42,214 nucleotides of DNA from Spirochaetaceae bacterium (GTDB lineage: Bacteria > Spirochaetota > Spirochaetia > DSM-2461): positions 1 through 42,214 of the forward strand of contig JADGDJ010000013.1 in the NCBI GenBank assembly GCA_016744925.1, given 5' to 3'. Of this stretch, positions 1 through 42,214 are shown piece by piece. Both the position numbers and the translations under genes were made by a program. Position 1 is the first letter of the stretch. Each line of letters begins with the position of its first letter. Below the pieces are notes generated by a model, which saw nothing but the letters and a program-made list of their open reading frames with translations, did not search any database and had not been told where the DNA came from.

Positions 1-21
1 GTTTAACCACAATGGCAACTT

Positions 22-217
22 CTAATAACAGCAAATATATGCTCCGCTTCGCTCCGGGCTTCGCCAAATTTATCCTTCTGTCACAATTATTGCTATGAGG
101 TTATACTGTTTAAAATGTGTTGTATTTTAAAAACTGTCACCGGATTTAAATTCAGGCAATAATTCCGCCAGTCCTTCGGAACAGGAAAAACTTCAATAGA
201 TTTGCTAACCGTTATGG
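22..217 (+). repeat. attC site A (long form)
   Basis: The left core is TAATAAC at 23-29 and the right core is GTTATGG at 211-217. Inner arms GCAAATATA (31-39) and AGATTTGC (197-204) pair. About 110 bp of extra sequence separates the simple site from the right end, including an internal GTTATAC core at 100-106 and a GCCAGTCCTTCGG segment near 164. The same extra module occurs in the sites at 2079 and 7372. This site ends a cassette whose gene lies left of the window. Confidence 0.8.
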
Positions 218-250
218 TCTAATGTCCATTTTAAGCATTTTTTAATCATC

Positions 251-264
251 GGCCATCCATGGCC
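251..264. repeat. RTCCNT-cap hairpin, cassette-start type
   Basis: GGCCA-TCCA-TGGCC is a five-pair stem with a TCCA loop. It lies 34 bp after the right core of attC A and 42 bp before the CPBP gene. It is one of about 15 such hairpins confined to the cassette region; function unknown. Confidence 0.5.
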
Positions 265-305
265 TTAAATAGAAAACATCTTATGTATTACAAAGAGGAA
301 AGATA

Positions 306-1094
306 ATGAATAAAAAGATCGTCTCAAATTACATTCTTATAACTTATTTAGTTTCATGGACATTTTTTGTGATTGCTAAATTTGTACCAGAGAATTTTCA
401 AATGTTGTTACTGTTTCTAGGAGCATTCGGTCCTTTTCTGTCAGTATTAATTACACTAAAAATCCACGGAGAAAGTGAATATAAAACAAAATTTAAAGAA
501 CAAATATTAAAGTGGAAAATACCATTAATCTGGTATTTATTTCCAATAGGAATAGTGATAATCTCACAGGCATTTGATGCTACAGGTCAAATTTTGGTAG
601 GATCATTTGAATTCAATTATTCTGGAATAAAAAAACTGTACATGATAATACCCATGGTATTTCTAATGATCATTGGTGGGGGTCAGGAGGAAATCGGTTG
701 GAGAGGATTACTTCTTCCAGAATTATTGAAGAAATACTCTCCTATCATTTCTTCATTTCTTGTAGGTACAGTATGGGCATTGTGGCATATACCGTTATTT
801 TTTATAAAAGGATTACCACAATATGGACAGGATTATATATCTTTTACTTTAGGATGCATAAGCTTATCACTGTATATGACATTCCTTTATCAAAAAACGA
901 AAAGCACATTAATAAGTGGCTATTGGTTTCATATGGTTGCAAATGGCATTACTGGTTTTTTTAACATCTATTTACTGAAAGAAATATCTCCTTATATTGA
1001 ATGGCCATATTATATATTAATTGCGTTATTTATTATTATTGGGATCTTTTTGAATAGAAATCCATATAGACATAAATTAAATCCTGTTTCTTAA
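306..1094 (+). CDS. CPBP-family intramembrane metalloprotease
   Basis: A 262-residue, very hydrophobic protein with about seven or eight predicted membrane segments. The CPBP (Abi/Rce1) signature is clear: GGGQEEIGWRG carries the EExxxR-type motif 1, VGTVWALWHIP the motif 2 histidine, and the C-terminal SGYWFHMVANG the motif 3 His/Asn. Family members are membrane proteases, some tied to bacteriocin self-immunity or prenylated-protein processing; the substrate here cannot be told. The ATG is preceded by a good AGAGGA ribosome site. It is the only gene of its cassette, reads in the same direction as the attC sites, and is more AT-rich than the chromosomal genes beyond 10.7 kb. Confidence 0.85.
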   Translation: MNKKIVSNYILITYLVSWTFFVIAKFVPENFQMLLLFLGAFGPFLSVLITLKIHGESEYKTKFKEQILKWKIPLIWYLFPIGIVIISQAFDATGQILVGSFEFNYSGIKKLYMIIPMVFLMIIGGGQEEIGWRGLLLPELLKKYSPIISSFLVGTVWALWHIPLFFIKGLPQYGQDYISFTLGCISLSLYMTFLYQKTKSTLISGYWFHMVANGITGFFNIYLLKEISPYIEWPYYILIALFIIIGIFLNRNPYRHKLNPVS

Positions 1095-1113
1095 TGAAAA
1101 ATCTAAATTCTGC

Positions 1114-1141
1114 ATGAAATTGCCATCCGTGACAATTTCAT
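1114..1141. repeat. RTCCNT-cap hairpin, cassette-end type
   Basis: A nine-pair stem (ATGAAATTG / CAATTTCAT), one C-A mismatch, then CA/TG closing a TCCG loop. It sits 20 bp after the CPBP stop codon and 30 bp before attC B. It could act as a terminator, but no T-run follows on the plus strand. Confidence 0.7.
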
Positions 1142-1171
1142 AAGTTATTTCGAGAATAAAATGGACACTAA

Positions 1172-1270
1172 ACATAACAGAGTTGACAAGGTTACGCCTT
1201 CGGCTTCACCCAAATTGCCTTTGGTCGTAAGCTCCCGACGGTAACTTCTTGTAAACTCAGAACGTTATAG
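1172..1270 (+). repeat. attC site B
   Basis: A 99-bp site with ACATAAC at 1172-1178 and GTTATAG at 1264-1270. Inside, CGCCTTCGGCTTCACCCAAATTGCC is shared in part with attC F. The inner arms are poorer than in the other sites, so its recombination activity is uncertain. Confidence 0.75.
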
Positions 1271-1298
1271 GAAAAACCGGAGAAAGGTTGTATTTCTC

Positions 1299-1312
1299 GC
1301 CCCTCCCTGGGC
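1299..1312. repeat. RTCCNT-cap hairpin, cassette-start type
   Basis: GCCC / GGGC stem with C-TCCC-T cap, inside the recurring start-type context CTCGCCC...GGGCTCA. It lies 28 bp after attC B and just beyond the 3' end of vapC on the minus strand, where it might end the vapBC transcript. Confidence 0.5.
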
Positions 1313-1319
1313 TCATTTT

Positions 1320-1715
1320 TTAAGACCAGTCTTCTATTTTTAAACCTTCTACTCGTTCAAACTCTTTAATGTTATTTGTAACCATAATCATATTATTCGA
1401 GATTCCTTGAGCTGCTAGTAACATGTCAATTGGACCGATAATATTCCCGTTTCTTCTAAGATTGGTTTTTATCATTCCATATGGTACGGCATCTGTTTCC
1501 TTAAAATCTAAAATATTAAAAATAGATAGAAACTCGAGCAAAGCAATCCTATTCTTTTCAGGATATTGACTATTAGATACACCATATTCTAATTCAGCTA
1601 CTGTTAATGAAGAAATGTACACACCATCACTTAAGTGCCCTGATATTTTATCTAATAATTGCGGGGACTTCTTTTTAATAACAAAGATGCAGATATTCGT
1701 ATCTAATATATACAT
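1320..1715 (-). CDS. vapC: VapC-type PIN-domain ribonuclease toxin
   Basis: A 131-residue PIN-domain protein. The acidic metal-binding residues expected of the family are visible: Asp5 in LDTNIC, Glu41 in TVAELEYG and Asp97 in GPIDMLLAA, followed by TNNIKEF near residue 113. Known VapC proteins are Mg-dependent endoribonucleases, commonly cutting tRNA, and are held inactive by VapB. Its start codon directly abuts the vapB stop codon, so the two form one minus-strand operon. The operon is inverted relative to the attC sites, so it must have its own promoter, as is usual for toxin-antitoxin cassettes. The active site looks intact. Confidence 0.93.
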   Translation of the reverse strand: MYILDTNICIFVIKKKSPQLLDKISGHLSDGVYISSLTVAELEYGVSNSQYPEKNRIALLEFLSIFNILDFKETDAVPYGMIKTNLRRNGNIIGPIDMLLAAQGISNNMIMVTNNIKEFERVEGLKIEDWS

Positions 1716-1946
1716 TTAAAATGTTTCTCTTTCCTGATCTATATCTTGATCTCTTCCAGTATCCATAAAATCATCACTAAAGGAGTTTAATCCATGTAAA
1801 AAAGTCTCCCAGGCTTTATCATGAGGTAAAATAATAACTGCATCTCCGTGCTTTTGAATTATCACATCCTCACCAAGAAATTGAAATTCCTTTGGCAATC
1901 TAACTGCTTGGCTTCGACCATTCATAAATAATTTTGCTGTTTGCAT
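1716..1946 (-). CDS. vapB: VapB-type antitoxin, AbrB/SpoVT fold
   Basis: A 76-residue protein starting MQTAKLFMNGRSQAVRLPKEF, the typical swapped-hairpin AbrB-like DNA-binding domain of VapB (also called MazE-like or StbB type). The acidic C-terminal tail (DDFMDTGRDQDID) would bind and block VapC. A longer reading frame opens upstream at 1985, but the ATG at 1946 is preceded by AGGTGAT at the right distance and aligns with the family start. VapB normally binds its own promoter and represses the operon. Confidence 0.9.
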   Translation of the reverse strand: MQTAKLFMNGRSQAVRLPKEFQFLGEDVIIQKHGDAVIILPHDKAWETFLHGLNSFSDDFMDTGRDQDIDQERETF

Positions 1947-2032
1947 ATAATCACCTCTACTGTAATATACCTTGATATATACCATAATTCAATAGACTAG
2001 TATACTTTTTCAATTAAAAACTGTTCCTCCGC

Positions 2033-2042
2033 ACATCCATGT
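2033..2042. repeat. Weak RTCCNT-cap hairpin, cassette-end position
   Basis: ACA-TCCA-TGT with a further outer CTGT/ACAG pair at 2021-2024 and 2046-2049. The stem is broken, but cap and position (37 bp before attC C) match the other cassette-end hairpins. Confidence 0.35.
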
Positions 2043-2078
2043 TCTACAGAAGGTTGAACAAATTCAGCTAGAAACATC

Positions 2079-2271
2079 CTATAACAGCAAATATACGCTG
2101 CGCCTTCGGCTTGGGCTTCGCCATATTTTTCTCTGTCAAAATTATTGATTTTGAGGTTATACTTCAACAATGCAGATTAAGTTTGTTTTTGAAGCAGTTC
2201 CGGGATTATAACGCAATAATGTCGCCAGTCCTTCGGACCGAAAAACATCGTATATTTGCGGAACGTTATAA
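2079..2271 (+). repeat. attC site C (long form)
   Basis: A 193-bp site. Left core CTATAAC (2079-2085), right core GTTATAA (2265-2271), inner arms GCAAATATA and TATATTTGC. It contains an internal GTTATAC at 2156-2162 and an internal ATTATAAC near 2208, so it can be read as a simple attC followed by a gene-less mini-cassette with its own attC. The internal module matches those in sites A and H. Confidence 0.85.
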
Positions 2272-2300
2272 ATCATGCCCATCTTAAGATGGTTTTTAAT

Positions 2301-2323
2301 CTTCGACCATCCATGGGCTCAAG
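2301..2323. repeat. RTCCNT-cap hairpin, cassette-start type
   Basis: Core CCA-TCCA-TGG at 2307-2316 with outer CTT/AAG pairing at 2301-2303 and 2321-2323. It lies 30 bp after attC C. It would be translated if the methyltransferase began at 2275, one reason for preferring the later start. Confidence 0.5.
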
Positions 2324-2340
2324 AGAATAAGGAAAATGTA

Positions 2341-3111
2341 TTGATTAATACTTTTGATAAAGTTGCTAATATTTATTCTCAGGTGAGACCTGGGTATCCA
2401 AATGAATTATACACACGGGTATCTAAGTTCAAATCGTTTAAACAGGATTCAGTACTCTTGGAAATCGGAGCTGGTCACGGAATTGCAACCGAGGAAGTTA
2501 ATTCCCATTGGAATCCCCAAATTATTGCAATTGAGCCTGGAGGAAAACTTTTTGAATTATCTCAACAGAAACTATTTAGTTACCCTAATATCCAAGTAGA
2601 GAAATGTAGTTTTGAAAAATTTGAATCTTCAGTGAAATTTGATGGAATATATTCTGCAACAGCTTTTCATTGGATAGATCAGTCAATAAAATTTAAAAAA
2701 ACATTTCAATTACTAAACGATGATGGTCTTTTATTTCTTTTTTGGAACAATTATTCATTAAAAAATGAAAAGGTCTTCCATCAGATTCAAAACATTTACC
2801 ATAATTTTCACCCTAATGGCAAAGGTAAAAAGGATGTAAGGATTCTTCAGAAAGAAAAAATTCAATCACGTCGACAAGAAATCGAGGAAAGCAAATACTT
2901 TAAGCTTCTTAGTCATGATGTGATCATTCATACCTTAATCTATACAGCTGATATGTATGTACAATTATTACAAACATTTTCACCCAATTCACTTCCCCAA
3001 AATGAAATCGACCCTTTCTACAATAAAATAAAGGAATTTGTTTTATCAAATGGGGATAAAATTGAATTAGAAATTGTTGTAAATTTAGAAATAGCAGTTA
3101 AAGATATTTAA
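2341..3111 (+). CDS. Class I SAM-dependent methyltransferase
   Basis: About 256 residues. A Rossmann-fold methyltransferase: FDKVANIYSQVRPGYP near the start, motif I VLLEIGAGHGIATEEV binding S-adenosylmethionine, then IAIEPG as motif II and a DGIYSATAFHWID stretch as motif IV. It resembles small-molecule (UbiE/trans-aconitate type) enzymes; the substrate is unknown. The frame is open from an ATG at 2275, but that start lies four bases after attC C and reads through the cassette-start hairpin. The TTG at 2341, preceded by AAGGA at seven bases, starts exactly before the conserved region and is preferred. Sole gene of its cassette, plus-strand orientation. Confidence 0.8.
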   Translation: MINTFDKVANIYSQVRPGYPNELYTRVSKFKSFKQDSVLLEIGAGHGIATEEVNSHWNPQIIAIEPGGKLFELSQQKLFSYPNIQVEKCSFEKFESSVKFDGIYSATAFHWIDQSIKFKKTFQLLNDDGLLFLFWNNYSLKNEKVFHQIQNIYHNFHPNGKGKKDVRILQKEKIQSRRQEIEESKYFKLLSHDVIIHTLIYTADMYVQLLQTFSPNSLPQNEIDPFYNKIKEFVLSNGDKIELEIVVNLEIAVKDI

Positions 3112-3116
3112 AAGAG

Positions 3117-3144
3117 TACAGAAGCCCATCCATGGACTTCTGTA
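3117..3144. repeat. RTCCNT-cap hairpin, cassette-end type
   Basis: Stem TACAGAAG / CTTCTGTA, one C-A mismatch, then CCA/TGG around a TCCA loop. It begins five bases after the methyltransferase stop and lies 28 bp before attC D. The mismatch next to the cap recurs at 1123 and 4074. Confidence 0.7.
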
Positions 3145-3171
3145 GAATATAGACGGGAAGATGGGCACGAT

Positions 3172-3262
3172 ATATAACAAGAAATATATGCTCGCTACGC
3201 TCGACCGTTGCCACATTGGCATCGTTCCTCATCCAACATCATAAATTTCTGGAACGTTATAA
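3172..3262 (+). repeat. attC site D
   Basis: A 91-bp site. Left core ATATAAC, right core GTTATAA at 3256-3262, inner arms AGAAATATA and AAATTTCT. The interior (TTGCCACATTGGCATCGTTCCTC) is shared with sites E and I. Confidence 0.85.
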
Positions 3263-3312
3263 CTAATATTTTTGCATGTCTTGGAAAAAGGAGATATAAA
3301 AATTCTCGCTCC

Positions 3313-3324
3313 GGCATCCATGCC
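3313..3324. repeat. RTCCNT-cap hairpin, cassette-start type
   Basis: GGCA-TCCA-TGCC, a four-pair stem with the common TCCA loop, preceded by TCTCGC as in other start-type copies. It lies 51 bp after attC D and 27 bp beyond the 3' end of the minus-strand antitoxin gene. Confidence 0.5.
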
Positions 3325-3350
3325 TTCACTTATATTTATTTTGATGAAGT

Positions 3351-3629
3351 TTAACTTGCAACTCTGGGTGTAAAGTTAAAATCAAGTCCAAGAGCATTAC
3401 AGACTTTCAGGAATGTCATCATATTGCAATTCTTACCATTTTCAATTTTCGAAAGCTGTTGCTGTGTAACATGTGCCATTTGGGCAACTTCTATCTGAGA
3501 TAATCCTGATTTTTCTCTAGCTTCATGGATTCTCAATGAGAGTTCAATCAATTTCCTTTCTTCATTATAAATATCTTTAAATTCTGGATCTTTTAAGCTA
3601 ACATCCAAATGCTTTTTAAATGTTTTCAT
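3351..3629 (-). CDS. XRE-family antitoxin of a HigBA-type pair
   Basis: A 92-residue protein with one helix-turn-helix domain: LSLRIHEAREKSGLSQIEVAQMAHVTQQQLSKIENG at about residues 28-64. It follows the toxin gene and overlaps it by 14 bp, the toxin-first order usual for HigBA modules. AGGAAAG lies just upstream of the ATG, inside the toxin gene. It should neutralise the toxin and repress the operon. It is unrelated in sequence to the HigA at 4568. Confidence 0.87.
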   Translation of the reverse strand: MKTFKKHLDVSLKDPEFKDIYNEERKLIELSLRIHEAREKSGLSQIEVAQMAHVTQQQLSKIENGKNCNMMTFLKVCNALGLDFNFTPRVAS

Positions 3630-4005
3630 TGAATTCTTTCCTCAATTTAGCCTCAGAATATCGCTTTAGAAAATTATCACGACATTTCTTAGCTTTGTTT
3701 ATCTCTTTCTCCGGTACTTGTTTTCTGTTTTTCGTAAAGCAATTTGTAAGAACGATAAAATCCTTATAACAGAAAAAGTATAGTACCCTTACCTGGTTAC
3801 CTGATAGCTTAATCCACAACTCATGTATACCATCCTTAAGTAGATCAGCATATGGTCGAGGGAGTACAGGTCCCTTCTCTTCTAGCATGGACAACCAGCT
3901 GAGAATCTTAGCCTTGTTGCTTGCTTTCTGAGAGTTGATGAAGTCAAAAACCTCAGCATTCTCGTTTTTATCTGCGTAGTAGATAAGGTTCCAGTCGTTG
4001 CTCAT
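3616..4005 (-). CDS. RelE/ParE-superfamily toxin (Gp49/HigB type)
   Basis: A 129-residue protein of the phage-derived Gp49-like branch of RelE/HigB toxins: EVFDFINSQ..., LPRPYADLLKDGIHELWIKLSGNQVRVLYFF, then the C-terminal FTKNRKQVPEKEINKAKKCRDNFLKRY. The LWIKL...RVLYF core and the following F.KK-like basic stretch are typical. Relatives cut mRNA at the ribosome. No clear ribosome site precedes the ATG. First gene of a two-gene minus-strand operon that is opposite to the attC orientation. Confidence 0.87.
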   Translation of the reverse strand: MSNDWNLIYYADKNENAEVFDFINSQKASNKAKILSWLSMLEEKGPVLPRPYADLLKDGIHELWIKLSGNQVRVLYFFCYKDFIVLTNCFTKNRKQVPEKEINKAKKCRDNFLKRYSEAKLRKEFNENI

Positions 4006-4064
4006 ACAAAATCATACATCTTTTATGATGTAAAATCAATGAAAAGAATTTGATCACTTGGCAG

Positions 4065-4090
4065 AAAACAAAACATCCCTATTTTATTTT
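4065..4090. repeat. RTCCNT-cap hairpin, cassette-end type (AT-rich stem)
   Basis: AAAACAAAACA and TATTTTATTTT pair around TCCC, with two C-A mismatches. It lies 37 bp before attC E. The sequence is unlike the other stems, yet cap and position are the same. Confidence 0.5.
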
Positions 4091-4126
4091 CCTATCCTTG
4101 TATAAACTCCTATGCAAAAATACTAG

Positions 4127-4216
4127 TTATAACAAGAAATATATGCTCCGCTGCTCGGGCTTTGACACATTGACTTCGTTCCTCAGCCAACGTCATATAT
4201 TTCTAAAACGTTATAA
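4127..4216 (+). repeat. attC site E
   Basis: A 90-bp site with perfect inverse cores TTATAAC (4127-4133) and GTTATAA (4210-4216), inner arms AGAAATATATG and CATATATTTCT. Best-formed site of the array. Confidence 0.88.
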
Positions 4217-4279
4217 GTCATTTGGGATTTTAGCTCTTAAAATTTGACACCCGCAACGTTACGAGTTACAATATTCCAT

Positions 4280-4558
4280 ATGATAAAATCCTTTAAACAC
4301 AAAGGTCTTGAAAAGTTCTTCATCTCTGATAGCAAAAAAGGGATTCAACCAGACCATGCTAAGAAATTAGCTCGTATTCTGGACCGCCTGGATGCATCCA
4401 TCACAGTTCAAGACATGTCGTTACCGGGATATAAATTGCATCAACTATCAGGAAACGAAAATGAAATATGGTCAGTTTGGGTAAATGGAAACTGGAGAGT
4501 GACTTTTTTCTTTGAAGATGGTGACGCATATATAGTTGATTATAGGGATTATCATTAG
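4280..4558 (+). CDS. higB: HigB-type mRNA interferase toxin
   Basis: A 92-residue RelE-superfamily protein of the plasmid-killer (HigB-1) type: MIKSFKHKGLEKFF at the start, KLARILDRLDAS, LPGYKLHQLSG and the C-terminal WSVWVNGNWRVTFFFEDGDAYIVDYRDYH. The frame is open from a TTG at 4244, but homologues start at MIKSF, so the ATG at 4280 is used. HigA follows after nine bases in toxin-first order. Relatives cut mRNA during translation. A damaged second copy of its first 43 residues lies at 10207. Confidence 0.92.
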   Translation: MIKSFKHKGLEKFFISDSKKGIQPDHAKKLARILDRLDASITVQDMSLPGYKLHQLSGNENEIWSVWVNGNWRVTFFFEDGDAYIVDYRDYH

Positions 4559-4567
4559 GAGATTGAT

Positions 4568-4882
4568 ATGAGTGAAAAACGTAAGCCTGTTCATCCAGGA
4601 AATGTTTTAAAAGAAGATGTATTAGCGCCTCTTGGGCTTACTGTAACAGCAGCTGCTACAGATTTGGGTATATCCAGAAAAACTCTTTCAGAACTGATAA
4701 ATGAAAAAGCCTCATTAAGTCCTGATATGGCAATACGAATAGCGAAAGCAACTAATACTTCTCCAGAAAGCTGGTTGAATATGCAGTCGAAACTTGATCT
4801 TTGGACATCTGAGCAAAAAGAATTGAAGGTTATCCCCTTTCCCTCTGTCTCTGATTCAGTACATGGTTTAAAAGAAGGGTAA
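4568..4882 (+). CDS. higA: HigA-type antitoxin, XRE family
   Basis: A 104-residue protein with the classic HigA opening KRKPVHPGNVLKEDVLAPLGLTVTAAATDLGISRKTLSELIN followed by LSPDMAIRIAKATNTSPESWLNMQSKLDLW. The helix-turn-helix spans about residues 24-60. AGGAGATTG lies eight bases before the ATG. It pairs with the preceding HigB and should repress the operon. Unlike the other toxin-antitoxin cassettes, this one reads with the attC sites, and no capped hairpin is seen at either end of its cassette. Confidence 0.93.
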   Translation: MSEKRKPVHPGNVLKEDVLAPLGLTVTAAATDLGISRKTLSELINEKASLSPDMAIRIAKATNTSPESWLNMQSKLDLWTSEQKELKVIPFPSVSDSVHGLKEG

Positions 4883-4902
4883 CTTCAAACCACCCAAACG
4901 AC

Positions 4903-4984
4903 TAATAACAGCAAATATACGGTTGCGCCTTCGGCTCCACACAAATTGCCTTCGGCAACTTCGTATATTTCTGGAACGTTATAA
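4903..4984 (+). repeat. attC site F
   Basis: An 82-bp site with TAATAAC at 4903-4909 and GTTATAA at 4978-4984. The left inner arm is GCAAATATAC and the right one GTATATTTCT, so the two arms belong to the two different arm families and mismatch at two bases. It may be a recombinant of both families. Confidence 0.85.
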
Positions 4985-5013
4985 CTAATTTTGGACTTAA
5001 GTCGTTTTCTATG

Positions 5014-5049
5014 ATTATTAAATCGCCCGTCCGTGGGTGATTTAATAAT
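5014..5049. repeat. RTCCNT-cap hairpin, cassette-start type
   Basis: An 11-pair stem (ATTATTAAATC / GATTTAATAAT), a G-T pair, CCC/GGG, and a G-TCCG-T cap. It lies 29 bp after attC F and touches the hicB stop codon on the minus strand, where it probably ends or stabilises the hicAB transcript. Confidence 0.75.
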
Positions 5050-5391
5050 TTATATAGCAGCAGATATTCTAGAAAGAATGTACTTATTTATTGAAATCCC
5101 TTCTTCTGCAGATTTTATAGCTAGATTCTTGTGTAGTTCAGGAGGAACTCGCAATGTTAGATTCCCTTTATATTTTTTCAATCCAAATGGCTCTGGAATC
5201 TCTTCTCCATCATTATTCATCCATTCAATAGTTTCAGTTACAACAACTTCGATCTCATTTAATGCCTCAACTGATGTAGCACCATGAGCCATCAGCGATG
5301 GAAACTCCAGACATTTTGCTATATGAGTATTATCCTCTTCTGACCACTCAACTCTATAAGTGTATTTATCAATCAATTCTTTATTTTTCAT
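5050..5391 (-). CDS. hicB: HicB-type antitoxin
   Basis: A 113-residue protein with the partially degraded RNase-H-like HicB fold at the N-terminus (YRVEWSEEDNTHIAKCLEFPSLMAHGATSVEALNEI) and a ribbon-helix-helix DNA-binding end (LTLRVPPELHKNLAIKSAEEGISINKYILSRI). It should bind HicA and the operon promoter. GAGGCTATAA precedes the ATG. Its start overlaps the end of the hicA reading frame by 11 bp. Because hicA is frameshifted, this may be an orphan antitoxin. Confidence 0.92.
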   Translation of the reverse strand: MKNKELIDKYTYRVEWSEEDNTHIAKCLEFPSLMAHGATSVEALNEIEVVVTETIEWMNNDGEEIPEPFGLKKYKGNLTLRVPPELHKNLAIKSAEEGISINKYILSRISAAI

Positions 5392-5613
5392 TTATAGCCT
5401 CTAATCTATCAATGGCTTTCAAAACCATTTTAACTTGATATGGTTTTGCATTTTTACCATCCTTTTGGATATTGATTCTCGGATCACCCTTCCATGATGT
5501 CTTGAAGATGTGATGGCTACCGCGAATTCTTGGTTCACCAAAAGGTCTGTACAAATCTTGAGCAAATCACTGAATTTCACATTCTTTGGATTTGTAAGTT
5601 CTTTATATTTCAT
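5381..5613 (-). pseudogene. hicA: HicA-type toxin with a one-base frameshift
   Basis: The minus strand encodes a complete HicA in two frames. From the ATG at 5613, MKYKELTNPKNVKFSDLLKICTDL reads in one frame; then GEPRIRGSHHIFKT and RINIQKDGKNAKPYQVKMVLKAIDRLEAINEK read in the next, ending at a stop that overlaps hicB. The whole interval is 233 bp, one short of 78 codons. The break is at the run AAAA on the plus strand (5540-5543), where one more A would restore the family sequence DLFGEPRIRGSHH. HicA is a small dsRNA-binding-fold mRNA interferase whose catalytic His sits in GSHH. Either a real loss of the toxin, a phase-variable run or a sequencing error. Confidence 0.85.
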
Positions 5614-5678
5614 GATTAAAGATAGCGTATACGGTAGCATCTGTCAGATTCATAATCATATAATTAGTAAATGAATCA

Positions 5679-5708
5679 ATCCCAAAGAACGTCCATGTTC
5701 TTTGGGAT
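5679..5708. repeat. RTCCNT-cap hairpin, cassette-end type
   Basis: A perfect 12-pair stem (ATCCCAAAGAAC / GTTCTTTGGGAT), then a G-T pair around TCCA. It is 29 bp before attC G and upstream of the hicA start, so it cannot be a terminator of hicAB. Confidence 0.75.
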
Positions 5709-5736
5709 GCTTACAACAAATTCAGTCCAAAACTAG

Positions 5737-5794
5737 ATATAACAGCAAATATACGCTTCGTCTTGGGCTTCGCTATATTTGCAGAATGTTAAGT
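5737..5794 (+). repeat. attC site G (short form)
   Basis: A 58-bp site: ATATAAC, inner arms GCAAATATA and TATATTTGC, and GTTAAGT at 5788-5794, the only right core here that fits the GTTRRRY consensus exactly. Confidence 0.82.
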
Positions 5795-5826
5795 GCCAAA
5801 TCCGACTTGTCGGTATATAATAACTC

Positions 5827-5840
5827 GCCCGTCCTTGGGC
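5827..5840. repeat. RTCCNT-cap hairpin, cassette-start type
   Basis: GCCC / GGGC stem with a G-TCCT-T cap inside the context CTCGCCC...GGGCTCG. It lies 32 bp after attC G and 20 bp before the dipeptidase gene. Confidence 0.55.
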
Positions 5841-5859
5841 TCGTAATTTTGGAGTTTAC

Positions 5860-6534
5860 ATGATTCTTATAAATGATACTGACGTAATTAAGCTTCCAAT
5901 CCGGGATGAACAAGAACAATTTTGCAATTTACATGGAATGAATAAACGCATTATAGTTGATACTTCCATGTCACAAATTGCAAGTAAAAGTGAGTTTTTC
6001 TGCTATGCAAGAAAGACTATTGCCTTAAAACTCCTAGAAGCTGTTTCAGATCTACCAACAGGTATTAATTTCTATGTAAAAGAGGCATACAGACCCCTCA
6101 AACAACAAAGTAAATCCTTTGAATCAGTACTAAATCATTATAAGCAGATATTGACAGACATGACTGATTCTCAGATCTATGATGAAACATGTAAATATGT
6201 TGCTCCTCCAGAATTTGCACCACACCCAACGGGAGCTGCTATTGATATTACACTGATTACAATTGCAAATTCTGAATTAGATCTAGGTACTGAATTTAAT
6301 GCAACTCCACAAGAAACTGAAAATGCTACTTATTTTAATTCTGAGTATATTTCAATCGAAGCAAAGAATAATAGAAAGATTTTGAGTAATGCTTTATCAA
6401 AAGTGGGCTTCATAAATTATGAACCAGAATGGTGGCATTGGTCTATTGGAGACCGATATTGGGCACATATAAACAATTATGAATCTGCATTATTCGATGT
6501 CGTTGACGAGGAATGGATAAAGAAAAATATTTGA
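5860..6534 (+). CDS. M15-family D-Ala-D-Ala dipeptidase, VanX-like
   Basis: A 224-residue zinc peptidase. The M15D signature is visible: EAYRP with the transition-state arginine, HPTGAAIDITL with the first zinc His and Asp, and EPEWWHWS with the catalytic Glu and third zinc ligand His. The family cleaves D-Ala-D-Ala dipeptides; VanX takes part in glycopeptide resistance, while others only recycle wall peptides. There are no van ligase or regulator genes nearby, and no signal peptide, so a cytoplasmic role is expected. GGAG precedes the ATG. First of three genes in one cassette. Confidence 0.9.
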   Translation: MILINDTDVIKLPIRDEQEQFCNLHGMNKRIIVDTSMSQIASKSEFFCYARKTIALKLLEAVSDLPTGINFYVKEAYRPLKQQSKSFESVLNHYKQILTDMTDSQIYDETCKYVAPPEFAPHPTGAAIDITLITIANSELDLGTEFNATPQETENATYFNSEYISIEAKNNRKILSNALSKVGFINYEPEWWHWSIGDRYWAHINNYESALFDVVDEEWIKKNI

Positions 6535-6535
6535 G

Positions 6536-6568
6536 CTATTAAAAATAACCGTGATATTCTTTTAATAG
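6536..6568. repeat. Hairpin after the dipeptidase gene
   Basis: A nine-pair AT stem (CTATTAAAA / TTTTAATAG) around a loop with ACCGTGA. It starts immediately at the stop codon. The loop lacks TCC but keeps the CCGTGA part of the hairpin at 1114. It may mark an old cassette junction, though no attC is present here. Confidence 0.5.
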
Positions 6569-6593
6569 ATGGTTCAAGCAGGAGTGTTGCTCA

Positions 6594-6989
6594 ATGAAAG
6601 ATATCCCAGGAATCGATGAAAACGGCAATTCAAAGAATGGGTCCTTTAAGGTGTTTTTCAAGAATGGCCTTGTCTCTTGTCAAGGTGAATTCGACAACGG
6701 AAAAAAATCGGGAAACTGGAAATACTTTCTCAATAATGGCCAGTTGCAATCATCCGGTAACTATAAGAATGGGAAGATTGTTGGTCGGTGGGAATGGTTC
6801 TACAAAAGTGGCAGACCTAGGGGAACGGGCGGCTTCGATGATGAAGAGAAGAAGCACGGTGAATGGAAGCGATATCATACCAACGGCCAGATCTGGGACG
6901 AAGGTCTCTTTGAAAACGGCAAAAAGAAGGGCACTTGGAAGACTTACGACGAAACGGGCAAGATCATAAAAACCCAAATCTTTAAGTAG
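6594..6989 (+). CDS. MORN-variant repeat protein
   Basis: A 131-residue protein made of about five repeats of the type NGxLxSxGxFxNGKKxGxWKYF: FKNGLVSCQGEFDNGKKSGNWKYF, LNNGQLQSSGNYKNGKIVGRWEWF, YKSGRPRGTGGF..., HTNGQIWDEGLFENGKKKGTWKTY. These match the MORN_2 repeats of YwqK-like proteins, some described as antitoxin partners. No signal peptide and no catalytic domain are seen; it is probably a binding or scaffold protein. CAGGAG lies ten bases before the ATG. Its base composition is visibly more GC-rich than the flanking cassette genes, which suggests a separate origin. Confidence 0.8.
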   Translation: MKDIPGIDENGNSKNGSFKVFFKNGLVSCQGEFDNGKKSGNWKYFLNNGQLQSSGNYKNGKIVGRWEWFYKSGRPRGTGGFDDEEKKHGEWKRYHTNGQIWDEGLFENGKKKGTWKTYDETGKIIKTQIFK

Positions 6990-7009
6990 TTTAGTAGCTC
7001 CATACCAAA

Positions 7010-7025
7010 ACTCCATCCATGGCGT
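7010..7025. repeat. RTCCNT-cap hairpin between cassette genes
   Basis: AC-t-CCA-TCCA-TGG-c-GT: an AC/GT pair, one mismatch, then CCA/TGG around TCCA. It lies after the MORN gene without an attC next to it, a hint that two cassettes fused here. Confidence 0.45.
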
Positions 7026-7055
7026 GGCAATAAAAAAAGGATTTAAAAAACTCTT

Positions 7056-7262
7056 ATGGATAATTATTTCAGAACTTTTATTTTAGCCTTGGCTGTTGCA
7101 TTATTCTCTATTGCAGCTGCTCAATTTAGAATGGTCTTTTTTAAGCGTAAAACATTACAAGATGTTTTATCAGATCCCAAAACTTATATAACTGGGACTT
7201 TGGGTATTATTCTTTATATATTCTATCAATACTTAATCAATCAGACGATACATCATTTATAG
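7056..7262 (+). CDS. Small two-helix membrane protein, unknown
   Basis: A 68-residue protein with two hydrophobic segments, TFILALAVALFSIAAAQF at about residues 8-25 and TGTLGIILYIFYQYLI at about 47-62, joined by a basic loop (FFKRKTLQDVLSDPKTY). I do not recognise a family. AAGGA lies about 14 bases upstream, which is a long spacing. Codon use is AT-rich like the other cassette genes. Last gene of the three-gene cassette, followed by a strong capped hairpin and attC H. Confidence 0.6.
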   Translation: MDNYFRTFILALAVALFSIAAAQFRMVFFKRKTLQDVLSDPKTYITGTLGIILYIFYQYLINQTIHHL

Positions 7263-7316
7263 TATATTTTCGAATTCAATAATATTCGTAGATTACTAGG
7301 TGTATTGATATCAATA

Positions 7317-7344
7317 TTTCCAAATACATCCTTGTATTTGGAAA
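7317..7344. repeat. RTCCNT-cap hairpin, cassette-end type
   Basis: A 12-pair perfect stem (TTTCCAAATACA / TGTATTTGGAAA) around TCCT. It lies 28 bp before attC H and 55 bp after the small membrane protein. Confidence 0.75.
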
Positions 7345-7371
7345 AGCTTGCAACAAAGCGCTATAAACGTC

Positions 7372-7520
7372 CTATAACAGTAAATATACGCTGCACCTTC
7401 GGCTTGGGCTTCGCCATATTTTTCTCTGTGAGAATTATTGCTTTTGAGGTTATACTTCAAAAAAGTAGACTAAGTTTGTTTTTGAAACATTTCTGAGATT
7501 ATGAAGCAACGATGTTAAAA
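7372..7520 (+). repeat. attC site H (long form, damaged right end)
   Basis: Left core CTATAAC (7372-7378), internal GTTATAC at 7449-7455, then the same extra module as in sites A and C as far as GCAACGATG. The right-hand arm and the GCCAGTCCTTCGG segment are missing; the site runs into GTTAAAA at 7514-7520 directly before the next gene. A deletion or an alternative recombination point would explain this. Confidence 0.7.
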
Positions 7521-7538
7521 TTGAAATTGGAGGAATGA

Positions 7539-7946
7539 ATGGAAGATGAAAATGTGAAACGGAAAATCGAATCATATCCCGAAGATTCCAAATTACTTGC
7601 AATTAAAATCAAATCAATTATATATGAAACTGCCATACAAGAGGGTATTCATAAAATAGAAGAAAGTCTGAAGTGGGGAGAACCAAGTTTTAAGGCTCAA
7701 GGTGGTAGTCCAATACGAATGGACTGGCAGGCAAATACTCCCGACAAGTTTTATATTTTTTTTAATTGTAATACTAATTTAATAGAAACTTTCAGAGAGC
7801 TATATGGTTCTGTGCTTAAATTTGAAGGAAACCGTGCAATTGTATTGAACCTCTCTGAGAAAATACCTGAACAGATTCTACATCATTGCATTTCTTTGGC
7901 ACTTCGTTATCATAAATTAAAAAAAAGACCTTTACTAGGAGCGTAA
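7539..7946 (+). CDS. DUF1801 (YdhG/YjbR-like) domain protein
   Basis: A 135-residue protein of the DUF1801 type: IHKIEESLKWGEPSFKAQGGSPIRMDW, FYIFFNCNTNLIETFRELYG, LKFEGNRAIVLNLSEKIPEQILHHCISLALRYHKLKK. Family members are small cytoplasmic proteins without a settled enzymatic role; some relatives have been proposed to bind iron. GGAGG lies five bases before the ATG and eight bases after the presumed recombination core, so the cassette has almost no leader. Confidence 0.75.
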   Translation: MEDENVKRKIESYPEDSKLLAIKIKSIIYETAIQEGIHKIEESLKWGEPSFKAQGGSPIRMDWQANTPDKFYIFFNCNTNLIETFRELYGSVLKFEGNRAIVLNLSEKIPEQILHHCISLALRYHKLKKRPLLGA

Positions 7947-7962
7947 TAATACCAAGTACGTC

Positions 7963-8052
7963 GCATAACAAGAAATATGTACTCCTCTGTGCTTCGGGCT
8001 TTGCCCCATTGGCGTCGTTCCTCAGCCTACGTCATATATGGAAATGGTAAGC
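7963..8052 (+). repeat. attC site I (degenerate right core)
   Basis: GCATAAC at 7963-7969, then AGAAATATGTACTCC and the interior CCCCATTGGCGTCGTTCCTCAGCC shared with sites D and E. The right end reads GGTAAGC instead of GTTATGC and the right arm is decayed. Last recognisable site of the array. Confidence 0.7.
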
Positions 8053-8102
8053 TAAATTCCTCATAGGGGGGGTGCGGACAAAAACCTATACAATAAAGGA
8101 TT

Positions 8103-8246
8103 TTGTTCATGTATTCCTATGAAGATCGACTTAGGGCCGTAATGCTCTACATTAAATATGACTGCTGTAATGCAAATACCATTCGTGAACTTGGTTATCC
8201 GTCAAGAAAGATGCTCAGTCACTGGTATAAAGAGTATACTAAATTG
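8103..8246 (+). pseudogene. IS3-type transposase OrfA fragment
   Basis: The encoded MYSYEDRLRAVMLYIKYD...TIRELGYPSRKMLSHWYKEY is the N-terminal helix-turn-helix of an IS3-family (IS150-like) transposase OrfA. The match stops at about 8246 and the frame ends at 8291; the rest of OrfA and all of OrfB are missing. The start codon is ATG at 8103 or 8109. GGGGGGTGCGGAC at 8067-8079 may be the old left terminus. It lies next to the degenerate attC, so IS insertion and later deletion may have ended the array here. Confidence 0.75.
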
Positions 8247-8283
8247 GGAGAGCTCCTACGGAACTTTCAAAAAATACTGCGAA

Positions 8284-8505
8284 ATGAATGAATCAGAATA
8301 TGTTCTGTATCGGAATAAATTAGAGAAGAAAGAACGTGTCTTTGATATTTACAGAGATGACATTTTAAGTATTTACCCTGTCAATAATGGTAAGATTTAT
8401 GGTTCATCCCTATTCGATGTCTTAGAAGAGAAATACGATACTTTGCTATACCATATAAAAGATTCAACAAATGATAAAGTTTCTATAATTCAATTGGTGG
8501 TATAA
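8284..8505 (+). CDS. Hypothetical protein, possibly truncated
   Basis: A 73-residue frame, MNESEYVLYRNKLEKKERVFDIYRDDILSIYP..., ending IIQLVV. The open frame continues upstream into the transposase remnant in a different frame from the transposase. It may be the surviving 3' end of a gene cut by the IS element. No family recognised, no ribosome site visible. The GNAT gene starts 27 bp downstream. Confidence 0.4.
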   Translation: MNESEYVLYRNKLEKKERVFDIYRDDILSIYPVNNGKIYGSSLFDVLEEKYDTLLYHIKDSTNDKVSIIQLVV

Positions 8506-8532
8506 TGATACCAACAGATAGAAAGAGGGTTT

Positions 8533-9030
8533 ATGATAACGCAAGTAGATTTTCTCAATCGGAATAAAGTAGAAAATATTTTAGACATAATACGATTATC
8601 CAATGAAACTGTTGCGAAGAATTTTGGTTTAACCAGAGAAAATGCTCCAGGACATACATCATTTTTAACAAAAGAAAAACTCCTGACAAATAAAGAAAAT
8701 AAATCTTTGTACTGCCTTGAAAATGGTACAGATATATATGGTTGTGTTATTCTCGAAAAACCTGCTAACAGTGAAAATGGATTTTTTTTAGAAAACCTGT
8801 CAGTTCTGCCTGAGTTTAGACATAAGGGATATGGAAAGATCTTAGTGGAACACATAATTGATACAGTAAAAAAATTGAAGGGGCAGAAGATTTCTATTGG
8901 GCTAATTGATGAAAATGAAATATTAAAAAAGTGGTATTTGGCTCTGGGATTTGAAATTGTTGGCACTAAAAAATTCAAACATCTACCATTTACTGTATGT
9001 TTTATGGATTTTAAACTGTTACAAAAATAG
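8533..9030 (+). CDS. GNAT-family N-acetyltransferase
   Basis: A 165-residue GNAT protein. The acetyl-CoA-binding motif A is clear: FLENLSVLPEFRHKGYGKILVEHIIDTVKKL with the R/Q-x-x-G-x-G/A type loop (RHKGYG), followed by motif B in NEILKKWYLALGFEIVGTKKF. The acceptor is unknown; small metabolites are likely. AGAGGG precedes the ATG. AT-rich, and plausibly another cassette gene whose own attC has decayed. Confidence 0.88.
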   Translation: MITQVDFLNRNKVENILDIIRLSNETVAKNFGLTRENAPGHTSFLTKEKLLTNKENKSLYCLENGTDIYGCVILEKPANSENGFFLENLSVLPEFRHKGYGKILVEHIIDTVKKLKGQKISIGLIDENEILKKWYLALGFEIVGTKKFKHLPFTVCFMDFKLLQK

Positions 9031-9211
9031 AGAGTTCTTTATTTCTAATTTAAAAATATTTTTTCTAAAACTGTTTTAAAACGACATCTATGAAATTTTA
9101 GAAAATTGGAACGAATTTGTCGAATTCATAACTTAACAAGTTTTCCCTGACTTCATTTCATTGCGCCCTAATATCCAGAATATTATCCTTGAGATATTTA
9201 GATTTTATTTG

Positions 9212-9233
9212 TTCTCGACATCCTTGGCTCGAA
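9212..9233. repeat. RTCCNT-cap hairpin, cassette-start type
   Basis: The 274-bp gap from 9031 to 9304 holds no gene. It contains this element: CA-TCCT-TG, then G/C and outer TTC/GAA pairing in the CTCG...GCTCG context seen in other start-type copies. ACTTAACAAG near 9130 may be what remains of an attC left core. Confidence 0.5.
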
Positions 9234-9304
9234 ATGTAAGTCAGCAAGAACTATCATGAAAATAAGTGACAGATTCATTATTCTGATATTCATGGAGAAC
9301 AGAA

Positions 9305-10156
9305 GTGGGTAATATTCAACGTATATACAAAGCAGTCAACTTTATAGAAAATAATCTAACCAGAAAAATCGACTTAAAGATGATTGCATCTGAATCATCA
9401 CTTTCCGAGTACCATTTCCACAGACTTTTTCATCTTATTGTTGGAGAGTCTCCGGGAATATACATAAGGAAAAGGAAGTTATACCAAGCTGCACTTAGAT
9501 TATCAAGATCGAACGATCGAATAATTGATGTTGCGTTAGATACCGGTTATCAATCACCAGAAGCCTTTTCCAGGGCTTTTACAAATTTATTTGGTTTTAG
9601 TCCCAAAGAAATTAAGTTGAATGAAAACCATTTAATACGTTATGCAAAACCTCCTCTATCTATCCAAAAATTAAATCACATCCATGAAGGAGTTAGTATG
9701 GAACCGGAAATCGTTACAAAAAAAGAAATAAAATTGGTGGGAGTTGTATATTATGGAGCAAATAAGTCAGATGAAATCCCTGTATTCTGGAAAGAACATT
9801 TTTCTGAAATCAGTTCAATTACGACAAGAATTGGAGATAGTTGTTTCGGGTTTTGTTTTCATAATTCAGATTATTTAACTAAAGGATTATTTCATTATAT
9901 GCCTTCTGTTGAAGTCTCAAATTTTTCTGAAATCCCTATAACTGCAGTAGCAAAAATAGTTCCTGAGCATCAATATGCTATTTTTACCCATAATAAAAAT
10001 GCCGCAAAATTAGGAGAAACTTATGAATATATTCATGGGACATGGTTTCCAAATAGGAAATATATTCAAAATGACACATTTGATTTTGAATACTATACAG
10101 AAGATGAAAATGGAAAAGATATAATTCAAATCTTTATTCCTATCACTCTGAAATAA
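9305..10156 (+). CDS. AraC-family regulator with GyrI-like effector domain
   Basis: A 283-residue protein. Residues 1-105 form an AraC double helix-turn-helix (IDLKMIASESSLSEYHFHRLFHLIVGESPGIYIRKRKLYQAA, then IIDVALDTGYQSPEAFSRAFTNLFGFSPKEIK). Residues about 130-283 form a GyrI/BacT-like effector-binding domain (IVTKKEIKLVGVVYYG... FEYYTEDENGKDIIQIFIPI). This Rob/SoxS-plus-GyrI layout is typical of regulators that sense lipophilic drugs and switch on efflux. The start is GTG with GGAGAAC upstream. Flanked by capped hairpins on both sides, so it looks like an old cassette although no attC remains. Confidence 0.9.
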   Translation: MGNIQRIYKAVNFIENNLTRKIDLKMIASESSLSEYHFHRLFHLIVGESPGIYIRKRKLYQAALRLSRSNDRIIDVALDTGYQSPEAFSRAFTNLFGFSPKEIKLNENHLIRYAKPPLSIQKLNHIHEGVSMEPEIVTKKEIKLVGVVYYGANKSDEIPVFWKEHFSEISSITTRIGDSCFGFCFHNSDYLTKGLFHYMPSVEVSNFSEIPITAVAKIVPEHQYAIFTHNKNAAKLGETYEYIHGTWFPNRKYIQNDTFDFEYYTEDENGKDIIQIFIPITLK

Positions 10157-10165
10157 TATAAAAAA

Positions 10166-10187
10166 GGAAGTACATCCCTGTACTTCC
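10166..10187. repeat. RTCCNT-cap hairpin, cassette-end type
   Basis: A nine-pair stem (GGAAGTACA / TGTACTTCC) around TCCC, nine bases after the AraC stop codon. Rightmost copy of the element in the window. Confidence 0.72.
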
Positions 10188-10206
10188 GGATACGAGATAC
10201 AAACTC

Positions 10207-10335
10207 ATAAAATCCTTTAAACAGAAAGGTCTTGAAAAGTTATTCATCAATGGAAGCAAAAAAGGGGTTCAGCGAGAGCAAGTTAAGAAGTTAGCACGTA
10301 TTCTGGATAGTCTAGAAGCATCCATCACAGATCTA
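10207..10335 (+). pseudogene. higB fragment lacking its start codon
   Basis: The frame reads IKSFKQKGLEKLFINGSKKGVQ, then KKLARILDSLEASIT, which matches residues 2-43 of the intact HigB at 4280 nearly word for word at both DNA and protein level. The ATG of the intact copy is CTC here, and similarity stops after SIT. It is a relic of a second higB cassette. Confidence 0.85.
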
Positions 10336-10344
10336 CTAGAGGAT

Positions 10345-10668
10345 TTGATTGGATCTGAATTTCATGAGGAATGGATATTTATTGTAAATGAATTAACCAC
10401 ACCAGTTCTAAAACTTGATATCGTTATGAAAGGACACTGGTTAGTTAATGGGAAACGGAGTCCTCGGTTTTACAAAGATATAAATAGTGCCATGTTTGAC
10501 AATTTACTTGTCGCTTTTAATTGTTTTTTTTTGACAAATCAAAAAAAGAATACATTTATAGGATTATTACCGCTGATTTTATTGGATCCCGGGAGACATT
10601 CTTTTCTCCACGTCCTTTTTATGAAGGAAGTTTTTGGAAAAAAGTGGGCACCTTGCCCATATGACTGA
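10345..10668 (+). CDS. Doubtful frame joined to the higB fragment
   Basis: A 107-residue frame from a TTG, in frame with the higB fragment. It reads IGSEFHEEWIFIVNELTTPVLKLDIVMKGHWLVNGKRSPRFYKD and ends at 10668. No family recognised. The GSEFHEEW...GKRSPRFY part looks protein-like; the later part (CFFLTNQKKN...) looks like translated non-coding sequence. No ribosome site. Probably the remnant of a gene fused to the higB relic by deletion. The rest of the gap to 10759 shows nothing more. Confidence 0.3.
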   Translation: MIGSEFHEEWIFIVNELTTPVLKLDIVMKGHWLVNGKRSPRFYKDINSAMFDNLLVAFNCFFLTNQKKNTFIGLLPLILLDPGRHSFLHVLFMKEVFGKKWAPCPYD

Positions 10669-10759
10669 TCTATTGCTCTTAAGGAAGAATGCGAGCTTTA
10701 CAGAACCGGCATAACAGTTTATAAAAATCAGAAGACAATTGTTCCAAAGGATATATCGA

Positions 10760-11629
10760 ATGACGTCAAACACAAAACTCTCTTATACGGATAAATTACC
10801 TCTCACCTGTACACGGACCGGAACCTGCTGTCATGGGAAAATGGTTCGCTTAAACCCATGGGAACTGGCAAAACTGGCAGAGGCAAAGGGAATCACCCCA
10901 AAAGAGTTTCGTAATTTGTATTGCGATTTCGGGGGCATACAATTGCGTTTTGATGGAGATCCCGGCTGGAAAGATCTGGCCTCATGCAGTCAGTATAAGC
11001 CTGGTTTTGGCTGTAAAGTCCATTCCGGTAGACCTCTGGTCTGTCGCTTATATCCTCTGGGTCGTCAGAAACAAGGTGAAAAAAAACACTACATCCATCA
11101 GGGGAATGATTTCCCCTGTCTCGAGGGATGTCCCGATGTTGTTAAACTCCCCTCGATGACGGTCTCTCAATACATTGAAGGTCAGGGAGCACAGGATTAT
11201 GAGGCGGTACAGGATAGCTATCTGGAATTGATGCAGGATATTGCCGACGGAGCCTTTTCTCTCCTTCTGGAAAGTGGCTTGTCAGAATCAGGAGATAAAA
11301 AAACACTTCCCATGTGGAGAAAGATGGGTGATGAAAAACCGGAAGCTCTGTCAAAAAGGCTCGGAGTCCAATGGATTGACCGGCTTATGCTGCACGAGTT
11401 ATCTGACCACAGCAACGATTACCTATCCTTTACAGAAAGCCACTTTGCTTCTCTTCAATCGGCTTTTGAAGAAAAACTCAGTAAGCTTGAATCTCTCGAT
11501 GATTATAGCGAGGCATCAGTATTATTGATGGGGCTCGCCCTGCATCTCAGTCGCGGACTAGGTGCAGAACCATCAGACCTGGCCACCCATTGGATTGCTA
11601 CGGCCAAAACTCACGGTGCCTCGGAATAA
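10760..11629 (+). CDS. YkgJ-family cysteine-cluster protein
   Basis: A 289-residue protein with the Zn/Fe-chelating YkgJ pattern: CTRTGTCCHGKMVRLNPWE near residue 17, then CSQYKPGFGCKVHSGRPLVCRLYPLG and a later CLEGCP. Such proteins carry eight or so conserved cysteines thought to bind an Fe-S or zinc site; the reaction is unknown. The C-terminal half is helical and not conserved that I can tell. The frame is open from a TTG at 10739, but the ATG at 10760 has AAAGGA eight bases upstream and is preferred. First gene beyond the cassette region, with clearly higher GC content. Confidence 0.82.
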   Translation: MTSNTKLSYTDKLPLTCTRTGTCCHGKMVRLNPWELAKLAEAKGITPKEFRNLYCDFGGIQLRFDGDPGWKDLASCSQYKPGFGCKVHSGRPLVCRLYPLGRQKQGEKKHYIHQGNDFPCLEGCPDVVKLPSMTVSQYIEGQGAQDYEAVQDSYLELMQDIADGAFSLLLESGLSESGDKKTLPMWRKMGDEKPEALSKRLGVQWIDRLMLHELSDHSNDYLSFTESHFASLQSAFEEKLSKLESLDDYSEASVLLMGLALHLSRGLGAEPSDLATHWIATAKTHGASE

Positions 11630-11917
11630 TTATTCTGTTCTCAGTTCATAGACCCTGATGCTTTCGATAAAAGGATTGCCTTTGGCGATTCTTTCCGCTT
11701 CATCAAGACTTTCAGCCTCGATTATGTTATATCCGGTTAAGGAATTCCTATCCCAGGGAAGATCTGTTGTCCCTTTGTGTGTTATTTCCCGGCCACCGTT
11801 AAAACCACCCATATCGACCATAATATCCGCAATGGATTTAAACCAGTTATTCCAGGCTTCCATAATTTCCTCTGTAGGTTGCTCGAAACCATAATGCAGT
11901 AACATATATTTGTTCAT
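11630..11917 (-). CDS. YCII-related (DGPF-type) small protein
   Basis: A 95-residue protein of the YCII/DGPF superfamily: MNKYMLLHYGFEQPTEEIMEAWNNWFKSI, FNGGREITHKG, GYNIIEAESLDEAERIAKGNPFIES. The fold is a small alpha/beta dimer; members act near stress and sigma-factor genes but no firm activity is known. Convergent with the YkgJ gene: the stop codons are adjacent. AGGAGATTAG precedes the ATG. Possibly co-transcribed after the hydrolase upstream (33 bp gap). Confidence 0.85.
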   Translation of the reverse strand: MNKYMLLHYGFEQPTEEIMEAWNNWFKSIADIMVDMGGFNGGREITHKGTTDLPWDRNSLTGYNIIEAESLDEAERIAKGNPFIESIRVYELRTE

Positions 11918-11950
11918 GCTAATCTCCTCGATTAATTAAATATAATATTA

Positions 11951-12973
11951 TTAGTTGAAACTATCAAGAAAACGAAGTTGATCAGCTATCGCTTTTTCAA
12001 AATATTCCCCTTCGTAGATTTCAAAGTGTGTAATGGGATATGTATTAACCTCAACGGGAGCCTCCATATTTTCCAGCAATCGGACATGGGAGACTGGAGA
12101 GACGAGACCATCATCAGAACAGACTAAAATCTGAACGGGGCATTTAACTTTACAAGCCAGCTTTAAAGGATCTTTAATGTGGGGCAATAGAGACAGTCTC
12201 GCACATGTTTCATTCTTAAATGTTCCAGAGGATTCAGCAAGTTTTGATATCCCGTCAAGAGCACCTGGAGCGGTTATCATGGCCACAGTTCCCGGTTTAC
12301 CGTATGCTGGAAATGTATGGGGGGATAGACCGAATCGAGAACGCCCTTTGTCGCGCTGGCCATGAACAAAGAGTTTAAGGAAGAACCCCAAGCCCTCCCT
12401 TTCCATATAGGCTTTACTATCTTCTTTATGATCAAAGGAACCACATTGAGATATTATTCCTGCAATCATAAAATCTTCTGCTGCAACATTAATCCCGTAA
12501 ACGGCTCCAGCCGAAGTCCCCCACAAAATGATCCTATTTTCATCAACATCTTCACGGGATCGGGAATAACTGATGGCACTCTTGAGGTCCTCAACCTGAT
12601 AGGGACCGCAATAGAGCTGCCTGGGAAAACCTTCACTGTCGCCGAAAAACCTGTAATCGTATGTGAGAACTGAATATCCCGCCCGGACAAATTTAAGAGC
12701 ATATTGTTCCAGTTTCATATCTTTGGTTCCACAGAACCCATGATTCATGACGATACAGGGTGATTGCTCATTCTTTCCGCTTTTATAGAACCACGCTGAA
12801 ATACGGCTCTCTTTAACAGAAAAAGAAACATCTTCCCGGCAGATTGGAATCTCACCGGGGAGACTTCCTCTGATTACAGGTTGTGGTTCTACATTCAAAA
12901 TGGGAAAAAATATGACAATAATCAGATAGAAAAGAATAAAGCATATAATTCCGAAAATGATAAAAACTGCCAT
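11951..12973 (-). CDS. Membrane-anchored alpha/beta hydrolase
   Basis: About 340 residues. One N-terminal membrane segment (MAVFIIFGIICFILFYLIIVIFF) is followed by an alpha/beta hydrolase: oxyanion region VMNHGFCGTKD, nucleophile elbow ILWGTSAGAVYG, late Asp in CSDDGLVSP and catalytic His in THFEIYEG. The layout resembles BAAT/dienelactone-type peptidase or acyl-hydrolase relatives facing the periplasm. The frame opens at 12991, but the sequence AGGAGG lies inside those first codons, eight bases before the next ATG, so 12973 is the real start. Substrate unknown. A possible structured leader lies at 13110-13203. Confidence 0.82.
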   Translation of the reverse strand: MAVFIIFGIICFILFYLIIVIFFPILNVEPQPVIRGSLPGEIPICREDVSFSVKESRISAWFYKSGKNEQSPCIVMNHGFCGTKDMKLEQYALKFVRAGYSVLTYDYRFFGDSEGFPRQLYCGPYQVEDLKSAISYSRSREDVDENRIILWGTSAGAVYGINVAAEDFMIAGIISQCGSFDHKEDSKAYMEREGLGFFLKLFVHGQRDKGRSRFGLSPHTFPAYGKPGTVAMITAPGALDGISKLAESSGTFKNETCARLSLLPHIKDPLKLACKVKCPVQILVCSDDGLVSPVSHVRLLENMEAPVEVNTYPITHFEIYEGEYFEKAIADQLRFLDSFN

Positions 12974-13109
12974 TAGAAATAACCTCCTCATAAAATTAGC
13001 CTTCTATAAAGTATAATTGATTTAAGGGAGGAATCATGAAATAACAAGTCTTATTATCACTGCAATTTTTCTATTATTTCATGGTGATTATTTCAGTCAG
13101 GCAGGAGAA

Positions 13110-13203
13110 AAGGGCAAAAAAATACCCCGTTACATAGGCTCGGGGTGATGTGAAAACAACAGACTTTACCGATTGCATGAATCGCTCTCATCTACTGTTG
13201 TAT
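13110..13203 (-). ncRNA. Possible structured leader or small RNA with terminator
   Basis: Read on the minus strand, CTGTTGT-type arms (13195-13201 with 13156-13162) enclose a small hairpin (CGATT/AATCG, 13170-13184). This is followed by an intrinsic terminator: ACCCCG (13124-13129) pairs with CGGGGT (13141-13146) and seven T residues follow. No minus-strand gene lies upstream, so this is either a short RNA or an attenuated leader of the hydrolase 137 bp further on. An AGTAGATGA stretch recalls folate-sensing RNAs, but I cannot assign a class. The terminator is the firm part. Confidence 0.45.
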
Positions 13204-13282
13204 TAATAATATAATCGGATTTTAAACCTTCTATATTTAGATTTTATTCAGAAAATGTTCAATTTGTATTATATTGGTGAAT

Positions 13283-14005
13283 ATGGAAGAAAATAGAGTG
13301 CTGATAATTGAAGATGATTCTGAAATTGCCCAGGTTATAGCCGTAAACATAAAAGATCTCGGTTTGGTAACCGAACACGTTACAGATGGAAAAGAGGGTT
13401 TGAACAAAGCCCTGTCCGGTAATTTCAATCTAATAATTTTAGACATCATGCTGCCCGGACTCGATGGAATTTCTGTGTGTAGGAATATTCGGGAAAAAGA
13501 CCCGCTCACCCCGATTTTAATGGTAACGGCAAAAGCCGAGGAAATAGACAGAGTGCTCGGTCTTGAATTCGGTGCTGATGACTACATGACGAAACCCTTC
13601 AGTGTGAGAGAGTTGACAGCCCGGGTGAAAGCTCTTCTGAGGCGTTCCAATATATCACAGAATCAAAGTTCTGAAGATCAGGAAAAAAAACGGATCTCCA
13701 TAGGGAATCTGATAGTAGATTTCCATATGAGAAAAGTAGAACTGGAAAAGAGAGAGATTGAATTGACAGTCAAGGAATTTGACCTTCTGGCGCTTTTTAT
13801 ACAAAATCAGGGACGTGCCTACAGCAGAGCCGATTTATTAAATCTCATCTGGGGATATCAGTTCCAGGGTTATGAACACACGGTAAATACTCACATCAAT
13901 CGCCTGCGCAATAAGATTGAAAAAGATGCAGCCAATCCGGAATATCTAAAAACAGTATGGGGCGTGGGTTACCGCTTTGCCGAAGAAAAAGAGTTTAAAA
14001 AATGA
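13283..14005 (+). CDS. OmpR/PhoB-family response regulator
   Basis: A 240-residue protein. Receiver domain at residues 5-118 with acidic pocket in LIIEDD, phosphoacceptor Asp54 in LIILDIMLPGLDG, Thr82 and Lys104 in MTKPF; winged-helix DNA-binding domain at about 140-235 (LTVKEFDLLALFIQNQGRAYSRADLLNLIWG..., HTVNTHINRLRNKIE..., KTVWGVGYRF). A TTG nine bases upstream is open too, but the ATG matches the family start. No ribosome site is obvious; TATTAT at 13267-13272 could be a -10 element giving a very short leader. Overlaps the kinase gene by four bases. Targets unknown. Confidence 0.95.
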   Translation: MEENRVLIIEDDSEIAQVIAVNIKDLGLVTEHVTDGKEGLNKALSGNFNLIILDIMLPGLDGISVCRNIREKDPLTPILMVTAKAEEIDRVLGLEFGADDYMTKPFSVRELTARVKALLRRSNISQNQSSEDQEKKRISIGNLIVDFHMRKVELEKREIELTVKEFDLLALFIQNQGRAYSRADLLNLIWGYQFQGYEHTVNTHINRLRNKIEKDAANPEYLKTVWGVGYRFAEEKEFKK

Positions 14006-15462
14006 TCAGCATCTTCCATTCCTTCTACAGCAAGCTCTCTCTGATTTTTCTACTTCTCATACTCATGCTCGGTGCAGGAAGTCTGGTGATTGCTTTTAAT
14101 GCGGCGGATCACCTTTTTGATGAAGTGGAACAGACTTTGAATAGAGAGTATGCCTCCAGTATGGCTGTGGAACTGCAGCCCATGGTCAAAGAGGGGATCA
14201 ACGAGGAACAAATAAAAGAAACCATTAACTATATGATGGTTCTCAACCCCATGGTAGAGATATATCTGCTCGACAGAAATGGTGAGGTTCTGGCCTATTT
14301 CACAGGTCCCGGAGATAAGGTAATCCGTCACAAAGTAGACCTTAAACCGGTAAAAGAATTTATCATGAGCGGCGGGAAACTGGCTATTAACGGAGATGAT
14401 CCCCGTACGGAAAATGAGAAAAAGCCTTTCTCTGCTGCCCCTATGAGAATTGGAAATCAGCAGGGATATATCTATATCATATTGAGAGGACAGAGTTACG
14501 ACAAATCACACCAGATGATACGCAGCAGCTATTATCTGAAAACCGGACTGATTACATTTATACTGGCATTTCTGGCAACACTCATAGCGGGGCTCTCACT
14601 CTTCTCCCTTCTCACAAGGCGATTGAGGATTCTCGGTTCCGCTGTGAAAGCCTATGAACCGGAAAAAGAAAACAGACCTGTACAAATCGGAGGTTGCGAC
14701 GAATTATCCCTCCTGGCAGAGACCTTTAATGATATGGCGATTTCTATCAACAGGGGTATAAATGAGCTTCACAATGCAGAGCAACAGAGAAGCGACTTAA
14801 TCGCCAATATTTCACACGACCTGAGAAGCCCTCTCACATCGATCAGAGGACATTTGGAAACGATTCTGCTCAAAGAGGAAACTCTAACCAACGAGGTAAA
14901 AAGGGAATATCTGGAAATTAGCCTGAAAAATGTTTCCAGCTTTCAAAATCTTGTTGAGGAATTATTTGAACTGGCCAGACTGGAGGGGAAAGTGATCCAG
15001 CCTGCATCGGAATCTTTTCAAATAGCCTAACTATCACAAGATGTACTTCTAAAGCTGAAACCCCTGGCTGAAAAGAAACAAATTAATTTATCAATGATCC
15101 CACCGGAGATACTTCCCTCAGTCACAGGCGATATAGCCATGATAGAACGGGTGCTCACCAATATACTGGAAAATGCTCTGGCTCATACTCAGACAGACGG
15201 ATCGGTATTGCTCTCTCTTAATTGTGATTCAGAATCAGTCCACATCAGCATTAGTGATACGGGAGTGGGGATCTCCCCCGAAGATATCCCCCACATATTC
15301 GAGAGGTTCTACAGGGCTGATAAAAGCCGTGACAGAAGAACACCCGGAACCGGCCTGGGTCTCGCCATTGCAAAAGAGATCGTCCTGCTGCATAAGGGGC
15401 AGATTGAAGTTTTCAGCACAGAGGGTTCAGGTACCCTTTTCCGGATTACACTTCCCTTTTAA
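14002..15462 (+). pseudogene. Sensor histidine kinase split by an in-frame stop
   Basis: Together the interval encodes a complete kinase: membrane segment near residues 12-32, periplasmic sensor of about 150 residues, second membrane segment at about 183-203, HAMP, phosphoacceptor His272 in LIANISHDLRSPLTSIRGH, then N-box NILENALAHT, DTGVGISPEDIPHIFERFYRADKS and GTGLGLAIAK. A TAA at 15028-15030 interrupts it in the linker between the dimerisation and ATPase domains (FQIA-stop-LSQDVLLKLKPLAEKK); reading continues in the same frame on both sides. A GAA or CAA codon one base away would restore it. Without its ATPase domain the kinase cannot phosphorylate the regulator encoded upstream, unless the two halves are made separately. 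Confidence 0.88.
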
Positions 15463-15919
15463 GGGGAAGAACTGATTTGATGGAATCGAGAATGGGAACG
15501 TATCCGGTACAGCGGCATATATTGCCCTCCAGTGCTGTTTTTATTTCCTCTTCCGAGGGATGGGGATTCCTGTCGAGCAGAGCCTTGGTACTCATGAGCA
15601 CTCCGGGAGTGCAGTAACCGCATTGACTGCCACCATGGTCAATAAAGGCCTGTTGTAAGGCCGACAGTGTATTATTTTCAGCCAGGTTCTCGATAGTCTC
15701 GACCTCTTTGCCATTACACTGAGCGGCTAAAATAAGGCAGGAACAAACCGCCTCTCCATCGAGGATCACAGTACAGGCTCCGCATTCACCGACAGCGCAG
15801 CCCTCCTTGGTTCCCTTTAAGTTCAGATCATCCCGGAGTAGATCCAGAAGCCTGTGAGAGCCGGAGACGGTCAGCTCATGTGTTTTATTATTCACCTTTA
15901 TGGTTATTTCGGTCATCAT
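15446..15919 (-). CDS. [2Fe-2S] subunit of xanthine-dehydrogenase-type hydroxylase
   Basis: A 157-residue protein with both cluster motifs of the family: the plant-ferredoxin type CAVGECGACTVILDGEAVCSC near residue 40, and the helical-domain pair CGYCTPG and CRCTGY near residues 100-136. It passes electrons from the molybdenum site to FAD. Its start overlaps the end of the preceding Moco/FAD gene by 32 bp, so the two are translationally coupled. Its 3' end overlaps the convergent kinase gene by 17 bp. Confidence 0.95.
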   Translation of the reverse strand: MMTEITIKVNNKTHELTVSGSHRLLDLLRDDLNLKGTKEGCAVGECGACTVILDGEAVCSCLILAAQCNGKEVETIENLAENNTLSALQQAFIDHGGSQCGYCTPGVLMSTKALLDRNPHPSEEEIKTALEGNICRCTGYVPILDSIKSVLPLKREV

Positions 15920-18900
15920 TGATCTCCTCGATCAGGGACTTCAGATTATCTCTGAATATATTGAGAAATACAGGCTTTTTATATATACCGGACCACCTGG
16001 TGCCGATGGCCTCTTCAATTTTCTGTGACAGAAACATTTCGGCTTCCAACACAGTGTTTCCCTTCAGTTCCTCTCCCGTAAAAATCTTCTCGATTTCCTT
16101 CAGTCTGGTCGGGTAGGAGAACAAAGCTCCATCGACGATGCGGCACTCCTCCACACGGAGATGCTCATCCATCTTGAAAATCATGCTGAGACTGACTCTG
16201 GTTATATTGAGAGTATTTCTCCTGCCGAGTTTTTCATAGGTCCAAAACCATTTTCCATCGGGTTTAGGCAGGATAACAGAATGTATAAGTTCATCTTCTT
16301 CCAGAGAGGTTTTATATCCCCCTGTGATGAAATCTCCCAGGGGAATTTTCCTATCGGAATTTTCCGAAACAATCCTGAGCACTGCCCCGTAAATAAGCAA
16401 AGGGGGTATAGAATCTCCGCAGGGCGCTGCGTTGGCAAGATTTCCGCCAATAGTAGCTCTATTTCTAATCTGATTTGAGCCTGTGAGAATCGCGGCTTCA
16501 GCCAATATTGGAAAGAGGGTTTTCACAATCGCGTGATTGTGAAGAGTATTGAAATTCACAGCTGATCCTATGATCAATTCATTATCTGTATCACTTATAC
16601 CTGAGAGTTCACTGAGCGAAGAAATATCGACAAATGTCTGATGTTCCCTGGTCAATCTCGATTGAACCAAGAGATCGGTTCCTCCGGCCAGAGGAGTGGC
16701 AGAAGGAGTTGAGACCATAACGAGAGCTTCCTTTAAATTGTCCGGATTGAGCAATGTGATTGAACTGAGTGAGGGAATTTGTTTTTTCCCAGAATCCTTA
16801 TGAGCCTGCTCACTCTGGCGGGCCGGTTTTTTAAGATTGTAGCCCAGATAGACCTGCTCCATGGTTAACGGGAGGTTGTAGGGCCGATTTCCTGTTGCGA
16901 AAAAGAGTGCGTTTGCCAGAGCCCCGGCAATTATTTCATTAGTCGGTTCGCCGACACTCTTGGCACCGAAAGGTCCGTATTTATCGGGATTCTCGATAAT
17001 AATAGGATCTATGTCTCCTATGTCCTTTATAGTCGGCAGAAGATAAGCATCAAAATTCTCGCTTTTGACCATTCCACCCTGCATATTGAAGTCTTCGAGA
17101 ATAGCATATCCCATCCCCTGAACGACACCTCCATAAATCTGCCCCTCCACACCAACCTTGTGTATGGCTCTGCCCACATCATGAGCTGCAGTCACGCGGA
17201 GGACCTCCATCTTCCCCGTATAGGTATCGACCCGGATCTCAGCGACCTGGCAGCCGTAGACATAAGTGAAATAGGCATCGCCCTGACCGGTTTCATCATC
17301 GAAATCGACATCGGGACCCTGAAAATATCCAATGGCGGACAGGTTGACACCGGCAGCTACAGCTTTCTCCACTGCCGAGTAAAAACTTATGAACCGGTTA
17401 CAATCTTTAAGAGACCTGATGATCCCCTCGTCCCAGCTTGTTTCATCAGACCGATTGACTTCAAGATCCTTTTTTATCACTTGAAAGATCCTGTCTTTGA
17501 GTATTTCCGCGGCGTCCTTGACGGCGGATCCTCCGGTCAGAGTCGATCGGGATGCCACTGTCGGTCCCCCGTCGGGAGTACAGGACGTCGGACTGTCCAT
17601 CATATAAACTTTTTCCAGAGGAATTCCCAGAACCTCACAGGCAATTATTGAAAATGCGGTCTGCAGCCCCGAACCGTTTTCACAAACACCACTTAAAAGA
17701 TTCACACTTCCATCGGGATTGACAGTTAAAACAGCACTAGATATGTCCACTCCTTCCGATCCGAGTGAACAGCCCCTGAGACTGTCGGCTATGCCTATTC
17801 CATAGCGGTATCGTCCACCATCACTATTCCGACGGGAAAATTCTTTTCGTTTCTCTATAAATCGGGACTTCTCAGCAGTTTCATCCAATGCCTGTATGAG
17901 CGATACTTTGTGATCTTTAAAATGCTGGGATGTGGCTGAACGGCTGTTCTGTCTGAGAGCATTATCCAACCGGATATCTAAAGGAGATAGATCGCAGAAA
18001 GAAGCGATTTCGTCAATGAGAGATTCATGGGCAAAGGTAATCTGGGGAGAACCGAATCCTCTCAATGCCGATGTGTAACAGTTATTCGTATAGACTCCAC
18101 GAATTCTCGTTTTCACATTTTCTATTTCGTAGGGACCCGTCGCCTGGACCAGTGCTCTCCAGGTTACGAAAAATGTCTGAAAGGAATAGGCTCCGCTGTC
18201 GGCAATTATATCGATTTCCATGGCTTTGATTTTACCAGCTTTGGAAAATCCCGCTTTGTAATTCATAATGAAGGGATGTCTTTTTGAACTCTCGATGATT
18301 GAATTCTCTCTGGAATAGGTGAATTGCACCGGTCTGCCGGTCATCCGGCACAATAATGCCGCACGGCAGGCGATATGATCTGCGATATCGTCTTTACCGC
18401 CAAAAGAGCCCCCCATAACAGATTTATGCACGTTTATACGACTCATATCCATTTTCAGAAATTGAGAGACAAAACGTCTGACTTTATGAGGATTTTGTAT
18501 GGAACCCAGTATTTCCACGCCCGAGCCCCTCATGTCCGGGACTGCGGTTATAGATTCCGGTTCCATATAAGCATGTTCCTGGAAGGGGGTCGTATACCGC
18601 CGTTCGAGTATATGATCTGATTGCGCAAATCCCTTTGCGACATCGCCTTTAATGAGGGGGTATTCATTGACAATATTGGATTCATATTCTTTGTGGACAA
18701 GCCGCGATAATTCTTTGACAGCCTCCTCAATATCCGTCACAGGTTCAAAAGATTCGTATTCAATTCTGATTGCTCCGGCGGCGGCGATTGCCTGATTCCG
18801 GGTCTCGGCAGCCACTACAGCGACGACATCCCCGATAAAATGAACCTCTTTTCCCGCAATGGGAGCGAAATCCGCCCGTACCGGTCCAATGTACTTATCT

Positions 18901-19109
18901 CCCGGCACATCATCATATAGAGCAATGGCTTTTACTCCATTCATTTCAGATGCTATTGAAACATCGATAGAGAGGATCTTGCCTGCCGGTATATCCGAAT
19001 AGCGGCATACCCCGTGGAGCATGTCCGGTATAGTGATATCATTTCCATATATGGCCCGACCTGTTACCTTTTCAAATCCATCGACACGCCCTTTTCGTTC
19101 ACCTATCAT
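15888..19109 (-). CDS. Fused Moco and FAD subunits of xanthine-dehydrogenase-type hydroxylase
   Basis: A 1073-residue fusion. Residues 1 to about 765 are the molybdopterin-binding subunit: GRVDGFEKVTGRAIYGNDI, FQEHAYMEPE, GGSFGGKDD, ALRGFGSPQ with the substrate-side Arg, QTAFSIIACEVLGIP and GPFGAKSVGEPTNE with the catalytic Glu. After a hydrophilic linker (ARQSEQAHKDSGKKQ), residues about 790-1073 are the FAD subunit: PLAGGTDLLVQ, IRNRATIGGNLANAAPCGDSIPPLL. Order is unusual: most bacteria encode these separately and eukaryotic enzymes run Fe-S, FAD, Moco. The arginine and RGFG motif favour purines or related N-heterocycles over CO, but the substrate is not certain. No maturation factor is in view. 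Confidence 0.93.
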   Translation of the reverse strand: MIGERKGRVDGFEKVTGRAIYGNDITIPDMLHGVCRYSDIPAGKILSIDVSIASEMNGVKAIALYDDVPGDKYIGPVRADFAPIAGKEVHFIGDVVAVVAAETRNQAIAAAGAIRIEYESFEPVTDIEEAVKELSRLVHKEYESNIVNEYPLIKGDVAKGFAQSDHILERRYTTPFQEHAYMEPESITAVPDMRGSGVEILGSIQNPHKVRRFVSQFLKMDMSRINVHKSVMGGSFGGKDDIADHIACRAALLCRMTGRPVQFTYSRENSIIESSKRHPFIMNYKAGFSKAGKIKAMEIDIIADSGAYSFQTFFVTWRALVQATGPYEIENVKTRIRGVYTNNCYTSALRGFGSPQITFAHESLIDEIASFCDLSPLDIRLDNALRQNSRSATSQHFKDHKVSLIQALDETAEKSRFIEKRKEFSRRNSDGGRYRYGIGIADSLRGCSLGSEGVDISSAVLTVNPDGSVNLLSGVCENGSGLQTAFSIIACEVLGIPLEKVYMMDSPTSCTPDGGPTVASRSTLTGGSAVKDAAEILKDRIFQVIKKDLEVNRSDETSWDEGIIRSLKDCNRFISFYSAVEKAVAAGVNLSAIGYFQGPDVDFDDETGQGDAYFTYVYGCQVAEIRVDTYTGKMEVLRVTAAHDVGRAIHKVGVEGQIYGGVVQGMGYAILEDFNMQGGMVKSENFDAYLLPTIKDIGDIDPIIIENPDKYGPFGAKSVGEPTNEIIAGALANALFFATGNRPYNLPLTMEQVYLGYNLKKPARQSEQAHKDSGKKQIPSLSSITLLNPDNLKEALVMVSTPSATPLAGGTDLLVQSRLTREHQTFVDISSLSELSGISDTDNELIIGSAVNFNTLHNHAIVKTLFPILAEAAILTGSNQIRNRATIGGNLANAAPCGDSIPPLLIYGAVLRIVSENSDRKIPLGDFITGGYKTSLEEDELIHSVILPKPDGKWFWTYEKLGRRNTLNITRVSLSMIFKMDEHLRVEECRIVDGALFSYPTRLKEIEKIFTGEELKGNTVLEAEMFLSQKIEEAIGTRWSGIYKKPVFLNIFRDNLKSLIEEINDDRNNHKGE

Positions 19110-19162
19110 ATAATCAATATAATACGAAGTTTATGATTTTTTATATTTTATGTGATAGTTTT

Positions 19163-19181
19163 GTTACAATTTCCCTGTAAC
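19163..19181. promoter_or_regulatory. Inverted repeat upstream of the DipZ-MsrBA operon
   Basis: GTTACA-N7-TGTAAC, a perfect six-base inverted repeat ending 20 bp before the DipZ start codon. TGTGATAGTT at 19151-19160 repeats ten bases of the palindrome at 23872. A regulator site is plausible, and position would suit a repressor. The 92-bp gap also has to hold the divergent promoter of the hydroxylase operon. Confidence 0.5.
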
Positions 19182-19201
19182 TTCTTATACGGAGGCTACA
19201 A

Positions 19202-20911
19202 ATGTTTATTTTAATTGCATTCGCGTTCCTATCGGGAATTGTGACAATCTTATCACCTTGTATACTGCCCATACTTCCCATAGTGCTCTCAGGTAGTGTC
19301 GGTGGGAAAAAGCGACCTTATGGTGTAATTTTTGGTTTTATTCTAAGTTTCAGTATCTTCACACTGACTCTTTCTTCTATTGTTCAGTTATTGAATATTC
19401 CCCCCAATGCCCTCCGATTCGCATCAGTTTTTCTGATCGTGTCATTCGGGATAATATTATTTGTACCTCAATTCGCCATGGTTTTTGAAAAACTTACGGC
19501 GAGAATCAATAAAAAACAAAAAGTTTCAAAAAGCTCTGAGGGATTTAAAGGCGGGTTAGTCGTTGGTTTGAGTCTGGGACTCATCTGGACTCCCTGCGTT
19601 GGACCAATTATGGCTTCAGTCATCAGTCTGGCGATAACACAGGCTGTCGATGGTGGTTCGGTACTCATAATTCTCTCCTATTCTCTGGGAACATCCATAC
19701 CAATGCTGGCGATAATGGCCGGTGGTAGAGGACTGATAAATAAGTTCCCTGCCCTTTTAAAAAACTCTGCCAAAATACAGAGAGGATTCGGAATAATAAT
19801 GATATTGGCGGGATTGTCCATCGGTTTCGGTCTGGACAGACAATTCCAGACAGCTGTACTCGATTTATTCCCCAATTACGGTGAGGGACTTACTTTCTTT
19901 GAGAACTCCGATCTCGTGCAAAATGCCATTGAATCTAGAAATGATTCCGATGAATCAGGCTCTTTTGATAAAGAACCCAAAAACGGGAATCTGGGTGACT
20001 ATGGAATGGCCCCGGAGATACTTACAGATGGTATGTGGTTAAATAGTGATCCTTTGAGTATGGAAGACCTTAAGGGAAAGGTTGTCATTATAGATTTCTG
20101 GACTTACAGCTGCATAAACTGTGTCAGAACCATTCCCTATCTCAAGTCGTGGTTTGAAACATATGAAGATGATGGGCTGGTGATAATAGGTGTCCATTCC
20201 CCTGAATTCGCATTTGAACGGGATCCTGAAAATCTGCGGAAAGCTATGGCTGAACTGGGTGTGGAATGGCCGGTTGTGCAGGATAATCAATTTACACAGT
20301 GGCGTGCCTACAACAACAGATATTGGCCTGCAAAGTATTTTATAGATGCGCAGGGGAGAATCCGATATTTCCATTTTGGTGAAGGTGATTACGACGATTC
20401 TGAAAAGGTCATAAGAAAATTGCTGAAGGAAGCGGGAATGTCTGCGGGAGAGATGGCTGAGACGACTGATGAGGCAAAACGCGAAAGCCGAACCCCGGAG
20501 ACCTATCTCGGCTACGGAAGAACCGAAGGTTTTCTTTCCAACAGAGAAATCCTTAGAAATGAATACGCTCAATACCAGCTTTCCGAAGGTTTGGAAAACG
20601 GTGAATGGTCACTAGAAGGAGACTGGGCTTTTACTGATCAGTATGTTGTGAATAGTGAAAACGGGATTCTGGAGTTGGAGTTCCATGCAAAAAATGTGTT
20701 CCTGGTCATCGATCCGGAAGATGAAAACGGGACCGTCGAAATAGAAGTTGATGGATTTGTATCAGCAGATACAGGGGATGTACAAAACGGTGTTCTTCGA
20801 CCTGATGGGAGCCGTTTATATGAACTGGTTAAACTGAAAAAAGCGGGAAGGCACACAGTGAAATTAAAAATTAATGGCAAGATGCGATTATTCGCATTCA
20901 CATTTGGGTAG
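19202..20911 (+). CDS. DipZ-like protein: CcdA domain, thioredoxin domain, C-terminal beta domain
   Basis: A 569-residue protein. Residues 1-220 are a CcdA/DsbD-type six-helix transporter with paired cysteines in LSPCILPI (21) and IWTPCVGP. Residues about 260-405 are a periplasmic TlpA-like thioredoxin with WTYSCINCVRTIP as active site. Residues about 420-569 form a beta-rich domain (GYGRTEGFLSN..., KNVFLVIDPEDENG, ELVKLKKAGRHTVKLKI) seen in DipZ of actinobacteria. It should carry electrons from cytoplasmic thioredoxin across the membrane. The two exported methionine sulfoxide reductases encoded next are the obvious recipients. GGAGG precedes the ATG. A small hairpin (20929-20945) lies before msrB. 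Confidence 0.9.
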   Translation: MFILIAFAFLSGIVTILSPCILPILPIVLSGSVGGKKRPYGVIFGFILSFSIFTLTLSSIVQLLNIPPNALRFASVFLIVSFGIILFVPQFAMVFEKLTARINKKQKVSKSSEGFKGGLVVGLSLGLIWTPCVGPIMASVISLAITQAVDGGSVLIILSYSLGTSIPMLAIMAGGRGLINKFPALLKNSAKIQRGFGIIMILAGLSIGFGLDRQFQTAVLDLFPNYGEGLTFFENSDLVQNAIESRNDSDESGSFDKEPKNGNLGDYGMAPEILTDGMWLNSDPLSMEDLKGKVVIIDFWTYSCINCVRTIPYLKSWFETYEDDGLVIIGVHSPEFAFERDPENLRKAMAELGVEWPVVQDNQFTQWRAYNNRYWPAKYFIDAQGRIRYFHFGEGDYDDSEKVIRKLLKEAGMSAGEMAETTDEAKRESRTPETYLGYGRTEGFLSNREILRNEYAQYQLSEGLENGEWSLEGDWAFTDQYVVNSENGILELEFHAKNVFLVIDPEDENGTVEIEVDGFVSADTGDVQNGVLRPDGSRLYELVKLKKAGRHTVKLKINGKMRLFAFTFG

Positions 20912-20974
20912 AGATAAAACTGGTGATGCGAAGCATCGGATCCAGTTGTTAGTCTCAAAGATAAGGATATTGAT

Positions 20975-21604
20975 ATGAAAAAAATAGTAAAACTTACATT
21001 AACAGGGTTAATACTGGCGGGATTAATTGTTACGGCCTATGCCACAGGACAATCTGAATCGAAGGAAATGGATAAAGAGATGGAGCCACCCAAAATGGAA
21101 GGATCTATGGAAATGACAATGGACGCTCCTATGGCAGTACCCCCTCCGGGAGCAGAAACCGGAAGATATGAAAAGCCTTCTTATGATGAGTTATCAAGGA
21201 CCTTGACAGACCTCCAGCTTCAGGTGACTCAAAATGATGGAACGGAAAGAGCATTCAGCAATGAGTATTGGGACCATAAGGGTGTGGGTATTTATGTAGA
21301 TATTGTTTCGGGAGAACCTCTATTCAGTTCAACCGACAAATACAAGTCCGGCACAGGATGGCCCAGTTTCACACAACCTCTTGAAGAAGGAAATGTTATG
21401 AATTTGACCGATGACGCTTTTGGAATGATCCGGGTAGAAGTGAGAAGTTTGTATGCGGACTCCCATTTGGGACATGTGTTTAACGACGGACCTCAGCCAA
21501 CGGGATTGAGATACTGCATAAACTCAGCATCGCTCAGATTTGTATCCGTGGACGATCTGGAGGAAGAGGGTTACGAGCAGTATATCTCTCTATTCAAGAA
21601 CTAA
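20975..21604 (+). CDS. msrB: Exported methionine-R-sulfoxide reductase
   Basis: A 209-residue MsrB with a signal peptide ([23 protein letters not shown]). Then comes a Met-rich acidic linker at about 31-53 with seven methionines ([20 protein letters not shown]), and the MsrB domain: [38 protein letters not shown], and catalytic Cys181 in [11 protein letters not shown]. The zinc-binding CxxC pairs of most MsrBs are absent (IYVDIVSG where CxxC is expected), and Cys181 is the only cysteine. Electrons must come directly from a thioredoxin-like partner, presumably DipZ. AAGGAT lies before the ATG. Middle gene of the dipZ-msrB-msrA set. Confidence 0.95.
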
Positions 21605-21622
21605 AAAGCTAAGGATTGAAAA

Positions 21623-22279
21623 ATGAAAAATATAATAATTACCCTATTGATGATTGCCGGTATTACAACAGCATTGACTGCTGTGGGAAATTCCGAACCG
21701 GAAGCGATGGAACCGGTTGAAAAAATGGAAATGTCTATGAACGGATCTGAGACTGCTATATTTGCCGGAGGATGTTTCTGGGGAATAGAAGGTGTTTTTG
21801 AACTACTTGAAGGTGTGGAAAATGTTGTTTCCGGTTATTCCGGTGGTCCTGCGGATATGGCCCATTACAATATGGTGGGATCAGGTCAAACCGGTCATGC
21901 CGAAGCAGTTCAGATTGACTATGATCCTCAGATGATCTCCTACGAGAAGCTGCTTGAAGTCTTCTTTCATGTTGCCCATGATCCTACTCAGTTAAACTAT
22001 CAGGGTCCCGATGTGGGTACCGAATACAGATCGGCAATATTCTATGCAAATGATGAGCAGAAAATGAAAACTGAAATATACATAAAAGAGCTGGAAAAAC
22101 AGAATGTCTACCAACAGCCTATTGTGACCCAGCTGGAGGAATTAGACGCCTTTTATCCGGCGGAAAACTATCATCAGGATTATTTACGAAGAAATCCCAA
22201 TCAGCCCTATATCGTTTACTGGGACATGCCCAAGATCAAAGATCTCGAATCACGCTATCCCGAGTTGCTGCAGAAATAG
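21623..22279 (+). CDS. msrA: Exported methionine-S-sulfoxide reductase
   Basis: A 218-residue MsrA. Signal peptide at 1-20, short Met-rich linker (EAMEPVEKMEMSMN), then the enzyme: Cys51 in FAGGCFWG, SGYSGG, GQTGHAEAVQIDYDP, YRSAIF, AENYHQDYL. Cys51 is the only cysteine, so it is a one-Cys MsrA without resolving cysteines and depends on an outside thiol. It reduces the S-epimer of methionine sulfoxide and complements MsrB, which takes the R-epimer. Starts 18 bp after msrB with AAGGA, ends before a strong terminator. Confidence 0.95.
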   Translation: MKNIIITLLMIAGITTALTAVGNSEPEAMEPVEKMEMSMNGSETAIFAGGCFWGIEGVFELLEGVENVVSGYSGGPADMAHYNMVGSGQTGHAEAVQIDYDPQMISYEKLLEVFFHVAHDPTQLNYQGPDVGTEYRSAIFYANDEQKMKTEIYIKELEKQNVYQQPIVTQLEELDAFYPAENYHQDYLRRNPNQPYIVYWDMPKIKDLESRYPELLQK

Positions 22280-22294
22280 AACCGGTTATTGAAG

Positions 22295-22325
22295 CTGTAC
22301 CATGTTAAACGATGGTACAGTTTTT
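22295..22325 (+). terminator. Intrinsic terminator after msrA
   Basis: CTGTACCAT pairs with ATGGTACAG around a GTTAAACG loop, followed by five T residues. It ends the dipZ-msrB-msrA transcript. Confidence 0.88.
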
Positions 22326-22361
22326 CCCTTCCTGATATAATCCTCTGGTAAGGATTTACAA

Positions 22362-23105
22362 ATGAAAAAAATGATTATTACATCTCTGGTGTTAATGGTA
22401 ACTTTGAGCAGTTGTGTATCAACTTTAGAGAGTTTTTTAATTTCAGAAAAACCACTGACTGAGTCTGATGTTGCCGCTGGTTTGAAAGAAGCTCTGAATA
22501 AAGGAGCCGAAGCCGCTGTCATGGTTTTGAGCAATAGGGATGGTTATTACGGAGATCCCCTTATACGTCTGGTTTTACCACCTGAGGCAGATAGAATCGT
22601 TGAAAATATAGCAAAAATTCCCGGCGGCAGAAAATTGCTCGAAGATTTGATTATCAGAATCAACCGGTCTGCAGAAGAAGCCGCTTCTGAATCCCTTTCC
22701 ATATTCACATCAGCTATCAGCGAGATGACCATTTTGGAAGCCTTTGAAATACTCAGAGGAGAAGACGATGCGGCCACAGAATACTTCAGGTCCAAATCCT
22801 ATGCTCCACTGAAAGAGTTATATGAACCCGAACTGGATTATGCGTTGAGTCAGGACCTTGCCGGCGGTATCTCGGCTGAGGAAACCTGGGATACACTGAG
22901 CGAATTGTATAACACAGTTGCCGGTTCTATAGCGGGAAAACTCGCTGGAATGAAAGAAGTTCACATAGATCTGTCGGTATACCTCACTGAAAAAGCTCTC
23001 GATGGAATATTTATCAAAGTGGCTGAAGAGGAAAAAGCTATACGAAAAGATCCCGTTAAAAGGGTCTCTGCACTGTTGAAAAAAGTGTTCGGATCGCTGG
23101 ATTAA
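22362..23105 (+). CDS. DUF4197 family lipoprotein
   Basis: A 247-residue protein with a lipoprotein signal peptide ending LSSC (Cys18). It matches the DUF4197 pattern: DVAAGLKEALNKGAEAAVMVLSNRDGYYGDPLIRLVLPPEADRIVENIAKIPGG, then TILEAFEILRGEDDAATEYFRSKSY, and YLTEKALDGIFIKVAEEEKAIRKDPVKR at the end. The function of the family is not known; it is helical and sits in the envelope. AAGGA before the ATG. Methionine aminopeptidase follows after only three bases, so the two share a transcript. Confidence 0.88.
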   Translation: MKKMIITSLVLMVTLSSCVSTLESFLISEKPLTESDVAAGLKEALNKGAEAAVMVLSNRDGYYGDPLIRLVLPPEADRIVENIAKIPGGRKLLEDLIIRINRSAEEAASESLSIFTSAISEMTILEAFEILRGEDDAATEYFRSKSYAPLKELYEPELDYALSQDLAGGISAEETWDTLSELYNTVAGSIAGKLAGMKEVHIDLSVYLTEKALDGIFIKVAEEEKAIRKDPVKRVSALLKKVFGSLD

Positions 23106-23108
23106 TAT

Positions 23109-23855
23109 ATGATATTTATAAAATCAGATGAAGAAATAAAAATTATGCGGGAATGTGGAACTCTTCTCGCAGAGATGTACGATTATCTGGCCCCTTATGT
23201 TCAACCGGGAATATCCGCCCTGGAACTGGATAAACTGGCAGAGAATTTCATTAGAAAAAACGGTGCCGTTCCTGAACAAAAGGGATATAAAGGTTTTCCC
23301 TCCACGCTTTGCGTTTCAATCAACGAACAGGTTATCCACGGCATCCCCTCCAGGAGAACACTGAAAGAGGGAGATCTGGCAAGTCTGGACTGTACCATAA
23401 GCTTGAAAGGATTGATGACCGACTCGGCTCGAACTTTTCCCGTAGGGAAATTAGACAAGAAGCATCAGTTATTGATGGAGAGAACTGAAAAATCCCTCTA
23501 CCTTGGAATTGATGCAGTACGCGCCGGTGTGCGGGTCAACGAAATTGGCAAAGCTGTTGAAGATTATATCAAACCCTTCGGTTACGGGATTGTCCGGGAT
23601 TACTGTGGTCACGGAGTGGGTTATGAAATCCACGAAGAACCAACGGTACTCAACTACTATTCAACGAGATACAGACAGCGTCTGAAGGAAAACATGGTGA
23701 TAACCGTCGAACCCATGATCAACCTGGGTAGCGATTATGTCAAAGTACTCGGTGACCAATGGACAGTGGAAACAGAAGATAAAAAAGCCTCGTGCCACTT
23801 CGAACATACAATCGTCGTGACCAAAGAAGGATGTGAGATTCTGACTCTCAAATAA
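23109..23855 (+). CDS. map: Type I methionine aminopeptidase
   Basis: A 248-residue enzyme with all metal ligands in place: Asp in SLDCTISLKG, Asp in TDSARTF, His in CGHGVGYEIHEEP, Glu in VEPMI and Glu in CHFEHTIVV. It removes the initiator methionine from new proteins. Standard length for the type Ia enzyme without the N-terminal zinc extension. Being placed after a lipoprotein gene rather than with secY/adk suggests it could be a second copy. Confidence 0.95.
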   Translation: MIFIKSDEEIKIMRECGTLLAEMYDYLAPYVQPGISALELDKLAENFIRKNGAVPEQKGYKGFPSTLCVSINEQVIHGIPSRRTLKEGDLASLDCTISLKGLMTDSARTFPVGKLDKKHQLLMERTEKSLYLGIDAVRAGVRVNEIGKAVEDYIKPFGYGIVRDYCGHGVGYEIHEEPTVLNYYSTRYRQRLKENMVITVEPMINLGSDYVKVLGDQWTVETEDKKASCHFEHTIVVTKEGCEILTLK

Positions 23856-23871
23856 AATCATTTCAATGCGC

Positions 23872-23887
23872 TGTGATAGTTATCACA
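23872..23887. promoter_or_regulatory. Crp/Fnr-type operator palindrome
   Basis: TGTGATAGTTATCACA, a perfect TGTGA-N6-TCACA palindrome, 57 bp before the Fe-S membrane protein gene. The Crp/Fnr protein encoded two genes on has an R-E-x-x-x-R recognition helix (SREALSRS), which in CRP contacts this kind of half-site. HcpR-type nitrosative-stress regulators use the same sequence. Confidence 0.7.
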
Positions 23888-23944
23888 GAACATTTCTCTT
23901 CCATAAGATATAGTTTATCCATATTGATCAGAATGGGGTAAACC

Positions 23945-24583
23945 ATGAGTAAACCGGGAAACAAAATATCTAGAGCCAGGATCATTGTTGAAACAGCAGC
24001 ACTGATTCTGGTTGTTCTTTTAACAAAAAACGATAAGCTGCAGCTTTTCTTTATCCTGTTTCTGGCGGGAATTGCGGTTTCTCTTTTTGCCGGTCGTTTT
24101 TTCTGCGGATGGATCTGTCCCATGAATACACTTTTCCGAGTGATCGATGTGGTGTATAAAAAACTTAAAATCAAGCGGATCAATCCCCCGAAATTTTTAG
24201 CAAATAAAATAGTCCGCTTGCTTTTTCTCCTGCTCTTTATCGCTTCCCTGGTTTTTATTAAAGTGAAGGGACTTCATATAAATATGCTTCTCTATGTTAT
24301 TATGTTTTCAGTTCTTGTCACATTGTTTTTCAAAGAGGAGTTCTGGCACCGCAATCTCTGCCCCTTCGGCACAATACTCTCGTTCACTTCCAGGAGAGCC
24401 GGACGATCACTTAGAATTGATGAGGAGTTATGCATCTCCTGTGGAAAATGTCAGAAAGTCTGTCCCTCTCAGTCAATCGGCACTCTGGAAAATAATAAGA
24501 GACGCAATCAACCCAACGAATGCCTTCTGTGCTTCCAGTGCAGCGATGCCTGCCCCACTGACATCTGTAACTATGATCGTTAA
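23945..24583 (+). CDS. NapH/YccM-like membrane Fe-S protein
   Basis: A 212-residue protein with about four membrane segments and two CxxxCP-type elements at membrane edges: FFCGWICPM and NLCPFGTILSF. Two ferredoxin-type [4Fe-4S] motifs follow at the C-terminus: CISCGKCQKVCP and CLLCFQCSDACP. NapH, NosR and MauN relatives use this layout to move electrons between the quinone pool and a periplasmic or cytoplasmic acceptor. No partner reductase is encoded here. Preceded by the palindrome at 23872 and followed after 28 bp by a Crp/Fnr regulator, so control by oxygen, NO or redox state is likely. Confidence 0.88.
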   Translation: MSKPGNKISRARIIVETAALILVVLLTKNDKLQLFFILFLAGIAVSLFAGRFFCGWICPMNTLFRVIDVVYKKLKIKRINPPKFLANKIVRLLFLLLFIASLVFIKVKGLHINMLLYVIMFSVLVTLFFKEEFWHRNLCPFGTILSFTSRRAGRSLRIDEELCISCGKCQKVCPSQSIGTLENNKRRNQPNECLLCFQCSDACPTDICNYDR

Positions 24584-24611
24584 TCTGCAGCGATTATGAT
24601 ATGATGGGGGG

Positions 24612-25220
24612 ATGAAACAAAATGTTTTTCAACCGGAAGTTCTCTTTGAAAAAGGTAAAACTATAAAATTATCCAAAGGAGGGGTCCTGCACTCCCCTCT
24701 GGAGAAATGCAGAGCCATCGGATTTGTAAAAAGCGGGACACTGAGATTGTCGAGGATTCTAACGTCGGGAAAAGAGATATACATAAATGAATTCAAAGAA
24801 GGGGAGATTTTTGCGGAAATGCTTGTATTCTCTTCAGAGAATTATCCAGGCTGGCTGATCGCTTCCGAAGAGACCACAGTTATCGAACTCAAACTGAATC
24901 ACCTCCTTGAGTTTTTAAAAGAGGACGAGACTCTTATCTCATTTTTCAAAGAGATATACAGTAAAATAAGTGACCTGACTAACACAATAGAGATCTTATC
25001 CCAGAAAACGGTTAAACAAAAAATTGCCCATTATCTTCTGACTCAGCGAAATCAAAATAATCAAAGCCCGGTCTCTGTTACAGGTATATCTAAAAAACTG
25101 GGTTGTTCCCGCGAGGCCCTTTCGCGAAGCATATCCGAACTGGTCAACCGAAAAATAATCAAACAAACGAAAAATTCTATACAGATTAAAAACAGAGTTC
25201 TTCTCGAGGATTTATTGTAG
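24612..25220 (+). CDS. Crp/Fnr-family transcriptional regulator
   Basis: A 202-residue protein: cyclic-nucleotide-binding-like beta-barrel at about 15-110 (IGFVKSGTLRLSRILTSGKEIYINEFKEGEIFAE), long dimer helix at 115-150, and winged helix (VTGISKKLGCSREALSRSISELVNRKIIKQ) at about 150-200. There is no N-terminal cysteine cluster as in FNR, and the phosphate-binding residues of CRP are not evident. A haem or other cofactor as in HcpR is therefore possible. A run of six G residues directly abuts the ATG, closer than a usual ribosome site. Probably autoregulates with the gene before it. Confidence 0.9.
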   Translation: MKQNVFQPEVLFEKGKTIKLSKGGVLHSPLEKCRAIGFVKSGTLRLSRILTSGKEIYINEFKEGEIFAEMLVFSSENYPGWLIASEETTVIELKLNHLLEFLKEDETLISFFKEIYSKISDLTNTIEILSQKTVKQKIAHYLLTQRNQNNQSPVSVTGISKKLGCSREALSRSISELVNRKIIKQTKNSIQIKNRVLLEDLL

Positions 25221-25239
25221 CCCGACAGATTCTGCCTGG

Positions 25240-25268
25240 TTGTAATAATATGTTACCAATCTTATAAT
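25240..25268 (+). promoter_or_regulatory. Candidate sigma70 promoter for a leaderless cheR transcript
   Basis: TTGTAA (25240-25245), 17 bp spacer, TATAAT (25263-25268). Transcription would begin about seven bases on, at or next to the ATG at 25276. No Shine-Dalgarno sequence precedes that ATG, which agrees with leaderless translation. Confidence 0.55.
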
Positions 25269-25275
25269 TATTATC

Positions 25276-26109
25276 ATGGACGAGTACAAAAGGGAAAAGT
25301 TGGAAATAGAGCTTCTTTGCAGTGGCATTTATGATGCCTATGGTTATGATTTCAGACAATATGCCAAGGCGTCTTTTACCAGAAGGATCAATCAATTCGT
25401 CAGTGATAATGGATATTCCAGCATCACCCGGTTACTCGCGGAAATCCTGCACAATGAGGACTTGATTCACACTCTCATAAAATCAATCTCAGTCACCACC
25501 TCAGATATGTTCAGGGATCCTCATATATTCAAGCTGATAAGAGCAACTGTTATCCCTTATCTGAAGACCTTTCCCAATATAAGAATATGGCATGCCGCCT
25601 GCGGCAGGGGTGAAGAGGTTTTTTCAATGGCCATAATGCTCAAAGAAGAAAAAATATATGACAATTGCACAATATATGCAACAGATATGAATGATGCCGC
25701 TCTAGAGAGTGTTCAAAAGGGGATTTATCATATCAGCCGCATAAAAGATTTTACAGGAAATTATATCAAATCCGGAGGAAGATCGAGCCTTTCCGATTAC
25801 TACCATGCCAAATACAACAATGTCAAATTTGATAATAAGTTATTGGAAAATGTGACTTTCGCCAATCACAACTTATCGGTCGATTCTATTTTTCTCGAAG
25901 CGAATTTAATTCTTTGCAGAAATGCCATGATCTACTTTGACAGCAACTTGCAGAAAAGGGTCTTAAATTTACTCGACGGGAGTTTATCCAACGGAGGTAT
26001 CCTCTGTATCGGATCGAAAGAAAGTCTTGTGGGGACAGAACTGGCCCACAACTATAAGTCTCTCTCAGATGGTATGAAAATATACAAAAAAGTTCCCGGA
26101 TATGCGTGA
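25276..26109 (+). CDS. cheR: CheR-type protein-glutamate methyltransferase
   Basis: A 277-residue protein. N-terminal helical domain (YDFRQYAKASFTRRINQFVSDNGY), then the SAM-binding domain: SVTTSDMFRDPHIFK, IRIWHAACGRGEEVFSMAIML, IYATDMNDAALESVQKGIY, FANHNLSVDSIFLEANLILCRNAMIYF and KESLVG. It methylates glutamates in receptor-type proteins. The usual GCSTGEE motif is ACGRGEE here. It overlaps cheB by eight bases and heads a four-gene operon with no chemoreceptor in view, so the target may be the sensor helices of the kinase encoded downstream. Confidence 0.93.
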   Translation: MDEYKREKLEIELLCSGIYDAYGYDFRQYAKASFTRRINQFVSDNGYSSITRLLAEILHNEDLIHTLIKSISVTTSDMFRDPHIFKLIRATVIPYLKTFPNIRIWHAACGRGEEVFSMAIMLKEEKIYDNCTIYATDMNDAALESVQKGIYHISRIKDFTGNYIKSGGRSSLSDYYHAKYNNVKFDNKLLENVTFANHNLSVDSIFLEANLILCRNAMIYFDSNLQKRVLNLLDGSLSNGGILCIGSKESLVGTELAHNYKSLSDGMKIYKKVPGYA

Positions 26110-26692
26110 TAATATTGAAGTCATTCTCATCGGAGGGAGTGCCGGATCAGGACGACTGTTAGAGATCATCATAAAATCTCTCCCGAAAGATTTCAAAATA
26201 CCTCTGGTTATTGTCCGCCATATCAGTGAGGGGAATTCTTTGAAGGAATATTACAATCTCTTATCGGAACAAACGGGAAAAAGAATCAGGGAAGTGGAAG
26301 ACAAGGAATTGATGAGTACATCCACCACATATTTTTCTCCTCCCGGTTATCATATGCTCATAGAGGAAGATCGACACTTTGCATTGGATATTTCTGCAAA
26401 ATCAAATTATAGCCGGCCGTCCATAGATGTGCTGTTTAGATCTGCAGCCAAAGTGTTTAAATCCTCAGTCGTTTCCATTATTCTTTCAGGAGCCAATGAT
26501 GATGGCGCCATGGGAACAGTGGCAGTAAAGAACGCCGGTGGATTGACAATTGCCCAGAACCCCTCAAACGCCCCCTTTCCTAAAATGGTCGATTCCGCAA
26601 TAAAAACCGGAAAAATAGATCTGATCCTCACCATAGACGAGATCATTTATCATATAATAGAATTAGATTCCAAAAGTAGGGGGATTCTTTGA
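26102..26692 (+). CDS. cheB: CheB-type methylesterase without receiver domain
   Basis: A 196-residue stand-alone catalytic domain. The triad is intact: Ser13 in GGSAGSG, His40 in IVRHIS, Asp134 in GANDDGAMG. The regulatory receiver domain of normal CheB is absent, so its activity may be controlled by partner proteins. It should undo the methylation made by CheR. Overlaps both neighbours (8 bp with cheR, 4 bp with the kinase). Confidence 0.93.
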   Translation: MRDNIEVILIGGSAGSGRLLEIIIKSLPKDFKIPLVIVRHISEGNSLKEYYNLLSEQTGKRIREVEDKELMSTSTTYFSPPGYHMLIEEDRHFALDISAKSNYSRPSIDVLFRSAAKVFKSSVVSIILSGANDDGAMGTVAVKNAGGLTIAQNPSNAPFPKMVDSAIKTGKIDLILTIDEIIYHIIELDSKSRGIL

Positions 26693-29600
26693 AATCCATA
26701 AAGTTCAGCATAGGTACCCGACTTCTCCTGGGTTTCAGTTTCGTCCTGGTTTTGACTATTCTTTTCGGGCTGCTCTCATTGAAACAGATAAGCACTCTCA
26801 CAAGCTTTACGGAAAGGATGCACGATCATCCCATGGCCGTTAGCAATGCCGTCAGGGACATCCAGACCGATGTGGCTAGAATACAATTTGTGCTGCAAAA
26901 GTACTTCACTATTTCCGATTCGTTGCAAAAGAGATTGATGTTCGAAGAATTGAAGTCCCTTGAAGATGATATTGATTCCAATTTTCGGATAATCAGAGAG
27001 CGTTTCCTCGGTAATTTGATCGATGTTGACCGGGCGAACAACACATTCAAGGAATTGAAACCACTCATCAATGATGTGGTTAACCTTTTTCAGACAGATC
27101 AAAAAACAGACGCTATAGAGATGATAAATAAGAGAAATCTGGTTTTTAATCTGGAAAGACTTTCCGATCAGGTCGAGGAGATGTCTCTCTTCGCCAATGG
27201 CAAAAGCGAAGAATTCTACAGAAACGCGAGATCATCAAGCACCTCCATTTTGAGAACATCCATTATATTTTTAGTTCTGATTATTCTAGTGAGCTTTCTG
27301 ATTGGAAGCCTTATTTCCCTCAGCGTAACCCGTCCTTTGACTAAATTAATCGGAACAGTGAGAAAAATGGCTGTCGGGAATAATGACATCTCTATAGATA
27401 TAAAATCAAACGATGAAATTGGCTTGCTGGCTTCTTCTTTAAAAGAGATGCAGACCAATCTCCTGGATGTGATCGTTCATGCGGGTAAAATTGCCACCGG
27501 TGATTATTCCGGGACCATCCCCCTTCGTTCCGGTGCGGACAAATTGGCGGAATCTCTCAATATTATGACCAAATCATTGAACGAGCTAAAAGAAACCAAT
27601 GCCTATCAGGATTGGGTAAAAACAGGTCAGAACTTACTAAGCGAGAAAATGAGAGGAGATCTCACAGTGGGGGAACTGGCAGATTCAGTGATATCCTTTC
27701 TGGCAGAATATGTGGAAGCGCCTGTAGGAGCCCTGTACGCCTATGACAGTAAGGAGGAGATTCTCTGGTTAGCCGGTTCTTATGCTTATTCAGGGAGATC
27801 AGATCTTAGCGATCGATTTATCCCGGGTGAGGGACTGATCGGTCAGGTCGCCTTAGAAATGAAAATGATTTCCATAGAGAATATCCCTGAAAACTATCTC
27901 ATTGTGAGTTCCGGACTGGGCAAATCCGAACCGGCCCATATTCTGGCATTCCCCTTTACATTCAACTCCCGGTTGAAAGGTGTAATCGAGTTGGGATCGT
28001 TTAACTCCTGGAATAAACGCCAATTTGATTTGTTTGAGAGCATGGCTGATATGATCGGAGTGAGCTTTAATTCTTCAGAAACGAGAAACTCTATGGAAGA
28101 GCTAGTCAAACAGCAGGAAGAACAGGCAAAGGAACTTCAAGCGGCCAATGAAGAGCTCGAAGAAAAAACGGAAAGATTAACATCATCGGAAGAGCGATTG
28201 CGGGCTCAACAAGAGGAATTGAAGGCGACCAATGAGGAACTTGAGGAAAAAACTGAATATCTTCAGAGTCAGAAAGACGAAATAGATAGAAAAAACCAGG
28301 AACTTCAGATCGTTCAGGAGGAAATCATTGAAAAAGCAAAAGATTTGGAAAACAGTAGTCGCTATAAATCAGAATTTCTCGCCAATATGTCACATGAACT
28401 GAGAACCCCGCTCAATAGTTTACTGATTCTGGCTAAAGATTTAATGAATAATCGAAACAGCAGACTAACCGACCAGGATGTGCAATCGGCAGAGATTATT
28501 TATAATAGCGGTAACGAATTACTTCTGCTAATCAATGAAATTCTTGATTTGGCGAAAATCGAGAGTGGTAAGATGACAATGGATATTCAGGATCTGAGTC
28601 TGCAAAATATTACTGAAAACCTCAATGACCTTTTTGCTTCGGTTGCTGTCAAAAAAGGGATCGGCCTGAATATTGAAATTGATAAAAAAGCTCCATTAAG
28701 CATTCGTACAGATAAACAGAAAGTTGGACAGATTTTAAAAAACCTCCTTTCCAATGCCCTGAAATTTACCAATGAAGGGAGTGTTCATGTCAGATTCACG
28801 GTTCCCGATACAGAACATCTGCGAAAAGCAAAAGGGAACTATGATTTGGGCTCTGTACTCATTGAGGTAATCGATACGGGAATAGGCATTGCGGCAGAGG
28901 ATTTGCCCACTATTTTTGAAGCCTTTAAACAAGTCGACGGTAGCTCATCGAGGGAGTTCGGCGGAACCGGCTTAGGACTGTCGATCTCCAGAGAGCTGGC
29001 TTCTCTCCTGGGTGGGGAAATTCTCCTGACATCACAGCTTGGCAAAGGAACAAACTTCGCATTGCTTCTACCCCGATCCCTGGCAATGATAAATAAAGTG
29101 AATCTGCAAGAGACGGAGGAGAGCCCGGTCATACCAGAAGTGATTTTGAGGACCAGTGAAGATATATTTATTGCCGATGACAGAGACAATTTGGAAGAAG
29201 GTGATAAAGTACTGCTGATAATTGAGGATGATAAAAATTTCGCCAATGTGCTTTATACATCGTGTAGGGAAATGAATTTTAAATCCATCGTTACCGATAC
29301 AGGTGAATCGGGTATCACTCTTGCAGGATCTCTAAAACCCGATGCCATTATCCTCGATGTAAAACTTCCAGGTATGGATGGTCTTCAGGTTCTCGACCGT
29401 TTGAAGTTCAATAGTGAAACCAGGCATATTCCGATTCATGTTATGTCAATCGACGACAAGGAAGATGATGTGAAAGCAAAAGGTGTTCTGGGATTTTTGA
29501 GAAAGCCTATCGACCGTGAATCGCTCGATAAAATGTTTATTAAAATAAACAAGTTCCTTGAAAAAAAAGTCAAAGACTTGTTAATTGTAGAAGACAATGA

Positions 29601-30378
29601 AAACCTCAGAAAATCTATTGAAGTTTTAATCGGGAATAGCGATGTAGTCAAAACCAGTGTTTCCACGGGAGCCAAAGCTTTGTCACTTCTTGAAAAAAAG
29701 CAATTTGACTGTATGATATTGGATCTTTCTCTCCCGGATATCCGCGGTTTTGAATTACTTGAGAAACTGGAAAAGATGGATCAAATATCAAAACCACCAG
29801 TCATTATTTACACAGGAAAGGAGTTATCTTTCGAGGAGGAGATGGCCCTCAGGAAATACACCTCTTCGATAATCATCAAAGGTGTTCAATCAGAAGAGCG
29901 CCTATTGGATGAAACATCTTTGTTTCTTCATAGAATAATAAGTGATTTACCAGCGCAAAAACAAAAGCTTCTATCAAAAGTTTATAATAAAGAGAAGATT
30001 TTCAAAGATAAAAAGATTCTCGTTGTAGATGATGATATGCGAAACCTTTACGCAGTATCTAAAGTATTGGAAGATCAGGGAATGATTGTCAGTAAAGCGG
30101 CTGACGGTATGAAAGCTCTCGAATACCTCAATTCTGAATCTGATGCAGTAGATCTAATTCTTATGGATATCATGATGCCTGTTCTCGATGGATATGAAAC
30201 TATGAAAACCATTCGAAAAGATAAAAAATATAGGAATTTACCCATACTGGCTCTGACCGCAAAAGCTATGGGAGAAGACAGGCAGAAATGCCTTAAAGCG
30301 GGAGCTAATGATTATATGGTAAAACCTATTGATGTAGACAGGCTTCTATCCTTGATGAGAGTGTGGTTATACAAATGA
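26689..30378 (+). CDS. Hybrid histidine kinase with HAMP, GAF and three receiver domains
   Basis: A 1229-residue kinase. Membrane segment at about 8-30, helical four-helix-bundle sensor of the chemoreceptor type to about 185, second membrane segment at about 187-212, HAMP at 212-265 with a second HAMP-like stretch to 310. GAF domain at about 325-465, coiled coil at 470-550 with repeated EELEEKTE, His569 in LANMSHELRTPLN, ATPase domain to about 805. Receivers with Asp890, Asp1012 and Asp1160. The third receiver (MDIMMPVLDG) has the complete residue set. TTG start, with AGGGGG upstream. A chemoreceptor-like sensor next to CheR/CheB suggests methylation-based adaptation of a kinase. Confidence 0.94.
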   Translation: MKSIKFSIGTRLLLGFSFVLVLTILFGLLSLKQISTLTSFTERMHDHPMAVSNAVRDIQTDVARIQFVLQKYFTISDSLQKRLMFEELKSLEDDIDSNFRIIRERFLGNLIDVDRANNTFKELKPLINDVVNLFQTDQKTDAIEMINKRNLVFNLERLSDQVEEMSLFANGKSEEFYRNARSSSTSILRTSIIFLVLIILVSFLIGSLISLSVTRPLTKLIGTVRKMAVGNNDISIDIKSNDEIGLLASSLKEMQTNLLDVIVHAGKIATGDYSGTIPLRSGADKLAESLNIMTKSLNELKETNAYQDWVKTGQNLLSEKMRGDLTVGELADSVISFLAEYVEAPVGALYAYDSKEEILWLAGSYAYSGRSDLSDRFIPGEGLIGQVALEMKMISIENIPENYLIVSSGLGKSEPAHILAFPFTFNSRLKGVIELGSFNSWNKRQFDLFESMADMIGVSFNSSETRNSMEELVKQQEEQAKELQAANEELEEKTERLTSSEERLRAQQEELKATNEELEEKTEYLQSQKDEIDRKNQELQIVQEEIIEKAKDLENSSRYKSEFLANMSHELRTPLNSLLILAKDLMNNRNSRLTDQDVQSAEIIYNSGNELLLLINEILDLAKIESGKMTMDIQDLSLQNITENLNDLFASVAVKKGIGLNIEIDKKAPLSIRTDKQKVGQILKNLLSNALKFTNEGSVHVRFTVPDTEHLRKAKGNYDLGSVLIEVIDTGIGIAAEDLPTIFEAFKQVDGSSSREFGGTGLGLSISRELASLLGGEILLTSQLGKGTNFALLLPRSLAMINKVNLQETEESPVIPEVILRTSEDIFIADDRDNLEEGDKVLLIIEDDKNFANVLYTSCREMNFKSIVTDTGESGITLAGSLKPDAIILDVKLPGMDGLQVLDRLKFNSETRHIPIHVMSIDDKEDDVKAKGVLGFLRKPIDRESLDKMFIKINKFLEKKVKDLLIVEDNENLRKSIEVLIGNSDVVKTSVSTGAKALSLLEKKQFDCMILDLSLPDIRGFELLEKLEKMDQISKPPVIIYTGKELSFEEEMALRKYTSSIIIKGVQSEERLLDETSLFLHRIISDLPAQKQKLLSKVYNKEKIFKDKKILVVDDDMRNLYAVSKVLEDQGMIVSKAADGMKALEYLNSESDAVDLILMDIMMPVLDGYETMKTIRKDKKYRNLPILALTAKAMGEDRQKCLKAGANDYMVKPIDVDRLLSLMRVWLYK

Positions 30379-32468
30379 AAGTGAGAAGTGAAATTTTAAT
30401 TGTCGATGACAAAAAAGAAAATCTCCACTCTCTGGAAGTATTGTTAAAGGATGTCGATGCGGATATCGTTTTGGCTCATTCAGGCAGCGAAGCCCTTCGA
30501 ATAATGCTCGAAAGTGATTTCGCTCTTGTTCTCATGGATGTTCAGATGCCGGAAATGGATGGTTTTGAAACTGTCAGAATTATGCGAAAGGACCAAGCTC
30601 TGGAATCCACTCCCGTCATTTTCCTTTCCGCCATTTATAAAGAGGATATATATCTCTTAAAAGGCATTGAAAGCGGAGCTGTTGACTTCCTGATCAAACC
30701 GATAAAAAGTGAACTGCTATTAGGCAAAGTCCGCATCTTTCTCAATCTTTTCGAAAATAGAAAGAAGTTGGAGTTGATAAACCGCACCTATGAAAGAGAA
30801 CTTCTTATTAATCAAACTCTATCGGATTTGGCAAAACAATTGATTGAACCTGAAAAAACAATACAAATGATTTCAGACAGCGTTTTCAAGGCTTCTCTAT
30901 TAATTACAGAAAGCAAACAGGGTTTGGTGTCAGAAATAGATAGAGTGAGCGGGAACAATATAGGACATTCTCTATCAGAGATGATGAGCAAGTCATATGG
31001 GCTGGAAGGTGAAGTTCGAAGACCGGGATTTTCTATTGGAAAAGATGGAAAATATCCTGGTATGTGGGAAAAAGTCCTGATTAAAGGCGTACCACTGCTG
31101 GTAAAAGATTATGAAGGATATTCCCCCAAAGCCGGTCTACCAGAAGGTCACATGCCCATAAAAGATTTTCTTTCGGTTCCTGTAAAATACGGAGAAGAGA
31201 TTATAGGACAAATCGCCGTGACTAATTGCAGGACATCCTATAATGATCTTCACCTGTCGGCTCTGCTGAAAATTGCCGACCTTTATGCTCTTGCGATCAA
31301 AAGACAACGAGACGAAGAAGATAGAATCAGCATTATGGAAGAAGTCAGACAGTCAGAAAAAATGCAGGTAATCGGTCAGCTTACAGGAGGGATGGCTCAT
31401 AATTTCAACAATATTCTCAATGGGATCTTAAGCGCCGCTCAGCTTCTGAAATCCAAATATGGCAAAATGGATAAGAGTACTGAAAAGTATACTGATATTA
31501 TCATCTCCTCCTCCTTACGTGCTGCGGGAATAACGGAAAAGCTGCTTCAATATTCAAAAAAGAACAAGGTCAAAACCGAGTTATTATCGCCTCAAAAAAT
31601 CATTAGTGACTGTGTTTCCATTTTGAGCAGCACTATTGATAGCAAGATTCAAGTTGTTGAGGAAATTGAGGAAGCCCTCTGGAATGTTCTGGGTGACAGA
31701 TCTTCTATTCAGAATGTGTTGCTCAATCTCGGATTAAATGGAAGTCATGCTATTGATGGAGATGGAAAGATCGTTTTCAAAGCTTACAACAAGCCCTTAT
31801 CCGCAAGGGACATTGTTGATATGAATTTATCTTTAAAGGAAGGGGATTTTGTCTGTTTGGAAGTTTATGATTCTGGAAGCGGAATATCTAAAGAAAATAT
31901 CAAACAGATATTCAAACCCTTTTTTACAACAAAAAAGAACGGAACGGGACTTGGTTTGTCCGTATCATACCGAACTGTAAGCGATCATTCCGGAGCCATG
32001 AATGTAATAAGTGGACATGGAGAAGGAACAACTTTTTATATTTATCTACCTGCCTATCGGGGAGATAGGGATATTGAGATTGAACCGGAGAAAATAATAG
32101 ATGGCACTGGTGTCATTTTGTTTATAGATGATGAAGAGATAAATAGAATCACAGGATCTGAACTATTAAAATCTTTAGGTTATTCTGTATATACAGCCGA
32201 AAATGGTATTTCAGCACTAAAGATTTACAAGGAAATTGGAAATAGCATCGATTTAGTTATAACCGATATGCAAATGCCCGACATGGACGGTTTGGAAACG
32301 ATCAAAAATCTGTACACAATAAATGCGAATTGCAAAGTCATTCTTATTTCCGGTTTTAGTGAAGAGAGCCATTCTGATGAAATCAATAAATTACAGATTT
32401 CAGGATTTATCCAAAAACCTTACAGGCTAAACGATTTGAGCCAGTCCGTCTCGGATGTCCTCAAATAA
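30375..32468 (+). CDS. Hybrid histidine kinase: receiver, GAF, kinase, receiver
   Basis: A 697-residue cytoplasmic protein. N-terminal receiver with Asp55 in LVLMDVQMPEMDG and Lys in FLIKPI, GAF domain at about 140-310, kinase core with His342 in QLTGGMAHNFNNILNGIL (the NtrB-like HisKA form) and GTGLGLSVSYRTVSDHSG, and C-terminal receiver with Asp631 in LVITDMQMPDMDG. The frame opens at a GTG at 30363, but the ATG at 30375 overlaps the previous stop as ATGA, the usual coupled start. It probably takes phosphate from, or hands it to, the preceding hybrid kinase. No output domain is present in either protein. Confidence 0.93.
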   Translation: MKVRSEILIVDDKKENLHSLEVLLKDVDADIVLAHSGSEALRIMLESDFALVLMDVQMPEMDGFETVRIMRKDQALESTPVIFLSAIYKEDIYLLKGIESGAVDFLIKPIKSELLLGKVRIFLNLFENRKKLELINRTYERELLINQTLSDLAKQLIEPEKTIQMISDSVFKASLLITESKQGLVSEIDRVSGNNIGHSLSEMMSKSYGLEGEVRRPGFSIGKDGKYPGMWEKVLIKGVPLLVKDYEGYSPKAGLPEGHMPIKDFLSVPVKYGEEIIGQIAVTNCRTSYNDLHLSALLKIADLYALAIKRQRDEEDRISIMEEVRQSEKMQVIGQLTGGMAHNFNNILNGILSAAQLLKSKYGKMDKSTEKYTDIIISSSLRAAGITEKLLQYSKKNKVKTELLSPQKIISDCVSILSSTIDSKIQVVEEIEEALWNVLGDRSSIQNVLLNLGLNGSHAIDGDGKIVFKAYNKPLSARDIVDMNLSLKEGDFVCLEVYDSGSGISKENIKQIFKPFFTTKKNGTGLGLSVSYRTVSDHSGAMNVISGHGEGTTFYIYLPAYRGDRDIEIEPEKIIDGTGVILFIDDEEINRITGSELLKSLGYSVYTAENGISALKIYKEIGNSIDLVITDMQMPDMDGLETIKNLYTINANCKVILISGFSEESHSDEINKLQISGFIQKPYRLNDLSQSVSDVLK

Positions 32469-32534
32469 TGGATAGGATTCCATAGTTGAAAAGACAGAAA
32501 TATTCCTTTAATATCAAACAAAGAGAGGAAAATT

Positions 32535-34385
32535 ATGTCCCTGAAAAACAACCCATCAACGAAGAGCATTTTGCTGCTCTGCCTGGCATTTATCGGACTG
32601 AATATACTCGCGCAACTAACTTCCATGATACTCCTATATGTTCTACGATTGAGCGGGTTTGTTATATCGGAAGTGATGAGCAGTATTATTTCTCTCATAT
32701 TAACCATTGCCGTTTATCTTATCATAATAAAATCCCTTATTAAAAAGGCCTATGTGCCCCATCCCTCCTTTTTCGATTACAGAAAATTAAATGTATATGT
32801 GATTATTGTATTTTTAATTCTCTTCTCCGGTGCCTCTATCATCCTTTCGGAGATCAATTATCTCTTCTCTTATTTCCTGCCCATGCCCGGTTTTCTCGTT
32901 GAAGCATTCAGATCTATTTTCAATCTTGATTCTCTATTGCTCTCAGTATTGATTATTGCAGTTATGCCCGCTCTTTTAGAAGAAGTGCTCTTTCGGGGAT
33001 TTATCCTTTTCGGACTACGAAGAAATTACAGTGAGATAAAAAGCATAATGATCTCAGCACTGGTTTTCGGCTTGGCACACCTGAACCCCTGGCAGTTTGT
33101 GACAGCTTTTCTTCTGGGTCTGCTCTTCGGCTGGATAGCCCTGAAAACAAGATCCATTATATTGCCTATGGCTGCTCACTTTCTCAACAATCTTGCCGCA
33201 TTGATCAGTACAAGGTTTTTTTATGTAGAAACCAATTCCACAGGCCCCTTCAAAATGCAGCCGCTGTGGATGGATGCCCTCGGCTTAATACTCTGTGCCA
33301 TCGGGATCTTCTTGTTATATAAATACTTTATTCATAAAAATATAAAACCTTCGAAACTGACAAAGGGAAATACAATCGCCGTATTATCACCAAGTTGGGG
33401 CGGCCCTTCTCTTTTCCCCGAAATCTATGAAAAGGGGTTGGATAATTTAAAAAATCATATGGGTCTCAATATAGTTGAATATCCTACGGCTCGTTTGGAG
33501 CCGGAAAACCTCTATGCCAACCCGGAACTTCGTGCCAAAGAGATTAATCATGCTTTTGCGGACAAAGAGATCCATGCCATTTTCATTTCCATCGGTGGAA
33601 GTGATTCCATTAGGATTCTCCCATACCTCGATACAGATCTCATTTTAAATAATCCCAAAATAATAATGGGGTTCTCCGATTCATCCACCTTTCTCAGCTA
33701 TCTCAATTCAATAGGACTGGTTACATTTCAAGGCCCCTCTGTAATGGCTGGATGGGCTCAGATGCATAATTTTGACTTTCTGAATGAGTACTATGAAAAT
33801 ATGCTTATGACCAATCCCCCCCAAAGAGAGCTTCTCCCCTTCCCTCTTTGGAGTGAAGGATATGCCCCATGGTCCGATCCCGAGACCATTGGTGATGTGT
33901 TGAACCTTCAAAAAAATGATGAGGGTTTTCAGTGGCTCCAGGGAGGAAAGAAGTGTACCGGAGAGATCTGGGGAGGATGCCTGGAAGTCTTAGACTGGTT
34001 GAAGGGAACTGATTTCTGGCCGGAGAAGGATTTCTGGAAAAACAAGATTTATATGATAGAGACGTCTGAGGAAAAGCCCAGTCCTGCCGAAGTGGGATTC
34101 TCTCTTAGAAACCTGGGAATTCAAGGAATATTAGGTCAGCTTTCCGGCATTATTATCGGACGTCCCAAAGAGTACACACCTGAGGAAAAGATCGAATTGT
34201 ATGAAACAGTGGTGAAGATCGTCTCCGGAGAATTTGGAATGGATCAACTGCCGATTGTGGCCAACTTGGATTTCGGCCATACAGATCCCCAGATGATTAT
34301 GCCTCAGGGAATCAAAACAAAAATAGATTGTGCAAAAAAGGAGATTTCCTTTTTAGAACCTTTTTACACTGAGGATGATAAATGA
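32535..34385 (+). CDS. Fusion of CPBP membrane protease and S66 LD-carboxypeptidase/MccF-like peptidase
   Basis: A 616-residue fusion. Residues 1 to about 268 form a CPBP membrane protease with about seven helices: EE149-150 and Arg154 in LLEEVLFRG, His182 in FGLAHL, and HFLNN near 215. Residues about 275-616 are an S66 serine peptidase: nucleophile Ser381 in MGFSDSS, Glu509 in YMIETSEEKP, His582 in NLDFGHTDP. S66 enzymes cut the L,D bond of wall tetrapeptides, or, as MccF, detoxify microcin C. The last helix places the peptidase on one face of the membrane. CPBP proteins are also linked to peptide-antibiotic immunity, so a joint role against a peptide toxin is attractive but unproven. AGAGAGGAAAATT precedes the ATG. 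Confidence 0.92.
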   Translation: MSLKNNPSTKSILLLCLAFIGLNILAQLTSMILLYVLRLSGFVISEVMSSIISLILTIAVYLIIIKSLIKKAYVPHPSFFDYRKLNVYVIIVFLILFSGASIILSEINYLFSYFLPMPGFLVEAFRSIFNLDSLLLSVLIIAVMPALLEEVLFRGFILFGLRRNYSEIKSIMISALVFGLAHLNPWQFVTAFLLGLLFGWIALKTRSIILPMAAHFLNNLAALISTRFFYVETNSTGPFKMQPLWMDALGLILCAIGIFLLYKYFIHKNIKPSKLTKGNTIAVLSPSWGGPSLFPEIYEKGLDNLKNHMGLNIVEYPTARLEPENLYANPELRAKEINHAFADKEIHAIFISIGGSDSIRILPYLDTDLILNNPKIIMGFSDSSTFLSYLNSIGLVTFQGPSVMAGWAQMHNFDFLNEYYENMLMTNPPQRELLPFPLWSEGYAPWSDPETIGDVLNLQKNDEGFQWLQGGKKCTGEIWGGCLEVLDWLKGTDFWPEKDFWKNKIYMIETSEEKPSPAEVGFSLRNLGIQGILGQLSGIIIGRPKEYTPEEKIELYETVVKIVSGEFGMDQLPIVANLDFGHTDPQMIMPQGIKTKIDCAKKEISFLEPFYTEDDK

Positions 34386-34422
34386 AAAAAATAATGGGGA
34401 TTATTATACGGACTGATTATTG

Positions 34423-34452
34423 AGAAAAAACAGGGACTTAAAAGTCCCTGTT
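34423..34452 (-). terminator. Intrinsic terminator of the small basic protein gene
   Basis: AACAGGGACT pairs with AGTCCCTGTT around TAAA (34429-34452). On the minus strand the stem is followed by a run of T residues. It ends the transcript of the 41-residue gene and lies between converging genes. Confidence 0.85.
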
Positions 34453-34454
34453 CA

Positions 34455-34580
34455 CTATGTTGATGCAGTTGTTGATGCAGATTTTGCTTTTTTTTTGATT
34501 TTTCGTTTTTCTTTAAGAGTGTGCTGCTTTTCTTTGTGCTGCTCTTTCTTACCCTTATCTTTTCTACCTTTGTCACCCAT
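34455..34580 (-). CDS. Small highly basic protein, 41 residues
   Basis: MGDKGRKDKGKKEQHKEK, then QHTLKEKRKIKKKAKSASTTAST. Almost half the residues are Lys or Arg. AAGGAG lies nine bases before the ATG and an intrinsic terminator follows the stop, so expression is well supported although it is short. It resembles short MGDKGxKDK proteins found next to unrelated genes in many bacteria, with no known function; nucleic-acid binding would be a guess. A longer frame from 34597 on the same strand uses the ribosome-site sequence as codons and is not the gene. Confidence 0.8.
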   Translation of the reverse strand: MGDKGRKDKGKKEQHKEKQHTLKEKRKIKKKAKSASTTAST

Positions 34581-34726
34581 ATGAATATCTCCTTCATGAG
34601 TAAAGTTTAAAAACCGGGAATAATCTTATTTACTATTATAATTCACCCTTCCCGCTTTTACCGGCTTTTTTTACTTTTTTTTGTGAACTCTTGAAAGAGA
34701 AAGAATTCAGGTTCATAGTATAAAAC

Positions 34727-35686
34727 ATGAAAATAAAAACCTTGCGATTTTTGGACAAAGAAGTACCGGAACTGATATTCGGATCCCTGACTATGGCACC
34801 GATGCAGAGAAATATGTCTCCCGAAGAAGGGGGAAAAGTTATTGCATCTGCACTTAAAAAAGGCTTGCGATGGATTGATACTGCAGAGCTCTACGGCTCT
34901 TATCCCCATGTGTGTTTCGGGATTGAAGAATCGGGAATAGACAGAAAAGAACTGGTCATATCCACAAAATCAGCATGTAAATCATATAAAGATATGAACC
35001 TGGCCATCGAAGAAGCGATGAGAGTTATGAAACTCACCTATATAGATCTCTTCCTGCTCCATGCGGTTCGTTCTGTTGAAGACTACGAAGAGAGATCCGG
35101 AGCTTTGCAGGCCCTTATTGAAGCCAAAGAAAAGGGCATAATTGGTGCCTTGGGGATTTCCTCTCATTCGACGGTTGCCGCAAATGTTCTGGCTGAAGAT
35201 GAAAGATTGGACTGGTATCACCTCATGTTCAACAAGAGGGGAACGGGCCTTACAGATGGAACTCTCGAAGAACAGACAAAAGTCATTAAAAAGATAAAAA
35301 AGCGTGGCGCCAGATTTTATGCGATGAAACCACTGGGCGGCGGTTATTTGAGAGCCCGGGCGGAAGAGTCCCTTATCTGGGTGAAAAATCATACTCTAGT
35401 CGATGCCGTTGCTCTGGGCATGATTTCCGAAGAGGAACTGGAAATGAATATTAAAGTCTTTTCCGGTGAACCGGTCTCTTCCGAATTAAGTGAAAAACTG
35501 GGAAATATTGAGAAGAAACTTTTCGTTTTCAAAGCTCTCTGTATTGGCTGTCGGGAATGTGAAAAAACCTGTGAACATTCGGCCATTCAGGTGATCGATA
35601 GAAAAGCCATAGTCGATGCCGATCGCTGCATTCTCTGTGCTTATTGTGTTCCCTCCTGTCCCAAGTTCGCCTTGCGGATTATTTAA
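34727..35686 (+). CDS. Aldo/keto reductase with C-terminal 2[4Fe-4S] ferredoxin domain
   Basis: A 319-residue protein. AKR barrel at residues 1-260 with catalytic Asp51 and Tyr56 (WIDTAELYGSYP), Lys81 (ISTKSACK) and His112 (LLHAVRS). Two ferredoxin motifs follow at 277-315: CIGCRECEKTCEHSAI and CILCAYCVPSCPKFAL. This form is widespread in anaerobes; the clusters suggest electrons come from or go to ferredoxin as well as NAD(P)H. Substrate unknown. The gap upstream holds the divergent small gene and terminator; no clear ribosome site (GTATAAAACATG). Confidence 0.92.
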   Translation: MKIKTLRFLDKEVPELIFGSLTMAPMQRNMSPEEGGKVIASALKKGLRWIDTAELYGSYPHVCFGIEESGIDRKELVISTKSACKSYKDMNLAIEEAMRVMKLTYIDLFLLHAVRSVEDYEERSGALQALIEAKEKGIIGALGISSHSTVAANVLAEDERLDWYHLMFNKRGTGLTDGTLEEQTKVIKKIKKRGARFYAMKPLGGGYLRARAEESLIWVKNHTLVDAVALGMISEEELEMNIKVFSGEPVSSELSEKLGNIEKKLFVFKALCIGCRECEKTCEHSAIQVIDRKAIVDADRCILCAYCVPSCPKFALRII

Positions 35687-35753
35687 GAAACCTTATGGAA
35701 AAGACAGGTATCATCGGTGGGATAGCCCAGATTCAATTGATATAAGGATTGTT

Positions 35754-36350
35754 ATGATAGAGATACGACAAAGTACAATGGCAGACCTGCCCTACATCTA
35801 CGAGATTTGTTATTTGACGGGACACAACGGTGAATCAGTAGTAGAGATCTGCCCGGACAAATTTAAAATCGGCCATTATTTTGCTGCCCCCTATGTGTAT
35901 TTCGATAGTGAGATGTGTTTTGTCGTGACAGAAGATAATATCCCGAAAGGTTATATCATAGGGACTCACGATACAGAGAAATACACTGAGTGGCTCAACA
36001 GAGAATGGCTTCCCCGGGTCAGAAACCTCTACGATTTTAAGCAGAATGAGAGTACCCATGAATTAGAGATTTACCTCAATTCTGTGATTAAAGATGATAC
36101 AGTAAATGATGCGCGGTTAGAGCCCTTTGAGGCTCACCTCCATATCGATCTTCTACCGGAGCTGCAGGGCAAAGGTCTGGGAAGAACTCTGATCAACACA
36201 TTCTTTGATCAGTGTCGGGAGAAAGGTTCTAGCAAAGTTCATCTGGGAGTGTCCAGTAAAAATCCCGGAGCCGTCGCTTTTTACAAAAAGATCGGCATGT
36301 ACGTAATTTATGATGTGGAAGGCGCCTCTATGATGGGTTTTGATCTCTAA
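35754..36350 (+). CDS. GNAT-family N-acetyltransferase
   Basis: A 198-residue acetyltransferase: MIEIRQSTMADLPYIYEICYLTG at the start, acetyl-CoA site AHLHIDLLPELQGKGLGRTLINTFFDQC with QGKGLG, and SSKNPGAVAFYKKIGMYVIYDV. The middle (EWLNREWLPRVRNLYDF) resembles GNATs associated with glycosidase-type (O-GlcNAcase) genes. The frame is open from 35616, overlapping the reductase gene, but the ATG at 35754 has AAGGA at five bases and matches the family start. Converges with, and overlaps by four bases, the next gene. Confidence 0.9.
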   Translation: MIEIRQSTMADLPYIYEICYLTGHNGESVVEICPDKFKIGHYFAAPYVYFDSEMCFVVTEDNIPKGYIIGTHDTEKYTEWLNREWLPRVRNLYDFKQNESTHELEIYLNSVIKDDTVNDARLEPFEAHLHIDLLPELQGKGLGRTLINTFFDQCREKGSSKVHLGVSSKNPGAVAFYKKIGMYVIYDVEGASMMGFDL

Positions 36351-37216
36351 AGGCTGTCATCGCGGAGATATTTATAGAAATGACGAAAATACCCGCTTGT
36401 ATTTTGGTCTATAAAATCATCAGAGATTAGATCATCAGCTATAATACGATCCAGATTATAACCTTTTTTCAGTATAAAGAAATTCAATCCTTTAGATTTC
36501 AGAGCATTTTCAGGGCAATTATATACACAACGCATACAACTCAGGCAATTATTTGAAACTGAGATTTTCCCATCATATACACGAATATTGCCATTGGGAC
36601 AGTTTTCCACACAAATGCCGCAGAGATTGCATTTTGCTCCTGCATAAAGGGATTTTCCGAAATAGGGACCAACGTACTTTTTTTCTAGTGAAGCAATCCC
36701 CATGGATAGTTTTCTTAACAATGCCCCAGTCCTGTATCGGCGACTTGATAGAGAAAGAAGTTCTCGGGACATTAATTGGGCTTTCCTCTGCGCTGAAACA
36801 AAGAGTTGTTTTGCGATGTTGTCATTGTAGGGAATAAGCCAGTTACAAGGCATAAGGATAATTCTGTCGTAAAAGACCTGATACCCTTTTTCCTCCAAAC
36901 GCTTAATCAGACCTTCCGATGAATTGTGGTTGACTGAAATAAAATCTGCACCGGTTTTCAAAAAGAATAGAGGCTGGTTCTTTTCCGGAAGCAACAGTCC
37001 TGCCAATCGGTCTATAATTTCCGGTGTCCCGAAACCGTAAATGGGATATGCTATTCCAACCAGATCGTATAAAGAAGTATCAACAATACAATTTTTCGCA
37101 TCAACAGCTATCAAATCGACTCGACAGCCCGATTCCTTCAGGTTCATCTCCAACATATGAACAACTTTTTCCGTATTGCCCGTGCCGGAGAAATAATATA
37201 TCAATATGGATTTCAC
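36347..37216 (-). CDS. EFR1-type flavodoxin-ferredoxin protein
   Basis: A 289-residue protein. Flavodoxin-like N-terminal domain (ILIYYFSGTGNTEKVVHML, GIAYPIYGFGTPEIID) and 2[4Fe-4S] ferredoxin at about 190-245 (CNLCGICVENCPNGN, CLSCMRCVYNCPENAL). It should be a cytoplasmic one-electron carrier of anaerobic metabolism. GTG start with AAGGAG six bases upstream. It has its own promoter in the region shared with the transport operon. Confidence 0.9.
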   Translation of the reverse strand: MKSILIYYFSGTGNTEKVVHMLEMNLKESGCRVDLIAVDAKNCIVDTSLYDLVGIAYPIYGFGTPEIIDRLAGLLLPEKNQPLFFLKTGADFISVNHNSSEGLIKRLEEKGYQVFYDRIILMPCNWLIPYNDNIAKQLFVSAQRKAQLMSRELLSLSSRRYRTGALLRKLSMGIASLEKKYVGPYFGKSLYAGAKCNLCGICVENCPNGNIRVYDGKISVSNNCLSCMRCVYNCPENALKSKGLNFFILKKGYNLDRIIADDLISDDFIDQNTSGYFRHFYKYLRDDSL

Positions 37217-37474
37217 TGAAAACTCCTTATTTAATCGGACATGCTGTTATAAATAACTAGAACAATTTTTTCTAAGAGTCAATATTTGTCTTATCTTTAC
37301 GCTTTAGATTGAATATGAACGGGAAGTGATGTTTCGCAAACAAGACATAAAAGTGTTGGATTCAATGGGAAACGTCGTGATATACTTCTTTAAATAAAAA
37401 ATATTTCCGAGGTTTTTCATCTAAGAGATCTACATTGATGATCTTATGAGGAAAAATCCTATGGGCTTCAGGGG

Positions 37475-37497
37475 AAACACTGGCGCCTCCCGTGTTT
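37475..37497 (+). promoter_or_regulatory. Leader hairpin before the solute-binding protein gene
   Basis: The 296-bp gap from 37217 to 37512 holds no gene. Just before the ribosome site, AAACAC (37475-37480) pairs with GTGTTT (37492-37497) around TGGCGCCTCCC. Its purine-poor loop could pair with the AAGGAAAA ribosome site or with GGGG at 37471-37474, so translational control is possible. I considered riboswitches, the molybdenum cofactor class among them, but cannot confirm one. Confidence 0.35.
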
Positions 37498-37512
37498 GGA
37501 AAGGAAAAATAA

Positions 37513-38985
37513 CTGAAAAAATTCATATTTACGGCATTCATATTGTGTCTGCATACTGTGTTGTTCTCAGAGCAGTTTTATTATAATCACGAAGCACTTC
37601 AGTCATTGGTTTATAATGCCGGTCTTAGGGAAACGCAAATCTCCAGTCCTTCCGGGTGGTATAGCGGATTTTCATTATTGGAAATTCTCCCCCTTATGGA
37701 AGACGTCTATTCCATGGATATAGAAACATCTGAAGAGTCCTATCACTTTACAGGTGATGACCTGGCGAATGACTGGCCTGATTCCTACCTTATTAAAGAT
37801 CCCGAAAGAAACCATATTATATTTCAGAATGATCTCTATTCAAATGTCACTTCTCTCCATTTTTCAGGTACTCCCATGGATTCCGATGAGCTGGAAATAT
37901 GGCTTTCCTGGGAGGGAATCAAAGAGCTGAAAGATGAGTTAAACCGTTTCAGTATTATTCACAATATCGATATAAAAGCTGTAGAAGTACCCAGACCTGA
38001 ATCTAAACTGATTTCAGTTGTACGGGCCAATGGGAAAGTTCCCGATATCATTATGCTTCAGTCAAGCGCCATAGAGAATCTCGTTCGTACCAGAGCCATT
38101 CAAAACCTTGTAAATATGGATCAAACCGATCTGATAGAACAGGGAAAACTATCATTTACTCTTGATGATAAGCTGTGGGCGGCTCCTTTTTATTTTGATT
38201 CTCAAGTCATATTTTACAATAGAGACCTCGTGAAGAATGACATAGAAAAAAACTGGACTATGGATGATATGGAGAAAATCGCCCGTCTTTTAGACAGCGA
38301 TGCCATACATCCTCTCGCCTGGAACGCCTATTCTTCCAATTGGCTAATCCCTTTTCAGGTATCTTTCGGGAAAAGTGAGCTGATCAATCGTGAGGGGATA
38401 ATCACTGTCGATGATCTACCGACAGAGAAAGCTTTGAATTACATCATTAGTCTTCAAAACCAGAATATACTCGTTCCCATGGAAAGAGATGCTATGGATG
38501 CCCTATTTATCGCCGGCAAAGCGGCCGTGATTATGAGTGGATCTTATGCCATTCCCTATTTTGAATCACTGGGACTGAATTTTGGAGTAGCTCCCTTTCC
38601 CATGAATCAGGACACCGGTCTGCCAGTCTCTCCTCTTCTTGATTTTAAGGCATTCGCCATAACCAGACGCACCGATGCCCCACTGCTGGCGCGAAGAATT
38701 ATCCAATATCTGACATCTTCTGCTGTACAGCAGAGGTTCTGTCCGGCTCTGGCAAAACTGCCTGTCCGCGACGATGTGTTCTCCATTCCGGGAATAAATT
38801 ACGGCTATTTGGAAGTGCTGAAAGATTCGGCAGAAAGGGGTACAGTCATCCCCCCTCTGAATGTCTACAGTATCTATAAAAATAATATGTGGAAACTTCT
38901 CAGATTTGCTCTCTCCGGCAGGATGTCAGTCCGACAGACTTTGGAGCAGGGACAGACTCTGATGAACAATACAATGGAAAATTAG
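37513..38985 (+). CDS. ABC solute-binding protein with fused N-terminal sulfite-oxidase-like domain
   Basis: About 490 residues. The protein needs a CTG start at 37513: this gives the signal peptide (L/M)KKFIFTAFILCLHTVLFSEQ, has AAGGAA eight bases upstream, and a stop lies just before it. The only other choice, TTG at 37543, destroys the signal. Residues about 30-135 (GWYSGFSLLEILPL..., SYHFTGDD, ELEIWLSWEGI) match the repeated domain of the next protein. From about 150 on it is a family-1 (MalE-like) sugar-binding protein: ISVVRANGKVPDIIMLQSSAI, LWAAPFYFDSQVIFYNRDLV, FIAGKAAVIMSGSYAIPYF, ARRIIQYLTSSAVQQRF. The ligand is probably a carbohydrate or polyol. The ABC ATPase is not in the window. 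Confidence 0.85.
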   Translation: MKKFIFTAFILCLHTVLFSEQFYYNHEALQSLVYNAGLRETQISSPSGWYSGFSLLEILPLMEDVYSMDIETSEESYHFTGDDLANDWPDSYLIKDPERNHIIFQNDLYSNVTSLHFSGTPMDSDELEIWLSWEGIKELKDELNRFSIIHNIDIKAVEVPRPESKLISVVRANGKVPDIIMLQSSAIENLVRTRAIQNLVNMDQTDLIEQGKLSFTLDDKLWAAPFYFDSQVIFYNRDLVKNDIEKNWTMDDMEKIARLLDSDAIHPLAWNAYSSNWLIPFQVSFGKSELINREGIITVDDLPTEKALNYIISLQNQNILVPMERDAMDALFIAGKAAVIMSGSYAIPYFESLGLNFGVAPFPMNQDTGLPVSPLLDFKAFAITRRTDAPLLARRIIQYLTSSAVQQRFCPALAKLPVRDDVFSIPGINYGYLEVLKDSAERGTVIPPLNVYSIYKNNMWKLLRFALSGRMSVRQTLEQGQTLMNNTMEN

Positions 38986-39006
38986 TTACAACGAAAGGAG
39001 ATGTAC

Positions 39007-40371
39007 ATGAAAAAGCTGATAAGTACTCTATTAATACTGATATTGTTCTCTATGATAGGATGGGCAACAACAGAGAATCAGGATGTCGATGATGTTTCAG
39101 GTGCGACACCCGAAGGTGTGGGATGGACGATTACTCTTACAGGTGTGCGAAGCGACACTCTGTGGCAGAGTGATGTTGAATTATGGAAAAGTGAGAACCC
39201 TCTAGTATCCATAGAGATGGAACTGGAGAAAAAAGGTGTGACAAACCTCTACAGCGGTGTTCTGCTCAAAGAAATAATAGCCCTTGTTGACGATCCATCG
39301 GGAGCCATGCCTGCTGAATTCAAGAATGACTTGTGGACTGAAGGATACGATGTCACTCTGACTGCTTCCGATGGTTACAGCGCCACATTTAACACAGCTG
39401 AAGTCTCTCCCGAAGATGTTCTTTTTGTTCTTACCATAGACAATGAATCGGTCCCGCCGATGATCGCCGGGAATGTTTCCGGTAAAGCATGGGTTCGCGA
39501 TCTGAGTGAAATAGAATTGAGCCTGGCCCCTGTCGATCTGACAGAAAACAGTTTCATGTTTGAACTGGAGATCAATGGAATAAATGCCGCTTACACTATT
39601 GCGGAACTGGAAGCCATGGATATTTATGTTGAAGACAAGGGAAGTTTTACAAATAGCCACGACAATACAACCGATTCAGTTTACGGAGGAGTCAGACTTG
39701 TAGCTCTTCTCTCTGAACATATGGAAGTAACAGAAGAAACCGCCATAAAAATTATTGCCATGGACGGATATGAGATGAGCTACGGCGGTGATATGCTACT
39801 CGATCAGGCTGATGGAGACTGGATTCTGGCTTTCAAAGAAAACGGAGAGTATATGCCCGAAGATCCCGGTTATATCCGATTGGTAAAAGTGGGTCCACAG
39901 AATCCCAACATCACCGGTCATGTTTCCGCCAGAATGATTCAGAAAATCACTACAGAGGGTAAGCCTTTTGAGAACTTCGAACTGATGATAGTTCAGAATG
40001 ACAAAACAGAAGTATTCGACAGACAGACCATGCAGAGCGGTATTATCACCAATAAAAATAGAGTTTCCTATTACGATAAAAAAAGCGAGATGAACATTGA
40101 GTATATGGGAATATCTCTCTGGAGACTACTCGAAAGACCGACCGGTTACAGAGCAGTGACAATTGAAGCCACAGACGGTTATTCCATAACACTTTCCAAT
40201 GAACAGATCGAATTGAATGATGATGTCATCCTGGCGATGTACACTGGTGATGATGAACTTCTCAGTGATAACGAATGGCCTCTGAGACTTGTATGGGACA
40301 AAGATGCCTCTGTAGTACCCGATGGGATCAAAGCGGTTCGCAACGTTGTTAAAATAACACTGGTATACTGA
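39007..40371 (+). CDS. Exported protein of three sulfite-oxidase-like (Moco-domain) repeats
   Basis: About 454 residues. Signal peptide (KKLISTLLILILFSMIGWA), then three copies of one domain at about 25-170, 175-320 and 325-454. Each has Y-x-G-[VI]-x-L followed by DGY-x-x-x-[FYL]: LYSGVLLKEII and DGYSATF; VYGGVRLVALL and DGYEMSY; EYMGISLWRLL and DGYSITL. A VSGK/VSAR-type late strand and PLRL/YIRL recall the oxidoreductase molybdopterin-binding fold (PF00174). There is no cysteine, so no normal Moco ligand; the fold is likely reused for binding. The ATG at 39001 sits on top of the AAAGGAG site, so 39007 is the start. Lies between binding-protein and permease genes of one operon. Confidence 0.8.
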   Translation: MKKLISTLLILILFSMIGWATTENQDVDDVSGATPEGVGWTITLTGVRSDTLWQSDVELWKSENPLVSIEMELEKKGVTNLYSGVLLKEIIALVDDPSGAMPAEFKNDLWTEGYDVTLTASDGYSATFNTAEVSPEDVLFVLTIDNESVPPMIAGNVSGKAWVRDLSEIELSLAPVDLTENSFMFELEINGINAAYTIAELEAMDIYVEDKGSFTNSHDNTTDSVYGGVRLVALLSEHMEVTEETAIKIIAMDGYEMSYGGDMLLDQADGDWILAFKENGEYMPEDPGYIRLVKVGPQNPNITGHVSARMIQKITTEGKPFENFELMIVQNDKTEVFDRQTMQSGIITNKNRVSYYDKKSEMNIEYMGISLWRLLERPTGYRAVTIEATDGYSITLSNEQIELNDDVILAMYTGDDELLSDNEWPLRLVWDKDASVVPDGIKAVRNVVKITLVY

Positions 40372-40377
40372 TAAATA

Positions 40378-42214
40378 ATGAAAAGGGGTCGAGTTTCGGG
40401 CAGTGATGCTCTTATGGGGATTCCCTTAGTCGTACTGATACTCCTCATAGGTATGGCCCCTTTTCTCACAGCTTTCACCGATAGTTTTTTTCACGACTTC
40501 TACGGTGAACGCTCATTTGCGGGACTTGAAAATTTCCGTTTTATTCTGGGAGATGCGGCATTCCCCTACAGTCTGAACATCACAGTTCTCTGGGCTGTTC
40601 TCAATGTGGGACTGGGATTGATATTCGGATTTCTCCTGGCTCTGAGACTGGTCTCCCGCAGGGGAGAAAAAGGTCATTTGCACCGATTCCTGCTTATCCC
40701 CTGGGGTATTCCCGTCTACATAGCGATTCCTCTGTGGAGATTTTTCCTTCACGGAAATGGAGGAGAATCGATAATAACAAGATTTACGGGGCTGCAGTTC
40801 AATCTGATGATGGATCCTCTGGCAGGATTTTCAGGTTCTCTCATCGTGAGTCTCTGGCTCAGTGTCCCCATTTCCGCTTTTGTCTTTGCCGGACATATGC
40901 GAAAAGTCAGCCGTTCAGTCATTGAAGCCGCCCGGATCGATGGCGCTAACGAGGGGGTCATTGCACTCCACATCTATGTTCCGGAAATTAAAGAAACACT
41001 TTTAGCTATGGGGGTTCTAAGCTTCATAAAGGCTTTCAAAGAGTTCACGCTGGTCTATATGATGACTGCCGGCGGGCCACCGCTGATCAGCGGTATTACA
41101 GAAAGGCATATTGTTGGAGCGACAACGACTCTTGGAGTTTTTCTCTATGAAATTTTCCTGCAGACCAACGACTGGGGGATAAACGCCGCTTATGCTCTGG
41201 TTATGGCAGCCATAATAATCTTTATCATGCTCTTTTGGGTTATGGTAAAAAGAGAAAGCCCTCTCAGATCGTTCCTACTGCTCTCAATACCAGTATTTCT
41301 GATTGGACTGGATCCTATTCTGTTATCATTTGCCGCGGCTTATATCTATGTCGCACTGAAGGATAAAACCGAGCTGAAAATATTTTCGGGAATCGCTGGT
41401 ATGCACTTCTTCTACTCAATGATGATGATAGGAACGAGAGGCTTCCTGAAGGGATTTCATCCGGGAATAGTACTGATTTTACTCATTTTACTGGTCAGGC
41501 GATTCAGAATAAAGAAAGAGGTAGAACGATTTCCCACGGCTCGGGGATTAAGCCTGGGGTCAGGATTGCTCTCTGGATATTTTATTGCCATAACGACTAT
41601 CCTTCTTTTTATGTTGGGATGGATGAGTCTTTCAGGAGTCAGCGCCTGTTATATAGATTCATTTATACCGCCTTATGCCAGTCTGAATAATTTCCTGACC
41701 ATATTCAGAGAAGAGGGGATTCTCAAATATTTTGCCAACACCTTTTTTGTATCTACAACTACTGCCATTCTTCTTCCTCTATTGATATTTCCCGGGGCTG
41801 TTTATTTAAATCGATCGGGAAAAAAAATGACTCTTGCCGTTTTGGGTTTTATTCAGATTATAGGTCTGGCAGGAGGAATGCACTCTTTAATTCCCCTCTA
41901 CAGGATTTTCAGAAGCTTTGGATTGGTGAATACATATGTACCTCTGATTCTGATTTACCTCTATCACGCCATCCCCTTTTCACTCTTTATACTGACAGCG
42001 TACCTGAACACTCTACCGAAATCATTCCGGGACCTGGCGTTAATGGAGGGGATGAATGAAATATCCTACGGTTTCAAAATATTATTACCTCTCTCTCTGC
42101 CCACATTGATAACAGTGGTAATGGCGGCATTCATCTCTGCCTGGAATGGCTTTCAGGCCCCATTGCTCTTTCTCAACGATGAAAATCTCTATACCATAAG
42201 CCTGAAACTCTATA
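40378..42214 (+). CDS. Fused MalF-MalG-type ABC sugar permease (3' end outside window)
   Basis: At least 612 residues in one open frame to the window edge. Residues 1 to about 290 form a MalF/UgpA-like permease with the coupling (EAA) loop EAARIDGANEGVIALHIYVPEI. A linker with two or three extra helices (SFLLLSIPVFLIGLDPILLSFAAAY) follows. A second MalG/UgpE-like permease then carries the loop RDLALMEGMNEISYGFKILLPLSLP. Most organisms encode these two halves separately; here they are one chain. It begins six bases after the previous stop, with no clear ribosome site, suggesting coupling. It imports the solute caught by the protein at 37513. Confidence 0.9.
   Translation, partial: MKRGRVSGSDALMGIPLVVLILLIGMAPFLTAFTDSFFHDFYGERSFAGLENFRFILGDAAFPYSLNITVLWAVLNVGLGLIFGFLLALRLVSRRGEKGHLHRFLLIPWGIPVYIAIPLWRFFLHGNGGESIITRFTGLQFNLMMDPLAGFSGSLIVSLWLSVPISAFVFAGHMRKVSRSVIEAARIDGANEGVIALHIYVPEIKETLLAMGVLSFIKAFKEFTLVYMMTAGGPPLISGITERHIVGATTTLGVFLYEIFLQTNDWGINAAYALVMAAIIIFIMLFWVMVKRESPLRSFLLLSIPVFLIGLDPILLSFAAAYIYVALKDKTELKIFSGIAGMHFFYSMMMIGTRGFLKGFHPGIVLILLILLVRRFRIKKEVERFPTARGLSLGSGLLSGYFIAITTILLFMLGWMSLSGVSACYIDSFIPPYASLNNFLTIFREEGILKYFANTFFVSTTTAILLPLLIFPGAVYLNRSGKKMTLAVLGFIQIIGLAGGMHSLIPLYRIFRSFGLVNTYVPLILIYLYHAIPFSLFILTAYLNTLPKSFRDLALMEGMNEISYGFKILLPLSLPTLITVVMAAFISAWNGFQAPLLFLNDENLYTISLKLY

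Follow-up and report, generated by a model that had tools for sequence, protein, structure and literature searches.

Sugars are the usual ligands of MalE-type binding proteins, and riboswitch-controlled vitamin importers, such as BtuCDF for cobalamin, stand under the riboswitch of their own cofactor and work alongside synthesis or replace it. PruR is a periplasmic protein of the SUOX fold which lacks the metal-binding Cys. Its ligands are reduced pterins, which are contacted by Tyr104; Asn102 is replaced by Asp in some groups, and complete Moco is probably too large for the PruR pocket (PMC13259868). RF01055, the Moco/Tuco riboswitch, commonly has molybdate and tungstate transporter genes downstream, and its form without helix P3 is associated with the tungsten cofactor (PMC2408646); a survey of RNA regulons has no category for Moco uptake (PMC3766115). 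Moco and its intermediates are described as very oxidation-sensitive and are thought to stay protein-bound (PMC9571131, PMC7687042), and dietary Moco is usable by nematodes (PMC9793310). The literature searched, mostly outside the subscription journals, contained no bacterial importer of Moco or pterins.

Here, we describe an operon from the Spirochaetota which by family is a variant of the sugar-type ABC importer. Like MalEFGK-type (CUT1) systems, it has a MalE-like binding protein and MalF/MalG-like permease sequences, but its permease is a single chain, its binding protein carries an additional N-terminal domain, a three-repeat protein is its partner, a Moco/Tuco riboswitch precedes it, and no ATPase gene lies in its flanks. 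The three-repeat protein shares its fold and Pfam family (PF00174) with sulfite oxidase and YedY (MsrP), but it is built of tandem repeats and has neither a metal-ligating Cys nor a twin-arginine signal. PruR structures (PDB 7kos, 7kp2, 7kom, 7rkb) are the best solved relatives of the repeats by profile and among the best by fold, and the likeness extends to the SUOX fold, export, the lack of a metal-ligating Cys, and the Tyr of a DGY or NDY motif. PruR, however, is a single-domain protein which works with the signaling protein DcpA (PMC13259868), whereas the spirochaete protein has three repeats, is encoded beside an importer, and stands under a cofactor riboswitch. At all loci, the neighbors of its gene are those of the ABC importer and not a DcpA-type c-di-GMP regulator. 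TupABC is likewise an ABC importer under RF01055 and occurs in four of the importer genomes, but its binding protein and permease are unrelated, and it supplies metal, not pterin. If the substrate we propose below is correct, the operon would act like a vitamin importer, controlled, as BtuCDF is, by the riboswitch for the cofactor it imports, although it belongs to another transporter family.

Three genes at the end of a spirochaete contig

The window, meaning the whole stretch of 42,214 nucleotides which was analyzed, is an entire contig (C363) of a 4.87-Mb genome which is divided into 413 contigs and is 87% complete; there is therefore no sequence past position 42214. Three consecutive genes on the + strand fill its last 4.7 kb:

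37513..38985, +, exported binding protein (open reading frame; Sec-type signal peptide, extra N-terminal domain, and MalE-like body)
39001..40371, +, exported three-repeat SUOX-fold protein (PF00174, E 4.2e-16; predicted structure; orthologue alignment)
40378 to contig end, +, fused MalF-MalG permease (open reading frame, runs off the end)
40378..41247, +, MalF-like half of the permease with EAA motif (MalF match in orthologue L004, hydrophobic segments, motif)
41248..41562, +, linker joining the MalF-like and MalG-like parts, about two additional hydrophobic segments (hydropathy)
41563..42213, +, MalG-like permease half, truncated at the contig end (SugB/MalG match in orthologue L004, alignment)

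For the binding protein, the open reading frame extends from CTG 37513 to 38985. The listed start is TTG 37543, and the gene probably begins at CTG 37513, as judged from the position of the Shine-Dalgarno sequence and from the signal peptide. Its body is MalE-like by Pfam (SBP_bac_8, E 1.2e-22), by NCBIfam, and by fold (Foldseek match to a maltotriose-binding protein, E 1e-21), in agreement with the original prediction made from the letters of this DNA. That prediction was also right that both permease halves, with extra linker segments, lie on one chain, which is seen here in the MalF and MalG matches and in the hydropathy. The single-chain permease measures 664 to 690 aa in four other loci (L003, L004, L011, and L012), with a complete MalG half in the first three, where the chain has 665-690 residues; shorter fused chains are encoded in L013 and L014.

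The importer occurs in five of 393 sampled Spirochaetota genomes, which come from four families, and two further genomes emerged when 84,980 species genomes were scanned by a method which detects close relatives only. All importer genomes are metagenome-assembled and incomplete. The three genes, which had been predicted to form a set, stand together in all seven, all of them Spirochaetota, and in identical order; in L013, a contig end cuts the binding protein. The examined flanks of the importer loci in the seven genomes contain no candidate ATPase gene, and genes for catabolic enzymes are not conserved there. At L003, an NTPase gene overlaps the end of the permease gene by 8 bp and is followed by a convergent MobA-like gene.

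SUOX-fold repeats and the N-terminal domain of the binding protein

The original prediction described four copies of a cysteine-less domain resembling the fold of YedY and sulfite oxidase relatives, three in tandem in the second exported protein and one in front of the binding protein. The corresponding features are as follows:

39127..39528, +, SUOX-fold repeat 1, residues 43-176, DGY 124-126 (predicted structure, profile comparison)
39556..39960, +, SUOX-fold repeat 2, residues 186-320, DGY 255-257 (Pfam, predicted structure, profile comparison)
39979..40368, +, SUOX-fold repeat 3, residues 327-456, DGY 392-394 (predicted structure, profile comparison)
37570..37875, +, N-terminal domain of the binding protein, about 100 residues (AlphaFold model, pLDDT mostly 66-93)
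39088..39108, +, DDVSGAT motif of the three-repeat protein (sequence; D/A-x-x-S/T-x-A-T form in five of seven orthologues)

The three tandem copies were confirmed. The molybdopterin-binding family typical of sulfite-oxidase-type enzymes, PF00174, covers three stretches of the window protein and is matched in all seven orthologues; the predicted structure (pLDDT 77) runs through one strand/helix order three times over; and profile comparison matched repeat 1 with 3 (97.5%) and 2 with 3 (90%), the match of 1 with 2 being weak (E 0.001). The predicted fold was also upheld, and the repeats are not of an unrelated fold: Foldseek with the repeat protein matched sulfite dehydrogenase, PruR, and YedY. 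The PruR structures aligned with TM 0.65-0.74 by target length, and one of them contains neopterin. When a profile of all 21 repeats from the seven orthologues was compared with solved chains, PruR 7kos came first (E 3e-4) and PruR 7kom second (0.013), followed by sulfite oxidases. PDB sequence searches with the window repeat protein, a seven-orthologue profile, or L014 returned no relatives; only the 21-repeat profile matched.

Across the 21 repeats, A-x-D-G is invariant, with Tyr or Phe as the next residue, and Y-x-G-x-x-L is almost so. The profile alignment places PruR NDY opposite the DGY of the repeats. Provided that NDY corresponds to residues 102-104, as the residue names in PMC13259868 suggest, the pterin-binding Tyr104 of PruR appears to be kept as the Tyr of DGY, and the Asn of PruR appears as Asp in the repeats. 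Trp 164 (repeat 1) and Trp 432 (repeat 3) are invariant in the orthologue alignment; the profile alignment stops short of PruR Trp160.

The window repeat protein has zero cysteines and hence no metal-ligating Cys. The claim of a cysteine-less domain therefore stands for this protein but does not extend to every orthologue, as CVSCH precedes repeat 3 in L013 and L014, and only in these two. Most orthologues have a lipobox Cys, which is Trp in the window protein. In the orthologue alignments, the signal peptides of both the binding protein and the repeat protein are without a twin-arginine motif, so the repeat protein is probably exported unfolded and meets its ligand outside, which would fit ligand capture and not an enzyme loaded in the cytoplasm. 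We saw no sign of catalysis in the repeat protein.

The copy on the binding protein fared less clearly. In the AlphaFold model, the N-terminal domain has the strand/helix order of the repeats, and it contains the Y-x-G-x-x-L motif, but ESY stands where the repeats have DGY, and neither PF00174 (even at E 10) nor the repeat profile matched it. Profile comparison with the repeats was weak, and the Tyr of this domain is not kept in orthologues. On the strength of the model, the domain is likely a degenerate fourth SUOX-like copy.

A predicted Moco/Tuco riboswitch ahead of the operon

Two features were located upstream of the binding-protein gene:

37393..37522, +, aptamer of the Moco/Tuco riboswitch (RF01055), lacking helix P3 (cmscan score 75.4 bits, E 1.1e-17)
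37498..37505, +, GGAAAGGA, within the conserved aptamer 3' end, probable Shine-Dalgarno sequence of the first gene (sequence; 7 nt before CTG 37513)

The gathering score of RF01055 is 36. The same family precedes the importer operon in L003, L004, L011, L012, and L014 (60-79 bits) and is thus present at six of six loci with upstream sequence; L013 was left out of this count because its contig ends inside the first gene. The P3 columns are empty in the RF01055 alignments of the window and of these five loci. The element in the window is predicted to sense Moco/Tuco. In one importer genome (G372), the element before the importer is the sole RF01055 copy.

At all six loci, a GGAAAGGA-like aptamer end also appears to serve as the ribosome-binding site, with the start codon within or beside the P1 region. 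Cofactor binding would mask this ribosome-binding site, so repression by the cofactor is predicted, and the importer operon would be turned down when cofactor is plentiful. The genome of the window also has an AOR gene behind an RF01055 element; in that leader, the Shine-Dalgarno sequence is a separate one further downstream.

Other RF01055 operons in importer genomes encode a tungstate importer together with Moa proteins, or AOR enzymes. Within the Spirochaetota, RF01055 precedes AOR, hydrogenase, formate dehydrogenase, and aldehyde dehydrogenase operons, and the riboswitch alone is therefore no proof that the cofactor is the substrate. In the sample, all five importer genomes have RF01055 against 52 of 393 overall (Fisher p 3e-5, a rough value as the genomes are related). 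In a genome from another class (G071), RF01055 precedes a TonB-dependent receptor gene and a gene for a 358-residue protein, which among 478 ORFs is the only nonorthologue to match the repeat profile (E 0.0037). This locus and the NTPase and MobA-like neighbors at L003 agree, weakly, with a link to the cofactor.

Candidate substrates and the genomes which carry the importer

We propose that the substrate of this ABC importer is either the tungsten (or molybdenum) pterin cofactor or only its pterin core, a reading to which we give roughly even chances. At low intracellular cofactor levels, the riboswitch would keep the ribosome-binding site accessible, allowing synthesis of the three proteins. 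The three-repeat protein, Sec-exported unfolded and lipid-anchored in most orthologues, would capture the pterin outside the membrane in PruR-like pockets of its SUOX folds and could then pass the ligand to the MalE-type protein, perhaps by docking on the SUOX-like N-terminal domain of the latter. The fused MalF-MalG permease would import the ligand, presumably powered by a shared CUT1-type ATPase encoded elsewhere, and the cofactor would then serve tungstopterin aldehyde oxidoreductases (AOR) and a DMSO-reductase-family enzyme. Because the PruR pocket is probably too small for Moco, the ligand may be a smaller pterin.

The original prediction had taken the repeats for a probable reused binding module which may capture or present a glycan or a cofactor. 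Reuse as a binding module is in line with the fold and with PruR, which sets a precedent for reuse without the cysteine (PMC13259868). As to the ligand, the cofactor option gains weight because of the Moco/Tuco riboswitch and because there are enzyme-bearing genomes without detected synthesis genes; for a glycan, only the sugar-type transporter family speaks.

All seven importer genomes encode AOR and a PF00384 enzyme, which in G372 is of the DMSO-reductase family; in the sample, AOR is found in five of five importer genomes against 109 of 393 overall (p 0.0015, again rough for related genomes). MoaC, MoaA, and MoeA were found in G000, G350, G375, G323, and G393 (the G323 MoaA match lies below the family cut-off), and by gene content five of the seven importer genomes thus also make the cofactor, which counts against the proposed reading. 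None of the three proteins was found in G372, which is 95% complete, or in G394. Sampled relatives of G372 from the same family which have AOR (G245, G309, and G363) have MoaC and lack the importer. In G000, G350, and G393, moeA, moaA, and moaC lie in one operon behind tupABC, so a single unassembled stretch could explain the absence of all three in G372 or G394, and the association of the importer with missing MoaC was not significant in the sample (p 0.14). MoaE is missing from five of the seven importer genomes, some of which have MoaC, and so does not separate the genomes.

A broader claim, which we put forward tentatively and with less confidence than the substrate itself, is that this may be the first bacterial importer of a pterin cofactor with tungsten or molybdenum, or of its core, and that some spirochaetes may be scavengers which lost the entire synthesis pathway, kept the enzymes, and use the three PruR-like pockets of a surface protein to capture the cofactor. 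If this is true, a riboswitch-controlled importer would make cofactor exchange among bacteria directly testable, would explain genomes which have cofactor enzymes yet no synthesis genes, and would provide a function for some proteins without a metal ligand which are annotated as 'molybdopterin-dependent oxidoreductase'.

Alternatively, the importer could take up an organic substrate, a sugar derivative or an aldehyde precursor, whose use needs tungsten enzymes, with the riboswitch matching supply and the SUOX repeats binding the substrate. The sugar-type binding protein and permease would suit such a role, as would the RF01055 elements before AOR, hydrogenase, and aldehyde dehydrogenase operons in the Spirochaetota. 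We nevertheless consider it unlikely: with the Shine-Dalgarno sequence inside the aptamer, plentiful cofactor is expected to repress the operon, which is the wrong direction (the AOR leader has its separate downstream site), the nearest relatives of the repeats are pterin binders, and the importer has no conserved catabolic neighbors. That the system is an unusual importer of tungstate or molybdate, whose transporter genes often stand behind RF01055 (PMC2408646), seems less probable still. The binding protein is MalE-like and not TupA- or ModA-like; a TupABC-type importer (named by sequence reading) is already present under a separate RF01055 element of its own in G000, G350, G375, and G393; and the oxyanion alone would be no help to G372 and G394, as no pterin pathway was found in either. 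Least probable of all is a redox role of the three-repeat protein in the envelope (with covalent flavin, and heme in some orthologues), where the importer substrate would be reduced or protected: the DDVSGAT-type motif near the N terminus in five orthologues, which we take to resemble the ApbE flavin-attachment motif, the CVSCH in two, and a match to a diheme family (E 1.4e-9, yet far below the family cut-off) would favor it, but neither motif is kept in all orthologues, whereas the repeats and their DGY/DGF are, and the gene of the repeat protein has no conserved ApbE or cytochrome partner next to it.

Returning to uptake of a pterin cofactor and its salvage, two sets of candidates were set aside. 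Divergent AFOR_N proteins, mostly from family f12, were treated as doubtful AORs; they occur without MoaC, and AFOR_N without MoaC therefore proves nothing alone. A FecCD-type importer in G231 was considered as a second salvage system and rejected, since a similar system in G375 adjoins an SBP_bac_11 (oxyanion-type) protein; the G231 system is as likely to be a molybdate importer.

A candidate cofactor enzyme and variation in the repeat protein

The window itself seems to encode a cofactor-dependent enzyme, because two of its genes encode what look from sequence like molybdenum hydroxylase subunits of the xanthine dehydrogenase type, one of 1073 aa and the other a 2Fe-2S protein of 157 aa.

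Window 15446-19109, minus strand: candidate molybdenum hydroxylase (xanthine dehydrogenase type) genes, read from sequence

Elsewhere among the Spirochaetota genomes, many members of family f12 carry a divergent AFOR_N protein, a candidate user of the pterin cofactor, without MoaC and without the importer.

We also compared orthologues of the exported three-repeat protein.

Window 39055-39066: lipobox region of the repeat protein
L013 9029-10573, minus strand: repeat-protein gene with CVSCH ahead of repeat 3
L014 9270-10820, minus strand: repeat-protein gene with CVSCH ahead of repeat 3

The lipobox cysteine is replaced by Trp in the window and by Phe in G350 (locus L011), and lipid anchoring therefore seems to have been lost in these two orthologues. 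The CVSCH motif lies close to the expected position of the metal-binding cysteine in sulfite oxidases, and its first Cys is Gly in the other orthologues; the motif may serve as a site for heme c or as a ligand to a metal. At another importer locus, L003, a single open frame (2-1312) begins like a flagellin and ends like an amidohydrolase, and may be a chimera created during assembly.

RF01055 ahead of transport genes

L074 (G071:C69) 2062-7529, minus strand: RF01055-led genes for a TonB-dependent receptor, a protein with SUOX-like segments and cytochrome c assembly
L077 (G050:C36) 2078-7335, minus strand: RF01055-led genes for a TonB-dependent receptor and, farther downstream, a TupA-like binding protein
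L060 (G231:C65) 10688-10820, minus strand: RF01055 with helix P3
L060 6593-10658, minus strand: FecCD-type ABC importer, NTPase and flavodoxin-like gene, downstream of RF01055

The gene arrangement at L077, with the receptor under RF01055 and the TupA-like protein downstream, suggests an outer-membrane step in tungstate uptake. In G231 (99% complete), where we found neither MoaC nor AOR, a MobA gene is divergent from the FecCD-type importer genes and a DMSO-reductase-type operon adjoins the locus; these importer genes are a possible further uptake system, for cofactor or molybdate.

RF01055 ahead of other enzyme genes

Three further loci (L061, L075 and L076) place RF01055 upstream of what appear from sequence to be [NiFe] hydrogenase operons; [NiFe] hydrogenases do not use Moco or Tuco. 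At L056, L069, L071 and L072, RF01055 precedes an aldehyde-dehydrogenase-like gene, which reads as the 1-pyrroline-5-carboxylate dehydrogenase type and may encode a backup, free of the cofactor, for the tungsten aldehyde enzymes.
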